Shown here: in pieces, positions 1-64,000 of the stretch
How the letters are laid out: the number at the start of each line of letters is the position of its first letter
Position numbering within the stretch: the first letter of the stretch is position 1
Assembly (NCBI RefSeq): GCF_024347595.1
Contig: NZ_AP025507.1
Span: forward strand, 248,001-312,000
Origin: Vibrio pomeroyi
GTDB lineage: Bacteria; Pseudomonadota; Gammaproteobacteria; Enterobacterales; Vibrionaceae
DNA length: 64,000 nt
Reading direction: 5' to 3'
Position numbers and translations under genes: made by a program
Notes under the pieces: model-generated
The model's database searches: none
Told to the model about the DNA's origin: nothing
Seen by the model: the letters and a program-made list of their open reading frames with translations, nothing else

Positions 1-1134
1 ATAAGCTTGTTCCGCTAGTTTAACAACTTCTGAGTCACTATTCAGCTCAGAATAATGCGCTAATGTCTCAGCAAAACCTTTTTCTGCGAACATTGCCTGA
101 AGTTCAACCGCTTGTGGGTCATCTTCATTCTTGTAATGGAACGCAGCTGCGATCGCTTTTACTAGATGTGCGTTAGGAAGGCCGTATTCTAGCGTACCGT
201 TCAATGGCTTGACTAGACGATCTTGTGGGCTCAGCTTACGAATAGGCTGACGGCCAACACGATCCACTTCATCACGTAGGAACGGGTTCGCAAAACGACC
301 AAGAATTTTCTGGATGTATGCCGCGTGCGCTTCAGGATCGAAGCCGTAACGCTTGATCAGAACTGCACCGCTCTCTTCCATCGTTGCTGTTACTTCAGCG
401 CGGATTTTGTCGTCTTCGATAGAGTCTTTGATTGTCTCGTGACCCGCAAGCACACCAAGGTATGCCGTTACCAAGTGGCCTGTGTTTAGTGTGAACAGTT
501 TACGCTCAACGAAAGCCATTAGGTTATCCGTGCATTCCATACCTGGGATGTTTGGAATCTCACCTTTAAATTGCGTTTGGTCTACAATCCACTCGCTGAA
601 CGTTTCAACCGTTACTGCTAGTGGGTCTGTTTCGCCAGCTTCTGCCGGTGGAACGATACGGTCAACCGCTGAATCAACAAAACCAATGTGCTGTTCAGTG
701 AAGGCTTTCATTTCATCAGAAAGGTGCTCTAGAACCGCTGCTTTTAATTGGCTAGTACCGCGAACCATGTTCTCTGCCGCGATGATGTTCATTGGTGCAG
801 TGTTGTTTGCTGCTGCACGCTTTTCAATGCCTTGAGCGATAGACTTAGAGATGATTTTAAGAACAGTAGGACCTACAGCGGTCGTCACAATGTCAGACTC
901 AGCAATGCAATCTACAACTGCGCTTGTTGCCGAGTTTACTGCTGTCACGTTCTTAACTACTTCAACAACACACTCTTCGCCAACAATCTTAACTGGGTAT
1001 TCTTGGCGTTCAATTAACGCATTTACAACCGTTTCATTTACGTCAGCAAACGTAACCTTCATACCAGCGTCAGAAAGAAGCTTACCAATGAAACCACGAC
1101 CGATATTACCTGCACCAAAATGTAACGCTTTCAT
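1..1134 (-). CDS. mtlD: mannitol-1-phosphate 5-dehydrogenase, C-terminus cut by window edge
   Basis: Oxidises mannitol-1-phosphate to fructose-6-phosphate with NAD+ in the cytosol, the step after uptake by MtlA. The product begins [16 protein letters not shown], the Rossmann nucleotide-binding start typical of MtlD, and later shows the family segment [12 protein letters not shown]. The window holds 378 codons and the frame is still open at base 1. The family is about 382 residues long, so only a few residues are missing. The start codon is ATG at 1134. It lies downstream of mtlA on the same strand, as in the enterobacterial and V. cholerae mtlADR operons; mtlR would be expected just outside the window. 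Confidence 0.96.
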
Positions 1135-1263
1135 AATTTTGACCTTATAAATATTTGAATCTAGATAGCTAACTGCTCAACAACATGCCTTGACGATGTG
1201 CCCTAGGCATTAAGCAGTAAGCTATTCAGACTGAATCTTCTTAGAGAGATTAAGACCGAAAAT

Positions 1264-1289
1264 GAGGCCAGTAGGGGGATACCGGCCTC
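1264..1289 (-). terminator. hairpin between mtlA and mtlD, possible partial terminator
   Basis: GAGGCC pairs with GGCCTC, and after one mismatch GTA pairs with TAC around a six-base loop. On the minus strand a short ATTTTC follows. It sits 28 bases after the mtlA stop and 130 bases before the mtlD start. It could attenuate mtlD relative to mtlA or protect the mtlA 3' end. The T-run is too weak to call it a full terminator. Confidence 0.4.
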
Positions 1290-1317
1290 CTTCACTCAGG
1301 AGCTTAACTAGAGCTTT

Positions 1318-3210
1318 TTAGTTTCCGTTGAGAATACGTAGAACATCAGCAGGGTTTGTTGTGTTCTGTAGGCATTCCACAGCTTCTTCATCATCAAGTG
1401 AATTGGTAATAGCCATCAGCACCATGTTGTGCTCATCGCCTTGTGCGGCAATACCGATAACCATCTTAGCGATATCATCTTCATCTTCGCCCCACTGAAT
1501 ACCTTCAGGGTACTGACAGAAAACAATGCCGGTTTTTTGTACGTATTGTTTCGCTTCGATTGTGCCATGTGGTACTGCGATAGACTCACCTAGGTAGGTA
1601 GACACAAGCTCTTCACGAGCAAACATACCAGCTACGTATTCAGGTGATACGTTGCCAAGTTTTACCAGTTGGTCGCCAGCGAACTTGATTGCGTCTTCTT
1701 TTTGAGTCGCTTTTAGGCCAAGGAAGATGCTGTCGTCAGTCAGTGCAAGTTTGTTGCCTTCTTGTGCTGGAGCCGCTGCAGGAGCCGGAGCTTCTACTTT
1801 TGCTTCACCACTTTGAGCGTCGGTAAGCTCAGCAACTAGCTGGTCGTATACACCACCGTCTAGGAAGTTGTTCAGAGACATATGCATTGCACCCGGTACG
1901 GTTTTGCGTGCACGGTCTGTTAAGTCTTTATGCGTAATAACGATTTGCGAATCAGCAGGTAGGTTGTTGATTGCGTAGTTGGTTACCTCGATGTCTAGGC
2001 CTGCTGCTGCTACCTTTTTGCGAAGTAGACCAGCACCCATTGCACTCGAACCCATACCTGCATCACACGCTACGTAGACCGCTTTTACATCCGCTAGGTT
2101 TACGTTTGCTTCTGCTGCTGCACCTTTAGAAGACGCTTTCATGTCTTTCATTTGAGCAGAGGCTTTTTCTAGTGAATCTTCGTCGTCACCTTGAGCTGAA
2201 GTCTTAAGTAGAATTGAAGCTACGATGAAAGACACAGCCGTTGCAGCAATAACAGAAAGAATCACACCGATGTAAGAGCCTTTAGGTGTCATCAACAATA
2301 CTGCGAAGATAGAACCTGGAGATGCTGGAGAGATAAGGCCAGAATCGAACACTACGTTAGTGAATACACCCGCCATACCACCTGCGATTACAGCAAGGAT
2401 TAGACGTGGGTTCATTAGAACGTAAGGGAAGTAAATTTCGTGGATACCACCTAGGAAGTGGATGATAGAAGCACCAGCAGCAGATTGCTTCGCGCTACCT
2501 TTACCAAACACCATGTAAGCAAGTAGAAGACCAAAACCAGGACCTGGGTTCGCTTCGATTAGGAAGAAGATTGAACGACCAATTTCTTCAGATTGCTGGA
2601 TACCTAGTGGAGAGAAGATACCGTGGTTGATTGCGTTGTTTAGGAATAGGATTTTCGCAGGTTCAACAAAGATAGATGCAAGAGGTAGTGCACCTGCTTC
2701 AACCATCACGTTAACGCCAGCCGCTAAACCAGAAGACAGAACTTTAACTGCAGGACCAATCACGATGAACGCGATGATTGCACAGATCATACCGATGATA
2801 CCAGCAGAGAAGTTGTTCACTAGCATTTCGAAACCACTCTTCACTTTACCGTGAACAGCTTCATCGAATTTCTTAATTGCGATACCACCTAGTGGACCTA
2901 CAATCATTGCACCCATGAACATTGGGATATCAGTACCAACGATAACACCCATTGTTGTGATAGCGCCGACTACCGCACCGCGGTCACCACCAACCATTTT
3001 ACCACCGGTGTAACCGATCAATAGTGGTAGAAGGTATGTAATCATAGGACCAACCATTGATGCTAACGTTTCGTTAGGCCACCAACCTGTTGGGATGAAT
3101 AGTGCAGTAATGAAACCCCACGCAATGAATGCGCCGATGTTTGGCATTACCATATTAGATAAGAAACGACCAAAGTTTTGAACCTTGATCTTAGCTTCTG
3201 GTGATAACAT
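1318..3210 (-). CDS. mtlA: PTS mannitol transporter subunit IICBA
   Basis: Takes up mannitol across the inner membrane and phosphorylates it to mannitol-1-phosphate. One chain of 630 residues carries all domains in the E. coli order: membrane IIC (about 1-340), IIB with phospho-cysteine C382 in VACDAGMGSS, and IIA with phospho-histidine H548 in AVPHGT. A longer frame runs back to 3345, but the start chosen here (MLSPEAKIKVQNFGRF) is where family similarity begins, and the upstream codons run through the leader region. Linkers of the Ala-Pro-rich type join IIB to IIA. mtlD follows; a long regulatory region with CRP-like sites precedes. Confidence 0.97.
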   Translation of the reverse strand: MLSPEAKIKVQNFGRFLSNMVMPNIGAFIAWGFITALFIPTGWWPNETLASMVGPMITYLLPLLIGYTGGKMVGGDRGAVVGAITTMGVIVGTDIPMFMGAMIVGPLGGIAIKKFDEAVHGKVKSGFEMLVNNFSAGIIGMICAIIAFIVIGPAVKVLSSGLAAGVNVMVEAGALPLASIFVEPAKILFLNNAINHGIFSPLGIQQSEEIGRSIFFLIEANPGPGFGLLLAYMVFGKGSAKQSAAGASIIHFLGGIHEIYFPYVLMNPRLILAVIAGGMAGVFTNVVFDSGLISPASPGSIFAVLLMTPKGSYIGVILSVIAATAVSFIVASILLKTSAQGDDEDSLEKASAQMKDMKASSKGAAAEANVNLADVKAVYVACDAGMGSSAMGAGLLRKKVAAAGLDIEVTNYAINNLPADSQIVITHKDLTDRARKTVPGAMHMSLNNFLDGGVYDQLVAELTDAQSGEAKVEAPAPAAAPAQEGNKLALTDDSIFLGLKATQKEDAIKFAGDQLVKLGNVSPEYVAGMFAREELVSTYLGESIAVPHGTIEAKQYVQKTGIVFCQYPEGIQWGEDEDDIAKMVIGIAAQGDEHNMVLMAITNSLDDEEAVECLQNTTNPADVLRILNGN

Positions 3211-3317
3211 AGGTAGAACCCCGTAGTGTATTGGTTGGTCAAATGACCGAAAGTGTGTGCTCAAAAGTTGATTAAAATGTATCACAACATTCCCAAAATG
3301 CACCCCAGCCCAACTTT

Positions 3318-3333
3318 CGTGATAAACATCACA
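3318..3333. promoter_or_regulatory. CRP-binding site (candidate)
   Basis: CGTGA-TAAACA-TCACA matches the CRP consensus TGTGA-N6-TCACA at nine of ten positions. It is the site nearest mtlA, centred about 115 bases before the start codon, and fits catabolite activation of mannitol uptake. Confidence 0.65.
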
Positions 3334-3433
3334 CACAAAAAACACTTTGGGGTTAACAGTAACGCCTTAGATCACAAAAATGTCATGAATTTAAATTACA
3401 AAGCAAAATTAGTGAGAATAACTCTCATTAACA

Positions 3434-3449
3434 CACGATCAAGATCACA
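3434..3449. promoter_or_regulatory. weak CRP-like site
   Basis: CACGA-TCAAGA-TCACA has a perfect right half and two of five bases in the left half of the CRP consensus. It is counted only because stronger sites lie on both sides. Confidence 0.35.
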
Positions 3450-3477
3450 CTTTTACCTGTAACCATAAAAAATAAAT

Positions 3478-3493
3478 AGTGATCAAAATCACA
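3478..3493. promoter_or_regulatory. CRP-binding site (candidate)
   Basis: AGTGA-TCAAAA-TCACA matches the CRP consensus at nine of ten positions. It lies between mtlA and the divergent gene at 3829, 268 bases before the mtlA start. Confidence 0.6.
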
Positions 3494-3592
3494 CTTAATA
3501 AAAGTTCACTCCATAAAACTATAAACCACGTATAAAAGAACGCCATACAAAGCGTGAAATATACGCACACTCTTGAGTATCAATTGGTATTG

Positions 3593-3607
3593 TGTAATTT
3601 AATTACA
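3593..3607. promoter_or_regulatory. 15-base perfect palindrome
   Basis: TGTAATT-T-AATTACA is a perfect dyad next to the CRP-like site at 3615. It could be an operator for either flanking gene. The cognate regulator is unknown. Confidence 0.4.
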
Positions 3608-3614
3608 AAATCAA

Positions 3615-3630
3615 TGAGATATAGATCACA
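3615..3630. promoter_or_regulatory. CRP-binding site (candidate)
   Basis: TGAGA-TATAGA-TCACA matches the CRP consensus at nine of ten positions. It is about 200 bases before the gene at 3829 and about 400 from mtlA, so it could serve either direction. Confidence 0.55.
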
Positions 3631-3828
3631 CTCAAAATTATCCTATCGCATCTTCTCGATTACACCATCGGCTTGTGCATCATGCGCAACTTCACCACAC
3701 TCTTTCAGCAAAAGCTGAGCACAACGCACTGCTGTCAGCGACAAGAGATGTGTTATTGTATTTACCTATTCATATTCACCACCGCCTCAACCTGAATCAG
3801 CAGATCGCTCTGCTCTTGAGAAAAGACT

Positions 3829-4695
3829 ATGTCAGACAAAATTTCCACATCAGCACTCGCGAAACAGAAAGGCGTAGAAGCCAAAGCGCTATTTAGTGAT
3901 CTAAAAACCGCTGGCTATATTGTGCGTTCACAAGAGCGTTGGGTACTGACAGAGCGAGGGGAAAGTTTTGGTGGGGAGTATGTGGAGCACAAAAAATTTG
4001 GTGTCTTTATCGTATGGCCAGAAAAACTGCTTATCGACTTAGAGTCATTCTCTGGCAAAACATTAACCGCGACGCAACTTGGCCACGCCTTTGAGCTCAG
4101 CGCCAAGAAGATCAACTTATTGCTCAATGAACTTGGGTGGATAAAGAAAGAAGAAGATGGCTGGCACGTCACCTCAACAGGCTTAAAAGCCGGAGGTGAA
4201 CAAAGAGAAGACAAAACGACTGAGAACTTGTTCGTGGTGTGGCACGACTCGTTGGTCCGCAATAAACGATTAAAGCAATCTGTTGTCGAGTTCTTGGGCC
4301 ACGATGCAGAAAGCCACTCGACCGATGTGTCGTTTTCTAGCTTCCGTCAGAAATTTGAGGCGAAACACCGAACCTTAGATGGGCACTATGTTCGTTCAAA
4401 GGGAGAGCTGATCATCGATAACTGGCTTTATATGGCAGGAGTGGTGCATGCGTATGAGCGTCCACTACCAATATCAAAAGAAGTTATCAGTGATTTTTAT
4501 CTGCCAAATGGCAAGGTATACATCCAGTTCTGGGGAACCGACTCTGCCCCAATAGCTGAAGATAAACGCGTTGAAACGAGAGAAACATACGCAGAACACG
4601 GCTTCAGCTTAATTGAACTCACTCCAGAAGATATCCCAAACCTAGACAGCGTACTTCCACCATTATTGCGTCAATATGGCATCAAGGCGTACTAA
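3829..4695 (+). CDS. winged-helix protein with C-terminal PD-(D/E)XK-like domain
   Basis: Function unknown. The 288 residues contain two N-terminal helical segments of winged-helix type (about 8-45 and 75-120); the first resembles the C-terminal domain of phage antirepressors (LAKQKGVEAKALFSDLKTAGYI). The C-terminal third contains RSKGELIIDNWLYMAG, then SDFYLPNGKVYIQFWG. The same order of motifs, serine-x-x-glutamate then DFYLP then a beta strand, occurs in the PD-(D/E)XK-like domain of HelD/UvrD-type helicases, where the strand usually reads YIEHFG. Here Q replaces the acidic residue, so catalysis is uncertain. The gene stands alone. DNA binding is inferred from the folds and has not been shown. 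Confidence 0.7.
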   Translation: MSDKISTSALAKQKGVEAKALFSDLKTAGYIVRSQERWVLTERGESFGGEYVEHKKFGVFIVWPEKLLIDLESFSGKTLTATQLGHAFELSAKKINLLLNELGWIKKEEDGWHVTSTGLKAGGEQREDKTTENLFVVWHDSLVRNKRLKQSVVEFLGHDAESHSTDVSFSSFRQKFEAKHRTLDGHYVRSKGELIIDNWLYMAGVVHAYERPLPISKEVISDFYLPNGKVYIQFWGTDSAPIAEDKRVETRETYAEHGFSLIELTPEDIPNLDSVLPPLLRQYGIKAY

Positions 4696-4987
4696 GCGAC
4701 TGATCTTAGCGCGCCATAACACATCAAGATCACATTTAATTACTCATTATGGATATTATTTACCATAGTGATTTGATATGTTCGCTATTTTTCCCCAACC
4801 CATCTTCTATTATCTTACATCCATCGACTTGAGCTACCGCAGATACTCGATTTAATTGGGGCATGTTCGATAACTATTTAGACGTTCAATCTATTGAGAT
4901 TCGTTTAAATGCGTTATCTGTTTATTGTTGACGTTACCGAACATAACACCCTACAACATTTATTATTGATAGATATTAGGATTCAAC
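4696..4987. other. intergenic, no gene seen
   Basis: 292 bases between the winged-helix gene and the nitroreductase gene. Apart from a candidate promoter near 4928 I see no hairpin, terminator or repeat in it. Confidence 0.6.
4928..4957 (+). promoter_or_regulatory. candidate sigma-70 promoter for the nitroreductase gene
   Basis: TTGACG (4928-4933) and TACAAC (4952-4957) are separated by 18 bases and end about 30 bases before the start codon. The -10 element matches at only four of six positions. Confidence 0.35.
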
Positions 4988-5644
4988 ATGACTCATCCAA
5001 TCATTACTGATCTAAACACTCGTTACACAGCTAAAAAATACGATGCAGAAAAACGCATCTCTGCGGAAGACATGGAAGTAATCAAAGAAGCACTTCGTTT
5101 GTCTGCTTCTTCAATTAACTCTCAGCCTTGGAAATTCATCATCATTGAGAGCGACGCAGCTAAACAGCGCTTCCACAACACTTTCGAGAACATGTTCCAG
5201 TTTAACCAACCACATGCGAAAGAAGCGTCACACACGATCCTATTTGCTCATGATCCTAAGTACACTAAAGAGAAATTCGCTAAGCGTGCTGATACAGAAG
5301 TAAGCTCTGGTCACCTACCAGCTGAAATGTACGAGCAATTCCTAGGTGCTTACGCATTCGCAGAAATGAACACAGACGAAACAGGTTTCAACGGTAACTG
5401 GACTAAGTCTCAAGTTTACATCGCACTAGGTAACACACTGCACACACTAGCTCGCCTAGGCATCGCTTCAACTCCTATGGAAGGCGTAGACGCTGCTATG
5501 ATCGGCGAAGAGTTTGCTGAAGAACTAGAAGGTCACGTTGTTGATGTAGCACTAGCTATCGGCTACCACAAAGACGGCGAAGACTACAACCACGGTAAAC
5601 CAAAAGCGCGTCTAGCTCTTGATGAAGTCGTTACTACGTTGTAA
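4988..5644 (+). CDS. NAD(P)H nitroreductase, NfsB family
   Basis: FMN-dependent, cytosolic oxidoreductase that reduces nitro compounds, quinones or flavins with NAD(P)H. The 218 residues match the usual NfsB and Vibrio FRase I length. Recognisable parts are RYTAKKYDAEKRIS near the start, the FMN-binding SASSINSQPWKF (about 38-49), and the C-terminal LGIASTPMEGVD and LAIGYHK. AGGA lies a few bases before ATG at 4988. It is a single gene closed by a strong terminator. The exact physiological substrate cannot be read from the sequence. Confidence 0.93.
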   Translation: MTHPIITDLNTRYTAKKYDAEKRISAEDMEVIKEALRLSASSINSQPWKFIIIESDAAKQRFHNTFENMFQFNQPHAKEASHTILFAHDPKYTKEKFAKRADTEVSSGHLPAEMYEQFLGAYAFAEMNTDETGFNGNWTKSQVYIALGNTLHTLARLGIASTPMEGVDAAMIGEEFAEELEGHVVDVALAIGYHKDGEDYNHGKPKARLALDEVVTTL

Positions 5645-5672
5645 TAGTTAAAAAAATCGCACTGCTTTATTT

Positions 5673-5698
5673 GGCCAGACTCTCGTCTGGCCTTTTTT
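5673..5698 (+). terminator. rho-independent terminator after the nitroreductase gene
   Basis: A perfect 8-base stem GGCCAGAC/GTCTGGCC with loop TCTC is followed by six T. Confidence 0.93.
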
Positions 5699-5727
5699 CT
5701 ATCTGAAACAACCTAGCGTCTCCAAAA

Positions 5728-6147
5728 TTAAAAGTTCACCGCGAGACCCACGTACACATTATCGTTGTACTCAAAATCCTCAGATGCCTCTTTATATCCC
5801 GTCTTTAACGTTACCGCGCCATGGGTATAACCCAGTTCAGCTCCGTAAACAAAAGCCGTATCAATATCGTCATTGAAATAATGAATACCGCCAATTGGCG
5901 CGAAGTAAAAATTGCCATATGGGAACTGTGGCTTGATATTCACACCAAACGAATGAACGTCACCACTGTACTTTGCGTATTCGAGCTCATAACCAAAATC
6001 TAGCTCAGCACTCGCTGGAAAATAGAAGCCATATTGAAAGGCATATTTAGAGTCGTTCGTCAGAAAGTCACCTCCTAGATATACCGTCGATTCAGCAAAA
6101 ACAACACTTGGCAATAAAGCTACAAAGGTAAGTAATTTCTTCAACAT
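5728..6147 (-). CDS. small outer-membrane beta-barrel protein
   Basis: Exported protein of 139 residues with a clear signal peptide (LLTFVALLPSVVFA, cleavage before ES at about residue 19). The rest alternates aromatic and polar residues in short strands, for example YLGGDF, YQYGFYFP-type and VYVGLAVNF, and ends in F, the mark of an outer-membrane barrel recognised by the Bam complex. About 120 mature residues would make an 8-strand barrel. No specific family could be assigned. It converges with the nitroreductase gene and diverges from norV. Confidence 0.75.
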   Translation of the reverse strand: MLKKLLTFVALLPSVVFAESTVYLGGDFLTNDSKYAFQYGFYFPASAELDFGYELEYAKYSGDVHSFGVNIKPQFPYGNFYFAPIGGIHYFNDDIDTAFVYGAELGYTHGAVTLKTGYKEASEDFEYNDNVYVGLAVNF

Positions 6148-6234
6148 TTCTTTTCCTATTCAGACATTATTTAAACGAGCTAAAACTATCATGCTGTTTA
6201 AACACAGACTGTAAGAGGCTGTAAGCAATTCAAT

Positions 6235-6245
6235 GTCCATTTGAC
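6235..6245. promoter_or_regulatory. NorR-like box 1
   Basis: GTCCATTTGAC fits the NorR enhancer core GT-N7-AC. It lies about 110 bases upstream of the sigma-54 promoter of norV, the distance expected of an enhancer. Confidence 0.5.
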
Positions 6246-6279
6246 ACTTACAGCTCATATTGATTACAAAATAACACAA

Positions 6280-6290
6280 GTCATAAAGAC
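6280..6290. promoter_or_regulatory. NorR-like box 2
   Basis: GTCATAAAGAC fits GT-N7-AC. It is 45 bases downstream of box 1 and about 60 upstream of the sigma-54 promoter. I could not find a third box of the kind present in E. coli. Confidence 0.5.
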
Positions 6291-6345
6291 ACAAGCACAA
6301 GCTCAAAAACCAAACAAACCCATATAAAACAATAGGTTAAAAACA

Positions 6346-6361
6346 TGGCATAACTAGTGCA
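6346..6361 (+). promoter_or_regulatory. sigma-54 promoter of norVW
   Basis: TGGCATAACTAGTGCA carries the invariant GG (-24) and GC (-12) at the correct 10-base spacing of TGGCACG-N4-TTGCW. It ends 38 bases before the norV ATG. Confidence 0.8.
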
Positions 6362-6399
6362 AATGATGACCTTAGATATTTAAATAAGGTATTATCATT

Positions 6400-7899
6400 A
6401 TGACTATTCACGTTAAATCAAATGTTCATTGGGTTGGTGTCCACGACTGGGAAACCGAGCACTTCCACGGTAAGGAATACCACATGAACAAAGGTACCAG
6501 CTATAACTCGTACCTGATCCGTGAAGAGAAAACGGTGCTTGTTGATACCGTTGATCATCGCTTTACTGAGCAATTCCTTGCAAACCTTGAGATGGAAATC
6601 GACATCAATGACATCGACTACATCATTTGTCAGCACGCTGAAGAAGACCACGCTGGTGCCCTTTCTGCGCTATTAGCCAAAATTCCAAACACACCTGTTT
6701 ACTGCACTGAAGCGGGTGTTAACTCGATTGTTGGTCATCACCATCAGCCAGGCTGGAACTTCAGAACCGTTAAAACCGGTGACACGCTCGATGTGGGTAA
6801 CGGCAAGCAACTTATCTTTGTTGAGATGAAAATGCTGCACTGGCCAGATTCAATGGCGACTTACCTAACTGGCGATGAAATCCTGTTTAGTAATGATGCC
6901 TTCGGCCAACACTACTGTGACGAGAACCTATTCAACGACCAACTAGACCAAGTTGAACTGCACGAGCAGTGTCTGCGTTACTTCTCGAATATCCTGACGC
7001 CATTTGCACCTCTAGTGAAAGCAAAAATCGAAGAGGTGTTGAGCTTGGGTGTGCCTATCGATGTTATCGCCACCTCTCACGGATGTATTTGGCGCGACAA
7101 CGCCACCCAAATCGTTGAGCAATACTACGAGTGGTCAAAAGCCTACAAAGAAGATCGCATCACGATTGTTTACGACACCATGTCGAACAACACTCGTATG
7201 ATGGCCGATGCTATCGCCAAAGGGATCCGCAAAGGCAGCCCAGAAACGGCAATCAAGGTGTTCAACATATCAAAGCACGACAAGAATGACATCCTAGCCA
7301 ATATCTTCCGTTCAAAGGGTGTTCTCGTTGGTTCATCAACCATGAACAACGTCATGATGCCGCAGATCGCAGCGTTGCTTGAAGAGATACACGGCCTGCG
7401 CTTTGCAGAAAAAAGAGCCGCAGCCTTCGGATCTTCAGGTTGGACAGGAGGCGCAGTAAAACGCATCGATGCTCGCCTACGTGAAGCGAATTTTGAAGTC
7501 AGTGCACCACAACACATCCATTGGAAACCAGATACAGACGCCCTTCGCCAATGCATCGATTACGGCATGACACTGGCTGAGGTTTGGCGCGCTGATGAAA
7601 CTGAGGTTAGCCAACCTAAGCAAGTGGAGCGCAACGTTCAACGCATTGAATCAGCACCGACAAGCACCCCAACAGAGCTAAAAGACACGGCAGGACAGAA
7701 CCTAGAGCAAACGCAAGATAAGCCTGTCCACAGCGCAGATTGCACTTGCTGGCGTTGCACCGTGTGTGAATGGGTGTATGACCCACAACTAGGCGAACCG
7801 TACCAAGGCGTTGAACCGGGAACACCATGGGCACAAGTACCTGATGATTTCCTTTGCCCAGAGTGCCATTTAGGCAAAGAAGTGTTTGTGGAGAAGTAA
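6400..7899 (+). CDS. norV: anaerobic nitric oxide reductase flavorubredoxin
   Basis: Reduces nitric oxide to nitrous oxide without oxygen in the cytosol. The 499 residues have three domains: a metallo-beta-lactamase-type di-iron domain with ligands H79, E81, D83 and H84 in [10 protein letters not shown]; a flavodoxin domain starting at about 253 ([16 protein letters not shown]); and a C-terminal rubredoxin with CTVC and CPEC pairs in the last 50 residues. A Gln/Thr-rich linker joins flavodoxin to rubredoxin. One base separates its stop from norW. A sigma-54 promoter and NorR-like boxes lie upstream, but norR itself is not beside it, unlike E. coli. Confidence 0.97.
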
Positions 7900-7900
7900 C

Positions 7901-9070
7901 ATGCCGAACATTGTTATTGTGGGCGGCGGTTTCGCTGCCCTTCAAACCATCAAAATGGTACGTAAGCTCGACCAAGATATTGCGATTACCATGATCACCG
8001 CTGATGCAGGCGTTGAGTACAGCAAGCCAAACCTTTCGCATGCGTTCAGTCAGGCACAAACGCCTGAAACACTGGCAATCCATAGTGCGAAACAGTTGGC
8101 TGAGCAGTACAACGTCGTTATCAAGACCAAAGCGCGGGTGAGCGAGATAGACACTAAACAGCAATGTATTCATGTTGATGAAGAAACTATCCATTATTCG
8201 AAGTTGGTATTAGCGACAGGCGCAACACCCTTCATACCACCAGCGAAAGGGCTAAAACGCAGCGCGACGATTACACTCAACAGCTTGGAAGAGTTCGAAA
8301 AACACAAAGCGCAGGTCGATGATGCACAGCGAGTCACTGTGATTGGCGGCGGCTTAATCGGGGTCGAGCTCGCCTTCGACCTTCAAACCGCAGGCAAAGA
8401 TGTCACTATCATCGAACCCGCGAGTTACTTGCTCAATAGCTTAGTGCCCCCTTTCGTGTCTTTAGAATTGGAAAGAGAACTAAGAAAAGCAGGCGTCACC
8501 GTTGAAACCGATTCAGCGGTGTGTCGAGCAACTTATCTAACTGATGGCGTCAGGTTGCAAACTACCGCTTCTCGCTTGATACGAACCGACATCGTGATTG
8601 CAGCAGCAGGGCTAAGACCAAACACGCAGTTAGCGACACAAGCGAGCATCTACGTAAACAGAGGGATAGTGGTCGATGAAACCATCAGAACCAGTGCCGA
8701 GAATGTGTATGCGATTGGTGACTGCGCCGAAATAGAAGGGCGTGTGATGGCTTATCTACAGCCTGCTATTTTGTCGGCAAACGTGTTGGCTAAGCAGCTC
8801 TCTATGGATAAAGATAAGCTCATGGCGGGAGAAGGTAAGTTCAGCTTGCCTCACATCATTACTAAGGTGAAAACGCCAAGTTACCCAATTCAGCTTGCCG
8901 GACGTGATATTCAAACCGCGCAGAGCTGGGAAACGCGCTTCGACCCGAAAGGCATTATCGCAAAAGGCTTTAATGAAGATGAGCAGTTGGTAGGGTTCAT
9001 TGTCACGGGAGAGCACACCAAAGCCGCTTTCCCTCTGCTTAAAGAGCTACAAGCCAGCTCACCCGCATAA
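7901..9070 (+). CDS. norW: NADH:flavorubredoxin reductase
   Basis: FAD enzyme that passes electrons from NADH to the rubredoxin domain of NorV. The 389 residues show the FAD-binding start IVIVGGGFAALQTIK, an NADH-binding VTVIGGGLIGVELAFDL at about 145-160, and the FAD motif VYAIGDCAE at about 270-280. The start is set at ATG 7901, one base after the norV stop. An in-frame upstream codon at 7886 lies inside norV and is not needed. It is expressed with norV and ends at a shared bidirectional terminator. Confidence 0.95.
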   Translation: MPNIVIVGGGFAALQTIKMVRKLDQDIAITMITADAGVEYSKPNLSHAFSQAQTPETLAIHSAKQLAEQYNVVIKTKARVSEIDTKQQCIHVDEETIHYSKLVLATGATPFIPPAKGLKRSATITLNSLEEFEKHKAQVDDAQRVTVIGGGLIGVELAFDLQTAGKDVTIIEPASYLLNSLVPPFVSLELERELRKAGVTVETDSAVCRATYLTDGVRLQTTASRLIRTDIVIAAAGLRPNTQLATQASIYVNRGIVVDETIRTSAENVYAIGDCAEIEGRVMAYLQPAILSANVLAKQLSMDKDKLMAGEGKFSLPHIITKVKTPSYPIQLAGRDIQTAQSWETRFDPKGIIAKGFNEDEQLVGFIVTGEHTKAAFPLLKELQASSPA

Positions 9071-9102
9071 GCTTGATAACATAATCGGTGCCCTGTAAAA
9101 CG

Positions 9103-9132
9103 AAAAAAGCCAGTCTACAGACTGGCTTTTTT
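9103..9132. terminator. bidirectional terminator between norW and gltS
   Basis: AGCCAGTCT pairs with AGACTGGCT, flanked by A on the left and T on the right, so it can stop norVW on the plus strand and gltS on the minus strand. Confidence 0.9.
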
Positions 9133-9155
9133 ATACGTTAAACGTGGTGTTCACA

Positions 9156-10382
9156 TTAACCGATAAACGAGATGTACCCTTGTAGGATAATCAGGTTAAC
9201 GATATCGATAAAGAAGGCACCAACGATTGGCACAACCATGAAGGCTTGTGGTGACGGACCGAATCGGTTCACCAAAGAACCCATGTTCATTACTGCTGTT
9301 GGTGTTGCACCTAGGCCGAAACCACAGTGACCACCTGCCATAACCGCAGCGTCATAGTTCGAACCCATCACTTTGAACGTCACAAAGTAAGAGAAGATAC
9401 CTAACACAACGGCCTGAACTGCAAGGATGACCAAGAACGGAATCGCAAGGTCAAAGATGTTCCACAGCTTCAGGCTCATTAGCGCCATCGCTAGGAACAG
9501 TGACAATGATACAGTACCCAGAATATCGACCGTTTCGCTGTCGGTTTTATGCAGCTTAGTCACTTCAAAAACGTTAGTGATGAACACACCAATAAACAAC
9601 GCGTAAACGAAGTCAGGAATCATCAACCAAGAAATTTCAAAGGTCGCTACCCATTGCTCTAGATATCTCGCACCCGTGATACAGATAAGAAGGATGAACA
9701 ATACTTCAATCACCTTCTTCGCCGTCACTTTGTCTTCTTCGTACTCGTTATAAGTAACCAGTTCAGGGAAGCGTTCGTGCGTTTGCGTGCCGGTACCGTA
9801 TTCAGATTCAAGATTGTTCTTATCAATCAGCTTTTGTGCCACAGGGCTGCCGATGATACCGCCAATGATCAAACCGAAGGTGGCAGAAGCCATCGCGATT
9901 TCTAAGGTGTTAGCAATGCCAAACGTGTCTGCGAAGGTTTGAGACCAAGCCGCGCCTGTACCGTGACCGCCAGATAACGTGATAGAACCCGCTATCAAAC
10001 CCATTAAAGGTTCAAGACCTAGGGCGGTTGCCAGTGTCACGCCCACACCATTTTGAATAATGATGTAAACCGAAGCGACACCTAAGAACAAGAACACCTT
10101 TGCACCACCCTTTATAAGCTGGGTGTAGTTAGCAGCAAGGCCAACCGTTGCAAAGAACATCAACATGAATGTGTTCTGTAAAGGCAAAGAGAACTCAAGA
10201 TCAACGCCGTTAAAATGTAGGGCTGTAATAGCAAAAGCGACGATCAAGCCGCCGACGATGGGCTCTGGAATGTTGTACTTTTTGAGAACCGGTAGCTTTG
10301 CATTTACAAAATGCCCTAGAAACAAAACACTAATCGCGATTAGGAAGGATTCTAGTGGCCCTATTGAAATTAATTGATTCAT
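9156..10382 (-). CDS. gltS: sodium/glutamate symporter
   Basis: Inner-membrane carrier taking up glutamate with sodium. The 408 residues match GltS length and show repeated hydrophobic segments with the family signatures GGHGTGAAWS (about 140) and GGHCGFGLGATPTAVMNM (about 350), the two inverted-repeat substrate loops. ATG is at 10382. It is a single gene with its own upstream region, which suits a marine bacterium using sodium-driven uptake. Confidence 0.96.
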   Translation of the reverse strand: MNQLISIGPLESFLIAISVLFLGHFVNAKLPVLKKYNIPEPIVGGLIVAFAITALHFNGVDLEFSLPLQNTFMLMFFATVGLAANYTQLIKGGAKVFLFLGVASVYIIIQNGVGVTLATALGLEPLMGLIAGSITLSGGHGTGAAWSQTFADTFGIANTLEIAMASATFGLIIGGIIGSPVAQKLIDKNNLESEYGTGTQTHERFPELVTYNEYEEDKVTAKKVIEVLFILLICITGARYLEQWVATFEISWLMIPDFVYALFIGVFITNVFEVTKLHKTDSETVDILGTVSLSLFLAMALMSLKLWNIFDLAIPFLVILAVQAVVLGIFSYFVTFKVMGSNYDAAVMAGGHCGFGLGATPTAVMNMGSLVNRFGPSPQAFMVVPIVGAFFIDIVNLIILQGYISFIG

Positions 10383-10698
10383 ATAACCTCTATTTTTTTA
10401 CGTTCTCATCTTCCCTAATGAGTCTAGTTTTATCTGTAATTGTTTGTGCTGCTCTACCTATATTTATGCAAATCGGTAAGAAATTGTGGATTTGAAAGCC
10501 GAACACATTACTGCGTCTGCCTAGTGTCATGTTAGTGGCACGTTAACTTTTATAGGAGATAGAAGGTTTTGTGACAACAATCACCTCCAAATAAGTCTAG
10601 GCTGATACAAATGTTATTGTCGAATTTCCGCTTTCTGCATGCCTAAAAAAGCAAAAAGGAGCTATTGCTAGCTCCTCTTTTATCACCATCGCTGGTAA
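10383..10698. other. intergenic, gltS leader and yibL terminator
   Basis: 316 bases without a gene. They hold the promoter and leader region of gltS, in which I see no confident operator, and the yibL terminator at 10652-10676. Confidence 0.6.
10652..10676 (-). terminator. terminator of yibL
   Basis: A perfect 8-base stem AGGAGCTA/TAGCTCCT with loop TTGC is followed on the minus strand by five T. Confidence 0.88.
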
Positions 10699-11055
10699 TT
10701 AGAATTTTTTCGGTGCGTAACCCGTCATAACCTCAATACGAAGCTCTTTACCAATCTTCGTCATTGGGTGAACAACCACTAATCCTTTTACAGACTTTTT
10801 CAGTTTACCCATATCTGCTTGCTCAGCTTTCGTGATTTCACGGCTAAATGGCATATCAAGCAACGACTTACGCTCTTGATTCACATCGAAGCTTTGCTTG
10901 TGCTTAAGCTGGGCAATTTTCTTCGTTAGCTTCTTAATCTCTTCTTCAAACTGACGAACAACAGGACGATCATTACGAGTCTTAGCAGCATCTAACTTGT
11001 GGCGACACTTGTCTAGACGGTTGTTAATTTGTTGAAGTTCGTTTTTAGCACTCAT
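10699..11055 (-). CDS. yibL: YibL family ribosome-associated protein
   Basis: Small cytosolic protein of 118 residues. The N-terminal half (3-55) is a long charged helix or coiled coil (LDKCRHKLDAAKTRND, FEEEIKKLTKKIAQLKHK). The C-terminal half carries VVVHPMTKIGKELRIEV and ends GYAPKKF, as in E. coli YibL of 120 residues, which is reported to bind ribosomes; the exact role is not settled. In E. coli yibL follows mtlADR. Here it is 7 kb away on the same strand as mtlA, with norVW and gltS between. Confidence 0.88.
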   Translation of the reverse strand: MSAKNELQQINNRLDKCRHKLDAAKTRNDRPVVRQFEEEIKKLTKKIAQLKHKQSFDVNQERKSLLDMPFSREITKAEQADMGKLKKSVKGLVVVHPMTKIGKELRIEVMTGYAPKKF

Positions 11056-11248
11056 AATAATTTCCTAAGATTAAGCAAGCCAATTCGGATTGGGGCGCGG
11101 AGTATAGCACAAGGGTTTACGTGAACCGAAATTTATCTTAAAAATCACCAATGGGATGAAATCTAACCTAAACTGTCTATCAATCCACCTTCAGTCGCTC
11201 GCGAATCAATCCGGAGCTGAACATTCAAACAAATCACAAGGACCCGCG

Positions 11249-12058
11249 ATGACACACCTGAAACAAGCACTGATCTATAGCCTAGCCATTGGCTCTGTGT
11301 TTGCCACAACTTATGCGTCCAGTGAAGCATCCAATAACAATACACTGGCTAACAATCTGATCGTTGAATATGCAACGCCTCAAACTGATGAAGAAAAGCA
11401 GATCAAGCAAGAGATTGAGCTCAGTGGCGTCAATGACACCGTGATTGACCTATCGAATCAACTATTCATGTTCAAGCAGCCCTTGGTCATTCAATACGGT
11501 GGCGACGATGGCCCACTCTACGATCCACAAACCCATCAGGTGCTCATCCCATACGGTTTTTACGCCGAATCCCTTAATTACTTTGAGAAGAACCAATACG
11601 AAAAAGAGTACGGGAAATCGGCACAAACCGGGGCTGTCGATACCTTGCTACACACCCTACTTCACGAAGCAGGGCATGCTTATATCGAAGACCAAAAGAT
11701 TGCCATCTTGGGCAAAGAGGAAGATGCGGTCGACAACCTAGCAACCATCCTGCTGCTGAACTACGTGGAACACGGCGCTGATGCCGCGATCAGCGCGGCC
11801 GACATGTTTGCCTTCGAATCTGAAGACCGTCCTGAATATTATGATTTAGGTGAATACATCGATGAGCACAGCTTTGATCTGCAACGCTACTTCTCTACTC
11901 TGTGCTTGGTGTATGGCAGCGACCCTGAAGCCTATAAGAATTTACTCGATGAAGTGGAAAACGACTATTTGAAAGACAGAAAGGAGTTCTGCGTCGAGCA
12001 CTTTGATGTGATTACAGAGAATTGGCATCAGTATTTAAAAGATAGTGACGAAGCTTAA
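11249..12058 (+). CDS. DUF4344 metallopeptidase, exported
   Basis: Putative zinc peptidase of 269 residues secreted to the periplasm or membrane. The start ATG 11249 is chosen over an upstream in-frame codon at 11156 because AAGGA lies seven bases before it and it gives a signal peptide (ALIYSLAIGSVFATTYA). The zinc motif HEAGHAY is preceded by LLHTLL, and DAVDNLATILLL follows with acidic residues suited to the third ligand. The C-terminal part has two Cys (LCLVYG, EFCVEHFD) that could form a disulphide. The substrate is unknown. It stands alone. Confidence 0.82.
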   Translation: MTHLKQALIYSLAIGSVFATTYASSEASNNNTLANNLIVEYATPQTDEEKQIKQEIELSGVNDTVIDLSNQLFMFKQPLVIQYGGDDGPLYDPQTHQVLIPYGFYAESLNYFEKNQYEKEYGKSAQTGAVDTLLHTLLHEAGHAYIEDQKIAILGKEEDAVDNLATILLLNYVEHGADAAISAADMFAFESEDRPEYYDLGEYIDEHSFDLQRYFSTLCLVYGSDPEAYKNLLDEVENDYLKDRKEFCVEHFDVITENWHQYLKDSDEA

Positions 12059-12083
12059 AGGTTAGTGTCGAGAACGAGACAAA

Positions 12084-12112
12084 ACGGCTTTGGCATCAAA
12101 TTCCAAAGCCGT
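12084..12112. terminator. bidirectional terminator
   Basis: A 10-base stem ACGGCTTTGG/CCAAAGCCGT lies between two convergent genes. The T-run is better on the minus strand (TTTTGTC), where it ends the tautomerase gene. Confidence 0.8.
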
Positions 12113-12155
12113 CTTGATAGATAGGCTTAAGTCTTATGTGTTAAGAGCATAAACC

Positions 12156-12542
12156 CTAGACCTTCACTTTGTACTTAAGATCTTGGGCTTCATCGCCTGT
12201 CATGCCTCGGAATCCCCAGCAGTGCGATGGCTGTTCTTTGATGGTGATTTCAATATCAATCGGAGAGATAGCCAACTGCTTTTCTATTTCAGAAAATATC
12301 TTCTTAATTAGGCGCTTCTTGGTGTTCACCGCTCGACCTTCCATCATATTGATCTCAATAACGGTGTAGGCCTCTGTCCGTCCTTCAGGGTAAAAGAAAT
12401 CGTCTCTTTCTAATGGCACAAACCGATGTGCGCGCTTGTCATCAGGTAAACCCATCTCACTGTTTAAACACTGCTGCAACACGTTCGAGAGTTGCAACTT
12501 AATTGGATTTAAGCACTCTTTGATACCATAGATAACAATCAT
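12156..12542 (-). CDS. tautomerase-superfamily protein without N-terminal proline
   Basis: Small protein of 128 residues related to the 4-oxalocrotonate tautomerase superfamily (Tautomerase_2 type). It contains DKRAHRF, FFYPEGRTEAYTVIEI and DIEITIKEQPSHCWGFRGMTGDEA, recurring parts of that family. Of two ATGs, 12542 is preferred because AAAGGA lies six bases before it but touches the one at 12548. The protein then starts MIVIYGI. It lacks the catalytic proline that follows the initiator methionine in classical members, so either another residue is used or the activity differs. Confidence 0.8.
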   Translation of the reverse strand: MIVIYGIKECLNPIKLQLSNVLQQCLNSEMGLPDDKRAHRFVPLERDDFFYPEGRTEAYTVIEINMMEGRAVNTKKRLIKKIFSEIEKQLAISPIDIEITIKEQPSHCWGFRGMTGDEAQDLKYKVKV

Positions 12543-12743
12543 GACCATTCCTTTGATGCGATGTCAGGTAAAGAAGAACGTTAGATAGCAGCATCGTCTA
12601 GCCACTACCCATTCGCTTACTATTTGTACATATAGTACCTAATACCGTCGATGAAAGAAGGTTAAAACAATGAATTTATGAACAGGTGCAACAAAAAACA
12701 TATCCTCACTTAATAGCAGCAAACAATTACAGCCACAGCGAAT

Positions 12744-12770
12744 TGATCGAACCCTAGTCACTGCCCGTAT
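12744..12770 (+). promoter_or_regulatory. ECF-sigma-type promoter before the Lon-domain gene (candidate)
   Basis: TGATCG, an 18-base spacer and TAT end 36 bases before the GTG start. It differs by one base in the -35 box from the promoter of the ECF sigma gene at 13479 and has the same spacing. It may put this gene in the same regulon. Confidence 0.45.
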
Positions 12771-12806
12771 ATCTCCTTGAATCACATCTGAACTAAGGAG
12801 TGCTAT

Positions 12807-13427
12807 GTGCCTAATACACCTAGGAAGACCACACGGACAAAAGCCGAAACAGAAACACCCGTAGAGTCTTCTCTAGAACTCGCTGTGTTTCCCCTTCCCG
12901 TCTTCCTGTTACCAGGAGGGAGACAGAGGTTGCGCATTTTCGAGCCTAAATACCTTGCGATGGTCGCACACGCAGCGCAGGGCGATGGCTTTATCATTGC
13001 CACTCAAGACAACGTAAAGTCAGAACATCTCAGCTCTTGGGGAACGAAAGTATCCATCGTCGACTTTAATATGTCTGATGATCAGATATTGGAGATCGAT
13101 GTGGAAGGTCAGCAGCTTGTGCAGCTTCACTCCTCTCATAGAGATACCGATAGCTTAATCAAAAGTAAATTCAGACCACTTCCCCATTGGCCAGTACTCG
13201 AATACGACGTACCTAACGTGTTTACAGCATTTTTGGTTCAACTGTTTCGCGACCACGATTCGATAAGAACCCTTTATCCCACTCCTGATTTCGAAAGCCC
13301 GCAATGGATTTGCGCGCGACTACTCGAAATGATGCCTATCCCTTTGGAAAAGAAAACAGAGTTCACCGAACCCGCTAGCTTTCCTTCTTTAGTTCCTTTT
13401 TTGAATCAAATCATTACGGGGCAATAA
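12807..13427 (+). CDS. stand-alone Lon substrate-binding-domain protein
   Basis: 206 residues that resemble only the N-terminal substrate-recognition domain of Lon protease (FPLPVFLLPGGRQRLRIFEPKYLAMV at about 29-54, then ILEIDVEGQQ). No ATPase or protease domain is present. The start is GTG 12807, supported by TAAGGAG six bases upstream; an ATG two bases earlier is out of frame. The N-terminal 20 residues are Thr/Lys-rich and probably disordered. Such proteins occur next to ECF sigma/ChrR loci and may present oxidised or damaged proteins for turnover; this role is inferred. Confidence 0.85.
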   Translation: MPNTPRKTTRTKAETETPVESSLELAVFPLPVFLLPGGRQRLRIFEPKYLAMVAHAAQGDGFIIATQDNVKSEHLSSWGTKVSIVDFNMSDDQILEIDVEGQQLVQLHSSHRDTDSLIKSKFRPLPHWPVLEYDVPNVFTAFLVQLFRDHDSIRTLYPTPDFESPQWICARLLEMMPIPLEKKTEFTEPASFPSLVPFLNQIITGQ

Positions 13428-13478
13428 GCACTTTTCTTCACTATAATTTTGTATAGTGGAAATTAATTTAAATTAAAG

Positions 13479-13505
13479 TGATCCCGGCCTTCAACCTTCA
13501 CGTAG
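13479..13505 (+). promoter_or_regulatory. ECF-sigma promoter of the sigma/anti-sigma operon
   Basis: TGATCC, an 18-base spacer and TAG lie 33 bases before the sigma gene start. R. sphaeroides RpoE promoters have the form TGATCC-N18-TA, so this is a probable autoregulated promoter. A weak AT hairpin (CACTATA/TATAGTG, 13439-13458) lies just upstream, after the Lon-domain gene. Confidence 0.75.
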
Positions 13506-13537
13506 TGCCACTCAAATTCGCATGATGGTTATTTACT

Positions 13538-14185
13538 ATGCAAGTCGAAAGTAGAAGTTCAGGGAAAGGCAAGGAGCATGTCATTATCCCAGACAAAAAA
13601 ACAACGACCGAATCCAAGGTACCAGCAGAGCTTTCAAGCTGGTTGATCTTGGTTGGTACAGACAGAGACAAGCAGGCATTTACCTGTTTGTTTAAGTTCT
13701 TTGCTCCCAAGATAAAGCGTTTTGGAATTAGCAAATTAGGCGGTGAGGCCGCTGCAAACGAGCTGGTTCAAGACACCATGACCAACGTTTGGAAGAAAGC
13801 CCACCTTTATAATGAAGACAAGGGCGCTGCAACGACTTGGGTCTACACCGTTATGCGAAACGCCGCTTTTGATATGTTGCGTAAAGTAAAAGCCAAAGCG
13901 GAACAAACAATCGCAGATGACATCTGGCCTATCGACGCAATGGTTGCTGAATCTCAAAGCGATGAATTACCGTTTGGCGATCATTTGATGAGCCGACACG
14001 TGATGACTCAAATAGAGAAGCTGCCTCTGGCTCAGAAAACCATTGTCAAAGGCGTTTATTTTCAAGAACTCTCTCAAGAGCAGCTTGCACAACAACTTGG
14101 CGTCCCGCTTGGAACCGTGAAATCACGTCTAAGACTCGCTTTAGCCAAACTCAAGGTTCACATGGGGGAACAAAGCCATGATTAA
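13538..14185 (+). CDS. ECF RNA polymerase sigma factor, RpoE/ChrR-partner type (ECF11-like)
   Basis: Directs RNA polymerase to stress promoters when freed from its anti-sigma factor. The 215 residues have sigma region 2 (ANELVQDTMTNVWKKA and WVYTVMRNAAFDMLRK, about 70-115) and region 4 (LSQEQLAQQLGVPLGTVKSR, about 180-200). The N-terminal 35 residues are an extra charged extension. Its last eight bases overlap the start of the ChrR-type gene, so the two are translated together. The partner and promoter match the singlet-oxygen-responsive system described in R. sphaeroides. Confidence 0.93.
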   Translation: MQVESRSSGKGKEHVIIPDKKTTTESKVPAELSSWLILVGTDRDKQAFTCLFKFFAPKIKRFGISKLGGEAAANELVQDTMTNVWKKAHLYNEDKGAATTWVYTVMRNAAFDMLRKVKAKAEQTIADDIWPIDAMVAESQSDELPFGDHLMSRHVMTQIEKLPLAQKTIVKGVYFQELSQEQLAQQLGVPLGTVKSRLRLALAKLKVHMGEQSHD

Positions 14186-14858
14186 ACATCACCCTAACGA
14201 AGCAATTTTGAAAGATTTTGTTGACGGCACGCTTGCTGACTCAGTGTCTCTCATTGTGTCGAGCCATGTAGAGCTATGTGAACACTGCCAAGAGAAAGTG
14301 AAACAGTTGACGGCCGAAGCGGCAAACAATGCCTTTGATAAAGAACCTGCATTCGCGAGCGAAGAATCAGACAGCTTTTCAATGGACGACATGGATTTCG
14401 ACTTTGATGCAATCGAGCAGATTACTGCTGATTTATCTCAGTCAGTGGAGGTTGAGCCAAGGGTAGAACAGGTTACCGTTGCAGATACCACGTTCACAAT
14501 CCCCCGCGCTCTGAATTCAGTGGCGAGAAAAGATTGGATGAACCTAGGCAAAATTTCACGAGCACGACTCGATTTCGATGACGAAGCACACCACACCAGT
14601 TTGCTGCACATCGATAAAGACGGGCAAGTGCCTTGCCACACTCACAAAGGCTTCGAGATCACGCTGCTTTTAGAAGGCAGTTTCGAAGACGAAATGGGCG
14701 TCTACAACAAAGGTGATTTCATCTGGTTGGATGGTAATCATACTCACCAACCTGCAACCAAAGAGGGTTGTGTGTGTTTGACCGTTTCAAGTGACGCGCT
14801 CTACTTCACAAAAGGTGTAAGTCAAATATTCAATCCACTAGGAAAATATATCTATTAA
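14178..14858 (+). CDS. chrR: ChrR-family zinc anti-sigma factor with cupin domain
   Basis: Holds the ECF sigma factor inactive until singlet oxygen or related oxidants appear. The 226 residues have an N-terminal zinc anti-sigma domain with ligands H5, H30, C34 and C37 (HVELCEHC). R. sphaeroides ChrR uses H6, H31, C35 and C38, an offset of exactly one. A linker rich in Asp/Glu follows, then a C-terminal cupin (about 125-215) with CHTHKGFEITLLLEG and GNHTHQPAT, likely metal-binding. Only the N-terminal part is needed to bind sigma in the known system; the cupin is needed to respond to the signal. Confidence 0.93.
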   Translation: MIKHHPNEAILKDFVDGTLADSVSLIVSSHVELCEHCQEKVKQLTAEAANNAFDKEPAFASEESDSFSMDDMDFDFDAIEQITADLSQSVEVEPRVEQVTVADTTFTIPRALNSVARKDWMNLGKISRARLDFDDEAHHTSLLHIDKDGQVPCHTHKGFEITLLLEGSFEDEMGVYNKGDFIWLDGNHTHQPATKEGCVCLTVSSDALYFTKGVSQIFNPLGKYIY

Positions 14859-14876
14859 CCCAGTTGCAGGCTATAA

Positions 14877-14909
14877 ATATACAGGATGGCATGAAGCTAC
14901 CCTGTATAT
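14877..14909. promoter_or_regulatory. 9-base inverted repeat in the chrR-DUF523 gap
   Basis: ATATACAGG and CCTGTATAT are separated by 15 bases. No T-run follows. It could be an operator or an RNA hairpin controlling read-through from the sigma operon into the photolyase genes. Confidence 0.45.
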
Positions 14910-15033
14910 CGTCCAAACATCTGAATAAAAACATCTACGGTGTAAAAATCAAAAACACACCCAGCTCTGTAAGTACGATTAGCAATGTTGAAATATAAGA
15001 AAGAGCTCAGAGCAAGAGCAAAGGAGTTGGCCA

Positions 15034-15981
15034 ATGGAAAAGAAAATTAAAATAGGTATCAGTGCATGTGTAGCTGGACACAAAGTACGATTCGATACAG
15101 GTCATAAACGCTCTCGTTTTTGTACAGACGACCTAGCAGATTACGTTGAATTGGAACCCGTTTGTCCAGAGATGGGCGTAGGTCTTCCAACTCCACGCCC
15201 AACCATTCGTCAAACAAGAATGCTGGACGACATTATCCACGTTTCTCGCCCAGACGGGTCTGGTGATGTGACCAATGAGTTAATCGAATTCGGTCAAAAC
15301 TATTCGAAGAACAATCAACACATCGCGGGTTTCATCGTGTGTCAGAAGAGCCCAACTTGTGGCATGGAGCGCGTGAAGGTGTATCACCATCATGGTCGTG
15401 GCTCTGAATCAACAGGTGTGGGTATGTTTACCCAGCAGATCATGGATGGTAATCCGCTGCTCCCAGTTGAAGAAAACGGTCGCCTTAACGACCCAATTCT
15501 GCGTGAGAACTTCATGACTCGAGTGTTCACTTACCAGAAGTGGCTAGACTTAGTAGACGAAGGCATTACCAAGCACAAGTTGATTCAATTCCACAGTGCT
15601 CACAAATACCTAGTGATGTGTCACCACGTAGAAGGTTATAAACGCCTTGGTAAGCTTTTAGCAGGAAACGAACTCGACATTAACGAGCTTGCAGACCAAT
15701 ACATCGAAGGTTTGATGACGGCGCTATCACATCACGCAAATCGCGGCAGTCACGCCAACACTCTGCAGCATTTACAAGGCTACTTTAAGAAGCAACTGAG
15801 CAGCGCTCACAAGCAAGAGCTTGCGAACCAAATTGCTTCATTCAGAGAGGGCGTTATTCCCCTGTTAGTGCCATTGACACTGATCAACCACTACTTGATG
15901 GAATATCCGAACGAGTACCTAGAATCACAGGTTTATCTCAACCCTCACCCTCAAGAACTTAAACTGAGATATGGATATTGA
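15034..15981 (+). CDS. DUF523-DUF1722 protein, RudS/YbgA type thiouridine desulfidase (probable)
   Basis: The 315 residues join a DUF523 (TudS-type) domain (about 5-150) to a DUF1722 domain (about 185-310; KLIQFHSAHKYLVMCHHVEGYKRLG). TudS is an iron-sulphur 2-thiouracil desulfidase, and fused DUF523-DUF1722 proteins called RudS were reported to remove sulphur from tRNA 4-thiouridine. Cysteines C12, C44 (VCPEMG) and C109 (PTCGM) are placed to hold the cluster; C30 and C103 are extra. AAAGGAG precedes ATG. It overlaps the photolyase gene by four bases. In E. coli ybgA also precedes phrB. Desulfidase activity here is inferred from family and context. Confidence 0.82.
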   Translation: MEKKIKIGISACVAGHKVRFDTGHKRSRFCTDDLADYVELEPVCPEMGVGLPTPRPTIRQTRMLDDIIHVSRPDGSGDVTNELIEFGQNYSKNNQHIAGFIVCQKSPTCGMERVKVYHHHGRGSESTGVGMFTQQIMDGNPLLPVEENGRLNDPILRENFMTRVFTYQKWLDLVDEGITKHKLIQFHSAHKYLVMCHHVEGYKRLGKLLAGNELDINELADQYIEGLMTALSHHANRGSHANTLQHLQGYFKKQLSSAHKQELANQIASFREGVIPLLVPLTLINHYLMEYPNEYLESQVYLNPHPQELKLRYGY

Positions 15982-17408
15982 GCGACATTCTATGGATACG
16001 ACGAGACCTGCGGATTCACGATAACCCAGCTCTCGTCTCTGCAGTTGAAAACGGCGTCTCTATCGCCGTTTTTATTTCAACTCCGCAGCAATGGCAACAA
16101 CATCACCTTGCTCCAATAAAAGCAGACTTCATTTACCGTCACCTCAAGCAGCTCGAATCGCAGCTCGCGGAATTCGGTATCACCCTACTGCACCTCAAAG
16201 CCACAGATTTTTACGACCAAGCCACAAAGCTTATCGACTTGTGCAAACAGCTCGATTCTCAGTCTATTTACGCCAATTCAGAACCGGAAGTGGATGAGCA
16301 AGCTCGCGACCAACAACTCATCTCACGCGGTGTGAACCTCCAAATCAGCGATTGCGACGTGATGCTGCCATTGGGTAGCGTACTTAACCAGCAAGGCGAG
16401 ATGTTCAAGGTATTCACTCCCTTCAAAAACGCTTGGTTAAAACAGGTTCAAGCTAAAGGCATCCAATGCAGCCATGCTCCAGTGATGCCAGCTCAAAGCC
16501 CTCGATACCAATGTTCAGAAACGCAGTTACCTGACAGCCTTTCTGCCTATCGACTTGCCGATGATTACGACTTCGACTTCCCTCGCGTTGATTCAAATCG
16601 TTGGCCAATGAGCGAAGATGTACTAAACAGCGTGATCCCTAATTTCTTGGCTAACAAAGTCAACGATTATGCACACCTGAGAGACATCCCTTCCGTCAAA
16701 GGCACCTCTGGCCTGTCACCTTACTTAACGATCGGTGCAGTGAGCCCAAGATGGTTAGCAATTCAATTGATTCAGCAACAACCAGATCTGCTGTTTGACT
16801 CGCAATTGCCTGCCTTTTCTTGGCTTAATGAATTGATTTGGCGAGATTTTTATAAGCATTTAATGTTTCATCATCCTAAACTGGTTAAAGGCGCTAACTT
16901 TCAACAAAAGTACAATGGCTTAGATTGGTATCAGGATCACCCAAGCTTCAAAGCTTGGTGTGAAGGGAGAACCGGCTATCCGTTAGTTGATGCTGCTATG
17001 CGCCAATTGGTTGATACAGGTTGGATGCACAACAGGCTAAGAATGGTGGTGGCGAGCTTCCTGACCAAACACCTGCTGATTGACTGGCGTTGGGGTGAGC
17101 GATTCTTTATGACGCACCTTATCGATGGCGATTTCAGCGCTAACAACGGTGGTTGGCAGTGGGCTTCAAGTACTGGCTGTGATGCTCAACCTTACTTTCG
17201 AATTTTCAATCCAATCACCCAGAGTGAAAAGTTTGATCCGAAAGGAATTTTTATTCGTAAGTACATACCAGAGCTGCAAAATATTCCAGACAAGCATGTG
17301 CATTTCCCACATGATTACATTGCAAAAAATGGAATTAACAGCGAATACTGGCAACCCATCGTTGAACACAAAGAAGCACGATTGAGAGCCTTAGCCTTTT
17401 TCAAATAA
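15978..17408 (+). CDS. phrB: deoxyribodipyrimidine (CPD) photolyase
   Basis: Uses blue light to split UV-made pyrimidine dimers. The 476 residues have the N-terminal antenna domain (ILWIRRDLRIHDNPAL) and the FAD domain with GTSGLSPYLTIGAVSPR, WLNELIWRDFYKH, GYPLVDAAMRQL, TGWMHNRLRMV and WQWASSTGCDAQPYFRIFNP, all class I signatures. The only in-frame start is TTG at 15978, inside the stop of the gene before (TTGA), so translation is coupled and probably moderate. It sits in the ECF/ChrR locus, as photolyase does in the R. sphaeroides RpoE regulon. Confidence 0.95.
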   Translation: MSDILWIRRDLRIHDNPALVSAVENGVSIAVFISTPQQWQQHHLAPIKADFIYRHLKQLESQLAEFGITLLHLKATDFYDQATKLIDLCKQLDSQSIYANSEPEVDEQARDQQLISRGVNLQISDCDVMLPLGSVLNQQGEMFKVFTPFKNAWLKQVQAKGIQCSHAPVMPAQSPRYQCSETQLPDSLSAYRLADDYDFDFPRVDSNRWPMSEDVLNSVIPNFLANKVNDYAHLRDIPSVKGTSGLSPYLTIGAVSPRWLAIQLIQQQPDLLFDSQLPAFSWLNELIWRDFYKHLMFHHPKLVKGANFQQKYNGLDWYQDHPSFKAWCEGRTGYPLVDAAMRQLVDTGWMHNRLRMVVASFLTKHLLIDWRWGERFFMTHLIDGDFSANNGGWQWASSTGCDAQPYFRIFNPITQSEKFDPKGIFIRKYIPELQNIPDKHVHFPHDYIAKNGINSEYWQPIVEHKEARLRALAFFK

Positions 17409-17422
17409 TTAGAGTGAACATT

Positions 17423-17854
17423 ATGGATAACTCTCTATGGCTTGATAACTTTCTCAACATGTATCGAGAACTCGGAACCGACAATTTCGACGTGCTAAAG
17501 ACGGTTTATCACCCTGATATCGAATTCCAAGATCCGCTGCATCATGTCAGCGGAATTGCTGCGCTCACTCATTACTTCGAGAACATCTACACGCAAGTGA
17601 CCAGCTGTGATTTCCACATCGAGCACGTTTTTGAAGCCAATGGCGAAGCCGCGGTGTATTGGACGATGCAATTCGCTCACAAGCAGTTGAACGGTCAAAA
17701 GCCTATCGAAGTTCAAGGCCACAGCCACCTGAAGATGCTCGATGACCAAGTGATCTATCACAGAGACTATCTCGACGTCGGCTCTATGTTGTATGAGCAC
17801 ATTCCTGTATTGGGCTGCGCAATCAAATCCATCAAGAAAAGAGCGAGCCGATAA
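17423..17854 (+). CDS. NTF2-like (SnoaL-type) protein
   Basis: 143 residues with the cone-shaped NTF2 pattern: YRELGTDNFDVLKTVYHPDIEFQDPLHHVSG at the start, then strands EAAVYWTMQF, QGHSHLKML and VIYHRDYLDV. No catalytic residues can be assigned. A GTG at 17414 is also in frame, but ATG 17423 is preferred. Its stop overlaps the next ATG by one base. In this position it accompanies the SDR, FAD oxidoreductase, DUF1365 and Cfa genes, a set often found together, so a role in lipid modification is likely but unproven. Confidence 0.82.
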   Translation: MDNSLWLDNFLNMYRELGTDNFDVLKTVYHPDIEFQDPLHHVSGIAALTHYFENIYTQVTSCDFHIEHVFEANGEAAVYWTMQFAHKQLNGQKPIEVQGHSHLKMLDDQVIYHRDYLDVGSMLYEHIPVLGCAIKSIKKRASR

Positions 17855-18585
17855 TGCGTATTATGATCACAGGCGCGACTTCAGGTATCGGCCAATCACT
17901 GACTCTCGATTATGCTCAACAAGGGCATCAGGTGATTGCTTGTGGCCGCAACCCAGACAAGCTACAAGCCTTAGTCGATTCCCACGAGACGGATTTATCC
18001 CACTCATCGATAGAGCCACTTTGTTTTGATCTAACCGACCACCACAACTTCCCTGAGCTAGACCAAGACCAGCCGCTCGACCTGTTGATTTTGAACGCGG
18101 GGGATTGTGAGTACATCGATGACCCAATGAATTTTGATGCCGAGCTTTTCGAGCGCGTCATCAACATTAACTTAATCTCCATTGGCTACGCCTTAAAAGC
18201 GTGGCTCAAAAATATCAAACCCGGCGGTCGCTTGGTTTTGGTAAGCTCCAGCGCCAGCTTTTTGCCTTTGCCTAGAGCCGAGGCTTATGGCGCTTCAAAG
18301 GCGGCACTCACGTATTTAGGAAGAACACTTTCGGTTGATTTGGCTCAGCACGATATCCATGTCTCAATTGTGCACCCTGGCTTCGTAGAAACGCCATTAA
18401 CCGAGCGAAATACGTTCTCTATGCCTATGATTATTAGTAGTGAGGCCGCAACTCAGCGAATCGTAACCGGTATTGCTCAAGGAAAGAGTGAGATCGATTT
18501 CCCAAGACGATTCATCATGTTGATGAAGCTATTAAGAATGCTTCCAACTCCAGTTTGGCAAAAACTCGCTTCAAGGATGGTATAA
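17854..18585 (+). CDS. short-chain dehydrogenase/reductase
   Basis: NAD(P)-dependent oxidoreductase of 243 residues. It has the cofactor motif TGATSGIGQ (about 6-14), NAG (DLLILNAGD) at about 85, the catalytic serine in VSSSAS and YGASK with Tyr and Lys at about 150. The C-terminal 30 residues are basic and hydrophobic (RRFIMLMKLLRMLP), which may bring it to the membrane. ATG overlaps the previous stop (TAATG). Substrate unknown; the neighbours suggest a lipid. Confidence 0.9.
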   Translation: MRIMITGATSGIGQSLTLDYAQQGHQVIACGRNPDKLQALVDSHETDLSHSSIEPLCFDLTDHHNFPELDQDQPLDLLILNAGDCEYIDDPMNFDAELFERVININLISIGYALKAWLKNIKPGGRLVLVSSSASFLPLPRAEAYGASKAALTYLGRTLSVDLAQHDIHVSIVHPGFVETPLTERNTFSMPMIISSEAATQRIVTGIAQGKSEIDFPRRFIMLMKLLRMLPTPVWQKLASRMV

Positions 18586-18587
18586 CA

Positions 18588-19859
18588 ATGAAGAAAATCG
18601 CCATTATTGGTTCAGGTATCTCTGGACTCACTTGCGCGCACATATTAGATAAGCACCACGACGTAACAGTATTCGAAAAAAATGATTACGTTGGGGGGCA
18701 CACCGCCACCGTTGATATTGAACATCAAGGCTCGGCGTTTTCTATCGACACTGGCTTTATCGTATTCAACGATCGAACGTATCCAAATTTCAATCAACTC
18801 CTCGAACAACTAGGCGTCGAAAGGCAACCCACCGAGATGAGTTTCAGCGTTCACAACACAACCACCAAGTTTGAATACAACGGCCACAGCATTAATTCTC
18901 TGTTTGCTCAACGAAGTAATATCTTCAAACCGCAGTTCTGGTCGTTGGTTTCTGACATTCTTAAGTTCAACAAATTGTGTAAAGCACAATTCGAAAGCAA
19001 TGTGTTTACTCCCGACGTTACCCTTGGCAGTTTCTTGCGTAATAACCAGTTTTCTGACTTCTTTAGCCAGCACTACATTCTGCCGATGGGCGCCGCTATT
19101 TGGTCGACAAGCTTAGAAGAGATGGAAGAGTTTGAGCTTAAGTTCTTTATTCAGTTTTTCTACAACCACGGCCTGCTCGACATTGCTAACCGCCCGCAGT
19201 GGTATGTGATCCCTAAAGGGTCTCGCTCTTATGTTGAGATCATCCTTTCGCGTTTGAACAAACCAGTCGCGTTGAATACATCAATCAAGCAGGTCACCCG
19301 CCAAGAGTCTGGCATTACCATCGAGTTTGAAGATGGCGTTACGCAAGACTTCGATGAAGTGATATTTGCTTGTCACTCAGACCAAGCCCTACGCCTACTT
19401 GGTGACGCGACCGAACATGAGCAGCAGGTACTGGGCGAGATCCCTTACAGCCGCAATGAAGTGGTTCTGCACACAGACACCAACCTGCTGCCAGACAGAA
19501 AGCTAGCGTGGGCGAGCTGGAACTACATGCTCGACGGCAACAGCCAACGACCAGCTTGTGTGACGTACAACATGAACATCCTGCAAGGTATCGAAACCCA
19601 AGACACATTCTGTGTGACCTTGAATCAGAGTGAAGCGATTGACCCAGAGAAAATCATTCGAAGCTTTGTGTATCACCACCCTGTTCTGAATTCGAACACG
19701 GTGAACGCACAGCAACAACGTGAAAAAATCTGCGGCCAAAATAAGACTCACTTTGCAGGCGCCTACTGGTACAACGGATTCCATGAAGATGGCGTCCACA
19801 GCGCACTCGATGTGACAAAACGCTTCGGTCTAGATTTGAGTACGAGTTCAGCACTATGA
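18588..19859 (+). CDS. FAD-dependent amine-oxidase-like oxidoreductase
   Basis: 423 residues with an N-terminal FAD motif IAIIGSGISGLTCAHIL followed by FEKNDYVGGHTATV, typical of flavin amine oxidases and desaturases. The distal part has ACHSDQALRLLG and FAGAYWYNGFHEDGVHSAL. This family is usually encoded beside DUF1365 and Cfa, as here, and has been linked to fatty-acyl modification. The start is ATG 18588, with AAGGAT before it; a longer frame from 18555 lies within the previous gene. It overlaps DUF1365 by four bases (ATGA). Confidence 0.9.
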   Translation: MKKIAIIGSGISGLTCAHILDKHHDVTVFEKNDYVGGHTATVDIEHQGSAFSIDTGFIVFNDRTYPNFNQLLEQLGVERQPTEMSFSVHNTTTKFEYNGHSINSLFAQRSNIFKPQFWSLVSDILKFNKLCKAQFESNVFTPDVTLGSFLRNNQFSDFFSQHYILPMGAAIWSTSLEEMEEFELKFFIQFFYNHGLLDIANRPQWYVIPKGSRSYVEIILSRLNKPVALNTSIKQVTRQESGITIEFEDGVTQDFDEVIFACHSDQALRLLGDATEHEQQVLGEIPYSRNEVVLHTDTNLLPDRKLAWASWNYMLDGNSQRPACVTYNMNILQGIETQDTFCVTLNQSEAIDPEKIIRSFVYHHPVLNSNTVNAQQQREKICGQNKTHFAGAYWYNGFHEDGVHSALDVTKRFGLDLSTSSAL

Positions 19860-20662
19860 ACACGCACACCATGACATCCGACATGGGGATCGCATCCGAA
19901 AAGAGTGAAGAGCTCAGCGGGATCTATTGGGGTAACGTAAGACACCGCCGTTTTGGCGACATCACCCACGAGTTCAGTTACCAGCTTTATATGATGGGGT
20001 TGGATCTTGATGAACTGCCCCAAACCACAGTGCGCAGTGCGCTGTTCGGAACTCGATGGTATAACCCGATTCGCTTTGTCGAATCGGATTATCTCGCTGA
20101 AAAAAAAGAAAATGTCTCAACGGATGAACCTAAATCACTCAAGCAACGTATAGCTTCCAAAGTGCAACAACTTGGTGGGGTTTGGTCTGATTCAAACCGT
20201 GTGACGATGCTGGCTCAGTGCCGCTGTCTAGGTATCTATTTTAGCCCAATCAACTGCTTCTTCTGTTATGACGAAACAGGCGATTGCAAATATATGTTGG
20301 CTGAAGTGAGTAACACGCCTTGGCGAGAAAGACACTACTACCTCATCGACATGCACCAAGAGCTGAAGGTAAAGAAAGAGTTTCACGTTTCGCCGTTCAT
20401 GGACTTAAACATGACCTATTTTTGGAAGATTAAGCCACCAGCGAAACGAACACTCGTTCACATCGAAAGCCGCAGAAGCGACAAAATTTTCGATGCGACA
20501 CTGGCACTGACTAAGCAGTCTGTGACCAAGAAAAACATTAGACGAACGGTATTCAAGATTCCGGCAATGACGATAAAAGTCGTGATGGGAATCTATTATC
20601 AGGCTCTCAAATTATTCCTGAAAAAAGTACCATTCGTGGCGCACCCAGACTCAACGTCTTAG
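19856..20662 (+). CDS. DUF1365 protein
   Basis: 268 residues of the DUF1365 family, whose activity is not firmly known. Seen here: GNVRHRRFGDITHEFSYQLY near the start, then LAQCRCLGIYFSPINCFFCYD and VSNTPWRERHYYL in the middle, and KKEFHVSPFMDLNMTYFW further on. ATG at 19856 overlaps the previous stop. The conserved pairing with the FAD oxidoreductase and Cfa points to a role in making modified membrane fatty acids. Confidence 0.9.
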   Translation: MNTHTMTSDMGIASEKSEELSGIYWGNVRHRRFGDITHEFSYQLYMMGLDLDELPQTTVRSALFGTRWYNPIRFVESDYLAEKKENVSTDEPKSLKQRIASKVQQLGGVWSDSNRVTMLAQCRCLGIYFSPINCFFCYDETGDCKYMLAEVSNTPWRERHYYLIDMHQELKVKKEFHVSPFMDLNMTYFWKIKPPAKRTLVHIESRRSDKIFDATLALTKQSVTKKNIRRTVFKIPAMTIKVVMGIYYQALKLFLKKVPFVAHPDSTS

Positions 20663-20778
20663 CGCTTCACAGTAACTAAATAGTACAGCTCAATTAGCGA
20701 CTCGGGTGAGCTAAAACCAAAGAACAGCACCCGACTTTAGTTGGCAAAAAGTTAGAATGAATTCTCAGCGAGGTTTAC

Positions 20779-22059
20779 ATGGAACAGCTTGCAAAACAAA
20801 ACAACAACATTGAACAACAAGCTAATGCCGTTGCTGTTTCAAGCAACTGTAAATATCGAGCTTTAATCTTCAAGGTGTTAGAACGCCTGCAATTCGCAAC
20901 GCTTGAAATCATTGAGCGCGATCAGCATTCAGTGTTTGGTGATCGAGAAGCAGACTTGAAAGGTCGAATCGTGATTCATGATGCGACCTTTTTTAGAGAT
21001 GTTGTCATCAACGGCAGTATTGGTGCATCCGAAGCCTACATTGATGGTAAATGGACTAGCCCGAATCTGACTCGTGTTATCCAAATCATGGCGCGCAACC
21101 AAGCGCAACTAGACGAGTTGGACGACAAGACTCAGTGGATATCTCGCATAAAAAATCTGCTACTGCGCCGTAAGAATGCCAATACCGAGCAAGGATCTAA
21201 ACGCAACATTCTCGCTCACTACGACATCGGAAACGAACTATACGAGCGATTCCTAGACAGCTCAATGCAATACTCATCGGCTATCTACAGCAAAGACGCG
21301 TTAACCCTTTCTAAAGCCCAACAAAACAAGATGAAAACCATCTGTGAGCGTTTAGAACTTTCAGAATCGGATAGCGTGGTTGAGATAGGCACTGGCTGGG
21401 GCGGCTTAGCGATATTTATGGCTCAACATTATGGCTGCCACGTGACGACCACTACCATTTCAGACGCTCAGCACGAGCTTGCTGAACAACGCGTGAAAGC
21501 GCTTGGTTTAACCGACAAAATCACCCTGCTTAAAGAGGATTATCGTAACCTCACTGGTGAGTATGACAAGTTGGTCTCTATTGAGATGATCGAAGCGGTG
21601 GGACACGAATATCTGCAAACCTTCTTTGAGAAGTGTTCTTCGTTACTGAAACCTTCAGGCAAGATGTTGATTCAAGCCATCACCATTGCTGACAGTCGTT
21701 ATGAGAAGTACCGTAAAGGTGTCGACTTTATTCAGAAGTACATCTTCCCGGGTGGCTGTTTACCTTCCGTTTCAGTCATGACCCAACATCTTGCGACCAG
21801 CACTGACCTTGTGGTTCAAGAAGTTGACGACATCGGCCTGCACTATGCTCGCACACTGAACGACTGGAATGTTGCCTTTGAAAATAGTTGGGAAGAGCTA
21901 GAGTCTCTGGGTTATTCAGAAGAGTTTAAGCGCCTGTGGATCTTCTACTTCTGCTACTGTGAAGGCGCATTCTTAGAACGCGTGATAAGCACTCACCATG
22001 TTGTAGCCAGAAAACCTCGTTACTTTGGAGCAAAAGATGAAACGGTTTTGGATTATTAA
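20779..22059 (+). CDS. cfa: cyclopropane-fatty-acyl-phospholipid synthase
   Basis: Uses S-adenosylmethionine to add a methylene group across double bonds of membrane phospholipid acyl chains. The 426 residues have the family segments ILAHYDIGNELYERFLD and MQYSSAIY (about 145-170), the SAM motif VVEIGTGWGGLAIFMA (about 198-213), and SIEMIEAVGHEY. A homologue of this class is in the R. sphaeroides RpoE regulon. It starts after a 116-base gap, so an extra promoter is possible, though I see no TGATCC there. The next gene overlaps its end by 23 bases. Confidence 0.95.
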   Translation: MEQLAKQNNNIEQQANAVAVSSNCKYRALIFKVLERLQFATLEIIERDQHSVFGDREADLKGRIVIHDATFFRDVVINGSIGASEAYIDGKWTSPNLTRVIQIMARNQAQLDELDDKTQWISRIKNLLLRRKNANTEQGSKRNILAHYDIGNELYERFLDSSMQYSSAIYSKDALTLSKAQQNKMKTICERLELSESDSVVEIGTGWGGLAIFMAQHYGCHVTTTTISDAQHELAEQRVKALGLTDKITLLKEDYRNLTGEYDKLVSIEMIEAVGHEYLQTFFEKCSSLLKPSGKMLIQAITIADSRYEKYRKGVDFIQKYIFPGGCLPSVSVMTQHLATSTDLVVQEVDDIGLHYARTLNDWNVAFENSWEELESLGYSEEFKRLWIFYFCYCEGAFLERVISTHHVVARKPRYFGAKDETVLDY

Positions 22060-22561
22060 TCTCGTTCTGTTTCAAGCGACCTGGGTTTGCAGTGCATTTT
22101 TTACCGCGCAAGCCACGTTCATCGCGCCACTGATTGTGGCCGTGCACTTCGTGCTCTCCCCAACCCGCAATCGCGATCTGAAAATACTCTGTTTACTTCC
22201 ATTGGGGCTATTACTCGATAGCCTCATGCTCCACTTCGGCGTGTTTGCCGTCGATTCTGAAATTGCCAATCAATCATGGTTTCCTGTGTGGCTCATCTGC
22301 CTATGGATCATGTTTTTGATTAGCTTCAATCACAGCCTTAATTGGCTTTTAAAATGCTCGAAAGTGATCTTGTTCGCCATAGGGTTCGTAGCAGGTACTA
22401 GTAGTTATTGGGGAGGCATCAAAGCAGGCGCCCTTCTTACTACTTGGCCAGATGCATCGGTAGTTGCTGCCCTTGCAATGAGTTGGGGGATTTTGTTGCC
22501 CTTACTGGTGGCCGCCTACTCCAACTTAGTACAACCTGAAATGGCAAGCACAACGAGGTGA
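22037..22561 (+). CDS. DUF2878 membrane protein
   Basis: 174 residues, almost all hydrophobic, with about five or six membrane helices (for example FWIINLVLFQATWVCSAFF and WFPVWLICLWIMFLISF). Function unknown. The start ATG 22037 is preferred over TTG 22025 because GGAG lies six bases before it. It overlaps the end of cfa, so it is translationally coupled to it and probably works with the lipid-modifying enzymes in the inner membrane. Confidence 0.85.
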   Translation: MKRFWIINLVLFQATWVCSAFFTAQATFIAPLIVAVHFVLSPTRNRDLKILCLLPLGLLLDSLMLHFGVFAVDSEIANQSWFPVWLICLWIMFLISFNHSLNWLLKCSKVILFAIGFVAGTSSYWGGIKAGALLTTWPDASVVAALAMSWGILLPLLVAAYSNLVQPEMASTTR

Positions 22562-22564
22562 CTT

Positions 22565-23188
22565 ATGGCTTATTCACGCAACCCTGCACAAGCGTTCAAA
22601 TCAGAGAGCGGCACTAGTCGCGTTGGTGCACTATTAAACTTATATACTCAAACTACTCATACGCAGACCGCTCATTCACAGACAAAGAGCAAACTCTTCG
22701 GCTTCATCACTCTATCTTTAATCTTTGCCGCGCTGATATTCACAGCAAGCGCGAAAGCCTCTGCGGTCGATGACTTAAACAAACGCGGCCAAGGCGAAAT
22801 GAGCTATTTGTTTTGGACGCTCTACTCTGCTGAGTTCTACACCACACCAACCAACTCTGAACGGGCACTCAAGCTTGAATATTACCGCGCTATCGACAGC
22901 AAAGACTTAGTCGATGCTACCGAAGACCAATGGAACAAACTTGGCTACTCAAATAACAGCATTCAGCGTTGGTTGAAGCCTTTGTACGCGATGTGGCCAA
23001 ACGTAGAAGTAGGAAGCACGCTCACCATTCGTGTCGCTGAAGACAATGTAAGCCGCTTTTACTTTGATGAGCAACCTATCGGGGTAATCCAAGACAAACA
23101 GTTCGGCGAGGCCTTCTTAGCTATCTGGTTATCTGAAAACACATCCGAACCCGGTCTTCGCAAACAACTATTAGGTCTAAATAAATGA
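22565..23188 (+). CDS. chalcone-isomerase-like exported protein
   Basis: 207 residues with an N-terminal membrane or signal segment (LFGFITLSLIFAALIFTASAKA, about 44-66) after an unusually long 43-residue Thr/Gln-rich tail. The rest resembles the bacterial chalcone-isomerase-like family (YLFWTLYSAEFYTT, LKLEYYRAIDSKDLVDAT, IQRWLKPLYAMWPNVEVGS), which probably bind fatty acids rather than flavonoids. The true start may be internal, but no better ATG with a ribosome site is clear. It overlaps the next gene by four bases. Confidence 0.82.
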   Translation: MAYSRNPAQAFKSESGTSRVGALLNLYTQTTHTQTAHSQTKSKLFGFITLSLIFAALIFTASAKASAVDDLNKRGQGEMSYLFWTLYSAEFYTTPTNSERALKLEYYRAIDSKDLVDATEDQWNKLGYSNNSIQRWLKPLYAMWPNVEVGSTLTIRVAEDNVSRFYFDEQPIGVIQDKQFGEAFLAIWLSENTSEPGLRKQLLGLNK

Positions 23189-23727
23189 GTCCAAAAACAA
23201 AAATAATAAAATACGCTCTAGCACTGCTTTCTCTCACTTGGCTAGCGGGTTGTGGCTCTGCAAGTTTAGATAACCACGTAGACACCACTCCCGAGCTCAA
23301 ACTTGAAACTTTCTTCAATGGCGAGTTAATGGCCTACGGCATCGTGCTCGACCGTTCTGGCAATTTACTGCGCCGCTTCGACGCCAAGCTTATCGCCACA
23401 TGGGACGGTGACAACGGAGAGATAAAAGAGTGGTTCTCTTTCGCCGATGGTGAGCGTTCGACCCGAGTTTGGAACCTGATAAAAACCGGCGAAAACACCT
23501 ATTCCGGTACTGCCAATGATGTAGTAGGTACCGCTTACGGCGAGACCCAAGGTTCGGCTCTGTATTGGAAATACGACTTAGAAATAGAAGTCGACGGCAG
23601 CACTTATGAAGTCGTCTTAGATGATTGGATGTTCTTAATGGATGAGAAACGATTGTTCAATAAAACCGAGATGTCTAAATTCGGTTTTAAGGTCGGAGAG
23701 GTTATCTTGTACATCGAGAAAATCTGA
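23185..23727 (+). CDS. DUF3833 lipoprotein
   Basis: 180 residues with a lipoprotein signal (LALLSLTWLAGC, lipid on the cysteine at about 23). The mature part has ETFFNGELMAYGIVLDRSGNLLRRF, typical of DUF3833. The residue after the cysteine is glycine, not aspartate, so sorting to the outer membrane is expected. It is the last gene of the locus; a strong terminator follows. Its function is unknown; neighbours suggest a lipid-handling role in the envelope. Confidence 0.88.
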   Translation: MSPKTKIIKYALALLSLTWLAGCGSASLDNHVDTTPELKLETFFNGELMAYGIVLDRSGNLLRRFDAKLIATWDGDNGEIKEWFSFADGERSTRVWNLIKTGENTYSGTANDVVGTAYGETQGSALYWKYDLEIEVDGSTYEVVLDDWMFLMDEKRLFNKTEMSKFGFKVGEVILYIEKI

Positions 23728-23769
23728 TGATTGGGCCTTAGCTTCACATGATTTGGTTAGCCTTTAATT

Positions 23770-23809
23770 ACAGCCCACGACGACATGTTGTGGGCTGTTT
23801 TGTTTGTTC
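23770..23809 (+). terminator. terminator of the ECF/ChrR-linked locus
   Basis: A perfect 9-base stem ACAGCCCAC/GTGGGCTGT with an 11-base loop is followed by TTTTGTTTGTT. Confidence 0.9.
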
Positions 23810-23954
23810 CCGCGAATTGCATACCTGAAAGATCAAGCCTCTGTGCTAAGATGCGCCACCAGCATACAAATGGGCTAGACTCATACTCAGTAGTTCCTGT
23901 TTGTTTCGCTTAGCGTAGATTCCCTACCATGATTAATTGAAAAGGCTTTAAAGC

Positions 23955-24218
23955 ATGAGCAAGTTGACCTCAGCGGAGCGTAAAGCTCGCGACAATGAAC
24001 GTTTCTCACAACGCGTAAACGACCGCAGAGAAAAAGGTGAAGACGTAGTTGCTTACGCACTGACCAACAAAAAAGCAGTGAAATTCCTGACTAAGTCAGA
24101 GAAAAAGCGCCTTAACGAGATGAAAGCGACTCTCCAAGAAGAGAAGCGAGTTAAAGAACAAGAAGAGCTTAACCGAATCGAAGACGCGTTCACTGTTAAG
24201 CAGTTCGACGACGAATAA
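23955..24218 (+). CDS. small charged helical protein, unknown
   Basis: 87 residues, strongly charged and probably one long helix or coiled coil (LTKSEKKRLNEMKATLQEEKRVKEQEELNRIEDA split over 45-78). I do not recognise a named family. No signal peptide or membrane segment. It has its own terminator, and the high Lys/Glu content suggests binding to RNA, ribosome or another protein, which is a guess. Confidence 0.7.
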   Translation: MSKLTSAERKARDNERFSQRVNDRREKGEDVVAYALTNKKAVKFLTKSEKKRLNEMKATLQEEKRVKEQEELNRIEDAFTVKQFDDE

Positions 24219-24234
24219 TCACTTCTGATTGCTC

Positions 24235-24263
24235 AAAAGCGCTGGCTCTATGCTGGCGCTTTT
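24235..24263 (+). terminator. terminator
   Basis: AAAAGCGC pairs with GCGCTTTT just after the small charged gene. The T-run is part of the stem. Confidence 0.75.
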
Positions 24264-24453
24264 ACTTTCTGACGCACTTAACTCTCTCAATGCGCATTAA
24301 TTTTCCCTTTCATCTCACTCGTCTCTAATCTCTAATCTCAGCTTTACCGAGCAGTGAATCAATCAAGCCATCCGCCAACTTTAGCCCTAGATCTCAGAAA
24401 AACTCGTCTCAGCCCCTTACTATCTCGATTCAATTCTACAAATCTAAGACAGT

Positions 24454-25128
24454 ATGATTTTAATTACCGGATCAAGCAGCGGTTTAGGCGCAGCGCTCGC
24501 GACACAATACGCTAACACTGCAACAGACGCTCAACGCATCGCCATTACGGGTCGCAATGCACAACGTTTAGCTGAGGTAGCCAAAAACCTACCGGCGAAT
24601 ACCATTAGCCACGCGTGTGACCTCTGTGACCCTCACTCCGTGAGCGAGATGCTTGATGCGTTGCCAGAAATGCCTAAGCTCGTGATTCACAGTGCTGGCA
24701 GTGGCTACTTCGGTAAGATAGAACAACAGGACCCTGCAGCCATCAGTGACATGTTGAAAAACAACATCGAATCGTCGATCTTTTTGATTCGAGAACTGGT
24801 TCAGCGTTACAAAAATCAGCCCGTGACTATTGCTGTGGTCATGTCGACGGCAGCCCAAGGCGCTAAAGCAGAAGAGTCTACTTATTGTGCCGCTAAGTGG
24901 GCCGTGAAAGGCTTTATCGAATCAGTAAGATTGGAGCTGAAAGGTCACCCGATGAAAATCGTTGCTGTCTATCCCGGCGGAATGGCGACCGAGTTTTGGG
25001 GAACGAGTGGCAAAGCAATGGATACCTCTAGCTTTATGACCGCTCAAGAAGCCGCTCACATGCTGCAACAGGCGTTAACCAGTACTGAGCATGGCTTCGT
25101 ATCAGACATCACGATAGGCCGCGGCTAG
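24454..25128 (+). CDS. short-chain dehydrogenase/reductase
   Basis: 224-residue NAD(P)-dependent SDR. The cofactor motif is TGSSSGLG (about 5-12), then SAGSGYFG, serine in VMSTAAQGA and the catalytic pair in YCAAKWAVKG (about 148-152). The start is ATG 24454. It is transcribed alone. Substrate unknown. Confidence 0.9.
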   Translation: MILITGSSSGLGAALATQYANTATDAQRIAITGRNAQRLAEVAKNLPANTISHACDLCDPHSVSEMLDALPEMPKLVIHSAGSGYFGKIEQQDPAAISDMLKNNIESSIFLIRELVQRYKNQPVTIAVVMSTAAQGAKAEESTYCAAKWAVKGFIESVRLELKGHPMKIVAVYPGGMATEFWGTSGKAMDTSSFMTAQEAAHMLQQALTSTEHGFVSDITIGRG

Positions 25129-25235
25129 TGCTTAGACAGAGCGACAAGGAAATAGAGTCACGAGACAATTATTTGTGAGGGTGAGCATGAAAGTGTGCGA
25201 CAATGCTCGGCGTAAATTCATATTCAAGGTTTATT

Positions 25236-25475
25236 ATGAAACTTCTAGTTCGTAACCTATCGCGCTCTACTTCTGAGCAAGACATCCGTGTGCTGTTTTC
25301 TGAGTTTGGCTCAGTAAAAGAGTGCAGCCTAGTGTTAGACCAAGAAACTGGCGACTCAAAAGGCTTTGCTTTTGTTGAAATGCCAGAGCACGAAGAAGCT
25401 AAAGCGGCACTAAACAAGCTGAACATGACTAAGCTTGGCAAAAACACGATTCGTGTAAAAGTAGCGAACTCTTAA
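25236..25475 (+). CDS. RRM-domain RNA-binding protein
   Basis: 79 residues forming one RNA-recognition motif: RNP2 is LLVRNLS (3-9) and RNP1 is KGFAFVEM (about 43-50). ATG 25236 is chosen because the fold starts there; an in-frame upstream codon at 25203 adds 11 unlikely residues. Small bacterial RRM proteins of this kind are often cold-induced or bind mRNA; the specific role is unknown. An exceptionally long terminator hairpin follows. Confidence 0.93.
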   Translation: MKLLVRNLSRSTSEQDIRVLFSEFGSVKECSLVLDQETGDSKGFAFVEMPEHEEAKAALNKLNMTKLGKNTIRVKVANS

Positions 25476-25528
25476 TCGAGTAACGCTTCATAAGCCACAT
25501 GGCTTAGCTTAACGGCAGCACAGATGAT

Positions 25529-25580
25529 AAAGCCCGTAACGATATTCCGCTGAAAAACGCAATATCGTTACGGGCTTTTT
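25529..25580 (+). terminator. very long perfect terminator hairpin
   Basis: AAAGCCCGTAACGATATT (25529-25546) pairs perfectly with 25561-25578 over 18 bases, loop 14 bases, followed by TT. It ends the RRM gene. Confidence 0.9.
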
Positions 25581-25632
25581 GCTGCTCTCAATTCTCTTTT
25601 CACAACACGATCGGCTTACTTAAGACTCACGG

Positions 25633-25977
25633 TTACAACCCTTCATGCTCATCAATCGCACGCCTTGCTTCTGCCATTGAACATCCAGATTCCATCACCA
25701 ACTGAGCGACCGTCATCGAGGGTGTCGCCGCTAACAGCGAAGCCAAACACACCATAGGTTTAGGCAGCGCTTTGTCTATCGCAATGGCGATCCAACCGTC
25801 TTTTTCATTGGTGAGCAGAGTTTTAAATTCAATGAGTTGCTGCTCTTGAGCCACCAATAACCAATTACGTGAACGACGCACTCGCTTCAACTGGCATCCA
25901 CACTCAGTCGCATTCGCCATCACTTGGCTTTTATCACTCACACGATGTACAAAACTATTCAGTGGGACGCTAAACAT
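25633..25977 (-). CDS. ribosome-recycling-factor-like small family (PF12614-type)
   Basis: 114 residues from ATG 25977 (FSVPLNSFVHRV). A longer frame starts at 26004. It resembles a gammaproteobacterial family labelled ribosome recycling factor family in databases, though it lacks the length of true RRF. Features seen are CQLKRVRRSRNWLL, PMVCLASLLAA and the helical C-terminal VAQLVMESGCSMAEARRAIDE. The label is from memory of the family, and no function is claimed. No signal peptide. Confidence 0.6.
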   Translation of the reverse strand: MFSVPLNSFVHRVSDKSQVMANATECGCQLKRVRRSRNWLLVAQEQQLIEFKTLLTNEKDGWIAIAIDKALPKPMVCLASLLAATPSMTVAQLVMESGCSMAEARRAIDEHEGL

Positions 25978-26082
25978 AACTCTCTGCCAACCAACCTCTA
26001 TCAATCATTGAAGCGCTATGTACTTGCAACTCAGCACTTCAATCACAACTCAATAAAACCATGAGTAGAATTACACAGACAC

Positions 26083-26121
26083 AAAAAAACCGCCAGTCAT
26101 GCGCCATGCAGACTCGCGGTT
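26083..26121 (-). terminator. terminator of malY
   Basis: AACCGC-C-AGTC pairs with GACT-C-GCGGTT around a loop that itself contains CATG twice. On the minus strand a run of seven T follows. Confidence 0.8.
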
Positions 26122-26166
26122 ATTTTATTCTAATCGGATTTCAAAGCTTGCCGTTTAAGATTGAAC

Positions 26167-27399
26167 TCAGCAGCAGCTTTTTGAATTGCCTTTGTCGCAG
26201 CAGTTTGAGTTCACCACAGAGCCTCGCTCAAAGCCATCAATCGCATCAGCCAACGCAGTAAATGATTGCTCAATATTGTCACGCGAAGTGGCGATGTTCA
26301 TTCGCATAAAATGATAACTCTCAGCGCCAAACCAGCCGCCCGGCGTTAACCCCATTTTAGCTTGCTCAAACACCACATTCTTTAGTTCTTCTTCCGAGAA
26401 ACCTAACTCAGAAAAATCAAACCATACTTGGTAAGTACCTTGCGGTTGGAACACTTTCAATTGAGGAATACGCTGCTCAGCAAACTCAGAGATCCATTTA
26501 ACCGTGTCTTGAAGATACACCAACATGCCGTCTAGCCACTCTTCACCCTTTTCAAAGGCTGCAATGGTCGCAAACGTGGTCAAGGCATTGCCATGATCAA
26601 GATACATCGCCGCTACGTTGGCTTTGAACGCTTCAAATAGCTGATTGTTATTGGTGTACACATAGCCATTTGAGATGCTGTGCATACCGAAGGTTTTCGC
26701 CGGAGAGCCAATCAAGGTGATGACTTTGTCGTAATCAAAGCTGGTCAAGCTCGTAAAAGCGTGACCTTCAAAGATAATGTCTGAATGGATTTCATCACTG
26801 ATGATCAACACATCATGACGCTTAGCAATCTCGATAACCTGTGTCACTTCTTGCTGTGTCCACACGCGACCTGTTGGGTTATGTGGATTACAGAAAATCA
26901 TCGTTTTTACTTTTTGGTCGATGATCTGCTGTTCCATACCATCGAAATCAATGTGGTAACCTTGCTCATCGTTGATAAGTGGGCTATTCACGACTTGACG
27001 ATTAGCCTTGTTCACTAAGTTAGAAAACTGGTGATACGCTGGCGTATGGATAAGCACCCCATCACCCTCGTTGGTGAACTGACGCAATAGCAACGCGATA
27101 CCAGAAAGCACACCCGGCACTTGCACAAACTTGTCCGCAGAAAGGTTTAAACCATGACGCTTTGAATACCATTGCGACAGCGCTTCAAACACCCCTTGCT
27201 CATTAAATTCGTAAGAGTACACACCGCGCTCAACCAAACGATTCAGCTCTTGAGTGATCGGTTCTGCTACCTGAAAATCCATATCGGCAACCCAGTATGG
27301 GAATACATCCGTGGTGTTATAAATGTTCTGTAGCATCTGCGGTTTGCTTTTGATAAACGCATTTTCACCGTAGCTCGACGTACTCTTAAACGCTGTCAT
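26167..27399 (-). CDS. MalY/PatB-type aminotransferase (cystathionine beta-lyase family)
   Basis: PLP enzyme of 410 residues; members cleave cystathionine or act as aminotransferases. Seen are FPYWVADMDFQ (about 33-43), IFCNPHNPTGRVW (about 168-180), ISDEIHSDI (about 200), and the PLP lysine in GSPAKTFGM (about 230). AGGA precedes ATG 27399. The last 21 residues, after the usual end of the fold, hold four Cys in two CC pairs (NCCDKGNSKSCC), an unusual tail that could bind metal. Confidence 0.93.
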   Translation of the reverse strand: MTAFKSTSSYGENAFIKSKPQMLQNIYNTTDVFPYWVADMDFQVAEPITQELNRLVERGVYSYEFNEQGVFEALSQWYSKRHGLNLSADKFVQVPGVLSGIALLLRQFTNEGDGVLIHTPAYHQFSNLVNKANRQVVNSPLINDEQGYHIDFDGMEQQIIDQKVKTMIFCNPHNPTGRVWTQQEVTQVIEIAKRHDVLIISDEIHSDIIFEGHAFTSLTSFDYDKVITLIGSPAKTFGMHSISNGYVYTNNNQLFEAFKANVAAMYLDHGNALTTFATIAAFEKGEEWLDGMLVYLQDTVKWISEFAEQRIPQLKVFQPQGTYQVWFDFSELGFSEEELKNVVFEQAKMGLTPGGWFGAESYHFMRMNIATSRDNIEQSFTALADAIDGFERGSVVNSNCCDKGNSKSCC

Positions 27400-27520
27400 G
27401 AAGGTGTCCTCAAATAATTCTTTCAGTCTTTTTTACAATCATTGGGATTGCATTAATGCCCTTAAGACGATGGCAAAATCAAAAAGACGAAGCTTTTAGA
27501 AAATAATCTGAAAATAAAAA

Positions 27521-27988
27521 TTAATCTCGCATCTCAACCTTTATCTCAGTCTTAACCGAATTCGCGATAAAGCAATTCTTGTGCGCTAAGTGATGCAGCT
27601 TGTCGAGTTGAGCACGGGTTGGAACCTTGCTACCAATAAACACAATCTTAGGGCGTAGAGTCACGGTAGTAACGGACGAACGGCCTGACTCATCTTCCTC
27701 AAGCACACCTATCGCATCATCCACGTAAGATTCAATTACGTACTTCTGTTTAGCCGCGATGCCCAAAAAGGTCAGCATATGACAGCTAGAAAGTGCTGCA
27801 ATAAACGCTTCTTCGGGATCAACATTCGCTTCAACCGACAGCGGTAGTGGCACAACATGTGGAGAGGATGAAGCAGGTACAGTAACACCACCATCGAACT
27901 CCCATGTGTGGCCGCGGCTGTATTGATTGTCGCTGAAGGCTTCATCTTGCGCTTTTTGCCAGCGAATGATCGCTCCATATTCAGACAT
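27521..27988 (-). CDS. OsmC family peroxidase-like protein
   Basis: 155 residues of the OsmC/Ohr superfamily, cytosolic enzymes that reduce organic peroxides through two cysteines. Seen are EEAFIAALSSCHMLTFL with the first Cys at about 70, and the second Cys in AHKNCFIANSV at about 138. The N-terminal GHTWEFDGGVTVPASS matches the OsmC-like subgroup. It lies 29 bases downstream of the GFA gene on the same strand, so the two are probably co-transcribed. Confidence 0.93.
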   Translation of the reverse strand: MSEYGAIIRWQKAQDEAFSDNQYSRGHTWEFDGGVTVPASSSPHVVPLPLSVEANVDPEEAFIAALSSCHMLTFLGIAAKQKYVIESYVDDAIGVLEEDESGRSSVTTVTLRPKIVFIGSKVPTRAQLDKLHHLAHKNCFIANSVKTEIKVEMRD

Positions 27989-28017
27989 AATCCTTTCCCT
28001 TTTTAATGCTCAATAAA

Positions 28018-28410
28018 TTAACGATCGGCAGGATGATTAACACCATCGTTGGTTACCACATCTCCAATATCAAAAGGGTTTACCCCTTCCAAACAACCGA
28101 TATTAAAACCATATTCATTCGGGCTAGAACGGCGTTGATGATGGGTATAAATACCGCAGTTTGAGCAAAAGTAATGCTTAGCGGTATTGGTGTTGAATTG
28201 ATAAAGCTTGAGATGCTCTGCACCTTTGATGATCTTGACGCCATCAAGCGCCACAGAGCCAACAATCGCGCCTCTACGACGACAGATAGAGCAATCACAT
28301 CGACGCGGCTTCTCTATTCCGTTAGGCAGGCTGAGCTCTAATTCAACCGCGCCGCAGTGGCAGGTGGCTTTGTGAAAAGGTTGGATAACCGTGTTACCGA
28401 CGACTTTCAT
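28018..28410 (-). CDS. GFA family zinc protein
   Basis: 130 residues of the GFA/CENP-V family. Zinc-binding cysteines are CHCG (about 17-19), CDCSICRRRG (about 38-44) and FCSNCGIYTHH (about 80-84). Members include enzymes first described as glutathione-dependent formaldehyde-activating; many have unknown substrates. ATG 28410 follows GGAGAGA; an earlier TTG at 28422 is less likely. The OsmC gene follows 29 bases later. Confidence 0.9.
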   Translation of the reverse strand: MKVVGNTVIQPFHKATCHCGAVELELSLPNGIEKPRRCDCSICRRRGAIVGSVALDGVKIIKGAEHLKLYQFNTNTAKHYFCSNCGIYTHHQRRSSPNEYGFNIGCLEGVNPFDIGDVVTNDGVNHPADR

Positions 28411-28518
28411 TTCTCTCTCCAATCACGTCCTTATGTTGCAGGTATCATAACCAGTTCAATGATCTCTGTCCGTAAGCTGACGCCGAGTTCGAGAGATCCG
28501 TCATACGTAGATGAGCGT

Positions 28519-29454
28519 CTATTCTTTGTCTGATCTCTCAACTAAACCACTGAAATTATCAAGAAGATAATCTAAAAAGAGTCGAATACGCTTCGGCTGA
28601 TATTTCTTGCTGATGTACACCACATTCAAGTCTGCGCTTGATACAGAGGTCGAGATGTTAAAGTTCTTCATGTAGCCATTAAGCAGAGTCACCAGGCGCT
28701 GGTTATTGATGTCGTCTTGTACATCCAGCACCGATTTAAGGGCGATACCCTCGCCTTTTAATGCCCAGTAGCGAATCACTTCGCCATCATCTGAGAATCG
28801 CTTTGGCACAACAGTAATCGACTTCTTCATATCATGATCTTGGAAGTGCCAAGTCTTGAGCTCTTCATTACTACGCAGCATCGCTAAACAGTCGTGTTCG
28901 ACCAAATCTTGTGGCGTCAACGGCGTTCCATGCTCAGCAAGATATTCAGGCGAGGCACACAGTACACGTCGGCTCGGAGATAAGCGCCTGGATATCAAAC
29001 TGCTGTCGACCAATTCGCCATAGCGGATCACGATATCCATGCCAGATTCCGCAATGTTCGACAGGTTGTCGTTCAAATACAGATAAGGAATCACATCAGG
29101 ATACTGCTGACAAAACTCCGACAAGATTGGCAGGATGTACTGCTTGCCGATGTCTTTTGGTGCCGCAATCTTTAATGGGCCTTTGACCTCTTTGACGCCA
29201 TTTTGAATCAGGTTTTCAGCTTCGCTGACATTATCCAATATCTCCAAACACGCCTTGTGATACAGCTCGCCTGAGTCAGTTAAAGACACATGTCGCGTGC
29301 TTCGATTCAGCAACTTCACGCCATAATGCTCTTCAAGTGCCTGCAGCCTTGCTGTCATGGTTGCGGGTGATAAACCCAGTTCACGCCCAGCGGCAGCCAA
29401 CCCTTGGTGCTTCACGATACTGACGAACATCGCCATGTCTGAAAACTTATCCAT
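28519..29454 (-). CDS. LysR family transcriptional regulator
   Basis: 311 residues. The N-terminal helix-turn-helix is GLAAAGRELGLSPATMTARLQALEEHYGVKLLNRSTR (split here, about 16-52), followed by the effector-binding domain. It is divergent from a set of three genes (SDR, MFS exporter, ene-reductase), which it most likely controls; the effector may be a toxic aldehyde, quinone or enone. The shared promoter region is 125 bases. Confidence 0.92.
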   Translation of the reverse strand: MDKFSDMAMFVSIVKHQGLAAAGRELGLSPATMTARLQALEEHYGVKLLNRSTRHVSLTDSGELYHKACLEILDNVSEAENLIQNGVKEVKGPLKIAAPKDIGKQYILPILSEFCQQYPDVIPYLYLNDNLSNIAESGMDIVIRYGELVDSSLISRRLSPSRRVLCASPEYLAEHGTPLTPQDLVEHDCLAMLRSNEELKTWHFQDHDMKKSITVVPKRFSDDGEVIRYWALKGEGIALKSVLDVQDDINNQRLVTLLNGYMKNFNISTSVSSADLNVVYISKKYQPKRIRLFLDYLLDNFSGLVERSDKE

Positions 29455-29579
29455 GCTATTCGTGCTCTCGCTTTATTGTTCATTTAAACCGAATAATGAA
29501 TTTATATTTTACCCAATTATCAAATTTAGTCGAACAAATATAATGACAACCATCAGCAGAACACGCAGGAATTCAGACC
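29455..29579. promoter_or_regulatory. divergent promoter region, LysR and SDR-MFS-ene-reductase set
   Basis: Contains a perfect -10 box TATAAT (29539-29544) facing the SDR and a dyad TTCATT-N10-AATGAA (29479-29500) of LysR-site spacing. No good -35 box accompanies the -10, in line with activator dependence. Confidence 0.4.
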
Positions 29580-30263
29580 ATGAACAACACACTAGCGAAC
29601 CAAGAAAAGCGCACTTTCGTCATCATTGGTGGCACATCAGGCATCGGCAAAGCACTAGCAATGCAATTGAGAAACGACAACAGCACAGTACACATTGCCA
29701 GTCGACACACAGGTGTTGATATCAGCAATGAAAAGTCGATTTGCGAATACTTCGAATCCATTGGTCCCTTCGATCATTTAGTGGTGACAGCGGGCTCATC
29801 CGCTCCAGCGGGAAAAGTGACAGACGTTGCTCTTGAAGATGCAAAAACGGCATTTGATACCAAGTTTTGGGGCAGCCTAAACGTAGCTAAGCATGCTGCG
29901 CGTTACATGAAACCCAACGGTTCTATCACACTCACCACAGGCATGTTGTCACGCAAAGTCGTCGCTGGCACTTATGTAAAAACAGCAATCAACGCCGCAC
30001 TTGAGAGCGTAACTAAGGTGCTTGCGAAAGAACTCGCACCAATTCGAGTGAACGCCGTAAGCCCAGGTTTAACCATGACAACAGCCTACAAAAACATGGA
30101 CGACACAGCTCGCTCAGCCATGTACGACAACGCAAAAAACAATTTACCCGCAGGCAAGGTTGGCGAAGCTTCAGAAATCGCGATGGGTTACCTGCTCGCG
30201 ATTAATAACCCATACGTGACTGGCTCAATCATCGACATCGATGGCGGTGCACTGCTCGGCTAA
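29580..30263 (+). CDS. short-chain dehydrogenase/reductase
   Basis: 227-residue SDR. The cofactor motif is GGTSGIGKAL (about 15-24), then VTAGSSAPAG. The usual catalytic YxxxK appears as YVKTA in VVAGTYVKTAINAA, so the fold has the Tyr and Lys in order. C-terminal VTGSIIDIDGGALLG is typical of dehydrogenases that form tetramers. First gene of the LysR-linked set; the spacing to the MFS gene is 85 bases. Confidence 0.9.
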   Translation: MNNTLANQEKRTFVIIGGTSGIGKALAMQLRNDNSTVHIASRHTGVDISNEKSICEYFESIGPFDHLVVTAGSSAPAGKVTDVALEDAKTAFDTKFWGSLNVAKHAARYMKPNGSITLTTGMLSRKVVAGTYVKTAINAALESVTKVLAKELAPIRVNAVSPGLTMTTAYKNMDDTARSAMYDNAKNNLPAGKVGEASEIAMGYLLAINNPYVTGSIIDIDGGALLG

Positions 30264-30348
30264 AACATCTCGCAAAGACACAAAGAACAATCGTTAGGAC
30301 GTGTATCTAAACGTCCTAACAAACAAGAATTTACATAGGTAACTCATC

Positions 30349-31542
30349 ATGAAACAAGAACAGATCCCATTCCAAGTTTGGATACTGACACTCGCGGCGT
30401 TTGCGATTGGCACCGCTGAGTTTGTTATCGCAGGCATCCTTCCACAAATTGCCACCTCCCTTTCGATCACAGAAGGCCAAGCGGGCTACCTAATCAGTGC
30501 ATATGCGCTAGCTATCGTTATCGGCGGGCCAATCTTAACCATCTACCTTGCACGCTTTAACAAGAAGATGGTGCTGATTGGATTAATGGCGCTGTTCATT
30601 ATTGGCAATGTCTTGTCTGCACTCGCACCAAGCTATCCTCTACTCCTCGCGAGCCGTGTTATCGCAGGCTTAGTGCAAGGTCCTTTCTATGGCATCGGTG
30701 CCGTTGTCGCTACCAACTTAGTATCGGAAAAAATGGCAGGTCGCGCCGTTGGTCAAATGTTCGCAGGCTTAACGCTGGCCAACGTTCTTGGCGTTCCCGC
30801 AGGTACGTGGGTGAGCTTGCAATTCGGTTGGCACACCACCTTCTTTACTGTGGCGGCACTTGGCACAGTTGCGATGATTTCAATCTTAACGTCAATCAAA
30901 TCAACGGGTCATAGCGAAGCGAAAGACATCAAAACTCAGCTTATGGCGTTCAAAAATCCAATGCTGCTTATCAGCTTGGCGATCACCGCTTTTGCTTGGT
31001 CTGGCTTCATGACGCTCTACGGATACCTAGCACCTATCGCCATGCACATCACGGGTTACGGCCAAGAATCGGTCACTTGGATCTTAGTGATTGTGGGTGT
31101 CGGCTTAATCATAGGTAACACCTTGGGCGGTCGCTCTTCAGATAAAGATCTAGGCAAAGCTTCCATGTTTTGGGCAGTCGCGATGATCGCTTCATTGATT
31201 GTGGTTGGCCTAGTGGTAGACAACAAAATCCTATTCGTTGCAGCGGCATTTGTCTTTGGTATTGCATCATTTGCGAACGTTCCTGCCATGCAACTTCGAG
31301 TGATGAACCACGGTGGCGAAGGACAAGAACTTGCTGCTACTGCGAACATTTCAGCCTTTAACCTAGCGAATGCCTTCGGTGGATTCCTTGGTGGCATGGT
31401 ACTCGACAGCCAACTAGGCGCAGGAATAATTCCGTTCGCAGCCGTTGTTGTCCCTGTCATCGGCTTACTGCTTATCGCTAAAGCCAATCGAGCCGACAAA
31501 CCTCAAAGCAACTCTATTTTCAGCCCAGCAGAAAGCAAATAA
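30349..31542 (+). CDS. MFS efflux transporter, DHA1 (AraJ/YdhP-like)
   Basis: 397 residues with 12 predicted membrane helices. It begins FQVWILTLAAFAIGTAEFVIAG, and the conserved motifs of the DHA1 drug:proton antiporter family are present (for example ASRVIAGLVQGPFYGIGA). Likely exports a small molecule or the reaction product handled by the flanking SDR and ene-reductase. The substrate cannot be read from the sequence. Confidence 0.92.
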   Translation: MKQEQIPFQVWILTLAAFAIGTAEFVIAGILPQIATSLSITEGQAGYLISAYALAIVIGGPILTIYLARFNKKMVLIGLMALFIIGNVLSALAPSYPLLLASRVIAGLVQGPFYGIGAVVATNLVSEKMAGRAVGQMFAGLTLANVLGVPAGTWVSLQFGWHTTFFTVAALGTVAMISILTSIKSTGHSEAKDIKTQLMAFKNPMLLISLAITAFAWSGFMTLYGYLAPIAMHITGYGQESVTWILVIVGVGLIIGNTLGGRSSDKDLGKASMFWAVAMIASLIVVGLVVDNKILFVAAAFVFGIASFANVPAMQLRVMNHGGEGQELAATANISAFNLANAFGGFLGGMVLDSQLGAGIIPFAAVVVPVIGLLLIAKANRADKPQSNSIFSPAESK

Positions 31543-31615
31543 CGCGACTTATAGCCCGAACAAAAAACTAAAAGCACTGAATTCAAGAACACAGAATTAA
31601 AACAAGGTAGATACC

Positions 31616-32704
31616 ATGAACAAATTATTCGAAACATCAGAACTCAAAGGCCTAGAACTGCAAAACCGTGTTGTTATGGCACCCATGACACGCGCTCGCA
31701 CTAGCCAACCTGGAAACGTGCCAAACGATATGATGGCGACCTACTACCAGCAGCGCGCCAGTGCAGGTTTAATCATCACCGAAGCCACACAGATCTCAGA
31801 TGACTCTCAAGGCTACTCATTCACACCCGGCGTTTATACCGATGCGCAAATCGAGGGTTGGAAACCTGTAACCACAGCCGTAAAAGAACAAGGTGCCGCA
31901 ATATTCTGTCAGCTCTGGCATGTCGGCCGCGTGTCTCACCCTACCTTTCAAAAGGGCGAACTGCCGATTGCACCGTCAGCTTTGGCTCCAATAGAAACTC
32001 AAGTATGGATTTCCGATGAGAATGGTAACGGCAACATGGTCGATTGCATCCAACCAAGAGAGATGACCCAAGCAGACATCGATCGTGTGGTTCAAGATTT
32101 TGCGAATTCAGCGAAGAAAGCCATCGAGGCAGGGTTCAATGGGGTCGAGATCCACGGAGGAAATGGCTACCTCATTGATCAATTCCTAAGAACGAACTCA
32201 AACAAGCGAACCGACAACTACGGTGGCAACCGCGAGAACCGACTTCGCTTTCTAATTGAAGTAGTTGATGCCGTCATTAATGCAATTGGCGCGGACAAAG
32301 TGGGCGTACGTTTAGCTCCATTCATCACCTTCAAAGACATGAACTGCCCAGATATCGTGCCAACGATTTTAGAAGCTTCAAAGGCGCTGCAAGCTCGTGA
32401 GATCGCTTATCTGCACCTGTCAGAAGCCGATTGGGATGACGCACCCGTTATTCCCGAAAGCTTCCGAGTCGAACTGAGAGAGTTGTTTTCCAATACCATC
32501 ATCGTCGCTGGCAGCTACACACCAGATCGCGCCGAAGAAGTGTTAAGCAAAGGCTACGCGGATCTCGTTGCATTTGGCCGCCCATTTGTAGCCAACCCCG
32601 ATCTCGTATCACGTCTACAAAACGGCAGCAAACTATCAGTACTTGATGATGCCACCCTATTCGGCGGCAACGAAAAAGGCTACATCGATTATCCAGCTTT
32701 GTAG
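31616..32704 (+). CDS. old yellow enzyme family alkene reductase
   Basis: 362-residue FMN enzyme that reduces activated C=C bonds or nitro-esters with NAD(P)H. Seen are VVMAPMTRARTSQPGNVPND (about 20-38), QLWHVGRVSH (about 100), NGVEIHGGNGYLIDQFLR with the substrate-binding His and Asn (about 175-195), and RTDNYGG. Homologues include E. coli NemA. It is the last of the LysR-linked set. Confidence 0.94.
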   Translation: MNKLFETSELKGLELQNRVVMAPMTRARTSQPGNVPNDMMATYYQQRASAGLIITEATQISDDSQGYSFTPGVYTDAQIEGWKPVTTAVKEQGAAIFCQLWHVGRVSHPTFQKGELPIAPSALAPIETQVWISDENGNGNMVDCIQPREMTQADIDRVVQDFANSAKKAIEAGFNGVEIHGGNGYLIDQFLRTNSNKRTDNYGGNRENRLRFLIEVVDAVINAIGADKVGVRLAPFITFKDMNCPDIVPTILEASKALQAREIAYLHLSEADWDDAPVIPESFRVELRELFSNTIIVAGSYTPDRAEEVLSKGYADLVAFGRPFVANPDLVSRLQNGSKLSVLDDATLFGGNEKGYIDYPAL

Positions 32705-32755
32705 TGGCTTTTGAAGTGCTAACAATGCCTTAAGTTTTCCTTCAGGCAAAAGAAA

Positions 32756-32778
32756 GGCTCGCATGACTAGTGCGAGCC
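32756..32778. terminator. hairpin downstream of the ene-reductase gene
   Basis: GGCTCGCA pairs with TGCGAGCC around a 7-base loop. T-rich sequence follows only on the minus strand, so it may end rlmJ transcripts from the right, though 225 bases after that gene. The plus-strand gene has no T-run here. Confidence 0.45.
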
Positions 32779-33002
32779 TAATGCAGTTTAGGGGGTAAAC
32801 CACAATCTGGTATTAATCTGAGACTAATTATTTAACTTATGAGCCATTATGCACTTGTGCGCATTGATATTCTATTTTTAAATGATTCACTGCAATTAAT
32901 CAATCGATAAAAGTTAGCGTTTGGTCAATTTAAACCACATAAATAACAGTGGTTTAGTGAACAGCGTCTAGAAATTCATCATAAATCCCATATAAATCAG
33001 AT

Positions 33003-33869
33003 TTATAGACTTCTCATTTGCCAATAACCCTCACCATTGGTTGCGAGCTGACTATGTAAGTAATCGAGCGTGTCAGCTACCTTTCCGGCGATGCCTTGTG
33101 GCGGATTAAATAGCAACAAACCACTACCGATGAGTCGGTCATCGCCCTTTGGATCGCGCAGTCGCAACTCCGATTTAATTGGGCTTGGTAGTAAGCCATC
33201 TTTCACCGCTGTCACGCAGTGGTTCAAAATCAGTGAGCTTTTGTCATCGGTGTAGAGCGGATACCAAATCAGCGCAGAGACTTTCTCAGATTGTTGATAA
33301 GCCTTCACCAAGGCGTCAATCACTGCGAGATATTCAGCATCGGTTTCATAGGGTGGGTCAATAACAATCAGGTGATGGTTATCATGTTTAGCTACATCAT
33401 CAGGCAGCGCTTTAAGCCCGTCGCCCGCGGTAATGGTGAGCTTGCTTGAGACATCCAGATCGCGTTGCAACTTCTCAATATTGGTTTGAAGTAAGTCGGC
33501 TTCGTCTTGCTGAATATCGGAAAAATAGAAGCTGTCTTGGCTTCGACCTTGTTGATAGGTAATGGCCGCAGAGCCGGGATACAGCGTGATAAGCTGATTA
33601 GGGTTGTAGTATTCCAGCACCGACATAAAAGACGTGAATGATTCTGGAAGATAAGCTTTGTTTCGCCATAAGTACCCAACCCCTTCGGCAAACTCGCCCG
33701 CGTGATTACTTGGTGCGGTTGTTAGGTCGTAACAGCCTGTCCCTGAGTGTGTGTCGATAACATTGAGGCGTGAATGCTGCTGCATTAATGACTGAACCAG
33801 AGCACTCAATACGGGGTGCTTCAATGCATCACCGTGGTCGCCTACATGACATTGATGTCGATATTTCAT
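33003..33869 (-). CDS. rlmJ: 23S rRNA (adenine-2030-N6)-methyltransferase
   Basis: Methylates A2030 of 23S rRNA using S-adenosylmethionine. The 288 residues begin MKYRHQCHVGDHGDALKHP, the usual RlmJ start, then IDTHSGTGCYDL for the cofactor and the catalytic motif IDPPYE (about 168). Length agrees with E. coli RlmJ (280). Single gene, minus strand. Confidence 0.95.
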   Translation of the reverse strand: MKYRHQCHVGDHGDALKHPVLSALVQSLMQQHSRLNVIDTHSGTGCYDLTTAPSNHAGEFAEGVGYLWRNKAYLPESFTSFMSVLEYYNPNQLITLYPGSAAITYQQGRSQDSFYFSDIQQDEADLLQTNIEKLQRDLDVSSKLTITAGDGLKALPDDVAKHDNHHLIVIDPPYETDAEYLAVIDALVKAYQQSEKVSALIWYPLYTDDKSSLILNHCVTAVKDGLLPSPIKSELRLRDPKGDDRLIGSGLLLFNPPQGIAGKVADTLDYLHSQLATNGEGYWQMRSL

Positions 33870-33984
33870 TCCCTTGCCTCATTTCTACTGACGTCATATA
33901 AACATACTTCATATCCTGAGGGCTTTCCTGCTCAATCTATCGTTTTTTGAAATAGCCTCTCTTTTGACTAACTGTCTGACTCTT

Positions 33985-34028
33985 ATAAAAAATAAAGCCC
34001 TTCGTCTTATTACAAACGAAGGGCTTTA
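33985..34028 (-). terminator. terminator of secF
   Basis: A perfect 13-base stem TAAAGCCCTTCGT/ACGAAGGGCTTTA with a 10-base loop is followed on the minus strand by six T. It lies 43 bases after the secF stop. Confidence 0.9.
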
Positions 34029-34070
34029 CTGAGGTTACTTGTTAACTTGTACTATTAACGAATAAACACC

Positions 34071-35012
34071 TTAAGGATACTCACCCTCAACTTCTACAGG
34101 TGCTTTTACTTGGTAGTGGCAAGGCTGTAGGCCAAGCAACTTAGGCAGAGTGATACCAACTGAAACGGAAGACCACGTACCGCTAACAATGCCGACAACC
34201 AATGCAATTGCGAATCCTTGCAGTGCCGCGCCACCAAGCAACCAAAGCGCCGATACAGTGATTAGCGTAGTGCCTGACGTCACCATGGTGCGCGAGAAAG
34301 TCGCTTTCACCGATTCGTTAAGCAAGTTATCAGTGTCACCGTTAGGGTTGCCACGCAGCATCTCACGCACACGGTCGGCGATGATGATTGAGTCATTGAG
34401 TGAGTAACCCAAAATCGCTAACACCGCCGCTAATACCGTTAGGTTGAACTCGAACTGAGTAAAGGCGAACAAGCCCAAAATAAGCGTCACGTCATAGATG
34501 ATCGCAGCAAGTGCACCCAATGCTAAGCGCCATTCAAATCGTACACTCAGGTACAGCATGATCATTAGGAAACACACCAATACCGCCAAGCCACCTTGGT
34601 CAACCATGTCTTGACCGACTTGAGGGCCAACCACACTGCTGTTAAGCACTTGCACTTGGTCGCTCACCGATGACAAAACATCCACTAGATTAGGCTGTGG
34701 TGCATCCGTCAATTGGCTGTAACGCAGTGTCCAGCGGTCTTGCTCTGCCATACCAACAACTTGCACGTCTTGTTGGAAAGCGGCATCCAGTTTTGTTTTT
34801 AAATCGTCTTTGGTTACTTGGTCAGAAAGCTGAACTTCGGCAACCACACCGCCAGTAAAGTCCAAGCCCCAGTTAAAACCTTTTACTGCCACCAGCATTA
34901 CAGAGCTCATGAACAGCACGATAGAAATCACAGACATCACCTTACGAAGACGAGTCATATTGCTGTCTGAAATATAGCGGTCTGAATTAGTCACTTTTGT
35001 TGAAGTTCTCAT
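34071..35012 (-). CDS. secF: protein translocase subunit SecF (SecDF2 type)
   Basis: 313-residue inner-membrane partner of SecD that drives late steps of Sec export using an ion gradient. Seen are the first membrane helix with FNWGLDFTGGVV, then VGPQVGQDMVDQG, and a five-helix RND-type domain with LGYSLNDSIIIADRVRE (about 205-221). It lies two bases downstream of secD. In Vibrio alginolyticus the vemP-linked SecDF2 copy is induced when the other, sodium-driven SecDF fails; the same arrangement is seen here. Confidence 0.95.
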   Translation of the reverse strand: MRTSTKVTNSDRYISDSNMTRLRKVMSVISIVLFMSSVMLVAVKGFNWGLDFTGGVVAEVQLSDQVTKDDLKTKLDAAFQQDVQVVGMAEQDRWTLRYSQLTDAPQPNLVDVLSSVSDQVQVLNSSVVGPQVGQDMVDQGGLAVLVCFLMIMLYLSVRFEWRLALGALAAIIYDVTLILGLFAFTQFEFNLTVLAAVLAILGYSLNDSIIIADRVREMLRGNPNGDTDNLLNESVKATFSRTMVTSGTTLITVSALWLLGGAALQGFAIALVVGIVSGTWSSVSVGITLPKLLGLQPCHYQVKAPVEVEGEYP

Positions 35013-35014
35013 GC

Positions 35015-36808
35015 TTAAATCCTTACATCGTGGCGTTGGTCACGCCCCCAAGCCAAATTGATGATCGCGCGTGACGCAAAAATACCTGTAAACATGCTGG
35101 TTAGAAGACCCAAACCTAGGGTCAGTGCAAACCCTTGAATCGGTCCATTACCAATGGTGTACAGAGCCACGGCAACAATCATGGTAGTGACGTTGGCATC
35201 GAAGATTGAAGAGAACGCGCTATCAAAGCCACGGTCGATGGCACTCGCAAAGCTGCGACCTTCTTTCATTTTGTCTCGAATACGTTCGAAGATAAGTACG
35301 TTGGTATCGACCGCCATACCGACAGTTAATACCAAGCCCGCAATACCTGGCAGGGTTAATACCGCACCCGGGAGCATCGCAATCAAACCGAATAGTGTGG
35401 TCATGTTGACGACCAATGCAGCGTTCGCAACCCAACCAAGGCGGCGATACCATAGCGCCATAAACGTGAGAGTTAGACCAAGGCCAAGTGCCAAAGCAGC
35501 AAAGCCGTTAGTGACGTTTTCAGCACCCAGAGATGGGCCAATGGTACGCTCTTCAATGATGGTCACTGGCGCAGTCAATGAACCCGCACGAAGCAATAGA
35601 GCCAGTTCTTGTGCTTCAGCCATGCTGCCTGCACCTGTGATTCTAAAGCGGCTACCCAATTGAGATTGGATGTTCGCCACACTGATCACTTCACTGGTTT
35701 TCTCGCTGTTACCGGCTCTGTCACGGCTGTACTCGCTGTACACCGTTGCCATTGGCTTGCCGATGTTATGACGAGAGAACTCAGACATTTTCTTACCGCC
35801 CGCCGAATCCAGCGTGATGTTTACTTCTGCGCTGCCCATCTCACCAATGCCGCTACGAGCATCGATAATATGTTCGCCGCTCAGTACCGCTTTGCGAGCA
35901 ACAACGACACGGTTGCCATCTGTATCTTTTAGCGTTTGAGTATTGCGCGTTGCGTTATCGTAAACAGAGTAGAACGCCAATGATGCCGTTGCACCAATCA
36001 CGTCTTTCGCTGCTGCTGGATCTTGTACACCCGGAAGTTCGATACGAATACGGCTTTCACCTTGGCGTTGAATTGAAGCCTCTGTGATACCCAGCTCTTC
36101 AATACGACTGCGCATGATTTGCAGGTTTTGTTGAACCGTTAGGTTGCGTAGCGTTCTTTGTTCATCTTCAGATTGCGTTAGAGTCAGCTTTTTGTCTGAG
36201 CTATCACGTAGCCATTGCGGGAACTCTTCACGGATCAGCTTTTGTGCTTTCTCGAAATCCGCGTCAGTGCGGAAATTGAATTCCACTTGGTTGTTCACCA
36301 CTTTACCGCGGGCATAACGCACTTCGCTGGTGATCTCATCGACCATAGCTTGCGCTTGTGCGTGGTAAACCGGCTCCATATCCACTTCTAATAAGAACTG
36401 CACACCACCACGTAAATCAAGGCCTAGCTGAATCGGTGCGAAGCCCATATCAGTCAACCATTTTGGTGCTGCTGGCTCCATCGCGAGAGCTACAGTTGCG
36501 TTGTCTAATAGGCGCTCATTAAGCACTTCTTTGGCTTTCGCTTGTTGCTCGGCATCTTCTAAGATAACCACTAAACGTTTGTCTTTTTGAAAGGCTGATT
36601 TGGCTTGGATGCCTTCGCTCGCAAGGTATTGAGTTACCTGAGTAGCGTCGATAGTTTGCTCAGAACGATTACTGATTTGAACCGAAGCGTTCTCGCCATA
36701 CCAAGAAGGTAGAGCACTTAGAACCATGATGATGATGGTGGCGATAAGCACCACGTATTTCCACTTTGCGTAGTGGTTGATTTGTTTTCTTGGAATGCGC
36801 TTTTTCAC
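35015..36808 (-). CDS. secD: protein translocase subunit SecD (SecDF2 type)
   Basis: About 597 residues with one N-terminal helix, a large periplasmic P1 domain and a C-terminal RND membrane domain (LRAGSLTAPVTIIEERTIGPSLG, VDTNVLIFERIRDKMKEG). GTG 36808 is preferred as start: AAGAG at 36818-36822 lies nine bases before it, whereas it is too close to TTG 36814. This ribosome site can pair with the end of vemP, so translation is expected to depend on VemP stalling. secF follows by two bases. Confidence 0.93.
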   Translation of the reverse strand: MKKRIPRKQINHYAKWKYVVLIATIIIMVLSALPSWYGENASVQISNRSEQTIDATQVTQYLASEGIQAKSAFQKDKRLVVILEDAEQQAKAKEVLNERLLDNATVALAMEPAAPKWLTDMGFAPIQLGLDLRGGVQFLLEVDMEPVYHAQAQAMVDEITSEVRYARGKVVNNQVEFNFRTDADFEKAQKLIREEFPQWLRDSSDKKLTLTQSEDEQRTLRNLTVQQNLQIMRSRIEELGITEASIQRQGESRIRIELPGVQDPAAAKDVIGATASLAFYSVYDNATRNTQTLKDTDGNRVVVARKAVLSGEHIIDARSGIGEMGSAEVNITLDSAGGKKMSEFSRHNIGKPMATVYSEYSRDRAGNSEKTSEVISVANIQSQLGSRFRITGAGSMAEAQELALLLRAGSLTAPVTIIEERTIGPSLGAENVTNGFAALALGLGLTLTFMALWYRRLGWVANAALVVNMTTLFGLIAMLPGAVLTLPGIAGLVLTVGMAVDTNVLIFERIRDKMKEGRSFASAIDRGFDSAFSSIFDANVTTMIVAVALYTIGNGPIQGFALTLGLGLLTSMFTGIFASRAIINLAWGRDQRHDVRI

Positions 36809-36810
36809 AG

Positions 36811-37002
36811 TCAAGATCTCTTATTTGAACTAATGTTTTGCGAACACGAGCGACCACTAGCGGCAACCAGAACAAGCTAATTGAACGATAGTGAGGCTAA
36901 AATTATGTGTCGCTATATCTGATTAACTGGCGGATTCAACGGGCACAAATGACCATCGAAACGACCAATTTGGGGTCAAACGATTAGCTAAGAAGATCTC
37001 GA
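36811..37002 (-). promoter_or_regulatory. RNA helix joining the vemP 3' end to the secD ribosome site
   Basis: On the transcript TCGAGATCT-T-CTTA (36989-37002, within the vemP 3' end) can pair with TAAG-AGATCTTGA (36811-36823), with one bulged T and one G-U pair. The second arm contains the secD ribosome-binding AAGAG. A ribosome stalled near the vemP end would break the helix. This matches the known V. alginolyticus mechanism in principle; the pairing itself is my reading. Confidence 0.7.
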
Positions 37003-37508
37003 AAGTGGGAATATTGTATGTTGCCCTCTTTCCACCCAGAGAGCCGGGAAGATGGAGAACTCACAATACTGGTCCAGTGCTGTTTTTGATCCAACAGAGG
37101 TGTGTTGACCAACAGAGAGGCCAGCAAAGAAGGAGGAGAAAAATCGATAAGCAGATGATAAGAAGGCTCTAGATCGGCCCCGCTTTCTTGCTCATTGGTT
37201 AATATACGTCGGTAAGTGGTCGCTTGAAGGCTCGATTCAGTATCGTGGTAGTTAGAACTGTCGCCAACGGACGCGGCACCCAACTGAACTTTATCGCACT
37301 CTAAATAGGCTGATGGATCATCAACCGCGGCTTGCTTACATTGTTTTTCCGCAGAAGACTGTTTGTTTGCGAAGGATTGCTGTTGAGCTGAGTCGATTTG
37401 AAACGGCTTAGAAGGAAACGAATAGCCGTTAGAATTCACTAAGCCAAAGCTCAGTAAAAACAACATTAAGACTAATCGGGTACCCAGTTTAAGCAATCTA
37501 ATATCCAA
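36984..37508 (-). CDS. vemP: VemP-like export-monitoring arrest peptide
   Basis: Secreted regulatory nascent chain that stalls its own ribosome until pulled by the Sec machinery, controlling secDF2. The product is up to 174 residues: signal sequence (LVLMLFLLSFGLVNS, about 12-27), a Ser/Gln-rich periplasmic part, and the C-terminal RLSGWKEGNIQY. The known arrest region of V. alginolyticus VemP includes R-I-x-G-W-K-E-x-N and Y, so R155, G158, W159, K160, E161, N163 and Y166 are kept while the last residues differ (SHFRDLLS). Starts are non-ATG: TTG 37508, or TTG 37496 with GGA seven bases upstream. Confidence 0.85.
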   Translation of the reverse strand: MDIRLLKLGTRLVLMLFLLSFGLVNSNGYSFPSKPFQIDSAQQQSFANKQSSAEKQCKQAAVDDPSAYLECDKVQLGAASVGDSSNYHDTESSLQATTYRRILTNEQESGADLEPSYHLLIDFSPPSLLASLLVNTPLLDQKQHWTSIVSSPSSRLSGWKEGNIQYSHFRDLLS

Positions 37509-37619
37509 ACAACATTCTCGTAGATCGTCAATCTACAATACAAATGAAACGCTGTCTTGATTTAAAACATTTTTTTAGAAAATGATACGATGCAACCGAT
37601 TAAGCGCCGTCTTTCTAAA

Positions 37620-37653
37620 GAAAAGAAAAAGCCAAGCAACAAGGCTTGGCTTT
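37620..37653 (-). terminator. terminator of the first M16 peptidase gene
   Basis: AAAGCCAAGC pairs with GCTTGGCTTT around AACAAG; on the minus strand it is followed by TTTTTCTTTTC. Confidence 0.85.
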
Positions 37654-37684
37654 AAATAATGTAGGAATTAAGCAATTGTAATTA

Positions 37685-40459
37685 TTAAAGTTTAGGACGC
37701 ATAATGTTCTTAACTTTACGGCTATTGTCACCAAAAATGCGTTGAACTAACACATTCATATCTTCCGCAGTAATCGACCTCGCAACACCCTCAACTTGCG
37801 ACAAAGCTTCGATGTCGTAACCATGAAGTAGATAACGAGACACATACCACGCTTGGTCAATAGAGCTCATCTCAAGAGGCGTGAAGTCAGCTTCAAACTG
37901 TTTCACAACCGCTCGCATTTCTTCCTCAGAGACACCTTGTAGAAGGTCTGCAATCACCTTATCGATCGCCACTTCCACTTCATCAACGTTTTCAGGCGCT
38001 ATCATCGCACCGATGACCCACTCATGACTCAGCTCGCCGTCTGCAGACGCTGAATACGTATAAGGCGAGTAATCCAAGCTCAACTCTTCACGAATATAAG
38101 TATCTAAACGAGTCGCCAACAGGCGTTCTAGCAAGCTTTCCGTGAAGATATCTTTTGCCGTTGCTCCTTGACCGGCTTCGGTTGCTGGCTCTGAGATGAC
38201 TCGTAAGACGTACTCTGCGCTGTTCACATTGTTGATGGCGAGATCAATGCGTGATTCTGATGGCTGCTTGTAAGCCACCTTAAAGTCCGGCACAGCCGCT
38301 TGTTCCAATGGAATCGAAGCTAGATATTTCTGAACTAAAGGCTTCAACACACTAGGGTCGATGTCACCCACGACCACCAATTGGTTATGTCTCATTTGAC
38401 CAAACAACTGCTGATGAAGATTAGCGATGTCTTCCACAGAAACCGCTTCAACACGCTCTTTATCAACAAACAGGTGACCACTGTCCTGACCATAGATGTT
38501 CTGGTTGATTGCTCGTTCAAACTGACCAACAGGACTGTCTAAGAAAGATTCTTGCCCCTGTGCAAACTCCTGCTTCACCGCGTCTAATTGCTCAGGGTTA
38601 ATTTTAGGAGCCATGATGAAGGTATAAAGCGCAGAAAACGTGTCTTCAAGGCCGTCTTTAGTGATATTAAATTCAATACCATGACGAGTGTTGCCAATGA
38701 AGGAATCAGCACGAATATTTTCACGATCCAAGTACGCTAAAAGCTCAGAACCCGTAAATTCACCAACACCGCTTCGAGCGAAAGTGGGTAACGCAACCTC
38801 GACCGCTGGGTATAAGTTTGGATCCAAAGCGGCTTTTCCGCCGAGGCTCATGTACATCACACCAACATCATCACCTGCCACATAATCACGCAGGTACCAC
38901 ATGTCGATGCCATTGCTTAACGTCCACTTTTGGATGTATGGGTCGACAGACATTTGTTCCGCAAGCACAACCTCGCCCTGCGAACTTGGTACAGCAAAAG
39001 CACTCGCTGTCGCAATCGCGAGCGGCTGTATTCCCGTTTCGCTGTAAGTCGCTTTTAAACTATCTAGCGAGTCGATGATCGCAGCTCTGTCTTCAGAATC
39101 ATCCAATCCGATAACAAGGAAGTAATCATCAGAAAGCAGGTCTTTGATGTTGTCGTTAATCGCCTCAAGGTTTAGGTTCGCAATGAAGGTTTCTAAACTA
39201 GCTTGATAGTCTTTCTGAGATTGGACGATTCGATCAGTCACAAGCGCACTGGCTTTGTAGTTCGCGTGATCAACGCTGTCCATTTTGTCCCAGTCATGCT
39301 CGATGTTATCCAGTAAGTCTTGGTAGTAGTGCTGCTCGCCAACGATATCCGTTTTCGACACGCCAAAGTCACGCAGTGATGCCAATGTAGAAAGCAACTC
39401 TTGTTGGATAACTTCGCGGCCTCCTGCTGGGAAGCCAACACTGATTGAAGAATAATTCAGAGAACCCATTCGATAGTTATCGGACGCTACCCATTGCGTC
39501 GGCAGCGCTGCATCATTGAATACTGCTTCGAGTCGCTGTTGAATGATTTGTTGTGCGGTTTCATCTAACCAACGTTGATGCTGTTGAGCATGAGTTTCAA
39601 CTCTATCTAAACCGCGGTTGAACGTCAGAGTGATGCTCGGTGCTTCTCTTCCTGCGTATTCAACATAATCACCTTCATTGAACGAGGTCATTTTCTGCTT
39701 TTCTGGTCTCGGGGTGTCGCCACGCTCCCAGCTTGAAAACTTCTCTTCAATCAATGGAATCAAGGTTTTGATGTCTACATCACCTGAAATCACTAACTCG
39801 GCGATTTGAGGTTGATACCAAGTTTGGTAGAAGTCAGATAAGCCTTGCGGCGTTGCCTCTACAACCGATGTTTTCGAGCCCAATGCATCTTGAGATTCAT
39901 ACGGACCGCCTTCAATCAAGTGGTCATAAAATACCTCTCCGAATGACTTGTCATCAAGACGAGCCATGCGAAACTCACCCAGAATCACGCCTTTCTCTTT
40001 TTCAACTTCTGAGCTTGCGATGTCTAGGCCATCACCCACATCACGCATCCACGTCAAGGCAGACTGCAACTCGATGTTATCGGGCAAATCTAACTGGTAT
40101 ACCGTCTCTTCATAAGAGGTGTAGGCGTTAATATCCGCACCAAAGCTAGAACCGGCATCTTCAAACAGACGGATTACATCGTTTTGAGAGAAGTTTTTAC
40201 TGCCATTGAATGCCATGTGCTCGACAAAGTGAGCATAACCTTCCTGTTGAGAAGTCTCTTGAATCGAACCCGCGTGCACGACTAAACGTACAGAAACAGA
40301 CTCTTCATGATCAGGATAAACATGATAGGTAAGACCGTTCTCTAGCTGACCTGACTTCCATGCTGGATCCGGTTGGATTAAGCTTTCGGTAGTTTTTGAT
40401 GTTGAGCTACAGCCAACCAAAGTTAGGCATAATGCCGTCGCTAAATAATATGTTTTCAT
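37685..40459 (-). CDS. M16 family zinc metallopeptidase lipoprotein (copy 1)
   Basis: 924 residues, anchored to the envelope by a lipoprotein signal (ALCLTLVGC, lipid on C17). The inverted zinc motif of pitrilysin and insulinase proteases is HFVEH at 77-81, and EKGVILGEF gives the third ligand. The chain has two halves: the N-terminal half is catalytic (about 30-470), and the C-terminal half (from VDPYIQKWTLSNG) is a partner without the zinc motif. It is the paralogue of the gene at 40844. Peptide substrate unknown. Clustering with the LytTR system is in the same orientation. Confidence 0.9.
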   Translation of the reverse strand: MKTYYLATALCLTLVGCSSTSKTTESLIQPDPAWKSGQLENGLTYHVYPDHEESVSVRLVVHAGSIQETSQQEGYAHFVEHMAFNGSKNFSQNDVIRLFEDAGSSFGADINAYTSYEETVYQLDLPDNIELQSALTWMRDVGDGLDIASSEVEKEKGVILGEFRMARLDDKSFGEVFYDHLIEGGPYESQDALGSKTSVVEATPQGLSDFYQTWYQPQIAELVISGDVDIKTLIPLIEEKFSSWERGDTPRPEKQKMTSFNEGDYVEYAGREAPSITLTFNRGLDRVETHAQQHQRWLDETAQQIIQQRLEAVFNDAALPTQWVASDNYRMGSLNYSSISVGFPAGGREVIQQELLSTLASLRDFGVSKTDIVGEQHYYQDLLDNIEHDWDKMDSVDHANYKASALVTDRIVQSQKDYQASLETFIANLNLEAINDNIKDLLSDDYFLVIGLDDSEDRAAIIDSLDSLKATYSETGIQPLAIATASAFAVPSSQGEVVLAEQMSVDPYIQKWTLSNGIDMWYLRDYVAGDDVGVMYMSLGGKAALDPNLYPAVEVALPTFARSGVGEFTGSELLAYLDRENIRADSFIGNTRHGIEFNITKDGLEDTFSALYTFIMAPKINPEQLDAVKQEFAQGQESFLDSPVGQFERAINQNIYGQDSGHLFVDKERVEAVSVEDIANLHQQLFGQMRHNQLVVVGDIDPSVLKPLVQKYLASIPLEQAAVPDFKVAYKQPSESRIDLAINNVNSAEYVLRVISEPATEAGQGATAKDIFTESLLERLLATRLDTYIREELSLDYSPYTYSASADGELSHEWVIGAMIAPENVDEVEVAIDKVIADLLQGVSEEEMRAVVKQFEADFTPLEMSSIDQAWYVSRYLLHGYDIEALSQVEGVARSITAEDMNVLVQRIFGDNSRKVKNIMRPKL

Positions 40460-40672
40460 AACAACCTCTTAATGTCATTCATCGACAATATACAGATTGA
40501 GTTAACGATTATTATTTAATATTTAACCCGATGAATATCTTTGTGATCTCGATCTTTATTTTATAAATCACCATGCGATATGTAAGATTGCTTATATTCA
40601 CTTGAAATAGCACTTTAATAAGAGCTTATGAAATCCATTTAAACACGCTTGCTACATACTTTAAGTGAGCCT

Positions 40673-40717
40673 CTACATACCTTTAAACAGGGCTTGCGAG
40701 GCGCGGCCGCTGAGTGG
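40673..40717 (-). pseudogene. relic of a LytTR regulator 3' end
   Basis: On the minus strand these 14 codons and stop read [14 protein letters not shown], nearly the end of the LytTR regulator at 43782 ([14 protein letters not shown]). The shared codons differ mostly at silent positions. It lies between the two M16 genes, in the same relative place as the complete regulator lies before copy 2, so it marks the edge of an ancient duplication of regulator plus peptidase gene. Confidence 0.7.
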
Positions 40718-40746
40718 TTCTACCAAACCTCGTAAAGATTCAGCAC

Positions 40747-40779
40747 AATAAAAAAGCCAAATGCTTGAACATTTGGCTT
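40747..40779 (-). terminator. terminator of the second M16 peptidase gene
   Basis: A 10-base stem AAGCCAAATG/CATTTGGCTT with loop CTTGAA is followed on the minus strand by a T-run. Confidence 0.85.
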
Positions 40780-40843
40780 GGAAGTGAATCCATATATAAA
40801 GAGTAGAAGTGGCTTTCAAGAAAAACCACTCACCTAACTAGAC

Positions 40844-43606
40844 CTAACCTTGTGGGCTTAACAAATTCTTCAACTGATAGCTGTTATCACCAAAAATTTC
40901 TTTCGCATACTCTGTCATGTCTTGACTAGAAATGGAGTCTGCCGTCCCCTGCAGGTCGAACAACGCCTCAAAACCATAATCATGAATCAGATAACGAGAA
41001 ATAAACCAAGCTTGTTCAGTAGGCTTATGTTTAAGTGGAGTAAGGTCCGCAACAAGCTGCTTAGCGGCCGTTCGAGTCTCATCTTCAGAAATCCCTTTTG
41101 CCGCTTCAGCAATGACCTTATCAATCGCTTGTTCAATTTTTTCTGAGTTTTCTGGAGCCGTTAAAGAGCCGATTAACCAGTCATAACTCGGCTCACTGTC
41201 TTGTGCGACCGAGTACACATAAGGCGCATAATCCAAACCTAACTCTTCACGAACATAAGCTGTTAGACGGCTCGACAACACGCGCTGAAGCATATCGTCC
41301 ATAAACACATCTTTTGCGGTTTTATCGCGAGCTTGCTGGGAAATCACACGCAATAAATACTGACTGCTGTCTTCATTATTGACGGATATATCCATTCGTT
41401 TTTTCGAATCAGGACTATAAGCCACCTGATAATCAGGAGACACAGCGGCTTCTAATGGCAATGAAGCAACGTATTGACGCACAAGCGGCTTAATTTCAGC
41501 TGGATTAATATCAGCAACAATAACCAATGTGTTGTCTCTTAACTTTTGGAAGAGTTGGTGATGCACGTCTAATATATCTTGCGACGTGACAGCCTTAATA
41601 TCTTCACTTTCAAGCATCATGTGACGGCTGCTTGTTTGATAGCTATTGCGATTAACCATCTGAATAAACTGGCCAACTGGAGTTTCTAAATATGCTGTAC
41701 GGTCTTGAGCAAATTCAGACTTCACAGCCTCAAGCTGATCACTGTCTATTTTAGGTTCAGTTACAATGGTGTGCAGCGCAGCTAGACCTTCTGCAAGCGT
41801 CTTTTTCTTGGCACTTATTTCTAAGCCATGATGAGTAAAGTTGATGAAGGGGTAGATTTCAATGTCTTCGCGTCTCAAGTGAGCGGTTAACTCCGAACCA
41901 CTAAATTTACCAACACCACTACGAACCGAAGCGGGCAGCGCAATCTCTACAGCAGGAAACAGCGAAGGATCCAGCGCCGCTTTTCCGCCCTCACTGGCAT
42001 AGTAAACCCCAACACTATTACCAGCCTCGGAGTTACGGAGATACAAAACTTCAATGCCGTTGCTTAATGTCCACTGCTTCAAATTAGGATCGTCACTCAC
42101 CTGAACTTGTTTTACAATTTCGCCTTGAGACGCAGGCACACTAAACGCGGAGCTTGCAGTAACGAGCAATGGTCTGTTACCTGTCTTTTTATAGGCTTTT
42201 CTGACATCTTTTAGCTCGTTATTCATTGCCTGCAAGTCTTCTTTAGACGATAAACCTAATCCCAAAATATAAGGGCTAGAAAGTAAATCATCTAAATTAT
42301 CATTTACGGCTTCCAGATCAGTACCCGCAAGAAACTCTTTCAAACTCGACTTATAATCAAGCTGTGATTGAACCATCTGGTTAATCACCAGTGCCGTCGA
42401 CTTACCGTCAGCATGAGCCACTGCGTTCATTCTCTCCCAGTTAGACTTAATGTCATCAAGGTTCGCTTGGTATTGCTGTATCACACTCGTAAACTCATAT
42501 TCGCTCACACCATGATCACGCAATGAGGCGAGAGTAGAAATAAACTGCTGCTGACTTTGCTCTCGACTATCGACAGGAAAACCAACCGTAGTAATGGAAT
42601 ACCTTTGGTACTCTAAGAAATAGGGAGTCGAAGCAACCCATTGCACTGGCAACGCAGCGTCAACAAAATCTGAATTCAACCTTTGTTGGATAAGTTGCTG
42701 AGCAATATCATCTAACCAAAGCTGATGTTGTTGCTCATGGCTCCGTGTCACTCTTAGCCCACGATCAATCACTATTCCGATGCTCGGTGGCTCGACCCCA
42801 GATCCATACGCCACAAAATCTTGAGTATTGTAATCTGCTGATGTGTTCTTCACGGGAACCGGTGTTGTGCCTCTTTGCCAGTCAGAGAAGGTTTCTTCAA
42901 TCAAAGGGATCACTTCTGCCAGTGTGATATCACCAGAGACAATCACCTCGGTTAACTGAGGTTGATACCAGGTTTGGTAATAGTTTTTTAATTCTTCAAC
43001 ATTCGCATTAGAAACAGATTCTTTATTACCAATGGGATCGTTAGTTTGGTAATTAGTGCCTTCAATCATATGATCGTAGAACTTAAATGAGAGCGGTTTA
43101 TCTTCAACGCGTGTGTGTCGAAATTCCCCTAATATCACACCTTTCTCTTTTTCGATTTCATCTTCAGACAGCAGTAAACCATCGCCAATATCTCTAAACC
43201 AAGCCAACGCTTTATCTAGATTCTTGTTATCGGGCAGATCTAACTTATAGAGGGTTTCTTGATAAGAGGTATAAGCATTTAAGTCGGCGCCAAAGCTAGC
43301 ACCAGATTGCTCAAACAACTCTACTACATCATTCCCTGAAAAATTTTTGCTGCCATTAAACGCCATATGCTCAACAAAATGGGCATAACCTTTTTGCTGT
43401 TCGCTCTCTTGGAAAGAGCCGGCATGCACAAGTAGGCGTACCGATACAGGTTGTTCTCGGTCAGGGTAAACGTGGTAGGTTAACCCGTTATCTAATTCAC
43501 CGGTGACCCAATATGGGTCGGATTTCAATAACGTTTGTTGCTGAGGAGTAGAACTGCAACCTAGCAATGTGGAGCTCAATACGACGACTAAATAGTATGC
43601 TTTCAT
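40844..43606 (-). CDS. M16 family zinc metallopeptidase lipoprotein (copy 2)
   Basis: 920 residues from ATG 43606 (KAYYLVVVLSSTLLGC); a longer frame to 43669 adds 21 residues before the lipoprotein signal and is rejected. It has HFVEH and EKGVILGEF like copy 1 and is similar along its whole length, so the two arose by duplication. The C-terminal half starts near DDPNLKQWTLSNG. Codons have drifted widely, so the duplication is old. Substrate unknown; position next to the LytTR system suggests control by it. Confidence 0.9.
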   Translation of the reverse strand: MKAYYLVVVLSSTLLGCSSTPQQQTLLKSDPYWVTGELDNGLTYHVYPDREQPVSVRLLVHAGSFQESEQQKGYAHFVEHMAFNGSKNFSGNDVVELFEQSGASFGADLNAYTSYQETLYKLDLPDNKNLDKALAWFRDIGDGLLLSEDEIEKEKGVILGEFRHTRVEDKPLSFKFYDHMIEGTNYQTNDPIGNKESVSNANVEELKNYYQTWYQPQLTEVIVSGDITLAEVIPLIEETFSDWQRGTTPVPVKNTSADYNTQDFVAYGSGVEPPSIGIVIDRGLRVTRSHEQQHQLWLDDIAQQLIQQRLNSDFVDAALPVQWVASTPYFLEYQRYSITTVGFPVDSREQSQQQFISTLASLRDHGVSEYEFTSVIQQYQANLDDIKSNWERMNAVAHADGKSTALVINQMVQSQLDYKSSLKEFLAGTDLEAVNDNLDDLLSSPYILGLGLSSKEDLQAMNNELKDVRKAYKKTGNRPLLVTASSAFSVPASQGEIVKQVQVSDDPNLKQWTLSNGIEVLYLRNSEAGNSVGVYYASEGGKAALDPSLFPAVEIALPASVRSGVGKFSGSELTAHLRREDIEIYPFINFTHHGLEISAKKKTLAEGLAALHTIVTEPKIDSDQLEAVKSEFAQDRTAYLETPVGQFIQMVNRNSYQTSSRHMMLESEDIKAVTSQDILDVHHQLFQKLRDNTLVIVADINPAEIKPLVRQYVASLPLEAAVSPDYQVAYSPDSKKRMDISVNNEDSSQYLLRVISQQARDKTAKDVFMDDMLQRVLSSRLTAYVREELGLDYAPYVYSVAQDSEPSYDWLIGSLTAPENSEKIEQAIDKVIAEAAKGISEDETRTAAKQLVADLTPLKHKPTEQAWFISRYLIHDYGFEALFDLQGTADSISSQDMTEYAKEIFGDNSYQLKNLLSPQG

Positions 43607-43781
43607 AACGATCTCTTTGAAGGGCTTTGCTCCAATATATCCGATCGCCAAAGTGTAATAATTCGCCATTAAATCAAACGACTAAAATTTTAGAGCCACT
43701 CGATAGAAGTATGAAAGTGTTTGATTTATAAATTACATGCATCAATTATAAAGCCAATATGTCGCGCCTTTTGTTCGTTCG

Positions 43782-44624
43782 CTACATCCCCTTAAACAGG
43801 GCTTGTGAGGCGCGGCTGATCGGTAGTTTCTCGCCTGATACATACGCCGACATCTGGCCGGAGAGGCCTTTTTTTACCTTATCTATCGCAGATACTTTCA
43901 CCACCACGGAACGGTGGATCTGCCAAAACTCATCAGGATTGAGTTGCGCTATCAACTCTTTTAGCGACACGCGAAGAATAAACTCCTCTAATGCGCCTTC
44001 TTGACCCTTCTTAAATATAGACACGTACTTATCTTCAGCTTTGAAATACGCCACATCGTCGACGGCAATCAGGTGGATGTCTTCCCCGATACTGGCCTTG
44101 AGCCATGTGAGGTGCTTTTGCTGCGGTCGATAGGGAGGTTGCTGCGAGGTTGACTGGGATAGCTGTTGAAGCTGATTCATTAATGCCGTGATATCGGGCT
44201 GTTCCTGAGTGCTACCTGACTGCGTTTGGTTGCTCGACAAGCGTGCTTGAAGCTTCTGACATGTGGCCAGTAAACGTTCTTCATTGATCGGTTTTAGCAA
44301 GTAATCCATCGCATTGTGCTCAAAGGCTTTGACCGCGTATTCGTCATAAGCGGTAATGAAAACCACCAATGGCGGCGAAGCTAACTTGTTCAGTTTTTTC
44401 GCCAGCGAGATACCATCAAGCTCTGGCATTCGAATATCAAGAAAGACCACATCAGGCTCAAGTTGTCGAATACCCTGCATCGCCTCTAGCCCGTTTTTTG
44501 CCTTACCGACGATTTCTAGTTCCGGCCAAACCTCAGCCAAGCTCTTGTCGAGATGGTGCCTTAACAGTGCTTCATCATCTGCGATAATCGCCGTGACACT
44601 TGGCTTTGATACTGGGTTATCCAT
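43782..44624 (-). CDS. LytTR response regulator
   Basis: 280 residues: receiver domain (about 8-125) with phospho-aspartate in [13 protein letters not shown] and the switch Lys in [11 protein letters not shown], a Gln/Ser-rich linker (about 130-175), and the LytTR DNA-binding domain (about 180-280; [34 protein letters not shown]). ATG 44624 is preceded by AAAGGA. A frame extending to 44825 is rejected. The kinase gene is 85 bases upstream on the same strand. LytTR domains bind direct repeats, which I could not pin down here. Confidence 0.95.
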
Positions 44625-44709
44625 GATTATTCCTTTAAATTCACACTGTAAATCATCTGTTTTTGTCTCTGAGCTTATTTCATAACAGTACTTATTTTCG
44701 TAACAGAGC

Positions 44710-45768
44710 CTAGAGCACCAACTCTGCGTTCTCGGAACTAGTTTCGCTGATGAGCGGTAATAAGATAGTTGATACCACACCGCCCGAAGCTTGCTCGGTG
44801 ATCGTGAGGCTCGCCTTATCACCATAAAGGGTTTCGATTCGCTGACGAATATTGCTTAACCCAACACCATGACCAGTATTCACCGAGGGCGTTTTCAGCC
44901 CTGCGCCATTATCAGCCACTTCAATCTTCAACTGCTCGGCTTGCTGGGTAATACGGATATTCACTTGGCCACCTGCGGCTTTGGGCTCGATACCGTGTGT
45001 AAGCGCATTCTCAACCAAAGGTTGAATCAAGAAAGGCGGAATCACTTGCTGATAGCTAATATCCTTCGTCTCAATCGAGAACACTAAACGCTCATCTAAG
45101 CGTATCTTTTGAATGTTAAGATAAGCATCCAGCAAGTCGACCTCTTGTGCGAGGGTCGATTGCTCAGTGCGGCTGTTTTTCAGAGTCACACGTAACAAGT
45201 CAGTCAGCTTTTCCAGCATCAACTTGGCCTTCGCACTGTCGCTCTCAATCAACACATTAATGGTCGCCAGCGTATTAAATAGGAAGTGCGGTTCGATTTG
45301 GCTTTGCAGCTGTTTAAGCTGACTCAGCACCACCACCTTCTCTTGATCAGCCTGACGGCGCTTGGCCACTTCTAATTCGTTGTCGGCACGCAGCTGCTTT
45401 TCTCTTGAGTAGAAGTAGTAATAGCAAACCGAGCAGAAGATAACGCCCAACAGCACCACAGATTTAAGATCAGAGATATTGGATCCGAAATACCCGTTTA
45501 ACCAATAGTGTGCATTCAGAGTACCGAAGGTCATCGCGACCACCATTGAGATCGCCACTTCAAGCCTTCTGGATGTTCTCTTAAACAACTTCACCAAGAC
45601 GAAAGAGGAACCCACAGCGCTATAGCCAAAGCCAAAACTGATTGCTAGATTAACCGTTAATCCGCCACCCCAAATCGTATGGGTTGTAATCGCAATAAGA
45701 ACGCAAAATAGCGTGGTGAACGCGAAGCTTTTGATCCATGAAAACCGACTGTTTGAAGAAGTGTTCAT
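44710..45768 (-). CDS. LytS-type sensor histidine kinase
   Basis: 352 residues. About four membrane helices lie between residues 10 and 130, then a coiled coil ([19 protein letters not shown]), the HisKA-like LytS motif [11 protein letters not shown] with the phospho-histidine, and an ATPase domain with [13 protein letters not shown] and DNGAG / [10 protein letters not shown]. No periplasmic sensor domain is evident, so the signal is probably sensed in the membrane. Its ATG overlaps the stop of the barrel gene by one base, so it is translated with the transport genes. Confidence 0.95.
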
Positions 45769-47060
45769 TAAAATCGTCCTTTGATATTTATAAGAATCAT
45801 ATGACTATCGGGTAAGTTGGCGTAAGCAGAATCACTTTTACCGCCTAGAAAGCGTGCAGCAAGTTCCAATTCCAACGATGAATCGCCATTATCTAACGCC
45901 TGATAGTTGAGCCACTGAGTCGCAATAAAACCGCCATCTTGTGGAGACAACATCACATCAAACGTTGGCGTGATATCTTCAAGCCAGCCATGTGTCGAAT
46001 CCAAAGACCAGTGAAACATGATGTTGTGTTGAACCAAATTAGCGTGCTGATAGCCTTGAGCGTAAGAGCCCGCCAACGATATTGTCATGGGATTAAGAGA
46101 CAAAGACTCCGCATTCTCTAAAGCGCTTTGCCACTCGGAATCACTCCAAGCGCGGCTATCAAACCAGTATTCCAAGACCACATTGTGGCCAGTGTCATTC
46201 GCCCATGTTAATCCGGCTAACGCTTGATAGGCCTCGCCCTGTTCTTCGAGGAAAACAGGTTTAAGCATTGAGTTAGGCTGGCTGTAACCAAGGCTTTGTC
46301 GCTGATAAACCATCGAACCATGAAATTCCCACGCGAGGTTTAATACCGAAACCAAGCTCGCGCCAAGCAAACCGTGGCGTACATCGTCGTAATAGGCGAC
46401 CCATTGATATTCGTGGTCGCCCACTAAGTTGTAACGACGTAAGCCAAAACCTTGTTGCTGATTCTGCTTTTCGAACTCATTCACGTCTTGGAAAGTCCAC
46501 GAGGAATCGCTATAAAGCAGTGTCCATTCGCCCGTCATATCGAACAGTGACGCCGACGCCACACCCGCGCCCTCTTCTGCGACAATACCCACTGGGTTCT
46601 GACGATACGGCTTGATGATGTCTAACGGGCGGTAGCCATAGCCCACGCCCCAATCGAGGCGAACCTTGCCGAGCGTGACATCAAGATAGTGATCTCCGAT
46701 TACTGAATTCGACACATCAACGCCACCTTGCCAAAACAACTCGCGCACGATGAATTCCGATTCAAAGCTCGCCTCTTGCCCTTGAGGGTTGTTGCTCAAA
46801 ATATCGTTGGCTTTCACTGCAAGCAGGCCAAGCCAATTGTTATAACCCACCTCAAGATCCAGCAAACCATTAAGTGACTGACGATTGTCAGGAGCTAAAG
46901 GGCTAAATGGCGACTCTCGTGATTCAATAGCTTCGGCACTCAGTTGCCAGTCCCACGCTAGGCTCAGATCGTCCGCTTGAGTCGTGTTACTCATACAAGA
47001 CAATGCAAGCAAGGTAGCGATTGAAGGCTTGATGTGGAATCGACGGCTAGAAGCTTTCAT
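45768..47060 (-). CDS. outer-membrane beta-barrel protein of the ABC/LytST module
   Basis: 430 residues with a signal peptide (PSIATLLALSCMSNTTQA) and many short amphipathic strands (LDLEVGYNNWLGLLAV, VTLGKVRLDWGVGYGYRP, HNIMFHWSLDS) ending IKGRF, so an outer-membrane barrel of perhaps 16-18 strands. It looks like DUF1302-type porin relatives but the family is not certain. ATG 47060 follows AGGTGG; a GTG at 47069 is also in frame. It lies ten bases downstream of the LolA-like gene, and its stop overlaps the kinase start. Confidence 0.85.
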   Translation of the reverse strand: MKASSRRFHIKPSIATLLALSCMSNTTQADDLSLAWDWQLSAEAIESRESPFSPLAPDNRQSLNGLLDLEVGYNNWLGLLAVKANDILSNNPQGQEASFESEFIVRELFWQGGVDVSNSVIGDHYLDVTLGKVRLDWGVGYGYRPLDIIKPYRQNPVGIVAEEGAGVASASLFDMTGEWTLLYSDSSWTFQDVNEFEKQNQQQGFGLRRYNLVGDHEYQWVAYYDDVRHGLLGASLVSVLNLAWEFHGSMVYQRQSLGYSQPNSMLKPVFLEEQGEAYQALAGLTWANDTGHNVVLEYWFDSRAWSDSEWQSALENAESLSLNPMTISLAGSYAQGYQHANLVQHNIMFHWSLDSTHGWLEDITPTFDVMLSPQDGGFIATQWLNYQALDNGDSSLELELAARFLGGKSDSAYANLPDSHMILINIKGRF

Positions 47061-47069
47061 AGCAACCAC

Positions 47070-47852
47070 CTACAGCCCAGACACGCTATTACGCGATAAG
47101 TAAGCAGGGTTGTAATACTTATCTGCCAAGGCTTGTTCAATCACTTCGCGGTACTCAATTACAGTTTTTTTACTTGGCTGAATCTTATCAAGCAAGGTCA
47201 TCGACACCACTGTTGGTAAGCCATCTCGCACGCCTTCAGTAAACCACGCTTGTTTCGCTAGCTTTCCTGAACGCAAATACAAATCCGCTTTAACTGGAAA
47301 TGCGCGATCTGCCGTTAACCACAAATCAATCGATTGATAGCTCGCGCCTTTGGTTTTCGCAGTTAGCTTTAGGTGATGGGTATCAAGTGTCTCGCTAGTC
47401 GGCATCTCAACCTGTTGTTCGGCAACCCACTTGCCTTGATAATCTTCGCTCCAAGTGAGCGTCGAAATATCCCCTACTGAAGCCTCACCCAATAGTTTTT
47501 GCATCGGGGTGATACGAATCGGACGGCGTGATTTCGGCATCAGCAGCCAATAGTTGTCTTCAATCATCAACATCTTTTGACCTGCTTCAACAGCCGACTT
47601 GAACACGACCAACGACTCTCGGTTTGGTCTTGTATAAACGTTGTACTCACGGGTTTTATCCAGTTGTTCGTCTTGATATAGCGCGACTAAGGAGACCACC
47701 TTGGACGCTTGTGCACTGTTCAAGCGGTAGCTGTCTGCTTTAGCAATCATCTCGGTGACTTGTTGTGAATCGACAGCCCAGCTTGGTGCCGATGCTAGAA
47801 CCAAAGCCAACGCGGAACCTAAAATAGTGAGTGAACGAGTAAATTTATACAT
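47070..47852 (-). CDS. LolA-like outer-membrane lipoprotein-sorting protein
   Basis: 260 residues with a signal peptide (LTILGSALALVLASAPSWA). The rest has the half-barrel fold of LolA-like proteins (REYNVYTRPNRESLVVFKS, KMLMIEDNYWLLMPKSRRPIRITPMQKLLGEASVGDISTLTW in pieces), the DUF4292/MMPL-associated type that works with RND or ABC machines. Expected to carry lipoprotein or lipid across the periplasm. Start overlaps the permease stop by eight bases. Confidence 0.88.
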   Translation of the reverse strand: MYKFTRSLTILGSALALVLASAPSWAVDSQQVTEMIAKADSYRLNSAQASKVVSLVALYQDEQLDKTREYNVYTRPNRESLVVFKSAVEAGQKMLMIEDNYWLLMPKSRRPIRITPMQKLLGEASVGDISTLTWSEDYQGKWVAEQQVEMPTSETLDTHHLKLTAKTKGASYQSIDLWLTADRAFPVKADLYLRSGKLAKQAWFTEGVRDGLPTVVSMTLLDKIQPSKKTVIEYREVIEQALADKYYNPAYLSRNSVSGL

Positions 47853-49134
47853 AAACCAGCGCCTCCGTGATTGGCTTATTCACGCCTTTACGAGCAGAGA
47901 AATAAGCAGCCAGCAAACAGATCGTCAGCACACCTAACGTGGCGTAACCAACCAATTCTAATGAGAAGTAAATGTTGAGTGGGTAACCTTCGGTTCGACC
48001 CGGAGGTGGCGGCATTTGTATATCGACTACCAGTAACAACACCGACACTAAGCCACTCACTAGTGCACCTATCGCACTGCCAATCACCGCCAGTAATCCC
48101 GCCTCTTTTAAAAAGCCTGCAACGATTTCAGAGGGGTAACTGCCGAGTGCCGACAAGGTGCCAATTTCACGAGTACGCTCTGTGACTGACATGGTCATGG
48201 TATTGAACAGCGACACGAACACGACCAATGCCATCACCGCGCCCATGATGCCGAAAATACGGTCGTAAAGGTCTTTAACCTTGGTATAGAAAAACGCACG
48301 ATCTTGCCATGGAGTAATTTCAATGCCTGAGCCTTGTTGACCATTTTGTCTATTCAGTAACACCTCGATGCGTTGCTGCACGGTCGATGTCTTGCTGGTT
48401 TCGAAAAGGAATACCGATAAAGTGCTCACTTTGTCTGAAGCCAAAAGCTCTTGAGCAGTAGTGATGTGTACATACAGCTGACGCTTGTCCAGCTCAGGAA
48501 CGCCAGTAGAGTAGATACCCTGCACCTTAAAATCAAAGGCATTCAAAGCGCCATCACTGGTAGTCGCGAGCAATGTTACCCAATCTCCAACGGCAACTTT
48601 GAGGTTACGAGCAAGGTCAGTTCCCAGCATTACTTGTGGCTCTTGGTTGTCGTATCTTGGCGATTTCACATCCGAGAGGGTCTGACCGCTGCGCACATCA
48701 AGAAACGGGCCTTTCATATCGAACTCGCGTTCATTAACGCCCGTTCCCATAAAGATGGTCGACTTACTGCCGTTAGAAACCAGACCGCTGAAGTAGACTC
48801 GTGGCTGCACACCACGCACGTCGCTGTCGCCAATAATGCTCTTGGTTAGCTCTTGAACGTTATCCAGACCATTGCTCAGCGGCATGTCTTCATCTTGTTC
48901 AAAATAACCCGGCGTGCTCAAAGTAAGGTGACCAGTATCGCGCGCGGTCGATTCCCTTAAGGATTCGTAGGTGTAAAGCCCATAGCCACCCGCACTGGTG
49001 AGTGCAAATACGGCAATGGCGATGATCAACACCGAAAGCAGGCTGCGGCGACCATTTCTCAATAAATTAAGCCACGCCAAACGCACCGAGGTTGGAAGAC
49101 AAAACGTGCTCATTCTTTGTGTTAACTTGCCCAT
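47845..49134 (-). CDS. ABC transporter permease, FtsX/MacB family
   Basis: 429 residues: one N-terminal membrane helix (LLSVLIIAIAVFALTSAGG), a large periplasmic domain (about 60-290), then three C-terminal helices with FNTMTMSVTERTREIGTLSALGSYPSEI, the FtsX signature next to the ATPase contact. This mechanotransmission type does not carry substrate through the membrane; it drives a periplasmic process, such as release of lipoproteins (LolCDE) or export through an outer-membrane partner. It overlaps the ATPase gene by 13 bases. Confidence 0.94.
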   Translation of the reverse strand: MGKLTQRMSTFCLPTSVRLAWLNLLRNGRRSLLSVLIIAIAVFALTSAGGYGLYTYESLRESTARDTGHLTLSTPGYFEQDEDMPLSNGLDNVQELTKSIIGDSDVRGVQPRVYFSGLVSNGSKSTIFMGTGVNEREFDMKGPFLDVRSGQTLSDVKSPRYDNQEPQVMLGTDLARNLKVAVGDWVTLLATTSDGALNAFDFKVQGIYSTGVPELDKRQLYVHITTAQELLASDKVSTLSVFLFETSKTSTVQQRIEVLLNRQNGQQGSGIEITPWQDRAFFYTKVKDLYDRIFGIMGAVMALVVFVSLFNTMTMSVTERTREIGTLSALGSYPSEIVAGFLKEAGLLAVIGSAIGALVSGLVSVLLLVVDIQMPPPPGRTEGYPLNIYFSLELVGYATLGVLTICLLAAYFSARKGVNKPITEALVYV

Positions 49135-49820
49135 GAGATCGCCTCCGTTGCTGTGACTTGTGGTGCCAGTTGTCCATCGATAAGTTCAATCACTCGATCA
49201 CAACGCTGCGCCATTCTCGGGTCGTGCGTTGCGACAATAAAGGTAGTGCCCATCTCGTGACCGAGCTCTTTCATAATGTCGATCACAAGGTTGGCTGTGT
49301 GGCTGTCTAAGCTGGCAGTCGGTTCATCGGCAATCACTAGGCTTGGGTTGTGGATTAACGCTCTGGCTATCGCGACACGTTGTTGCTGACCGCCTGAAAG
49401 GTTGTCTGGGCGGTGATGAACGTAATCTCCTAGCCCAACACGCTCTAACATCTCTTGCGCTCTGGTCTGCTGTTCTTGTTTCGTGCATTGGTTCAACATC
49501 AATGGATAAGCGACGTTCTCAAGCGCTGTCATCACAGGAACCAGATTGAAGCGCTGAAATACAAAGCCCAACGACTGACGACGAAAACGCGCAGCAGCAA
49601 TCTGCTCTGTTGGATACGCTTTGCCATCAATATTGATCTCGCCTCGATAGTCCATATCCAACAAACCAAGAATGTTCAAAAGTGTACTTTTCCCTGACCC
49701 AGACGGGCCACACAGCGCCACCATTTCACCGCGTTTGATTTGGCCATCGACTCCCTTGAGAGCATCTACACTTTGCCCGCCAGTGAGATACGATTTGCCG
49801 ATACCTTTAAATTCAATCAT
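49122..49820 (-). CDS. ABC transporter ATP-binding protein, MacB/LolD type
   Basis: 232 residues with Walker A GPSGSGKS (about 39-46), Q-loop FQRFNLVPVMTALENV, signature LSGGQQQRVAIARAL, Walker B LVIADEPTASLD and the H-loop ATHDPRM. Energises the FtsX-type permease encoded next. The interval between the upstream periplasmic gene and this gene is 86 bases and holds a small tandem repeat. Confidence 0.95.
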   Translation of the reverse strand: MIEFKGIGKSYLTGGQSVDALKGVDGQIKRGEMVALCGPSGSGKSTLLNILGLLDMDYRGEINIDGKAYPTEQIAAARFRRQSLGFVFQRFNLVPVMTALENVAYPLMLNQCTKQEQQTRAQEMLERVGLGDYVHHRPDNLSGGQQQRVAIARALIHNPSLVIADEPTASLDSHTANLVIDIMKELGHEMGTTFIVATHDPRMAQRCDRVIELIDGQLAPQVTATEAISWAS

Positions 49821-49866
49821 TCCGTTGTCCTCCGATTACCAATCCATTCTTAAGCGTTCACAGCTA

Positions 49867-49926
49867 CTATTTAGCTTTCGCGCCCATTATTTAGCATTCG
49901 CAACTATTACTTGGCTTTCGCTATTA
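49867..49926 (-). repeat. three tandem 20-base units at a gene's 3' end
   Basis: Three imperfect 20-base units lie in a row. On the minus strand each contains a copy of the end of the upstream gene: GCG AAA GCC AAG TAA (real end), GCG AAT GCT AAA TAA, GCG AAA GCT AAA TAG. So the last codons and stop have been duplicated twice, leaving extra stops in the transcript. Confidence 0.8.
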
Positions 49927-50581
49927 GGGCCTTCGCCGTCATGGTTTCGATGTTGCCAGCATCAGCAGTTTCCATTTGTTCTAACCAAGCTTGTGCTTGC
50001 TTAAGGTCTTCAGCACGAATCGATGCCTCAATTGCATAACGGTAAATCCACGATGTCGCAGCGAAATGCTGTTGCTGGAAAGCATCTTCAGCCAGTAGCG
50101 AGAGGAACAGGTCATAACCACGGTCGAAATGGTTAAACATGTCGGGTAGAGAGGTGTAAGTCACCGCAGCCATGGCGCGAGTTAGGTAAGAATCTGGCAA
50201 TCCTTGAACACGAGGTTGCTCATGAATCGGTTGGTCTTCGTCTTTTAACAGCACCAGTGATTTATCAATGGTCGATAAACCCTTTTCTACATACTTCATC
50301 TTGTTCCAAGGTAAGAACGCATCACGACCCATCAGGGTTTCTGTGCTGCCTAGGTAAACCAAAGTCAGAGGCGTCGAGCCGTCTTGTTGCAGCGTGTCGT
50401 TAAGGCGTTCATAAGCCACTTCAACCATGTCTTCATTGCCTTGCGCGGCTTGGTTGTAAATATCAAGCACGTCTGAACTTGGGTTCGCCAGAGCTAACGT
50501 AGGAGCGAAGGAAACAAGCCCAATCAAAAATGATCGCTTAAATTGAGAAGTAAATGAATAAGTAGTATTTGCAGTAGCCAT
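49907..50581 (-). CDS. periplasmic helical (TPR-like) protein of the ABC module
   Basis: 224 residues with a signal peptide (FLIGLVSFAPTLALA). The mature part is all helical with repeating hairpins (DVLDIYNQAAQGNEDMVEVAYERL, LTLVYLGSTETLMGRDAF, WIYRYAIEASIRAEDLKQAQAWLEQ in pieces) that resemble tetratricopeptide units, though not by a strict motif. It precedes the ABC genes on the same strand and is probably the first gene of the operon. Function unknown; perhaps an assembly or docking protein. Confidence 0.8.
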   Translation of the reverse strand: MATANTTYSFTSQFKRSFLIGLVSFAPTLALANPSSDVLDIYNQAAQGNEDMVEVAYERLNDTLQQDGSTPLTLVYLGSTETLMGRDAFLPWNKMKYVEKGLSTIDKSLVLLKDEDQPIHEQPRVQGLPDSYLTRAMAAVTYTSLPDMFNHFDRGYDLFLSLLAEDAFQQQHFAATSWIYRYAIEASIRAEDLKQAQAWLEQMETADAGNIETMTAKALIAKAK

Positions 50582-50892
50582 GATTTCTAATCCCTTTCAA
50601 ATGTTGACGTTGAAAGGTTAACTAGAATTTGTCATGCAGTTTTATCAATGCGACGAATGGTAAAAATGAGGAGTGAATGGTTGAGTTGGGGCGTTAGTGG
50701 GAGAACGAAAATCAAAGTAGTGAACTTTCCTTCATCTCAACCTGAGGCTGGTATTACGGTATAAAAATACAATAGGCTGCAGTACAAGAGGAACGTATGC
50801 CTTTGAAAAAGAGACTCCAATGAGCCCCCTTTTCTATTTCGATTTATCTGAGCTATTCGCTAGCTTTTTATGGCTCGGCTTTGTTCCCTTTA
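50582..50892. other. intergenic, no gene seen
   Basis: 311 bases between the effector-like gene and the start of the ABC module. The part nearest 50582 must hold the promoter of the ABC module. I see no convincing promoter, terminator or repeat. Confidence 0.55.
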
Positions 50893-52056
50893 TCAAACTG
50901 GAACATGGTGTGCTTCCACTTTGATTTTATGATGATGGCTCATCTTATGATTGTTAACGAAGTCTTTTCCGTCCACAAATTTCGTTTTCGTACCATTAGT
51001 AATGGTTGCAATGGTATTCCCAAAGACGGAATCAGTATGACGGGCATATTCACTCATCGTGGTCTTAACGCCGCGCTCAGCAAATTTTTTCTCCATCATG
51101 CGAGAATACGTAACGAATTCAGCAGGTGTGATTTTTTCGTTTAGTTTCGCGTTGCCTACAACCTCACTTACAACTTCCGTTGGCGATAACGATTCATCGA
51201 GACTATTTAGGATCTCCACTGCTTTTTTCGGATGTACCGTCGGTGCCCTTTCACAGGTATACAACCCATAAAGGAACTCAACAATCATCTCAATACTGTC
51301 TTTCTCGTGTCCCCCCATCAAAAAGCTGCCATTTCCGACTGAGCCTCCCTGATATTTGCTCTCGCCATTGAGATGCTTAGCTAAGTTGCCATCGGGCTTT
51401 ATGCCTACACCTATGTCGAAGAAATAATCCCCTTTATTTAAAGCCAGTAAAGAGACCATGTTCTTCGCAAAAGCTGGACTGCCGTGATTGATACTCGCCT
51501 CATACAACTCAGTCATCTTCTTAGCAATCTCTGGCGTTGACATGTTTTTCTTCGTTAACAACTCATCAACGGAAACGAACTTAACATTCTCAGGAATCTC
51601 GACGCGAGAGTCGTAACATGTTCGTCCTTTAGTACGTCTATCGACATAGATGACGTGTTTAACCTTTGGGGTAATTTTTGCATTACTAATCACATTTAAC
51701 AGACCATGTTCCTTTTCGACACTAGGAATAATATTGTCTTCGTCACTTTCGGCCTTAGTGTTTACCCAACAATAAGCAACGGTCTTAGTTGGAAGTTTAG
51801 AGAACGTCGGTTTCGCACATAGCAAAGAGCTAAAACCACTCTTTTTCTTGTCTTCTTTTAATTGAGTTAATGTTACGTCGGTATTTTCGCTGTTGCGTTC
51901 AGCAATAACTCTTTCTCGATTTTCCGCCCAACGTTGATTATCAGCCTGAGTAACTGTGAGTTCTTCCTTGCGAGCCAAACGCTGTTTATGAGCGCGCTCT
52001 TGGGGTGATTGTTGTGTTTGTTCTGTGTAGTTACTTGGTGAAGATTGATATCGCAT
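50893..52056 (-). CDS. orphan effector-like protein, possible glycosyltransferase fold
   Basis: 387 residues, unknown. The first 70 are polar and probably disordered, Gln/Arg-rich, as in many secreted effectors. The middle has KTVAYCWVNTK, then HVIYVDRR, then a hydrophobic helix and KGDYFFDIGVGIKPDGN (about 210-226), an order like that in GT-A glycosyltransferases with an aspartate in the DxD position, but a true DxD is absent. The C-terminus is His-rich (MSHHHKIKVEAHHVPV). ATG 52056 follows AGGGG. No signal peptide, immunity gene or secretion gene is adjacent. The glycosyltransferase reading is a weak inference. Confidence 0.7.
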   Translation of the reverse strand: MRYQSSPSNYTEQTQQSPQERAHKQRLARKEELTVTQADNQRWAENRERVIAERNSENTDVTLTQLKEDKKKSGFSSLLCAKPTFSKLPTKTVAYCWVNTKAESDEDNIIPSVEKEHGLLNVISNAKITPKVKHVIYVDRRTKGRTCYDSRVEIPENVKFVSVDELLTKKNMSTPEIAKKMTELYEASINHGSPAFAKNMVSLLALNKGDYFFDIGVGIKPDGNLAKHLNGESKYQGGSVGNGSFLMGGHEKDSIEMIVEFLYGLYTCERAPTVHPKKAVEILNSLDESLSPTEVVSEVVGNAKLNEKITPAEFVTYSRMMEKKFAERGVKTTMSEYARHTDSVFGNTIATITNGTKTKFVDGKDFVNNHKMSHHHKIKVEAHHVPV

Positions 52057-52303
52057 TAAATTGCCCCTAAACATAAAAATGTAAGCAATTGTAACAATAT
52101 GATAAATCTATCAACCGAATATACAGTGGTGATAAAACAACCACCAAAATGGCTAATTTTACTAACAGAAAGCTCATTTTGAAGGATTATTGCGCGTAAG
52201 CTAGTTGGTCATTCTTATAGTGAAACACACAGTTCAAGATTAGAAGACGACTAAAAATAACTGTGCGGAATGCTATCCACACTCGATTTTTCAATACACA
52301 AAC
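52057..52303. other. intergenic, no gene seen
   Basis: Leader of the effector-like gene, and sequence downstream of the DUF1254 gene up to its terminator. AT-rich. Nothing further is recognised. Confidence 0.5.
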
Positions 52304-52333
52304 AAAAATAGCCGCTAATCAGCGGCTATTTTT
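52304..52333. terminator. terminator after the DUF1254 gene (copy A)
   Basis: A 13-base stem AAAAATAGCCGCT/AGCGGCTATTTTT with loop AATC; works in both directions. An identical copy lies at 54444. Confidence 0.9.
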
Positions 52334-52386
52334 AATGTTCCAAATGAGGCTTCGACTACTTTATTCATCAGAGCCAACAACTTAAA

Positions 52387-53364
52387 TTAACCTACTTTCT
52401 TAATCATCGTCGCTGGGTTGTAGCCTTTCTCGCCTTTGCTCACTGGTTCGCTCGGGTTGTAGTGGCGCATCAGAACATTAAATTTTCCCGTGCTATTACC
52501 GTCCATCGTTGGAATGTTGTTTGGCTGACCTTCACATCCGAAACGGAGAGTGTAGGTTCCATCGCTGTTCATAACGGGTGCCATTTCACTCGAAATATTG
52601 GCTTTATCGTTAAACATGCGTCCATCAGCGTTATATACGGTCGCAGACCAGAATGAGCCGGCCTTCGGATCTTTGAAAGTCGTCTCGTAACATGCATTCG
52701 CATCAAAGTACTGACTGGTTTGATAGATGTTATCTTCGACCATCGCACCACCCCAACCGCCAGCTGCGCCAACGTAATTCATGTAATCAGTTTGGCCGCT
52801 TTCTTTGTTACCAAACGCCTTTGATTGGTCATATCCGTCACTGAAATCGATGTTGCCAGCTTTATCCGTGGCCTTGAACGACGCCATGTCCCATTCTTTT
52901 ACTTTAAACGGCTTCTCACTGCCTGTTTCAATCTTCAGGTTACGGCGAGCATCATCTTCAAGCGCACGAACAATAACGAATGCGTGATCCGTTTTTGCGC
53001 TAATTTTATGGCGACCCGAACCGTAGATCATTGGCTGCGTCTCGTGGTTTTCATCAACGACTTGCAGTGACACATATTGGTCAGTTTCTGGAACCGTCAC
53101 GTAGACATCATCGTTCGACATATCGATGACAGAAACGGAGTAAAAGGTATCTCGATTCATTCGAACAACGAACTGCTCTTCTGGAACGCTGCTCGGTACT
53201 GGCATCTCAAAGAATGTATTGATACCACCCGCTTTCTCCACCACCGCGCCGAGACGCATATTGGTGTATGCCTGAGCAAAATTATCTTCCGTGACGATGG
53301 TTGGCGCTGCAATAACGCCGGTTGAGAATAAAGCGACAGCAGTAAGGGGAAATAGTGTTTTCAT
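52387..53364 (-). CDS. DUF1254/DUF1214 exported protein
   Basis: 325 residues with a signal peptide (LTAVALFSTGVIA). The N-terminal half has VRMNRDTFYSVSVIDMSND typical of DUF1254, and the C-terminal half has GSFWSATVYNADGRMFNDKA and YTLRFGCEGQ typical of DUF1214. These are periplasmic proteins of unknown enzymology. Divergent from the LysR gene at 53481, which probably controls it; a LysR-type dyad lies between them. Confidence 0.9.
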   Translation of the reverse strand: MKTLFPLTAVALFSTGVIAAPTIVTEDNFAQAYTNMRLGAVVEKAGGINTFFEMPVPSSVPEEQFVVRMNRDTFYSVSVIDMSNDDVYVTVPETDQYVSLQVVDENHETQPMIYGSGRHKISAKTDHAFVIVRALEDDARRNLKIETGSEKPFKVKEWDMASFKATDKAGNIDFSDGYDQSKAFGNKESGQTDYMNYVGAAGGWGGAMVEDNIYQTSQYFDANACYETTFKDPKAGSFWSATVYNADGRMFNDKANISSEMAPVMNSDGTYTLRFGCEGQPNNIPTMDGNSTGKFNVLMRHYNPSEPVSKGEKGYNPATMIKKVG

Positions 53365-53442
53365 AGTAGCGACCTTTATATTTCAAAGTGAATGTCATTT
53401 GGAAGAGTATTATTTGCTCTGCCGATAGTGATCACTTTATAC

Positions 53443-53455
53443 TTCCAAAATGGAA
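53443..53455. promoter_or_regulatory. LysR-type operator (candidate)
   Basis: TTCCA-AAA-TGGAA is a perfect dyad of the T-N11-A type, in the 116-base gap between the LysR gene and the divergent DUF1254 gene. Confidence 0.5.
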
Positions 53456-53480
53456 AGCGTGGAAAATAGGACTTGCCAGG

Positions 53481-54362
53481 ATGGAAAGTATAGACTTGAA
53501 CTTACTGCGTACCTTTGTGTTGCTGTGTCAGTCGAATAGCCTTAAAAGGGCAGGGATGAAACTGGGGATCTCAGAAAGCGCCGTCAGCAAGCAAATGACC
53601 AAGCTAAGAGAGCAATTAGGACACCCACTTTTCGAACGCACCACGGAAGGGTTAAGACCAACGCATTACAGCAAATCTATTTTGCCCAAGATTGAACAAG
53701 CCTTGTCCTTGATGCACTCCGCTACCTCACCAGAAACATTCAACCCTGCCACCTATAAAGGGCCAATTACCCTTGCTTTCTTCGCTTACACACTCGAATT
53801 TTCAGGTGTTAGTTTATTTAGGGAGCTCTCGAAAACATTTCCCAAAGCACAAATTGAGCTGAAAACTTGGACATCAGATACAGAACAAAAATTAGAAGAG
53901 GGTGATATCACCTTAGGTGTGCATTTTCTAAATGAAGAGCGTAGTTCGAATATCTTCCAGAAACGCATCATGCCCGACCAACTGGTGATCGCCGTATCAA
54001 AATCATTAGGGCAACTAACATGGGAAGAGGCATTGCAGTTGCCTTTTATCAAGATCCGAAGCCAAGGTTGGAATGAAGAACGTTACCGATATTTAGAAAT
54101 GTTGAAAAGTAGTGGAATTGACCCTCACATCAGTATCACGGTGGACAATTTTTCAGTTGCGAGGCAAATTCTAGAGCAAGGTGACCACGCCTGCGTATTA
54201 AGTGATAGTTGGAAGGACGCTTCGCTTAACACCATAGAACCACCCAAAGAGCTTAGGATTGATCTAAACCTTGTGTCCTGCATGCGCCTCGTCGATCGCC
54301 AAAGCCCTCTAAACCTTGCCGTTCATGAAGTGATTAAAAGGGTCATGCTTCAATCTAGATAG
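53481..54362 (+). CDS. LysR family transcriptional regulator
   Basis: 293 residues. ATG 53481 (MESIDLNLLRTFV) is the usual LysR start; a frame from 53388 adds 31 residues across the promoter region and is rejected. The helix-turn-helix is SLKRAGMKLGISESAVSKQM. The effector domain follows. Divergent from the DUF1254 gene, which is its probable target. Confidence 0.92.
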   Translation: MESIDLNLLRTFVLLCQSNSLKRAGMKLGISESAVSKQMTKLREQLGHPLFERTTEGLRPTHYSKSILPKIEQALSLMHSATSPETFNPATYKGPITLAFFAYTLEFSGVSLFRELSKTFPKAQIELKTWTSDTEQKLEEGDITLGVHFLNEERSSNIFQKRIMPDQLVIAVSKSLGQLTWEEALQLPFIKIRSQGWNEERYRYLEMLKSSGIDPHISITVDNFSVARQILEQGDHACVLSDSWKDASLNTIEPPKELRIDLNLVSCMRLVDRQSPLNLAVHEVIKRVMLQSR

Positions 54363-54443
54363 GTCTCAATCTAGATAGGCTTTAATCAAGGTAGTTAATG
54401 CCCTGAAACGAGTTAAAAAGGCTCGTTATCATTTAATACAAAC

Positions 54444-54473
54444 AAAAATAGCCGCTAATCAGCGGCTATTTTT
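54444..54473. terminator. terminator shared by the LysR and dehydrogenase genes (copy B)
   Basis: Same 13-base stem and AATC loop as copy A. It lies between two converging genes and can end both. Confidence 0.9.
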
Positions 54474-54509
54474 AGTTATCCAAACGAAGCTTTAATTACT
54501 TCGATCTTT

Positions 54510-55385
54510 CTACTTCTTCGTCTCTTCAACGACAGCTTTCATCAATACTGATGTATCCATGCGTCCTTGTCCTTCAGCAGACAGTGCCTTGTAGGCGTTG
54601 TTAGTCTTTTCAGTCAATGGAAGTTGAATACCTTGACGTTCAGCTTCATCTAGGCAGAAGCCTAAGTCTTTGATCATCCAATCAATTGCGAAGCCGAAAT
54701 CGAACTTGTCTTGCGCCATTGTTGTAGCGCGGTTTTCCATCTGCCATGAGCCAGCAGCACCGTTTTTAAGGCAATCAACCAGAGTTGGGATATCCAAACC
54801 TGATTTTTCAGCCAATACCAAGCCTTCAGATAAGCCGTTCAATACACCCGCGATGCAGATCTGGTTAACCATTTTCGCGCGTTGGCCTTGGCCTACTTTA
54901 CCCATCAGAACTGACGATTTACCGTAAGCTTCAAATACAGGTTGAAGGTCGTTGAATAGCTCTTGCTCACCACCACACATGATAGTTAGCACGCCGTTTT
55001 CTGCGCCCGCTTGACCACCAGACACTGGTGCATCCATAAAGCGAACACCAGCTTGCTTCGCAGCGACTTCAAGCTCTTCAGACAGGATTGCTGACGTTGT
55101 TGTGTGGTCAACAAGAATTGCGTTTGGCTTCATTGCCGCCAGTGCGCCTGTTTCGCTGGTTGTCATGCTGCGCACGTCGTCATCGTTGCCTACACAAACC
55201 AATACTACGTCCGCTTCTGCGACACACTCAGCTACACTCTCAGCGGCTTTACCTTGGTGTTTATCAGCCCAGTCTAATGCTTTGCTATGAGTGCGGTTAA
55301 ATACCGTCACCTCAAAACCGGCTTTGACTAGGTGGCCTGCCATTGGGAAACCCATTACGCCTAGCCCGATAAAACTTACTTTCAT
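54510..55385 (-). CDS. 3-hydroxyisobutyrate dehydrogenase family oxidoreductase
   Basis: 291-residue NAD(P) enzyme of the HIBADH/GarR family. It has GLGVMGFPMAGHL (about 7-19), DAPVSGGQAGAENGVLTIMCGG (about 115-136) with catalytic region, GQGQRAKMVNQ with the conserved catalytic Lys, and LKDLGF-type KDLGFCLDEAE near the C-terminus. Possible substrates are tartronate semialdehyde (GarR), 3-hydroxyisobutyrate or succinic semialdehyde; the sequence does not decide. The LysR gene upstream is 17 bases away on the same strand. Confidence 0.92.
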   Translation of the reverse strand: MKVSFIGLGVMGFPMAGHLVKAGFEVTVFNRTHSKALDWADKHQGKAAESVAECVAEADVVLVCVGNDDDVRSMTTSETGALAAMKPNAILVDHTTTSAILSEELEVAAKQAGVRFMDAPVSGGQAGAENGVLTIMCGGEQELFNDLQPVFEAYGKSSVLMGKVGQGQRAKMVNQICIAGVLNGLSEGLVLAEKSGLDIPTLVDCLKNGAAGSWQMENRATTMAQDKFDFGFAIDWMIKDLGFCLDEAERQGIQLPLTEKTNNAYKALSAEGQGRMDTSVLMKAVVEETKK

Positions 55386-55402
55386 TTCTTTCTCCTTTTC
55401 AT

Positions 55403-56302
55403 TTAACTCAGCTCATCATGATGGAACGATCGAACGCTCTCAATTAAGGTCTCGATAAGCAAAGTCAAAGCCTTCGGCTGATATTTTCTTTCTTTGTACA
55501 CTAAATACGCTTGGCGATCACCCCGATGATACTCAGGGAGCACTTGAATCAGATTCATTTCCGGAGAAACATGACGAAAAGGCAGTGAGGCGATACCCAA
55601 TCCCTTTTGCGCTGCGGCCGCGACCGCATAAATATCGTTAACGATGAACTTAGGTTTTATCGTCACCATCTGCTCTAACTGACCAGATTTGTAGAGCGGC
55701 ATATCAAACACATCATCGACATTAATCCACTCTTGATGCTCGAGATCGTCTGGCTTTTTAATCTCTTCACGAGAATCCAGATACTCTTGGCTTGCAAAAA
55801 ATCCATGCTTGGCCTTAAACAGTGGTCGCGCAATCATGCCTTCCATGTCGGAAATTTGAAACGTGATCAACAAATCACGATCGGTTTCAGGCACCACTTG
55901 CTGTTGGCTCAAAATGAGGTTGAGCTGTACTTTTGGGTACTCAGCAAGGAATTGCTCAACGGTCGGGCGAAGAAAACCACTATAAAAGTTATGAGGAACA
56001 GCGAGCTTAACCTTACCTTGAATGGCATCGCGCTCTTCAAGCAAGCTACTAAACCCTTGATGCAGGGATTCCATACCACTGCTCAGCGCTGCAAAGGCCG
56101 CCTCACCATCTTTAGTGGCCACCAGTTCTCTACCCTTCTTCTCCAAAAGGCGAATGCTCAGGCGCTCTTCCAAGGCGGTTAATCGGCGCGACATGGTCGA
56201 CACCGGCAATTGGAGTCGCTTCGATGCCGACAACAACGATCCCTCTTCCACCACAGTACAAAACAGGAATAGATCATCAATGTTTCCAAATATGGAATTC
56301 AT
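55403..56302 (-). CDS. LysR family transcriptional regulator
   Basis: 299 residues. Helix-turn-helix LLSASKRLQLPVSTMSRRL (about 19-37). ATG 56302 is taken as start; an in-frame ATG at 56329 would add nine residues. Transcribed with, and 17 bases before, the dehydrogenase gene, and divergent from the DUF2798 gene. Confidence 0.9.
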   Translation of the reverse strand: MNSIFGNIDDLFLFCTVVEEGSLLSASKRLQLPVSTMSRRLTALEERLSIRLLEKKGRELVATKDGEAAFAALSSGMESLHQGFSSLLEERDAIQGKVKLAVPHNFYSGFLRPTVEQFLAEYPKVQLNLILSQQQVVPETDRDLLITFQISDMEGMIARPLFKAKHGFFASQEYLDSREEIKKPDDLEHQEWINVDDVFDMPLYKSGQLEQMVTIKPKFIVNDIYAVAAAAQKGLGIASLPFRHVSPEMNLIQVLPEYHRGDRQAYLVYKERKYQPKALTLLIETLIESVRSFHHDELS

Positions 56303-56385
56303 ACTTCTATATGTGCCTATTTTTCTCATTTATGGATAAGAGTAACCTTAATGCATTCCAATAACAAAATCACTAAGGAGAGCGG

Positions 56386-56643
56386 ATGAAAAACAAACTG
56401 CATTGGGTTACCGCGATACTGTCTTCACTTGTCATGGCATTCATGATGTCGGGGATCATTTCGGGTTATAAGATGGGTTTCAGTCAAGCATGGCCACCAA
56501 TTTGGTTAAACAGCTTTTTGATTGCTTGGCCGTGTGCACTCACACTGAGCCTAACCTTGTTACCGCAAGTTAGAAAGGTCGCCGAGTGGCTATGTCGCCC
56601 AAGATCAAAAACGATAACCAAAGTGAGTTTATGCGATGAATAA
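56386..56643 (+). CDS. DUF2798 small membrane protein
   Basis: 85 residues with two membrane helices (VTAILSSLVMAFMMSGIISG and IWLNSFLIAWPCALTLSLTL) joined by a short loop, typical of DUF2798. A strong AAGGAGAGC precedes ATG. Function unknown. Divergent from the LysR gene at 55403. Confidence 0.85.
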   Translation: MKNKLHWVTAILSSLVMAFMMSGIISGYKMGFSQAWPPIWLNSFLIAWPCALTLSLTLLPQVRKVAEWLCRPRSKTITKVSLCDE

Positions 56644-56716
56644 CGCCATGAATTCCAAAGTTATTTATAGAACCAGCGGAACGATGATCAAGGAAAACAA
56701 TCATTGTTACCGACAT

Positions 56717-56746
56717 AAAAAAACCGAGCACTAGGCTCGGTTTTTT
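56717..56746. terminator. bidirectional terminator
   Basis: CCGAGC pairs with GCTCGG around ACTAG, flanked by seven A and six T; ends DUF2798 and yeeN. Confidence 0.9.
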
Positions 56747-56769
56747 AATAACTGTTGTTACTGTAAAGA

Positions 56770-57486
56770 TTACAGCTCAGCGTTGTGGTAAACCTGCTGA
56801 ACATCATCACAGTCGTCAAGCATGTCTAAGAACTTCTGGAACTTCTCAGAATCTTCTTCAGCTACTGGCGTAGTCGTTTGAGGAACGAAAGTGATTTCCT
56901 CAACATCTAGCGTTAGCTCTGGGAACGCAGTGTTTAGTGCAGTCTTCGTTTTGAAGAACTCAGTCGTTGGAGCGAATACAGTGATAACACCGTCTTCTAG
57001 CTCAACGTCAGTCACGTCTACGTCTTCCATCATTAGCGTTTCTAGGATGATCTCGTCATCTTCGCCTTTGAACTGGAATACAGCTTGGTGAGCGAACATG
57101 TGAGAAACAGTACCTTCAACACCGATTTTCGCGCCAGTCTTAACGAAACATTGGCGAACGTCTTGGAAAGTACGGTTGCCGTTGTCAGTTAGACAGTCAA
57201 CGATCACGCTTGTGCCACCTGGGCCAAAACCTTCGTAACGAGCTGGTTGGAAGTCTTCACCGCCGCCGCCGTTCGCTTTATCGATCGCTTTGTCGATAAC
57301 GTGAGCTGGTACTTGGTCTTTCTTCGCTTTAGCAATCAGGTGCTTAAGAGGTAGGTTCATGTCTGGGTCAGAGCTGCCGTTCTTAGCCAGTACGTAAATC
57401 TCTTTACCGTATTTAGAATAAACTTTAATTTTTGCGCCTGCAGTTTTCGCCATTGAGGCCTTGCGCACTTCAAAACTTCTTCCCAT
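56770..57486 (-). CDS. yeeN: YebC/PmpR family protein, YeeN type
   Basis: 238 residues, close to E. coli YeeN in length and sequence. It has [28 protein letters not shown] (about 48-75 in pieces), [19 protein letters not shown], and [16 protein letters not shown]. YebC-family members bind DNA or help ribosomes through proline stretches; YeeN's own role is not settled. ATG 57486 gives the full family start [14 protein letters not shown]. Confidence 0.92.
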
Positions 57487-57582
57487 CGGGATCTTCTCTC
57501 TGATTCAATTAACGGTGCAAATTCTAGCAAATTACTGTGTCATTTCAATTCTACAGCATTGCTGGGCAAGGTTTGTCTGCGT

Positions 57583-57792
57583 TTATGCGACACCCATTAC
57601 CCGTTTGTATTTTTCTACAGACTGTTCAAACCACACCTTTTCATCTGGGTCACCTAGCTTCATTGCTTCTTCAACAATGGCTTCAGGGCCACATTTCGCT
57701 TGCTTCAGTTTCCATACAAGAAATGATGCTTGCTTATCCAGTTCGATTTTATTTTTCTCGCTGGGTGGAAGGAGTGAAAGGTTGATAGACAT
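57583..57792 (-). CDS. DUF3283 family small protein
   Basis: 69 residues from ATG 57792 (SINLSLLPPSEKNKIELDK), helical, no signal peptide. It resembles DUF3283, a short family known mainly in Vibrionaceae; function unknown. A longer frame to 57849 lacks support. Confidence 0.7.
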   Translation of the reverse strand: MSINLSLLPPSEKNKIELDKQASFLVWKLKQAKCGPEAIVEEAMKLGDPDEKVWFEQSVEKYKRVMGVA

Positions 57793-57963
57793 TGCTAGCC
57801 TTCGTCTGTAATACACTTGGCCGAGAAATATATCATAGAGCAGCCTCATAAAACCAATACTATGAGTAACAGAAAGGGTTTATGAGACCCGAAACCAAGC
57901 AAGTCACTGATGCAGGTCAAGCTAGTTTGAGAGAAGTGACGCCCCATGATGCGAAAGTATTAC

Positions 57964-57992
57964 TTATTCGACTCACCTAATGAGCCGAATAA
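57964..57992. terminator. terminator-like hairpin after phhB
   Basis: TTATTCG-A-CTCA pairs with TGAG-C-CGAATAA around CCTAA, 50 bases downstream of the phhB stop. No good T-run follows. Confidence 0.45.
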
Positions 57993-58041
57993 TGAGTTAA
58001 TCACATCACAAAGGCGAAAGCGTAGTTTCTAACCTGCAATA

Positions 58042-58380
58042 CTACTCACTCACCGCGAACACATCGCAGCGTGAGGCGCAGATGAAATCATTTTTGTGGA
58101 GGCCTTTGATTGAGTGGCTCCACCAAGTTACGGTGACTTTGCCCCATTCCAATAAGATAGAAGGGTGATGGAATTCTTCTTCTGCTAACTCTGACACTTT
58201 GTTGCTGAATGCCCATGCTTGCTTGTAGTTCTTAAACTTAAACACCTTCTCAAGCTGTGGGATGCCGTCTCTTTCCATGATCTGCCAATCAGACAACTCC
58301 AATAGTAAAGATTGTTGCTCATCTTTACTTAGGGCAATCGCGTCGATACTGCAGGCTTCGCATTTTTGTTCATTCAACAT
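58042..58380 (-). CDS. phhB: pterin-4-alpha-carbinolamine dehydratase
   Basis: 112 residues. Recycles the pterin cofactor used by PhhA. Seen are [21 protein letters not shown], then [23 protein letters not shown] with the catalytic His pair, and [14 protein letters not shown] 58380 is chosen; it overlaps phhA by 11 bases, so the two are translated together. An extra N-terminal frame up to 58428 lies inside phhA. Confidence 0.95.
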
Positions 58381-59164
58381 GTGTTGGTTCCTTGGGTTCA
58401 AAAAGTGGTGGTAGTAACCCCGCATCAATCGCGAGATCAGCTTGCTGTAATAGGTTTTCCTGACTGATTTTGAAGAGCTCAGATAGCTCGTCGATTACGT
58501 AATATTTCGGCTGCATGATGTCGATGCGGTAGGGGGTTCTTAAAACGGTTTGTAGATCGAACCGCTCTCGAACGGCCAAATCCCCTCCCAACGCATACAT
58601 GGTTTCCGCCGGAGACGAAAGAATGCCACCACCATAGATTTTCAATTGTTGGCCTTCTTTTACTAAACCGAACTCGACCGTAAACCAATACAAACGGGCA
58701 AGATAAGCGCGTTGTTTGGATGTCGCCGCTTGGCCTAGTTTTCCATAATGCTCAGTGAAGGCTGCGAAATCAGCATTAGTGAGCATGGCACAGTGACCAA
58801 AAATTTCATGAAAGAAATCAGGTTCTTGCAAATAATCGAACTCGTCTCGCGTTCTCAAAAATGTCGCGACGGGGAATTTCTTATTCGCAAGCAAATCAAA
58901 GAAACGGTCAAAATCGATTAACGCCGGAACAGGCTGAACCTGCCAACCTGTTGTTTCCTTTAGCACTTTGTTTATCTCTGGAAGTTGGGGAACTCTGTCT
59001 AATGGCAGATCCAGCAGGGTCAAACCGTGCAAATAGGCATCACAAGCGCGGTCACTAATGACGTCCAGTTGTCTTTTCACCAAGTCGTGCCAAATGGCAT
59101 CTTCTTCGAGGCTCCACTCAACCCATCCCTCTTGGCTCACGGGCTTAGAATGATATTGAGTCAT
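58370..59164 (-). CDS. phhA: phenylalanine-4-hydroxylase
   Basis: 264 residues; hydroxylates phenylalanine to tyrosine with oxygen and a reduced pterin. Iron ligands are the two His in [15 protein letters not shown] (about 121-126) and a Glu in WFTVEFGL (about 165). The start region [17 protein letters not shown] is typical. It is divergent from the acetoacetyl-CoA synthetase gene with a TyrR box between them, suggesting TyrR/PhhR control. Confidence 0.96.
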
Positions 59165-59212
59165 TACACACCTCCTTTTGAATGTCTCACTTTAAGCCTA
59201 TCTCCACTCCTT

Positions 59213-59290
59213 ATAAGCGCCAATTTGCGTGATTTTTCGAAATAAGCGATCGTGTAACATTTTATTTACACAATTCCGCCAGGCGCTTAT
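59213..59290. repeat. inverted repeat around the TyrR box
   Basis: ATAAGCGCC (59213-59221) and GGCGCTTAT (59282-59290) are perfect inverted copies. ATAAGCG recurs at about 59242. They bracket the TyrR box. Confidence 0.5.
59253..59270. promoter_or_regulatory. TyrR/PhhR box
   Basis: TGTAAC-ATTTTA-TTTACA matches TGTAAA-N6-TTTACA at 11 of 12 positions, between phhA and the acetoacetyl-CoA synthetase gene, about 90 bases from each start. Confidence 0.8.
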
Positions 59291-59363
59291 TTTGCTGAAC
59301 TTTTGACTTTGTAAAACCTAAATACCAGACTGAAAACGTTAACTTTTTGTTAAAGGTAAAGGA

Positions 59364-61370
59364 ATGCACGAAAGCAATAAGCCCATTTGGCAGCCAAGCG
59401 AGCAGCGTATCGCCGATGCCAACTTAACCCGATTTATCGAGAGCCTTGAACAGTCTGGGTTAAACCTAGATAGGGACGTAAAAAGCTACGCCGAACTCCA
59501 TCAATGGTCTGTGGAACATCCCGAGTCGTTTTGGCAGAACGTTTGGCAGTTTTGTGGAGTGGTCGGCTCGCAAGACTCTATTAATAAGGTAGAAAGCGAG
59601 ACCATCAAAGCTCAAGGTGAGAGCCGCTGGCAGCAGCCTAAATCGAATCGTGATGCGGTTTGGTTTCCCAATGCACAAGTAAACTACGCCGAGAACTTGC
59701 TGCGTTTGGCACAAACCATGCCTAATGAACTGGCGATTTGGTTTGAGAATGAACGTGGCGAACAACAGAGTTATACATGGAAAACCCTGTGTGAAGCGGT
59801 CTCTAGCGTTCAGCAATGGCTTGTCGATAGCGGAGTGAAGCAAGGTGATGTGGTTGCTGCGTATACGCCCTATCTGCCACAAACCGTAATAGCGATGCTG
59901 GCAGCCACCAGCTTGGGCGCGATTTGGACATCAACCTCGCCTGATTTCGGTGTCGAGAGTGTGATTGAGCGATTTGGCCAAGTGAAACCTAAGGTGTTGT
60001 TCACCTGTGATGGCTATACCTTCAATGGCAAAACATTCGATATGACGGATAAGAACCGTGAAATCATCGAGCACTTAACCGAGCTAAAACAGGTGTGTCA
60101 GATCGGATATTTGGGAAGGAATGACTTTGAAAATGATGTGTCGACCCGAAGCTGGCACAGCATCATTAATCACTATCAGCCACAGCCTGTACGATTTGTG
60201 CGTGTCGGCTTCAATGAACCATTGTTTGTACTCTACTCTTCCGGTACCACAGGCAAGCCTAAATGCATTGTGCATTCTGTTGGTGGCACTACCATCAACC
60301 ACCTAAAAGAGCATCAACTTCATTGCGACGTTAAGCCAACCGATCGCGTGTTCTACTACACCACATGTGGTTGGATGATGTGGAACTGGCACGTCTCTGC
60401 GCTCACCAGCGGTGCTTGTTTGGTGATCTTTGATGGCAGCCCAGTTTATCCGCAACCAAACGTTCTATGGGACTTGGCACAGCGCGCCGATGTGTCGCTG
60501 TTTGGTACCTCAGCCAAGTATCTAGAAGCTATCGAGAAGGCAGAGCTCTCACCTATCGACAACCATTCTCTTCCCCACTTAAGAACACTGTGTACGACCG
60601 GTTCTGTGCTTTACCCAGAGCAGTTTGATTACGTTTACAAACACATCAAACAAGACCTGCATTTGGCGTCCATTTCTGGTGGTACGGATATTTGTGGCTG
60701 CTTTGTGTTGGGCAACCCTATCTCACCAGTGTATCGCGGTGAGTGCCAACAGGCAGGGCTTGGCGTCGACATCAAAGTGTTCAATTCAACGGGTCATAAA
60801 GTCGATCACGAACGTGGTGAACTGGTGTGTACAAATTCCCTCCCCAATTTCCCTGTCGGCTTCTGGAATGACACCGGAGAGCGCTATCACAGCACGTATT
60901 GGGATAGGTTCGATAATGTGTGGCATCACGGTGACGAGGTCTCACAGAGCGTGCATGGCGGCTACCTGTTCTATGGGCGAGGCGACACCACACTCAACCC
61001 TGGTGGCGTGCGAATAGGTACCGCCGAGATCTACCAGCAAGTGAACACCATTGACGGCATCATCGACTCCATCGCCGTCGGTAAAGATGTCGACCGCAAT
61101 GAACAGATTTGGTTGTTTGTTCAACTGCAGCAAGGCGTGGTTCTCAATGAAACGTTATTGGCAACCATCAAGAGTAAGCTCAAATCATCTTGCTCGCCAA
61201 GGCATGTGCCTAGTCAGATTTTTGCTATCAGTGACGTGCCAAAAACACGCTCAGGAAAACTGGTGGAGCTGGCGGTGAAACAGGTGGTGAATGGCAAACC
61301 CGTCGAAAACATAGGCGCCATAGCCAATGCGGACGTGCTCGATGAGATAAAGCATGTGATTTCGCTTTAG
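59364..61370 (+). CDS. acetoacetyl-CoA synthetase
   Basis: 668 residues. Activates acetoacetate, the end product of tyrosine breakdown, to its CoA ester with ATP. It has the AMP-binding motif YSSGTTGKPKCIVHS (about 293-307), FYYTTCGWMMWNWHVSAL, and the C-terminal PGGVRIGTAEIYQQV and TRSGKLVELAVKQ with the catalytic Lys. Its length fits acetoacetate-CoA ligases (about 650) rather than acetyl-CoA synthetase. It completes the degradation route encoded around it, and is divergent from phhA. Confidence 0.93.
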   Translation: MHESNKPIWQPSEQRIADANLTRFIESLEQSGLNLDRDVKSYAELHQWSVEHPESFWQNVWQFCGVVGSQDSINKVESETIKAQGESRWQQPKSNRDAVWFPNAQVNYAENLLRLAQTMPNELAIWFENERGEQQSYTWKTLCEAVSSVQQWLVDSGVKQGDVVAAYTPYLPQTVIAMLAATSLGAIWTSTSPDFGVESVIERFGQVKPKVLFTCDGYTFNGKTFDMTDKNREIIEHLTELKQVCQIGYLGRNDFENDVSTRSWHSIINHYQPQPVRFVRVGFNEPLFVLYSSGTTGKPKCIVHSVGGTTINHLKEHQLHCDVKPTDRVFYYTTCGWMMWNWHVSALTSGACLVIFDGSPVYPQPNVLWDLAQRADVSLFGTSAKYLEAIEKAELSPIDNHSLPHLRTLCTTGSVLYPEQFDYVYKHIKQDLHLASISGGTDICGCFVLGNPISPVYRGECQQAGLGVDIKVFNSTGHKVDHERGELVCTNSLPNFPVGFWNDTGERYHSTYWDRFDNVWHHGDEVSQSVHGGYLFYGRGDTTLNPGGVRIGTAEIYQQVNTIDGIIDSIAVGKDVDRNEQIWLFVQLQQGVVLNETLLATIKSKLKSSCSPRHVPSQIFAISDVPKTRSGKLVELAVKQVVNGKPVENIGAIANADVLDEIKHVISL

Positions 61371-61417
61371 CGATCCTATCTCACAAGCTCTCAATTAGAA
61401 GAAAGTAACTTCCAACG

Positions 61418-61455
61418 AAAAGCCCTCCACGACTGAACATCGTGGAGGGCTTTTT
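61418..61455. terminator. bidirectional terminator
   Basis: A perfect 15-base stem AAAAGCCCTCCACGA/TCGTGGAGGGCTTTT with a 7-base loop lies between converging genes. Confidence 0.93.
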
Positions 61456-61486
61456 GATCATAGCAACTGTTTCGTCTTAACCTGAA

Positions 61487-62170
61487 CTATGCGTTCGCAT
61501 CCGCCTGATTCTCTGGCATTGCGTCGATGAACGCGGGTAACTTATTACACGCTTCGACAATTGAGTTAATCAACGGATAAGGCAACATATCAACACCAAA
61601 GCGCAGCGCGTTGTAGACTTGCGGCACCAAGCAAATATCGACGATACAGGGCGAATCCGTGAGGCTATATACCGAGTCGCCGTGCGCTTTTCTGTACTTC
61701 GCCAGCTTCTCTTCTAAAGCATGGAAACCCTGGCTCATCCAATGATGAAGCCAATCCACTTTCATCTCCTGTTCACACGACAACTCTCGCTCCAAATACT
61801 GCAGCACGCGCAGGTTGTTCAGAGGGTGAATCTCCATCGCAATATCCTGAGCCATCGCCAACGCTTGATAACGTAGTGGTGTTTGCTCAGGAATCAACAA
61901 GGAGTCTGGGCTGCTCTCATACACATAGTTTTCGTCTAAGTATTGCAAGATCGTCAGCGACTGATTGAGTTGAACGTCACCATCCACCAGTACTGGCACT
62001 AATTCACTGGCATTGAGCTCGCGATATTGTGGATCATGCTGCTCGCCGCCATTACGCACCAAATGCACCGATTTCGACTCATAGCTAAGTTGCTTTAAGT
62101 TCAAGCCAATACGCACTCGATAGGCTGCCGAAGAGCGCCAATAACCGTAGAGTGTGATGCCCTTGTCCAT
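61487..62170 (-). CDS. maiA: maleylacetoacetate isomerase
   Basis: 227-residue zeta-class glutathione transferase that turns maleylacetoacetate into fumarylacetoacetate. Signature LYGYWRSSAAYRVRIGLNLKQL with the catalytic Ser-Ser at about 13-14, then NQSLTILQYLDE and DICLVPQVYNALRFGVD. ATG 62170 is chosen; an open frame to 62335 lies inside fahA in another frame. It lies 37 bases after fahA. Confidence 0.95.
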   Translation of the reverse strand: MDKGITLYGYWRSSAAYRVRIGLNLKQLSYESKSVHLVRNGGEQHDPQYRELNASELVPVLVDGDVQLNQSLTILQYLDENYVYESSPDSLLIPEQTPLRYQALAMAQDIAMEIHPLNNLRVLQYLERELSCEQEMKVDWLHHWMSQGFHALEEKLAKYRKAHGDSVYSLTDSPCIVDICLVPQVYNALRFGVDMLPYPLINSIVEACNKLPAFIDAMPENQADANA

Positions 62171-62207
62171 ACTATTCCTCTCTGTCGCTGTACTCTTGTT
62201 GTTATCA

Positions 62208-63245
62208 CTAGCGTGGTCGATATTGACTGACTTTTTGGTCAATCGCGCCAAAGATCGAGTCACCATCGACATCGAACATCTCCAGGCAAATCGAATCACC
62301 AAACGACATGAATTGAGTTGAAGGCTTACCATCACGAATCGTCTCTATCATGCGCACTTCAGCAATGCATGAATAGCCTACGCCGCCCTCGGCAATTGAG
62401 GTGTCGTGGTCAGTGCCTTGCTTATTCGATACCGTGCCAGAGCCAATGATCGCTCCGGCCGACAGTGGGCGAGTTTTCGCAGCATGGACGATCAGCTCCG
62501 CGAAATTGAAGGTCATGTCTACACCTGCATTCGGGCACCCAAAAGGCTGGTCGTTGTAGGTTGAAGTCAGTGGCAGGTGTACCTTACTGCCTTTCCATTG
62601 TTCACCTAGCTCATCAGGCGTCACGGCAACCGGAGAAAACGCTGAAGAGGGTTTAGACTGGAAGAAACCAAAGCCCTTGGCGAGCTCTGCTGGAATCAAG
62701 CCACGTAAAGACACATCATTCACCAACATCAGTAAACGAATCGAATCATGCGCTTGCTTAGCACTGGCACCCATTGGCACATCTCCGGTGACTACCGCGA
62801 CTTCTCCCTCGAAATCGATACCCCATTCGTCACTGGCAAATTCAATATTGTCACGTGGCCCGATAAACGCATCTGAGCCGCCTTGATACATGAGCGGGTC
62901 AACCCAGAAACTTTCTGGCATTTCAGCACCACGCGCCTTACGCACCAGTTCAACGTGGTTTACATAGGCGCTGCCATCCGCCCATTGATAAGCGCGTGGC
63001 AATGGTGATTCACAATACTGAGTGGCAAACACTTCACTGCCCGTCACATGCCCGTTATTTAACGAGGTGTATAACTCTTCTAACTGAGGTGCAACGCTGT
63101 CCCAGTTATCCAAAGCGACCTGCATGGTTGGCGCCAGATGCATCGCGTGAAAGATTTCGGTGGCAGGTACGCACTGTTTGAGATCTTTACTCACGACCAT
63201 CAATAGGCCATCACGAGTACCATTTTTCTTGGTTGCTAATTTCAT
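62208..63245 (-). CDS. fahA: fumarylacetoacetase family hydrolase
   Basis: 345 residues. Cleaves fumarylacetoacetate to fumarate and acetoacetate. Seen are YCESPLPRAYQWADGSAYVNHV (about 73-95), DEWGIDFEGEVAVVTGDVP with metal-binding Asp and Glu, and IIGSGTVSNKQG. It is shorter than the animal enzyme but matches the bacterial two-domain form. It lies 12 bases downstream of hmgA. Confidence 0.93.
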   Translation of the reverse strand: MKLATKKNGTRDGLLMVVSKDLKQCVPATEIFHAMHLAPTMQVALDNWDSVAPQLEELYTSLNNGHVTGSEVFATQYCESPLPRAYQWADGSAYVNHVELVRKARGAEMPESFWVDPLMYQGGSDAFIGPRDNIEFASDEWGIDFEGEVAVVTGDVPMGASAKQAHDSIRLLMLVNDVSLRGLIPAELAKGFGFFQSKPSSAFSPVAVTPDELGEQWKGSKVHLPLTSTYNDQPFGCPNAGVDMTFNFAELIVHAAKTRPLSAGAIIGSGTVSNKQGTDHDTSIAEGGVGYSCIAEVRMIETIRDGKPSTQFMSFGDSICLEMFDVDGDSIFGAIDQKVSQYRPR

Positions 63246-63257
63246 CCTTGTTGCCCC

Positions 63258-64000
63258 TTACTTCTCTTGCCAACTGTAGACATATTCTTTGTTTTCAACG
63301 CTATCGAGTTCGTCAGAGAACTGCAGCGCGTGGCGAGTATCGATCATCACCGCCACTTCATCGGTAAACTTCTTCTTGTGCGCCTGACCCGCCTTGAAGG
63401 CTTTAGGGTGAGGTCCATGAGTGAAGCCTGCAGGATGGAAGGTCACCATGCCCGCTTCAATATTGTCACGGCTAAAAAAGTCACCAGCGTGATAGAACAG
63501 CACTTCGTCGTAGTCATCATTGTTGTGGTAGAACGGCACTTTCAATGCACCAGGGTCGCTCTCAATTGGGCGAGGTACAAAGGTGCACACTACAAAGCCT
63601 GCGCCAACAAACGTTGTATGCGCAGAAGGTGGCAAGTGGTAGCGATGTGACATCAGCGGTCTGATATCGCGCCAATTCACTTTCACCACCGCTAAGTCAC
63701 CATGCCAGCCAATTGCATCCAATGGATTGAACGGATAAGTGATCACACTGACTTTGTCGTGGCGTTTCACCTGAACTTGGGTTTGATCTTCTGAATACTG
63801 AGCGCGGAATTGATCATTGATTGAAGGGATGTCGAGCACAGCAGGATCAAACACCGCGTGATTACCGACCATGCCTTTCTCTGGCAAGGAGTAAGCCGCG
63901 TCTGTGTTCTCAATCATCAAGATAAACATCGGCTCGCTTGGCTCTAAGCGCCAGTTGGTCGAGCGCGGGATCATCACGTAATCCCCTTCACTCACCGCTA
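63258..64000 (-). CDS. hmgA: homogentisate 1,2-dioxygenase, N-terminus cut by window edge
   Basis: Opens the homogentisate ring with oxygen to give maleylacetoacetate. The window has the last 247 residues or so; the frame stays open at base 64000. Seen are VNWRDIRPLMSHRYHLPPSAHTTF, then YHNNDDYDEVLFYHAGDFFSRDNIEAGMVTFHPAGFTHGPHPKA with the iron ligands. The GTG at 63993-63995 is an internal Val, not a start. The gene for 4-hydroxyphenylpyruvate dioxygenase is not in the window. Confidence 0.95.
   Translation of the reverse strand, partial: AVSEGDYVMIPRSTNWRLEPSEPMFILMIENTDAAYSLPEKGMVGNHAVFDPAVLDIPSINDQFRAQYSEDQTQVQVKRHDKVSVITYPFNPLDAIGWHGDLAVVKVNWRDIRPLMSHRYHLPPSAHTTFVGAGFVVCTFVPRPIESDPGALKVPFYHNNDDYDEVLFYHAGDFFSRDNIEAGMVTFHPAGFTHGPHPKAFKAGQAHKKKFTDEVAVMIDTRHALQFSDELDSVENKEYVYSWQEK

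Follow-up and report, generated by a model that had tools for sequence, protein, structure and literature searches.

In the Vibrio pomeroyi window (the whole 64,000-nucleotide stretch of DNA analyzed here), we describe a locus for photo-oxidative stress in a Vibrio of the Splendidus clade. This locus most likely belongs to an ECF sigma factor/ChrR regulon and carries the furan fatty acid pathway. Compared with the earlier note on this DNA, the lipid chemistry is less mysterious and the regulation richer. In our proposed mechanism, ChrR would sequester the sigma factor and let it go on exposure to singlet oxygen or a similar oxidant, as shown in other bacteria. The sigma factor would then read three promoters: one before a Lon-N gene, one before sigma-chrR with read-through into rudS and phr, and one inside phr, driving an eight-gene lipid operon. 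UfaM would methylate unsaturated phospholipid acyl chains, UfaD would desaturate the product, and UfaO would insert O2, closing the furan ring; these roles are assigned by family, gene order and active-site signature. The furan fatty acids would then act as scavengers of singlet oxygen, with RudS clearing 4-thiouridine from tRNA and the photolyase repairing DNA. The last three genes (the tail) may act after synthesis, in which case they would most likely move or place furan lipids in the envelope. Sources available to us in part are marked as such.

Organization of the locus

All of the genes named before are present on the + strand in the order given, with Pfam and NCBIfam support:

12744..12769, +, ECF-type promoter motif of the Lon-N gene, TGATC-N17-CGTA (CGTAT at the locus)
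12807..13427, +, Lon N-terminal (LON_substr_bdg) domain protein, by domain match
13479..13504, +, ECF-type promoter motif of sigma-chrR, TGATCC-N16-CGTA (the same as TGATC-N17-CGTA)
13538..14185, +, ECF sigma factor, RpoE/RpoE2 of the ChrR group (NF009178, 371 against a cut-off of 301)
14178..14858, +, ChrR anti-sigma factor (TIGR02451, 186.7 bits against a cut-off of 124.5; zinc ligands; cupin HxHxxxE)
14877..14909, +, 14-nt dyad between chrR and rudS, imperfect and without a T tract
15034..15981, +, RudS-type tRNA 4-thiouridine desulfidase, a TudS+DUF1722 fusion (Pfam/NCBIfam; C12, C44, C109)
15978..17408, +, deoxyribodipyrimidine photolyase, PhrB-like (NF007955, 544 against a cut-off of 506)
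17234..17259, +, ECF-type promoter motif within phr (codons for FDPKGIFIRK), 154 nt ahead of the SnoaL-like gene
17414..17854, +, SnoaL/NTF2-like protein, whose gene opens the conserved eight-gene lipid operon (Pfam/NCBIfam and Vibrio comparison)
17854..18585, +, short-chain dehydrogenase (SDR), possible RSP1087 counterpart (Pfam/NCBIfam)
about 18588..19859, +, FAD oxidoreductase, putative UfaD-type acyl desaturase (family; order as RPA2571/RSP1091)
19856..20662, +, DUF1365 protein, putative UfaO-type furan-forming oxygenase (family; PMC7380195)
20779..22059, +, CMAS-family methylase ('Cfa'), putatively UfaM-type (family and active-site residues)
about 22037..22561, +, DUF2878, predicted inner-membrane protein with six hydrophobic segments (domain match)
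22565..23188, +, Chalcone_3 (CHI-like) protein with a hydrophobic, export-signal-like segment (domain match)
23185..23727, +, DUF3833 predicted lipoprotein (domain match; lipobox LAGC, C23)
23770..23798, +, intrinsic-terminator-like stem closing the operon, the longest such stem of the region

The earlier note had placed the start of the region at 12744, the first base of the Lon-gene motif, and the stem at 23770-23798 agrees with the end that it gave; the Lon-N gene at 12807-13427 was absent from its gene list.

The ChrR zinc ligands H5, H30, C34 and C37 lie exactly where they had been reported, and the cupin motif HTHKGFE begins at residue 154. With a zinc site made of HxxxCxxC and an N-terminal His, and with a ChrR cupin domain, the protein fits the RpoE-ChrR class. 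Regulons of this type are activated by singlet oxygen or blue light in relatives (PMC5241685, PMC11976125, PMC5507510, all in part), and the Shewanella Lon-domain gene SO_1987 depends on RpoE2 (PMC4336711, in part). The available part of a proteomic study of V. campbellii CAIM 519 reports no broad light response (PMC9040609). Among 143 gammaproteobacterial genomes, each one listed representing a different family, ChrR scored above its cut-off in five, all with DUF1365 within 6 kb; this clustering of sigma-chrR with DUF1365 exceeds chance.

The RudS-type protein displays the features expected of RudS: TudS fused to DUF1722, the three cluster cysteines (C12, C44 and C109) and the catalytic Glu and Ser (CPE at 44, SPTC at 106). 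Thr stands here for the second Ser of the TudS motif SPSC. RudS removes 4-thiouridine in work done elsewhere (PMC11417400, in part), and by analogy the present protein would remove this photosensitizer.

Two layouts and their promoter motifs

Setting the locus beside 73 others from Vibrio, and counting genomes, not independent losses, we distinguished two layouts. In type A (23 loci), the operon lies behind sigma-chrR, and all 23 keep sigma-chrR-rudS-phr-SnoaL-SDR-FAD-DUF1365-CMAS; 21 also have the complete three-gene tail. In type B (50 loci), the operon lies apart, and genes for the sigma factor, ChrR, RudS and photolyase are all missing from the stretch fetched; 49 keep SnoaL-SDR-FAD-DUF1365-CMAS and 47 have all three tail genes. 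The clustering on which the earlier note had staked a single light-stress program is therefore conserved, with sigma-chrR, rudS and phr included in 23 of the 73 other loci. Of that program, the ECF/ChrR control joining RudS, photolyase and lipid genes stands, but the wiring differs across the genus, the operon being separate in 50 of the 73.

The motif TGATC-N17-CGTA lies upstream of the sigma gene in 23/23 other type-A vibrios, and the copy before sigma-chrR is a predicted autoregulated promoter, as in RpoE-ChrR regulons. Its Lon-gene counterpart recurs in 17 of the 18 other type-A vibrios that have the Lon gene, with one more in an N16 form. Upstream of rudS the motif was found in none of the 23, and rudS, without a motif of its own, must therefore depend on read-through past the dyad. 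Genome-wide, the motif is barely enriched (33 matches against 25 for the reversed control), and thus the case for these promoters rests on position and conservation.

The motif within phr, upstream of SnoaL, is present in 23/23 other type-A vibrios and in 25/25 photolyases of sigma-chrR-linked loci, as compared to 0/30 control photolyases, which were taken as the best further photolyases in type-B genomes and probably represent a different clade. It lies entirely in conserved codons, and FDxxGxF(I/V)R-like residues occur in most of the 30 controls, so that it might be a by-product of the conserved protein sequence FDPxGxxIRK, with no promoter. This reading is improbable, however, given that the controls lack the motif despite these residues (with the same proviso about their clade), that the motif is kept over 12 clusters at 85% identity, and that its F, D and R codons are fixed while the intervening synonymous sites vary. 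In a codon test limited to columns with 88% conservation or more, those of the motif were uniquely all-GAT (among 15 Asp), all-CGT (15 Arg) and all-TTT (16 Phe).

In type B, TGATC-N17-CGTA occurs upstream of SnoaL in 35/50 loci, or 43/50 when N16-18 is allowed, against 0/50 at ufaD, 0/50 at ufaO and 2/50 at ufaM (three matches with N16-18). All four type-B genomes without a full ChrR lack the motif, while 43 of the 46 with ChrR have it (N16-18, p=1.5e-4); with N17 alone, the figures are 0/4 and 35/46 (p=0.006). Three of the 46 ChrR-bearing genomes lack the motif, and eight have the N16 or N18 form only. The lipid operon, as a predicted target, carries the promoter motif of the sigma factor in both layouts, within phr in type A and before SnoaL in type B. 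MerR-like TTGTACAA-like sites lie upstream of SnoaL in 42/50 type-B loci. In the 23 other type-A vibrios none was found upstream of the sigma, rudS, SnoaL, FAD and CMAS genes, and no such LitR/MerR operator was found at 12.5-24 kb of the window.

A probable furan fatty acid pathway

The order FAD oxidoreductase-DUF1365-CMAS matches ufaD-ufaO-ufaM, as in RPA2571-2570-2569 of R. palustris. These genes constitute the furan fatty acid pathway, whose enzymes have been demonstrated in R. sphaeroides and in R. palustris, and UfaM, UfaD and UfaO are sufficient for furan acids in R. sphaeroides (PMC7380195). The order recurs in 35 of 38 gammaproteobacterial class loci and in 68 of 80 loci of a second, named set. 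On these grounds, the locus very probably encodes furan fatty acid production. Identity with the assayed proteins, including RSP2144, RPA2569 and RSP1088, is taken from order and family.

The active-site set of E. coli CFA is, we assume, C139, E239, H266 and Y317, with C139, H240 and H266 having presumed roles. In the window CMAS, the sites of C139, H240 and H266 hold S, A and Q, while E239 and Y317 are kept; as a candidate cyclopropane synthase, it was rejected with S, E, Q and Y at the four set positions. Gln occupies the H266 site in 177/177 DUF1365-linked methylases read. Among the 108 linked gammaproteobacterial proteins, all have H266 replaced by Q and H240 by A (105) or S (3), and in the second set all 80 have Q and A, with Q in 69/69 proteins linked to DUF1365 and in 11/11 without DUF1365 in the stretch. 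Second CMAS paralogues in gammaproteobacterial loci keep both histidines (8/8). In E. coli, the UfaM of one such gammaproteobacterial trio (from Halomonas) yielded the methylated intermediate; this intermediate was seen only with ufaM, and cyclic acids in both the ufaM and cfa strains (PMC12089945).

The usual annotation, as for VC1122 in a V. cholerae blue-light paper (PMC5241685, in part) and for a cfa gene in work on Shewanella RpoE2 (PMC4336711, in part), would make the CMAS a standard cyclopropane fatty acid synthase with the task of hardening the membrane during light stress. This is highly unlikely, since the long alignment of the CMAS with E. coli CFA (203 bits) and the cyclic acids of the Halomonas ufaM strain are outweighed by a score under the NCBIfam Cfa cut-off (283.8 against 400), by the histidine replacements in 108/108 and 80/80 proteins, and by the adjoining ufaD- and ufaO-type genes. 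The new lipid chemistry once expected at the locus is thus probably not new, given the trio order and a CMAS lacking two CFA histidines.

The tail genes

We found no described function for DUF2878, CHI-like or DUF3833 proteins in the literature, and a published mutant only for VC1123, the DUF2878 gene of V. cholerae. All three genes are at the locus in 68 of the 73 other Vibrio loci. The predicted locations are the inner membrane for DUF2878, export for the CHI-like protein and a lipoprotein for DUF3833, and the six upstream proteins have no hydrophobic segment. DUF3833 occurs in 21 of the 143 gammaproteobacterial genomes, 19 of which also have DUF1365 (5.7 expected, p=5e-11), within 10 kb in 16 of the 19. 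It was not seen at 23 of the 38 class loci and is therefore not obligatory. MFS_2 is found at 10 and DUF2878 at 11 of these 38 loci, never at the same one.

Tranquillimonas rosea has an R. sphaeroides-like order, ufaD-ufaO-MFS_2-DUF3833-SDR, with Pfam matches, so that RSP1088 would be a DUF3833 protein by synteny. Single deletions of RSP1087, RSP1088 and RSP1089 had no detectable effect on fatty acids, and furan acids were intact after loss of RSP1088 (PMC7380195). DUF3833 is thus a poor candidate for a lipid-modifying enzyme, and the suggestion of new lipid chemistry in the tail is weakened by the dispensability of this syntenic counterpart for the fatty acid profile.

We tentatively propose that the tail handles furan lipids after synthesis. 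A more specific and somewhat more doubtful version is that DUF2878 (in other bacteria an MFS_2/GPH-type transporter in the same position), the exported CHI-like protein and the DUF3833 lipoprotein form a dedicated relay between the inner and outer membranes, which would deliver furan phospholipids or acyl chains outward or bring spent ones back. Another tentative possibility is that the tail serves envelope or porin homeostasis, or clears oxidized lipids, without carrying furan lipids. Deletion of VC1123 raises ompU and lowers ompT transcripts (PMC12971978, in part), and 7 of the 23 genomes with DUF2878 have no DUF1365; however, altered envelope lipids could also cause the porin shift, and the near confinement of DUF3833 to DUF1365 genomes points to the lipid itself. 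It is unlikely that the tail proteins are additional enzymes for making furan acids or modifying the ring. Their co-presence across Vibrio and the lack of a described function would allow it, but UfaM, UfaD and UfaO suffice in R. sphaeroides, the three RSP deletions were silent, and the tail locations set these proteins apart from those upstream.

Comparison with known systems

The R. sphaeroides RpoE-ChrR regulon (RSP1092-1093, 1091-1087, phrA-RSP2144) shares with the Vibrio locus sigma/ChrR, photolyase, UfaD, UfaO, UfaM, SDR and, by synteny, DUF3833. In contrast, the Vibrio locus is one + strand array that adds RudS, SnoaL-like, DUF2878 and CHI-like genes, has no MFS_2 transporter, and places both UfaM inside the operon and a promoter motif inside a gene. 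With the Ufa pathway as described (PMC7380195; Halomonas UfaM, PMC12089945), it has in common the three families, a gene order as in R. palustris and a predicted control by ChrR, known from R. sphaeroides; the tail genes are extra, and the furan product is here predicted from the genes.

In S. oneidensis (RpoE2-ChrR, SO_1986-1985; SO_1987; SO_3386-3374), a Lon-domain gene and a ybgA-phrB-cfa operon are likewise targets, and the promoter form, there tested by induced expression, is identical to the Vibrio motif (PMC4336711, in part). According to the same partial source, the target operon is apart from the sigma operon, with its promoter before ybgA, the position of rudS, whereas Vibrio rudS has no motif of its own.

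The V. cholerae response (VC2302/ChrR VC2301, MerR VCA0056, VC1118, VC1122, VC1123) shares blue light, sigma and ChrR, and its putative CFA gene VC1122 adjoins the DUF2878 gene VC1123, as in the window (PMC5241685, PMC12971978, both in part). By gene numbering, its layout is type B, with the operon apart from sigma-chrR, whereas the window is type A; VC1123 is listed, in the available text, in a MerR-family (PhrR) regulon, while the window locus has no MerR-like sites. The light-induced Pseudomonas LitR/PplR operon (phrB, SDR, FAD oxidoreductase, ufaM; PMC9758184, in part) shares lipid and repair genes. Its control is of the MerR family, through T(G/A)TACA/TGTACA operators that are absent at the window locus and present in most type-B vibrios.

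Implications

Within one genus, the pathway appears rewired between a sigma-linked operon, with a second promoter motif maintained within a repair gene, and a free-standing operon that combines sigma-type with MerR-like sites; in type-B vibrios, the regulator ChrR and its promoter are absent together. Our analysis predicts furan fatty acids in light-stressed vibrios, as in R. sphaeroides, and 'cfa'-annotated genes of such operons are predicted to be furan-pathway methylases, recognizable by one residue. Three families without a described function are narrowed to one question, the fate of furan lipids after synthesis. If the relay holds true, singlet oxygen would be quenched at the first point of strike, by a system of lipid traffic devoted to a single antioxidant acyl chain.

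Organization of the locus

The window lies on the 2.02-Mb contig (C2) of a 5.66-Mb genome of two contigs, whose nearest protein relatives are vibrios (98% to a cluster named V. pomeroyi and 91% to one named V. cyclitrophicus, clusters that we take to belong to the Splendidus clade). Family searches confirmed the gene families named by the earlier note, and added a Lon-N-domain gene at the head of the array. The thirteen genes mostly overlap or are a few bp apart. The larger intergenic gaps separate Lon-N from sigma (110 nt), chrR from rudS (175 nt) and DUF1365 from the CMAS-type methylase gene (116 nt). The longest terminator-like stem in the region stands 3' of DUF3833, and Rfam gave no match at E ≤ 0.1 for an RNA element in 12500–24500. 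The features of the locus and its surroundings are as follows.

11156–12058: DUF4344 putative metallopeptidase, 5' of the locus
12807–23727, + strand: the thirteen-gene array
14877–14909: dyad ATATACAGGATGGC / GCTACCCTGTATAT, within the chrR–rudS gap
25203–25475: short single-RRM RNA-binding protein, 3' of the locus

DUF1365 was found in 74 of 80 Vibrio genomes. The 73 loci other than that of the window form our comparison set, with 23 of type A, where the lipid operon stands behind sigma–chrR as in the window, and 50 of type B, where it stands apart. The order sigma–chrR–rudS–phr–SnoaL–SDR–ufaD–ufaO–ufaM is that of the window in 23/23 type-A loci. Lon-N is at the front in 18 of them, and DUF2878, CHI-like (Chalcone_3) and DUF3833 genes, hereafter the tail, are present in 21, L279 and L280 having DUF2878 only. 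At the 50 type-B loci, sigma, chrR, rudS and phr were all absent from the fetched stretch, SnoaL–SDR–ufaD–ufaO–ufaM was found in 49 and the full tail in 47 (exceptions L226, L249 and L277). At L170, which comes from a different family of this taxonomic order, the front half is of type A, and DUF2878–CHI–DUF3833 lies on a separate contig (L208). The chrR–rudS match-to-match gap is 143–179 nt in the nine closest type-A relatives and L279, and 38–60 nt in 9/23; the dyad within it is a possible attenuator or processing site.

The RpoE–ChrR-type regulon to which such a locus belongs is already known. Dufour 2008, as PMC5507510 and PMC4336711 cite it, put forward a core regulon. In Shewanella, RpoE2 acts through promoters of the form TGATC...CGTA on its own operon, on SO_3386 (ybgA)–phrB–cfa and on the Lon-domain gene SO_1987 (PMC4336711). 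The blue-light response of V. cholerae runs largely through ChrR and its sigma factor, and VC1122, annotated Cfa, is induced by blue light, a result on light and not on ChrR dependence (PMC5241685). P. syringae PSPTO_1043 binds upstream of phrB–PSPTO_1114, which is induced when PSPTO_1043 is overexpressed (PMC5507510), and light-responsive operons joining RudS genes and photolyase are in print (PMC11417400). A ChrR locus on an Ensifer adhaerens plasmid (L284), with DUF1295, CMAS, DUF2177, DUF2147 and DUF1365 genes, the FAD oxidoreductase across sigma on its other side and a His-type CMAS signature, is a different arrangement with the same sensor. A second protein with ChrR-like cupins (PF12973 twice, 222-aa frame) is encoded outside the locus, at C2:1994188–1994808.

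The lipid genes and the furan fatty acid pathway

Judged by gene family and order, the lipid genes of the window are very probably those of the furan fatty acid pathway. In R. sphaeroides, UfaM (RSP2144), UfaD (RSP1091) and UfaO (RSP1090, DUF1365) together convert cis-vaccenate chains to a methyl-furan acid whose oxygen comes from O2, and R. palustris RPA2571-2570-2569 is ufaD–ufaO–ufaM (PMC7380195); the window shares these three families in identical order. DUF1365 occurs in 39 of 143 gammaproteobacterial genomes, each listed one from a different family, and FAD–DUF1365–CMAS stands in order at 35 of the 38 loci fetched outside our genome. At the other three, L175 lacks an FAD hit, L178 is a contig of 6.2 kb, and L199 lacks CMAS; the L199 genome carries CMAS elsewhere, adjoining MFS_2–DUF3833–CHI (L209). 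The same order was found in 68 of the best 80 of 579 confirmed named loci, mostly alpha- and betaproteobacterial. No credible solved relative of DUF1365 was found by sequence. Furan acids were reportedly described in Shewanella by Shirasaka in 1997.

The methylase had been called Cfa, and the reading that it makes cyclopropane acids was rejected on its active-site signature and gene order. In E. coli CFA numbering, H266 is replaced by Q in all 108 DUF1365-linked gammaproteobacterial CMAS (35 class loci and 73 Vibrio; L175, L178 and L199, 3 of the 38 class loci, gave no linked CMAS row and were left out of the count). At the H240 site 105 have A and 3 have S, both E239 and Y317 are conserved in 108/108, and the C139 site is S, A or C. 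Among the best 80 of the 579 loci, fetched with patterns that left the signature sites uncovered, Q and A were found in 69/69 with DUF1365 and 11/11 without DUF1365 in the stretch. We take these CFA residues to hold the bicarbonate base for cyclopropane synthesis. With this base lost, the methylated cation would deprotonate elsewhere, giving the methyl-alkene that is the UfaM product. The methylase of a Halomonas trio expressed in E. coli made this methyl-alkene, and cyclic acids were reported too (PMC12089945).

A second CMAS paralogue is present in other gammaproteobacterial furan loci (L174, L179, L180, L188, L191, L203, L204 and L207). It often adjoins DUF2878, keeps both His in 8/8, and has E-H-M/V and H where the UfaM type has A and Q. 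A FufM-like role as second methylase, towards dimethyl-furan acids, is possible for this paralogue.

The tail proteins

DUF3833 occurs in 21/143 genomes, 19 of which also have DUF1365 (16 of these ≤10 kb apart), and Chalcone_3 lies ≤500 bp from it in 12/21, with one more at 1.4 kb by hand count. A lipobox is found in 80/86 DUF3833 proteins and the residue after the Cys is never Asp, so that DUF3833 looks like a lipoprotein; a non-Asp residue at this position favours the outer membrane. DUF2878 shows six hydrophobic segments and the CHI-like protein a segment resembling an export signal; six upstream proteins were tested and showed no hydrophobic segment. An MFS_2 transporter often occupies the place of DUF2878 among the best 80 of the 579 loci, where the 69 with DUF1365 have MFS nearby in 39 and DUF2878 in 0. 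In the gammaproteobacterial class loci, MFS (10/38) and DUF2878 (11/38) never occur together (P=0.018). No credible solved relative of DUF3833 or the CHI-like protein was found by sequence, and hhalign probabilities <1% led us to reject kinship of any of the three tail proteins (DUF2878, CHI-like, DUF3833) with four membrane proteins encoded nearby in alphaproteobacteria.

In Tranquillimonas rosea, sigma–chrR is divergent from ufaD–ufaO–MFS_2 (401 aa)–DUF3833 (182 aa)–SDR, and UfaM lies elsewhere, adjoining a photolyase. R. sphaeroides has rpoE–chrR (RSP1092-1093), phrA–ufaM (RSP2143-2144) and the series RSP1091-1090-1089 (GPH symporter, 402 aa)-1088 (186 aa)-1087 (SDR) (PMC7380195; PMC7074977). 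This synteny identifies RSP1088 as DUF3833 and RSP1089 as the MFS_2 protein. Deletion of RSP1088 or RSP1089 left furan acids as before, and the published deletions of RSP1087-1089 led us to reject the tail proteins as synthesis enzymes (PMC7380195). The tail therefore probably acts after furan synthesis. Deletion of V. cholerae VC1123 (DUF2878) shifted ompU and ompT transcripts (PMC12971978), a phenotype compatible with an envelope role, not specific to it.

A promoter motif within the photolyase gene

The motif TGATC-N17-CGTA stands upstream of sigma in 23/23 type-A loci, of Lon-N in 17/18 and of SnoaL in 23/23. A separate ECF promoter for rudS was rejected, the best fuzzy score being 7/11 in the window and 0/23 type-A relatives having one. 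The type-A copy upstream of SnoaL falls where the photolyase gene encodes FDPxGxxIR. Across 25 photolyases (that of the window, that of L170 and 23 more), the motif codons TTT or TAT, GAT and CGT are invariant, and those lying between are variable. Among 15 conserved columns each, the motif Asp column is the sole all-GAT and the motif Arg column the sole all-CGT, the next best CGT column reaching 0.39. Control photolyases elsewhere in type-B genomes (30 loci from 35 genomes searched, both strands read) had the motif in 0/30, GAT in 14/30 and CGT in 10/27. Clustering at 85% identity sorts the 25 photolyases into 12 groups; if these groups are independent, the chance of finding CGT in 12/12 is 1e-8 at a usage of 0.22.

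A motif scan of our genome was by itself nearly uninformative. Of its 33 places, 30 were read, and in four of these the motif is clear of long ORFs and followed, ≤320 nt on, by the start of a longer one. The four ORFs are the Lon-N gene, L147 (cryptochrome/photolyase-like), L152 (lipoprotein) and L164 (95 aa). The L147 gene (C1:1693260–1696286), named by its N-terminal sequence alone, starts 34 nt past TGATC-N17-CGTAA, a pattern that might be expected of a ChrR-controlled cry gene. The 186-aa lipoprotein-like gene (L152, C1:2683932–2686958) starts 120 nt past TGATC-N17-CGTAA.

A search of literature listings and passages, covering few subscription papers, showed no furan-acid synthesis assigned to the Vibrio operon, no function assigned to DUF3833 and, under terms other than intragenic promoters, no promoter within the photolyase gene.

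Two apparent modes of control in Vibrio

In type B, the motif stands upstream of SnoaL in 35/50 loci (43/50 with N16-18), and upstream of ufaD in 0/50, ufaO in 0/50 and ufaM in 2/50. ChrR, sought in each of the 50 type-B genomes, scored above the cut-off in 46. The other four, 99–100% complete, gave no match (G186, G196 and G201) or partial matches below the cut-off (G209). The N16-18 motif is present in 43/46 genomes with ChrR versus 0/4 without full ChrR (Fisher p=1.5e-4), and the N17-only motif in 35/46 versus 0/4 (p=0.006), both tests counting genomes and not independent losses. The three ChrR-bearing genomes lacking the motif (G148, G149 and G154) are all among the four lowest ChrR scores.

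MerR-like sites (TTGTAYAA or TTRTACAA) stand upstream of SnoaL in 42/50 type-B loci, with at least two in 37, and are kept in 4/4 ChrR-less loci; type A has them in 0/23. They resemble the operators T(G/A)TACA and TGTACA of the Pseudomonas LitR-type regulator PplR1, and the light induction of Pseudomonas phrB and ufaM is in print (PMC9758184). Since type B combines the sigma motif with MerR-like sites that type A lacks, the lipid operon looks, from these sites, to be under dual control in type B, whereas that of the window, as type A, would be under the control of sigma only.
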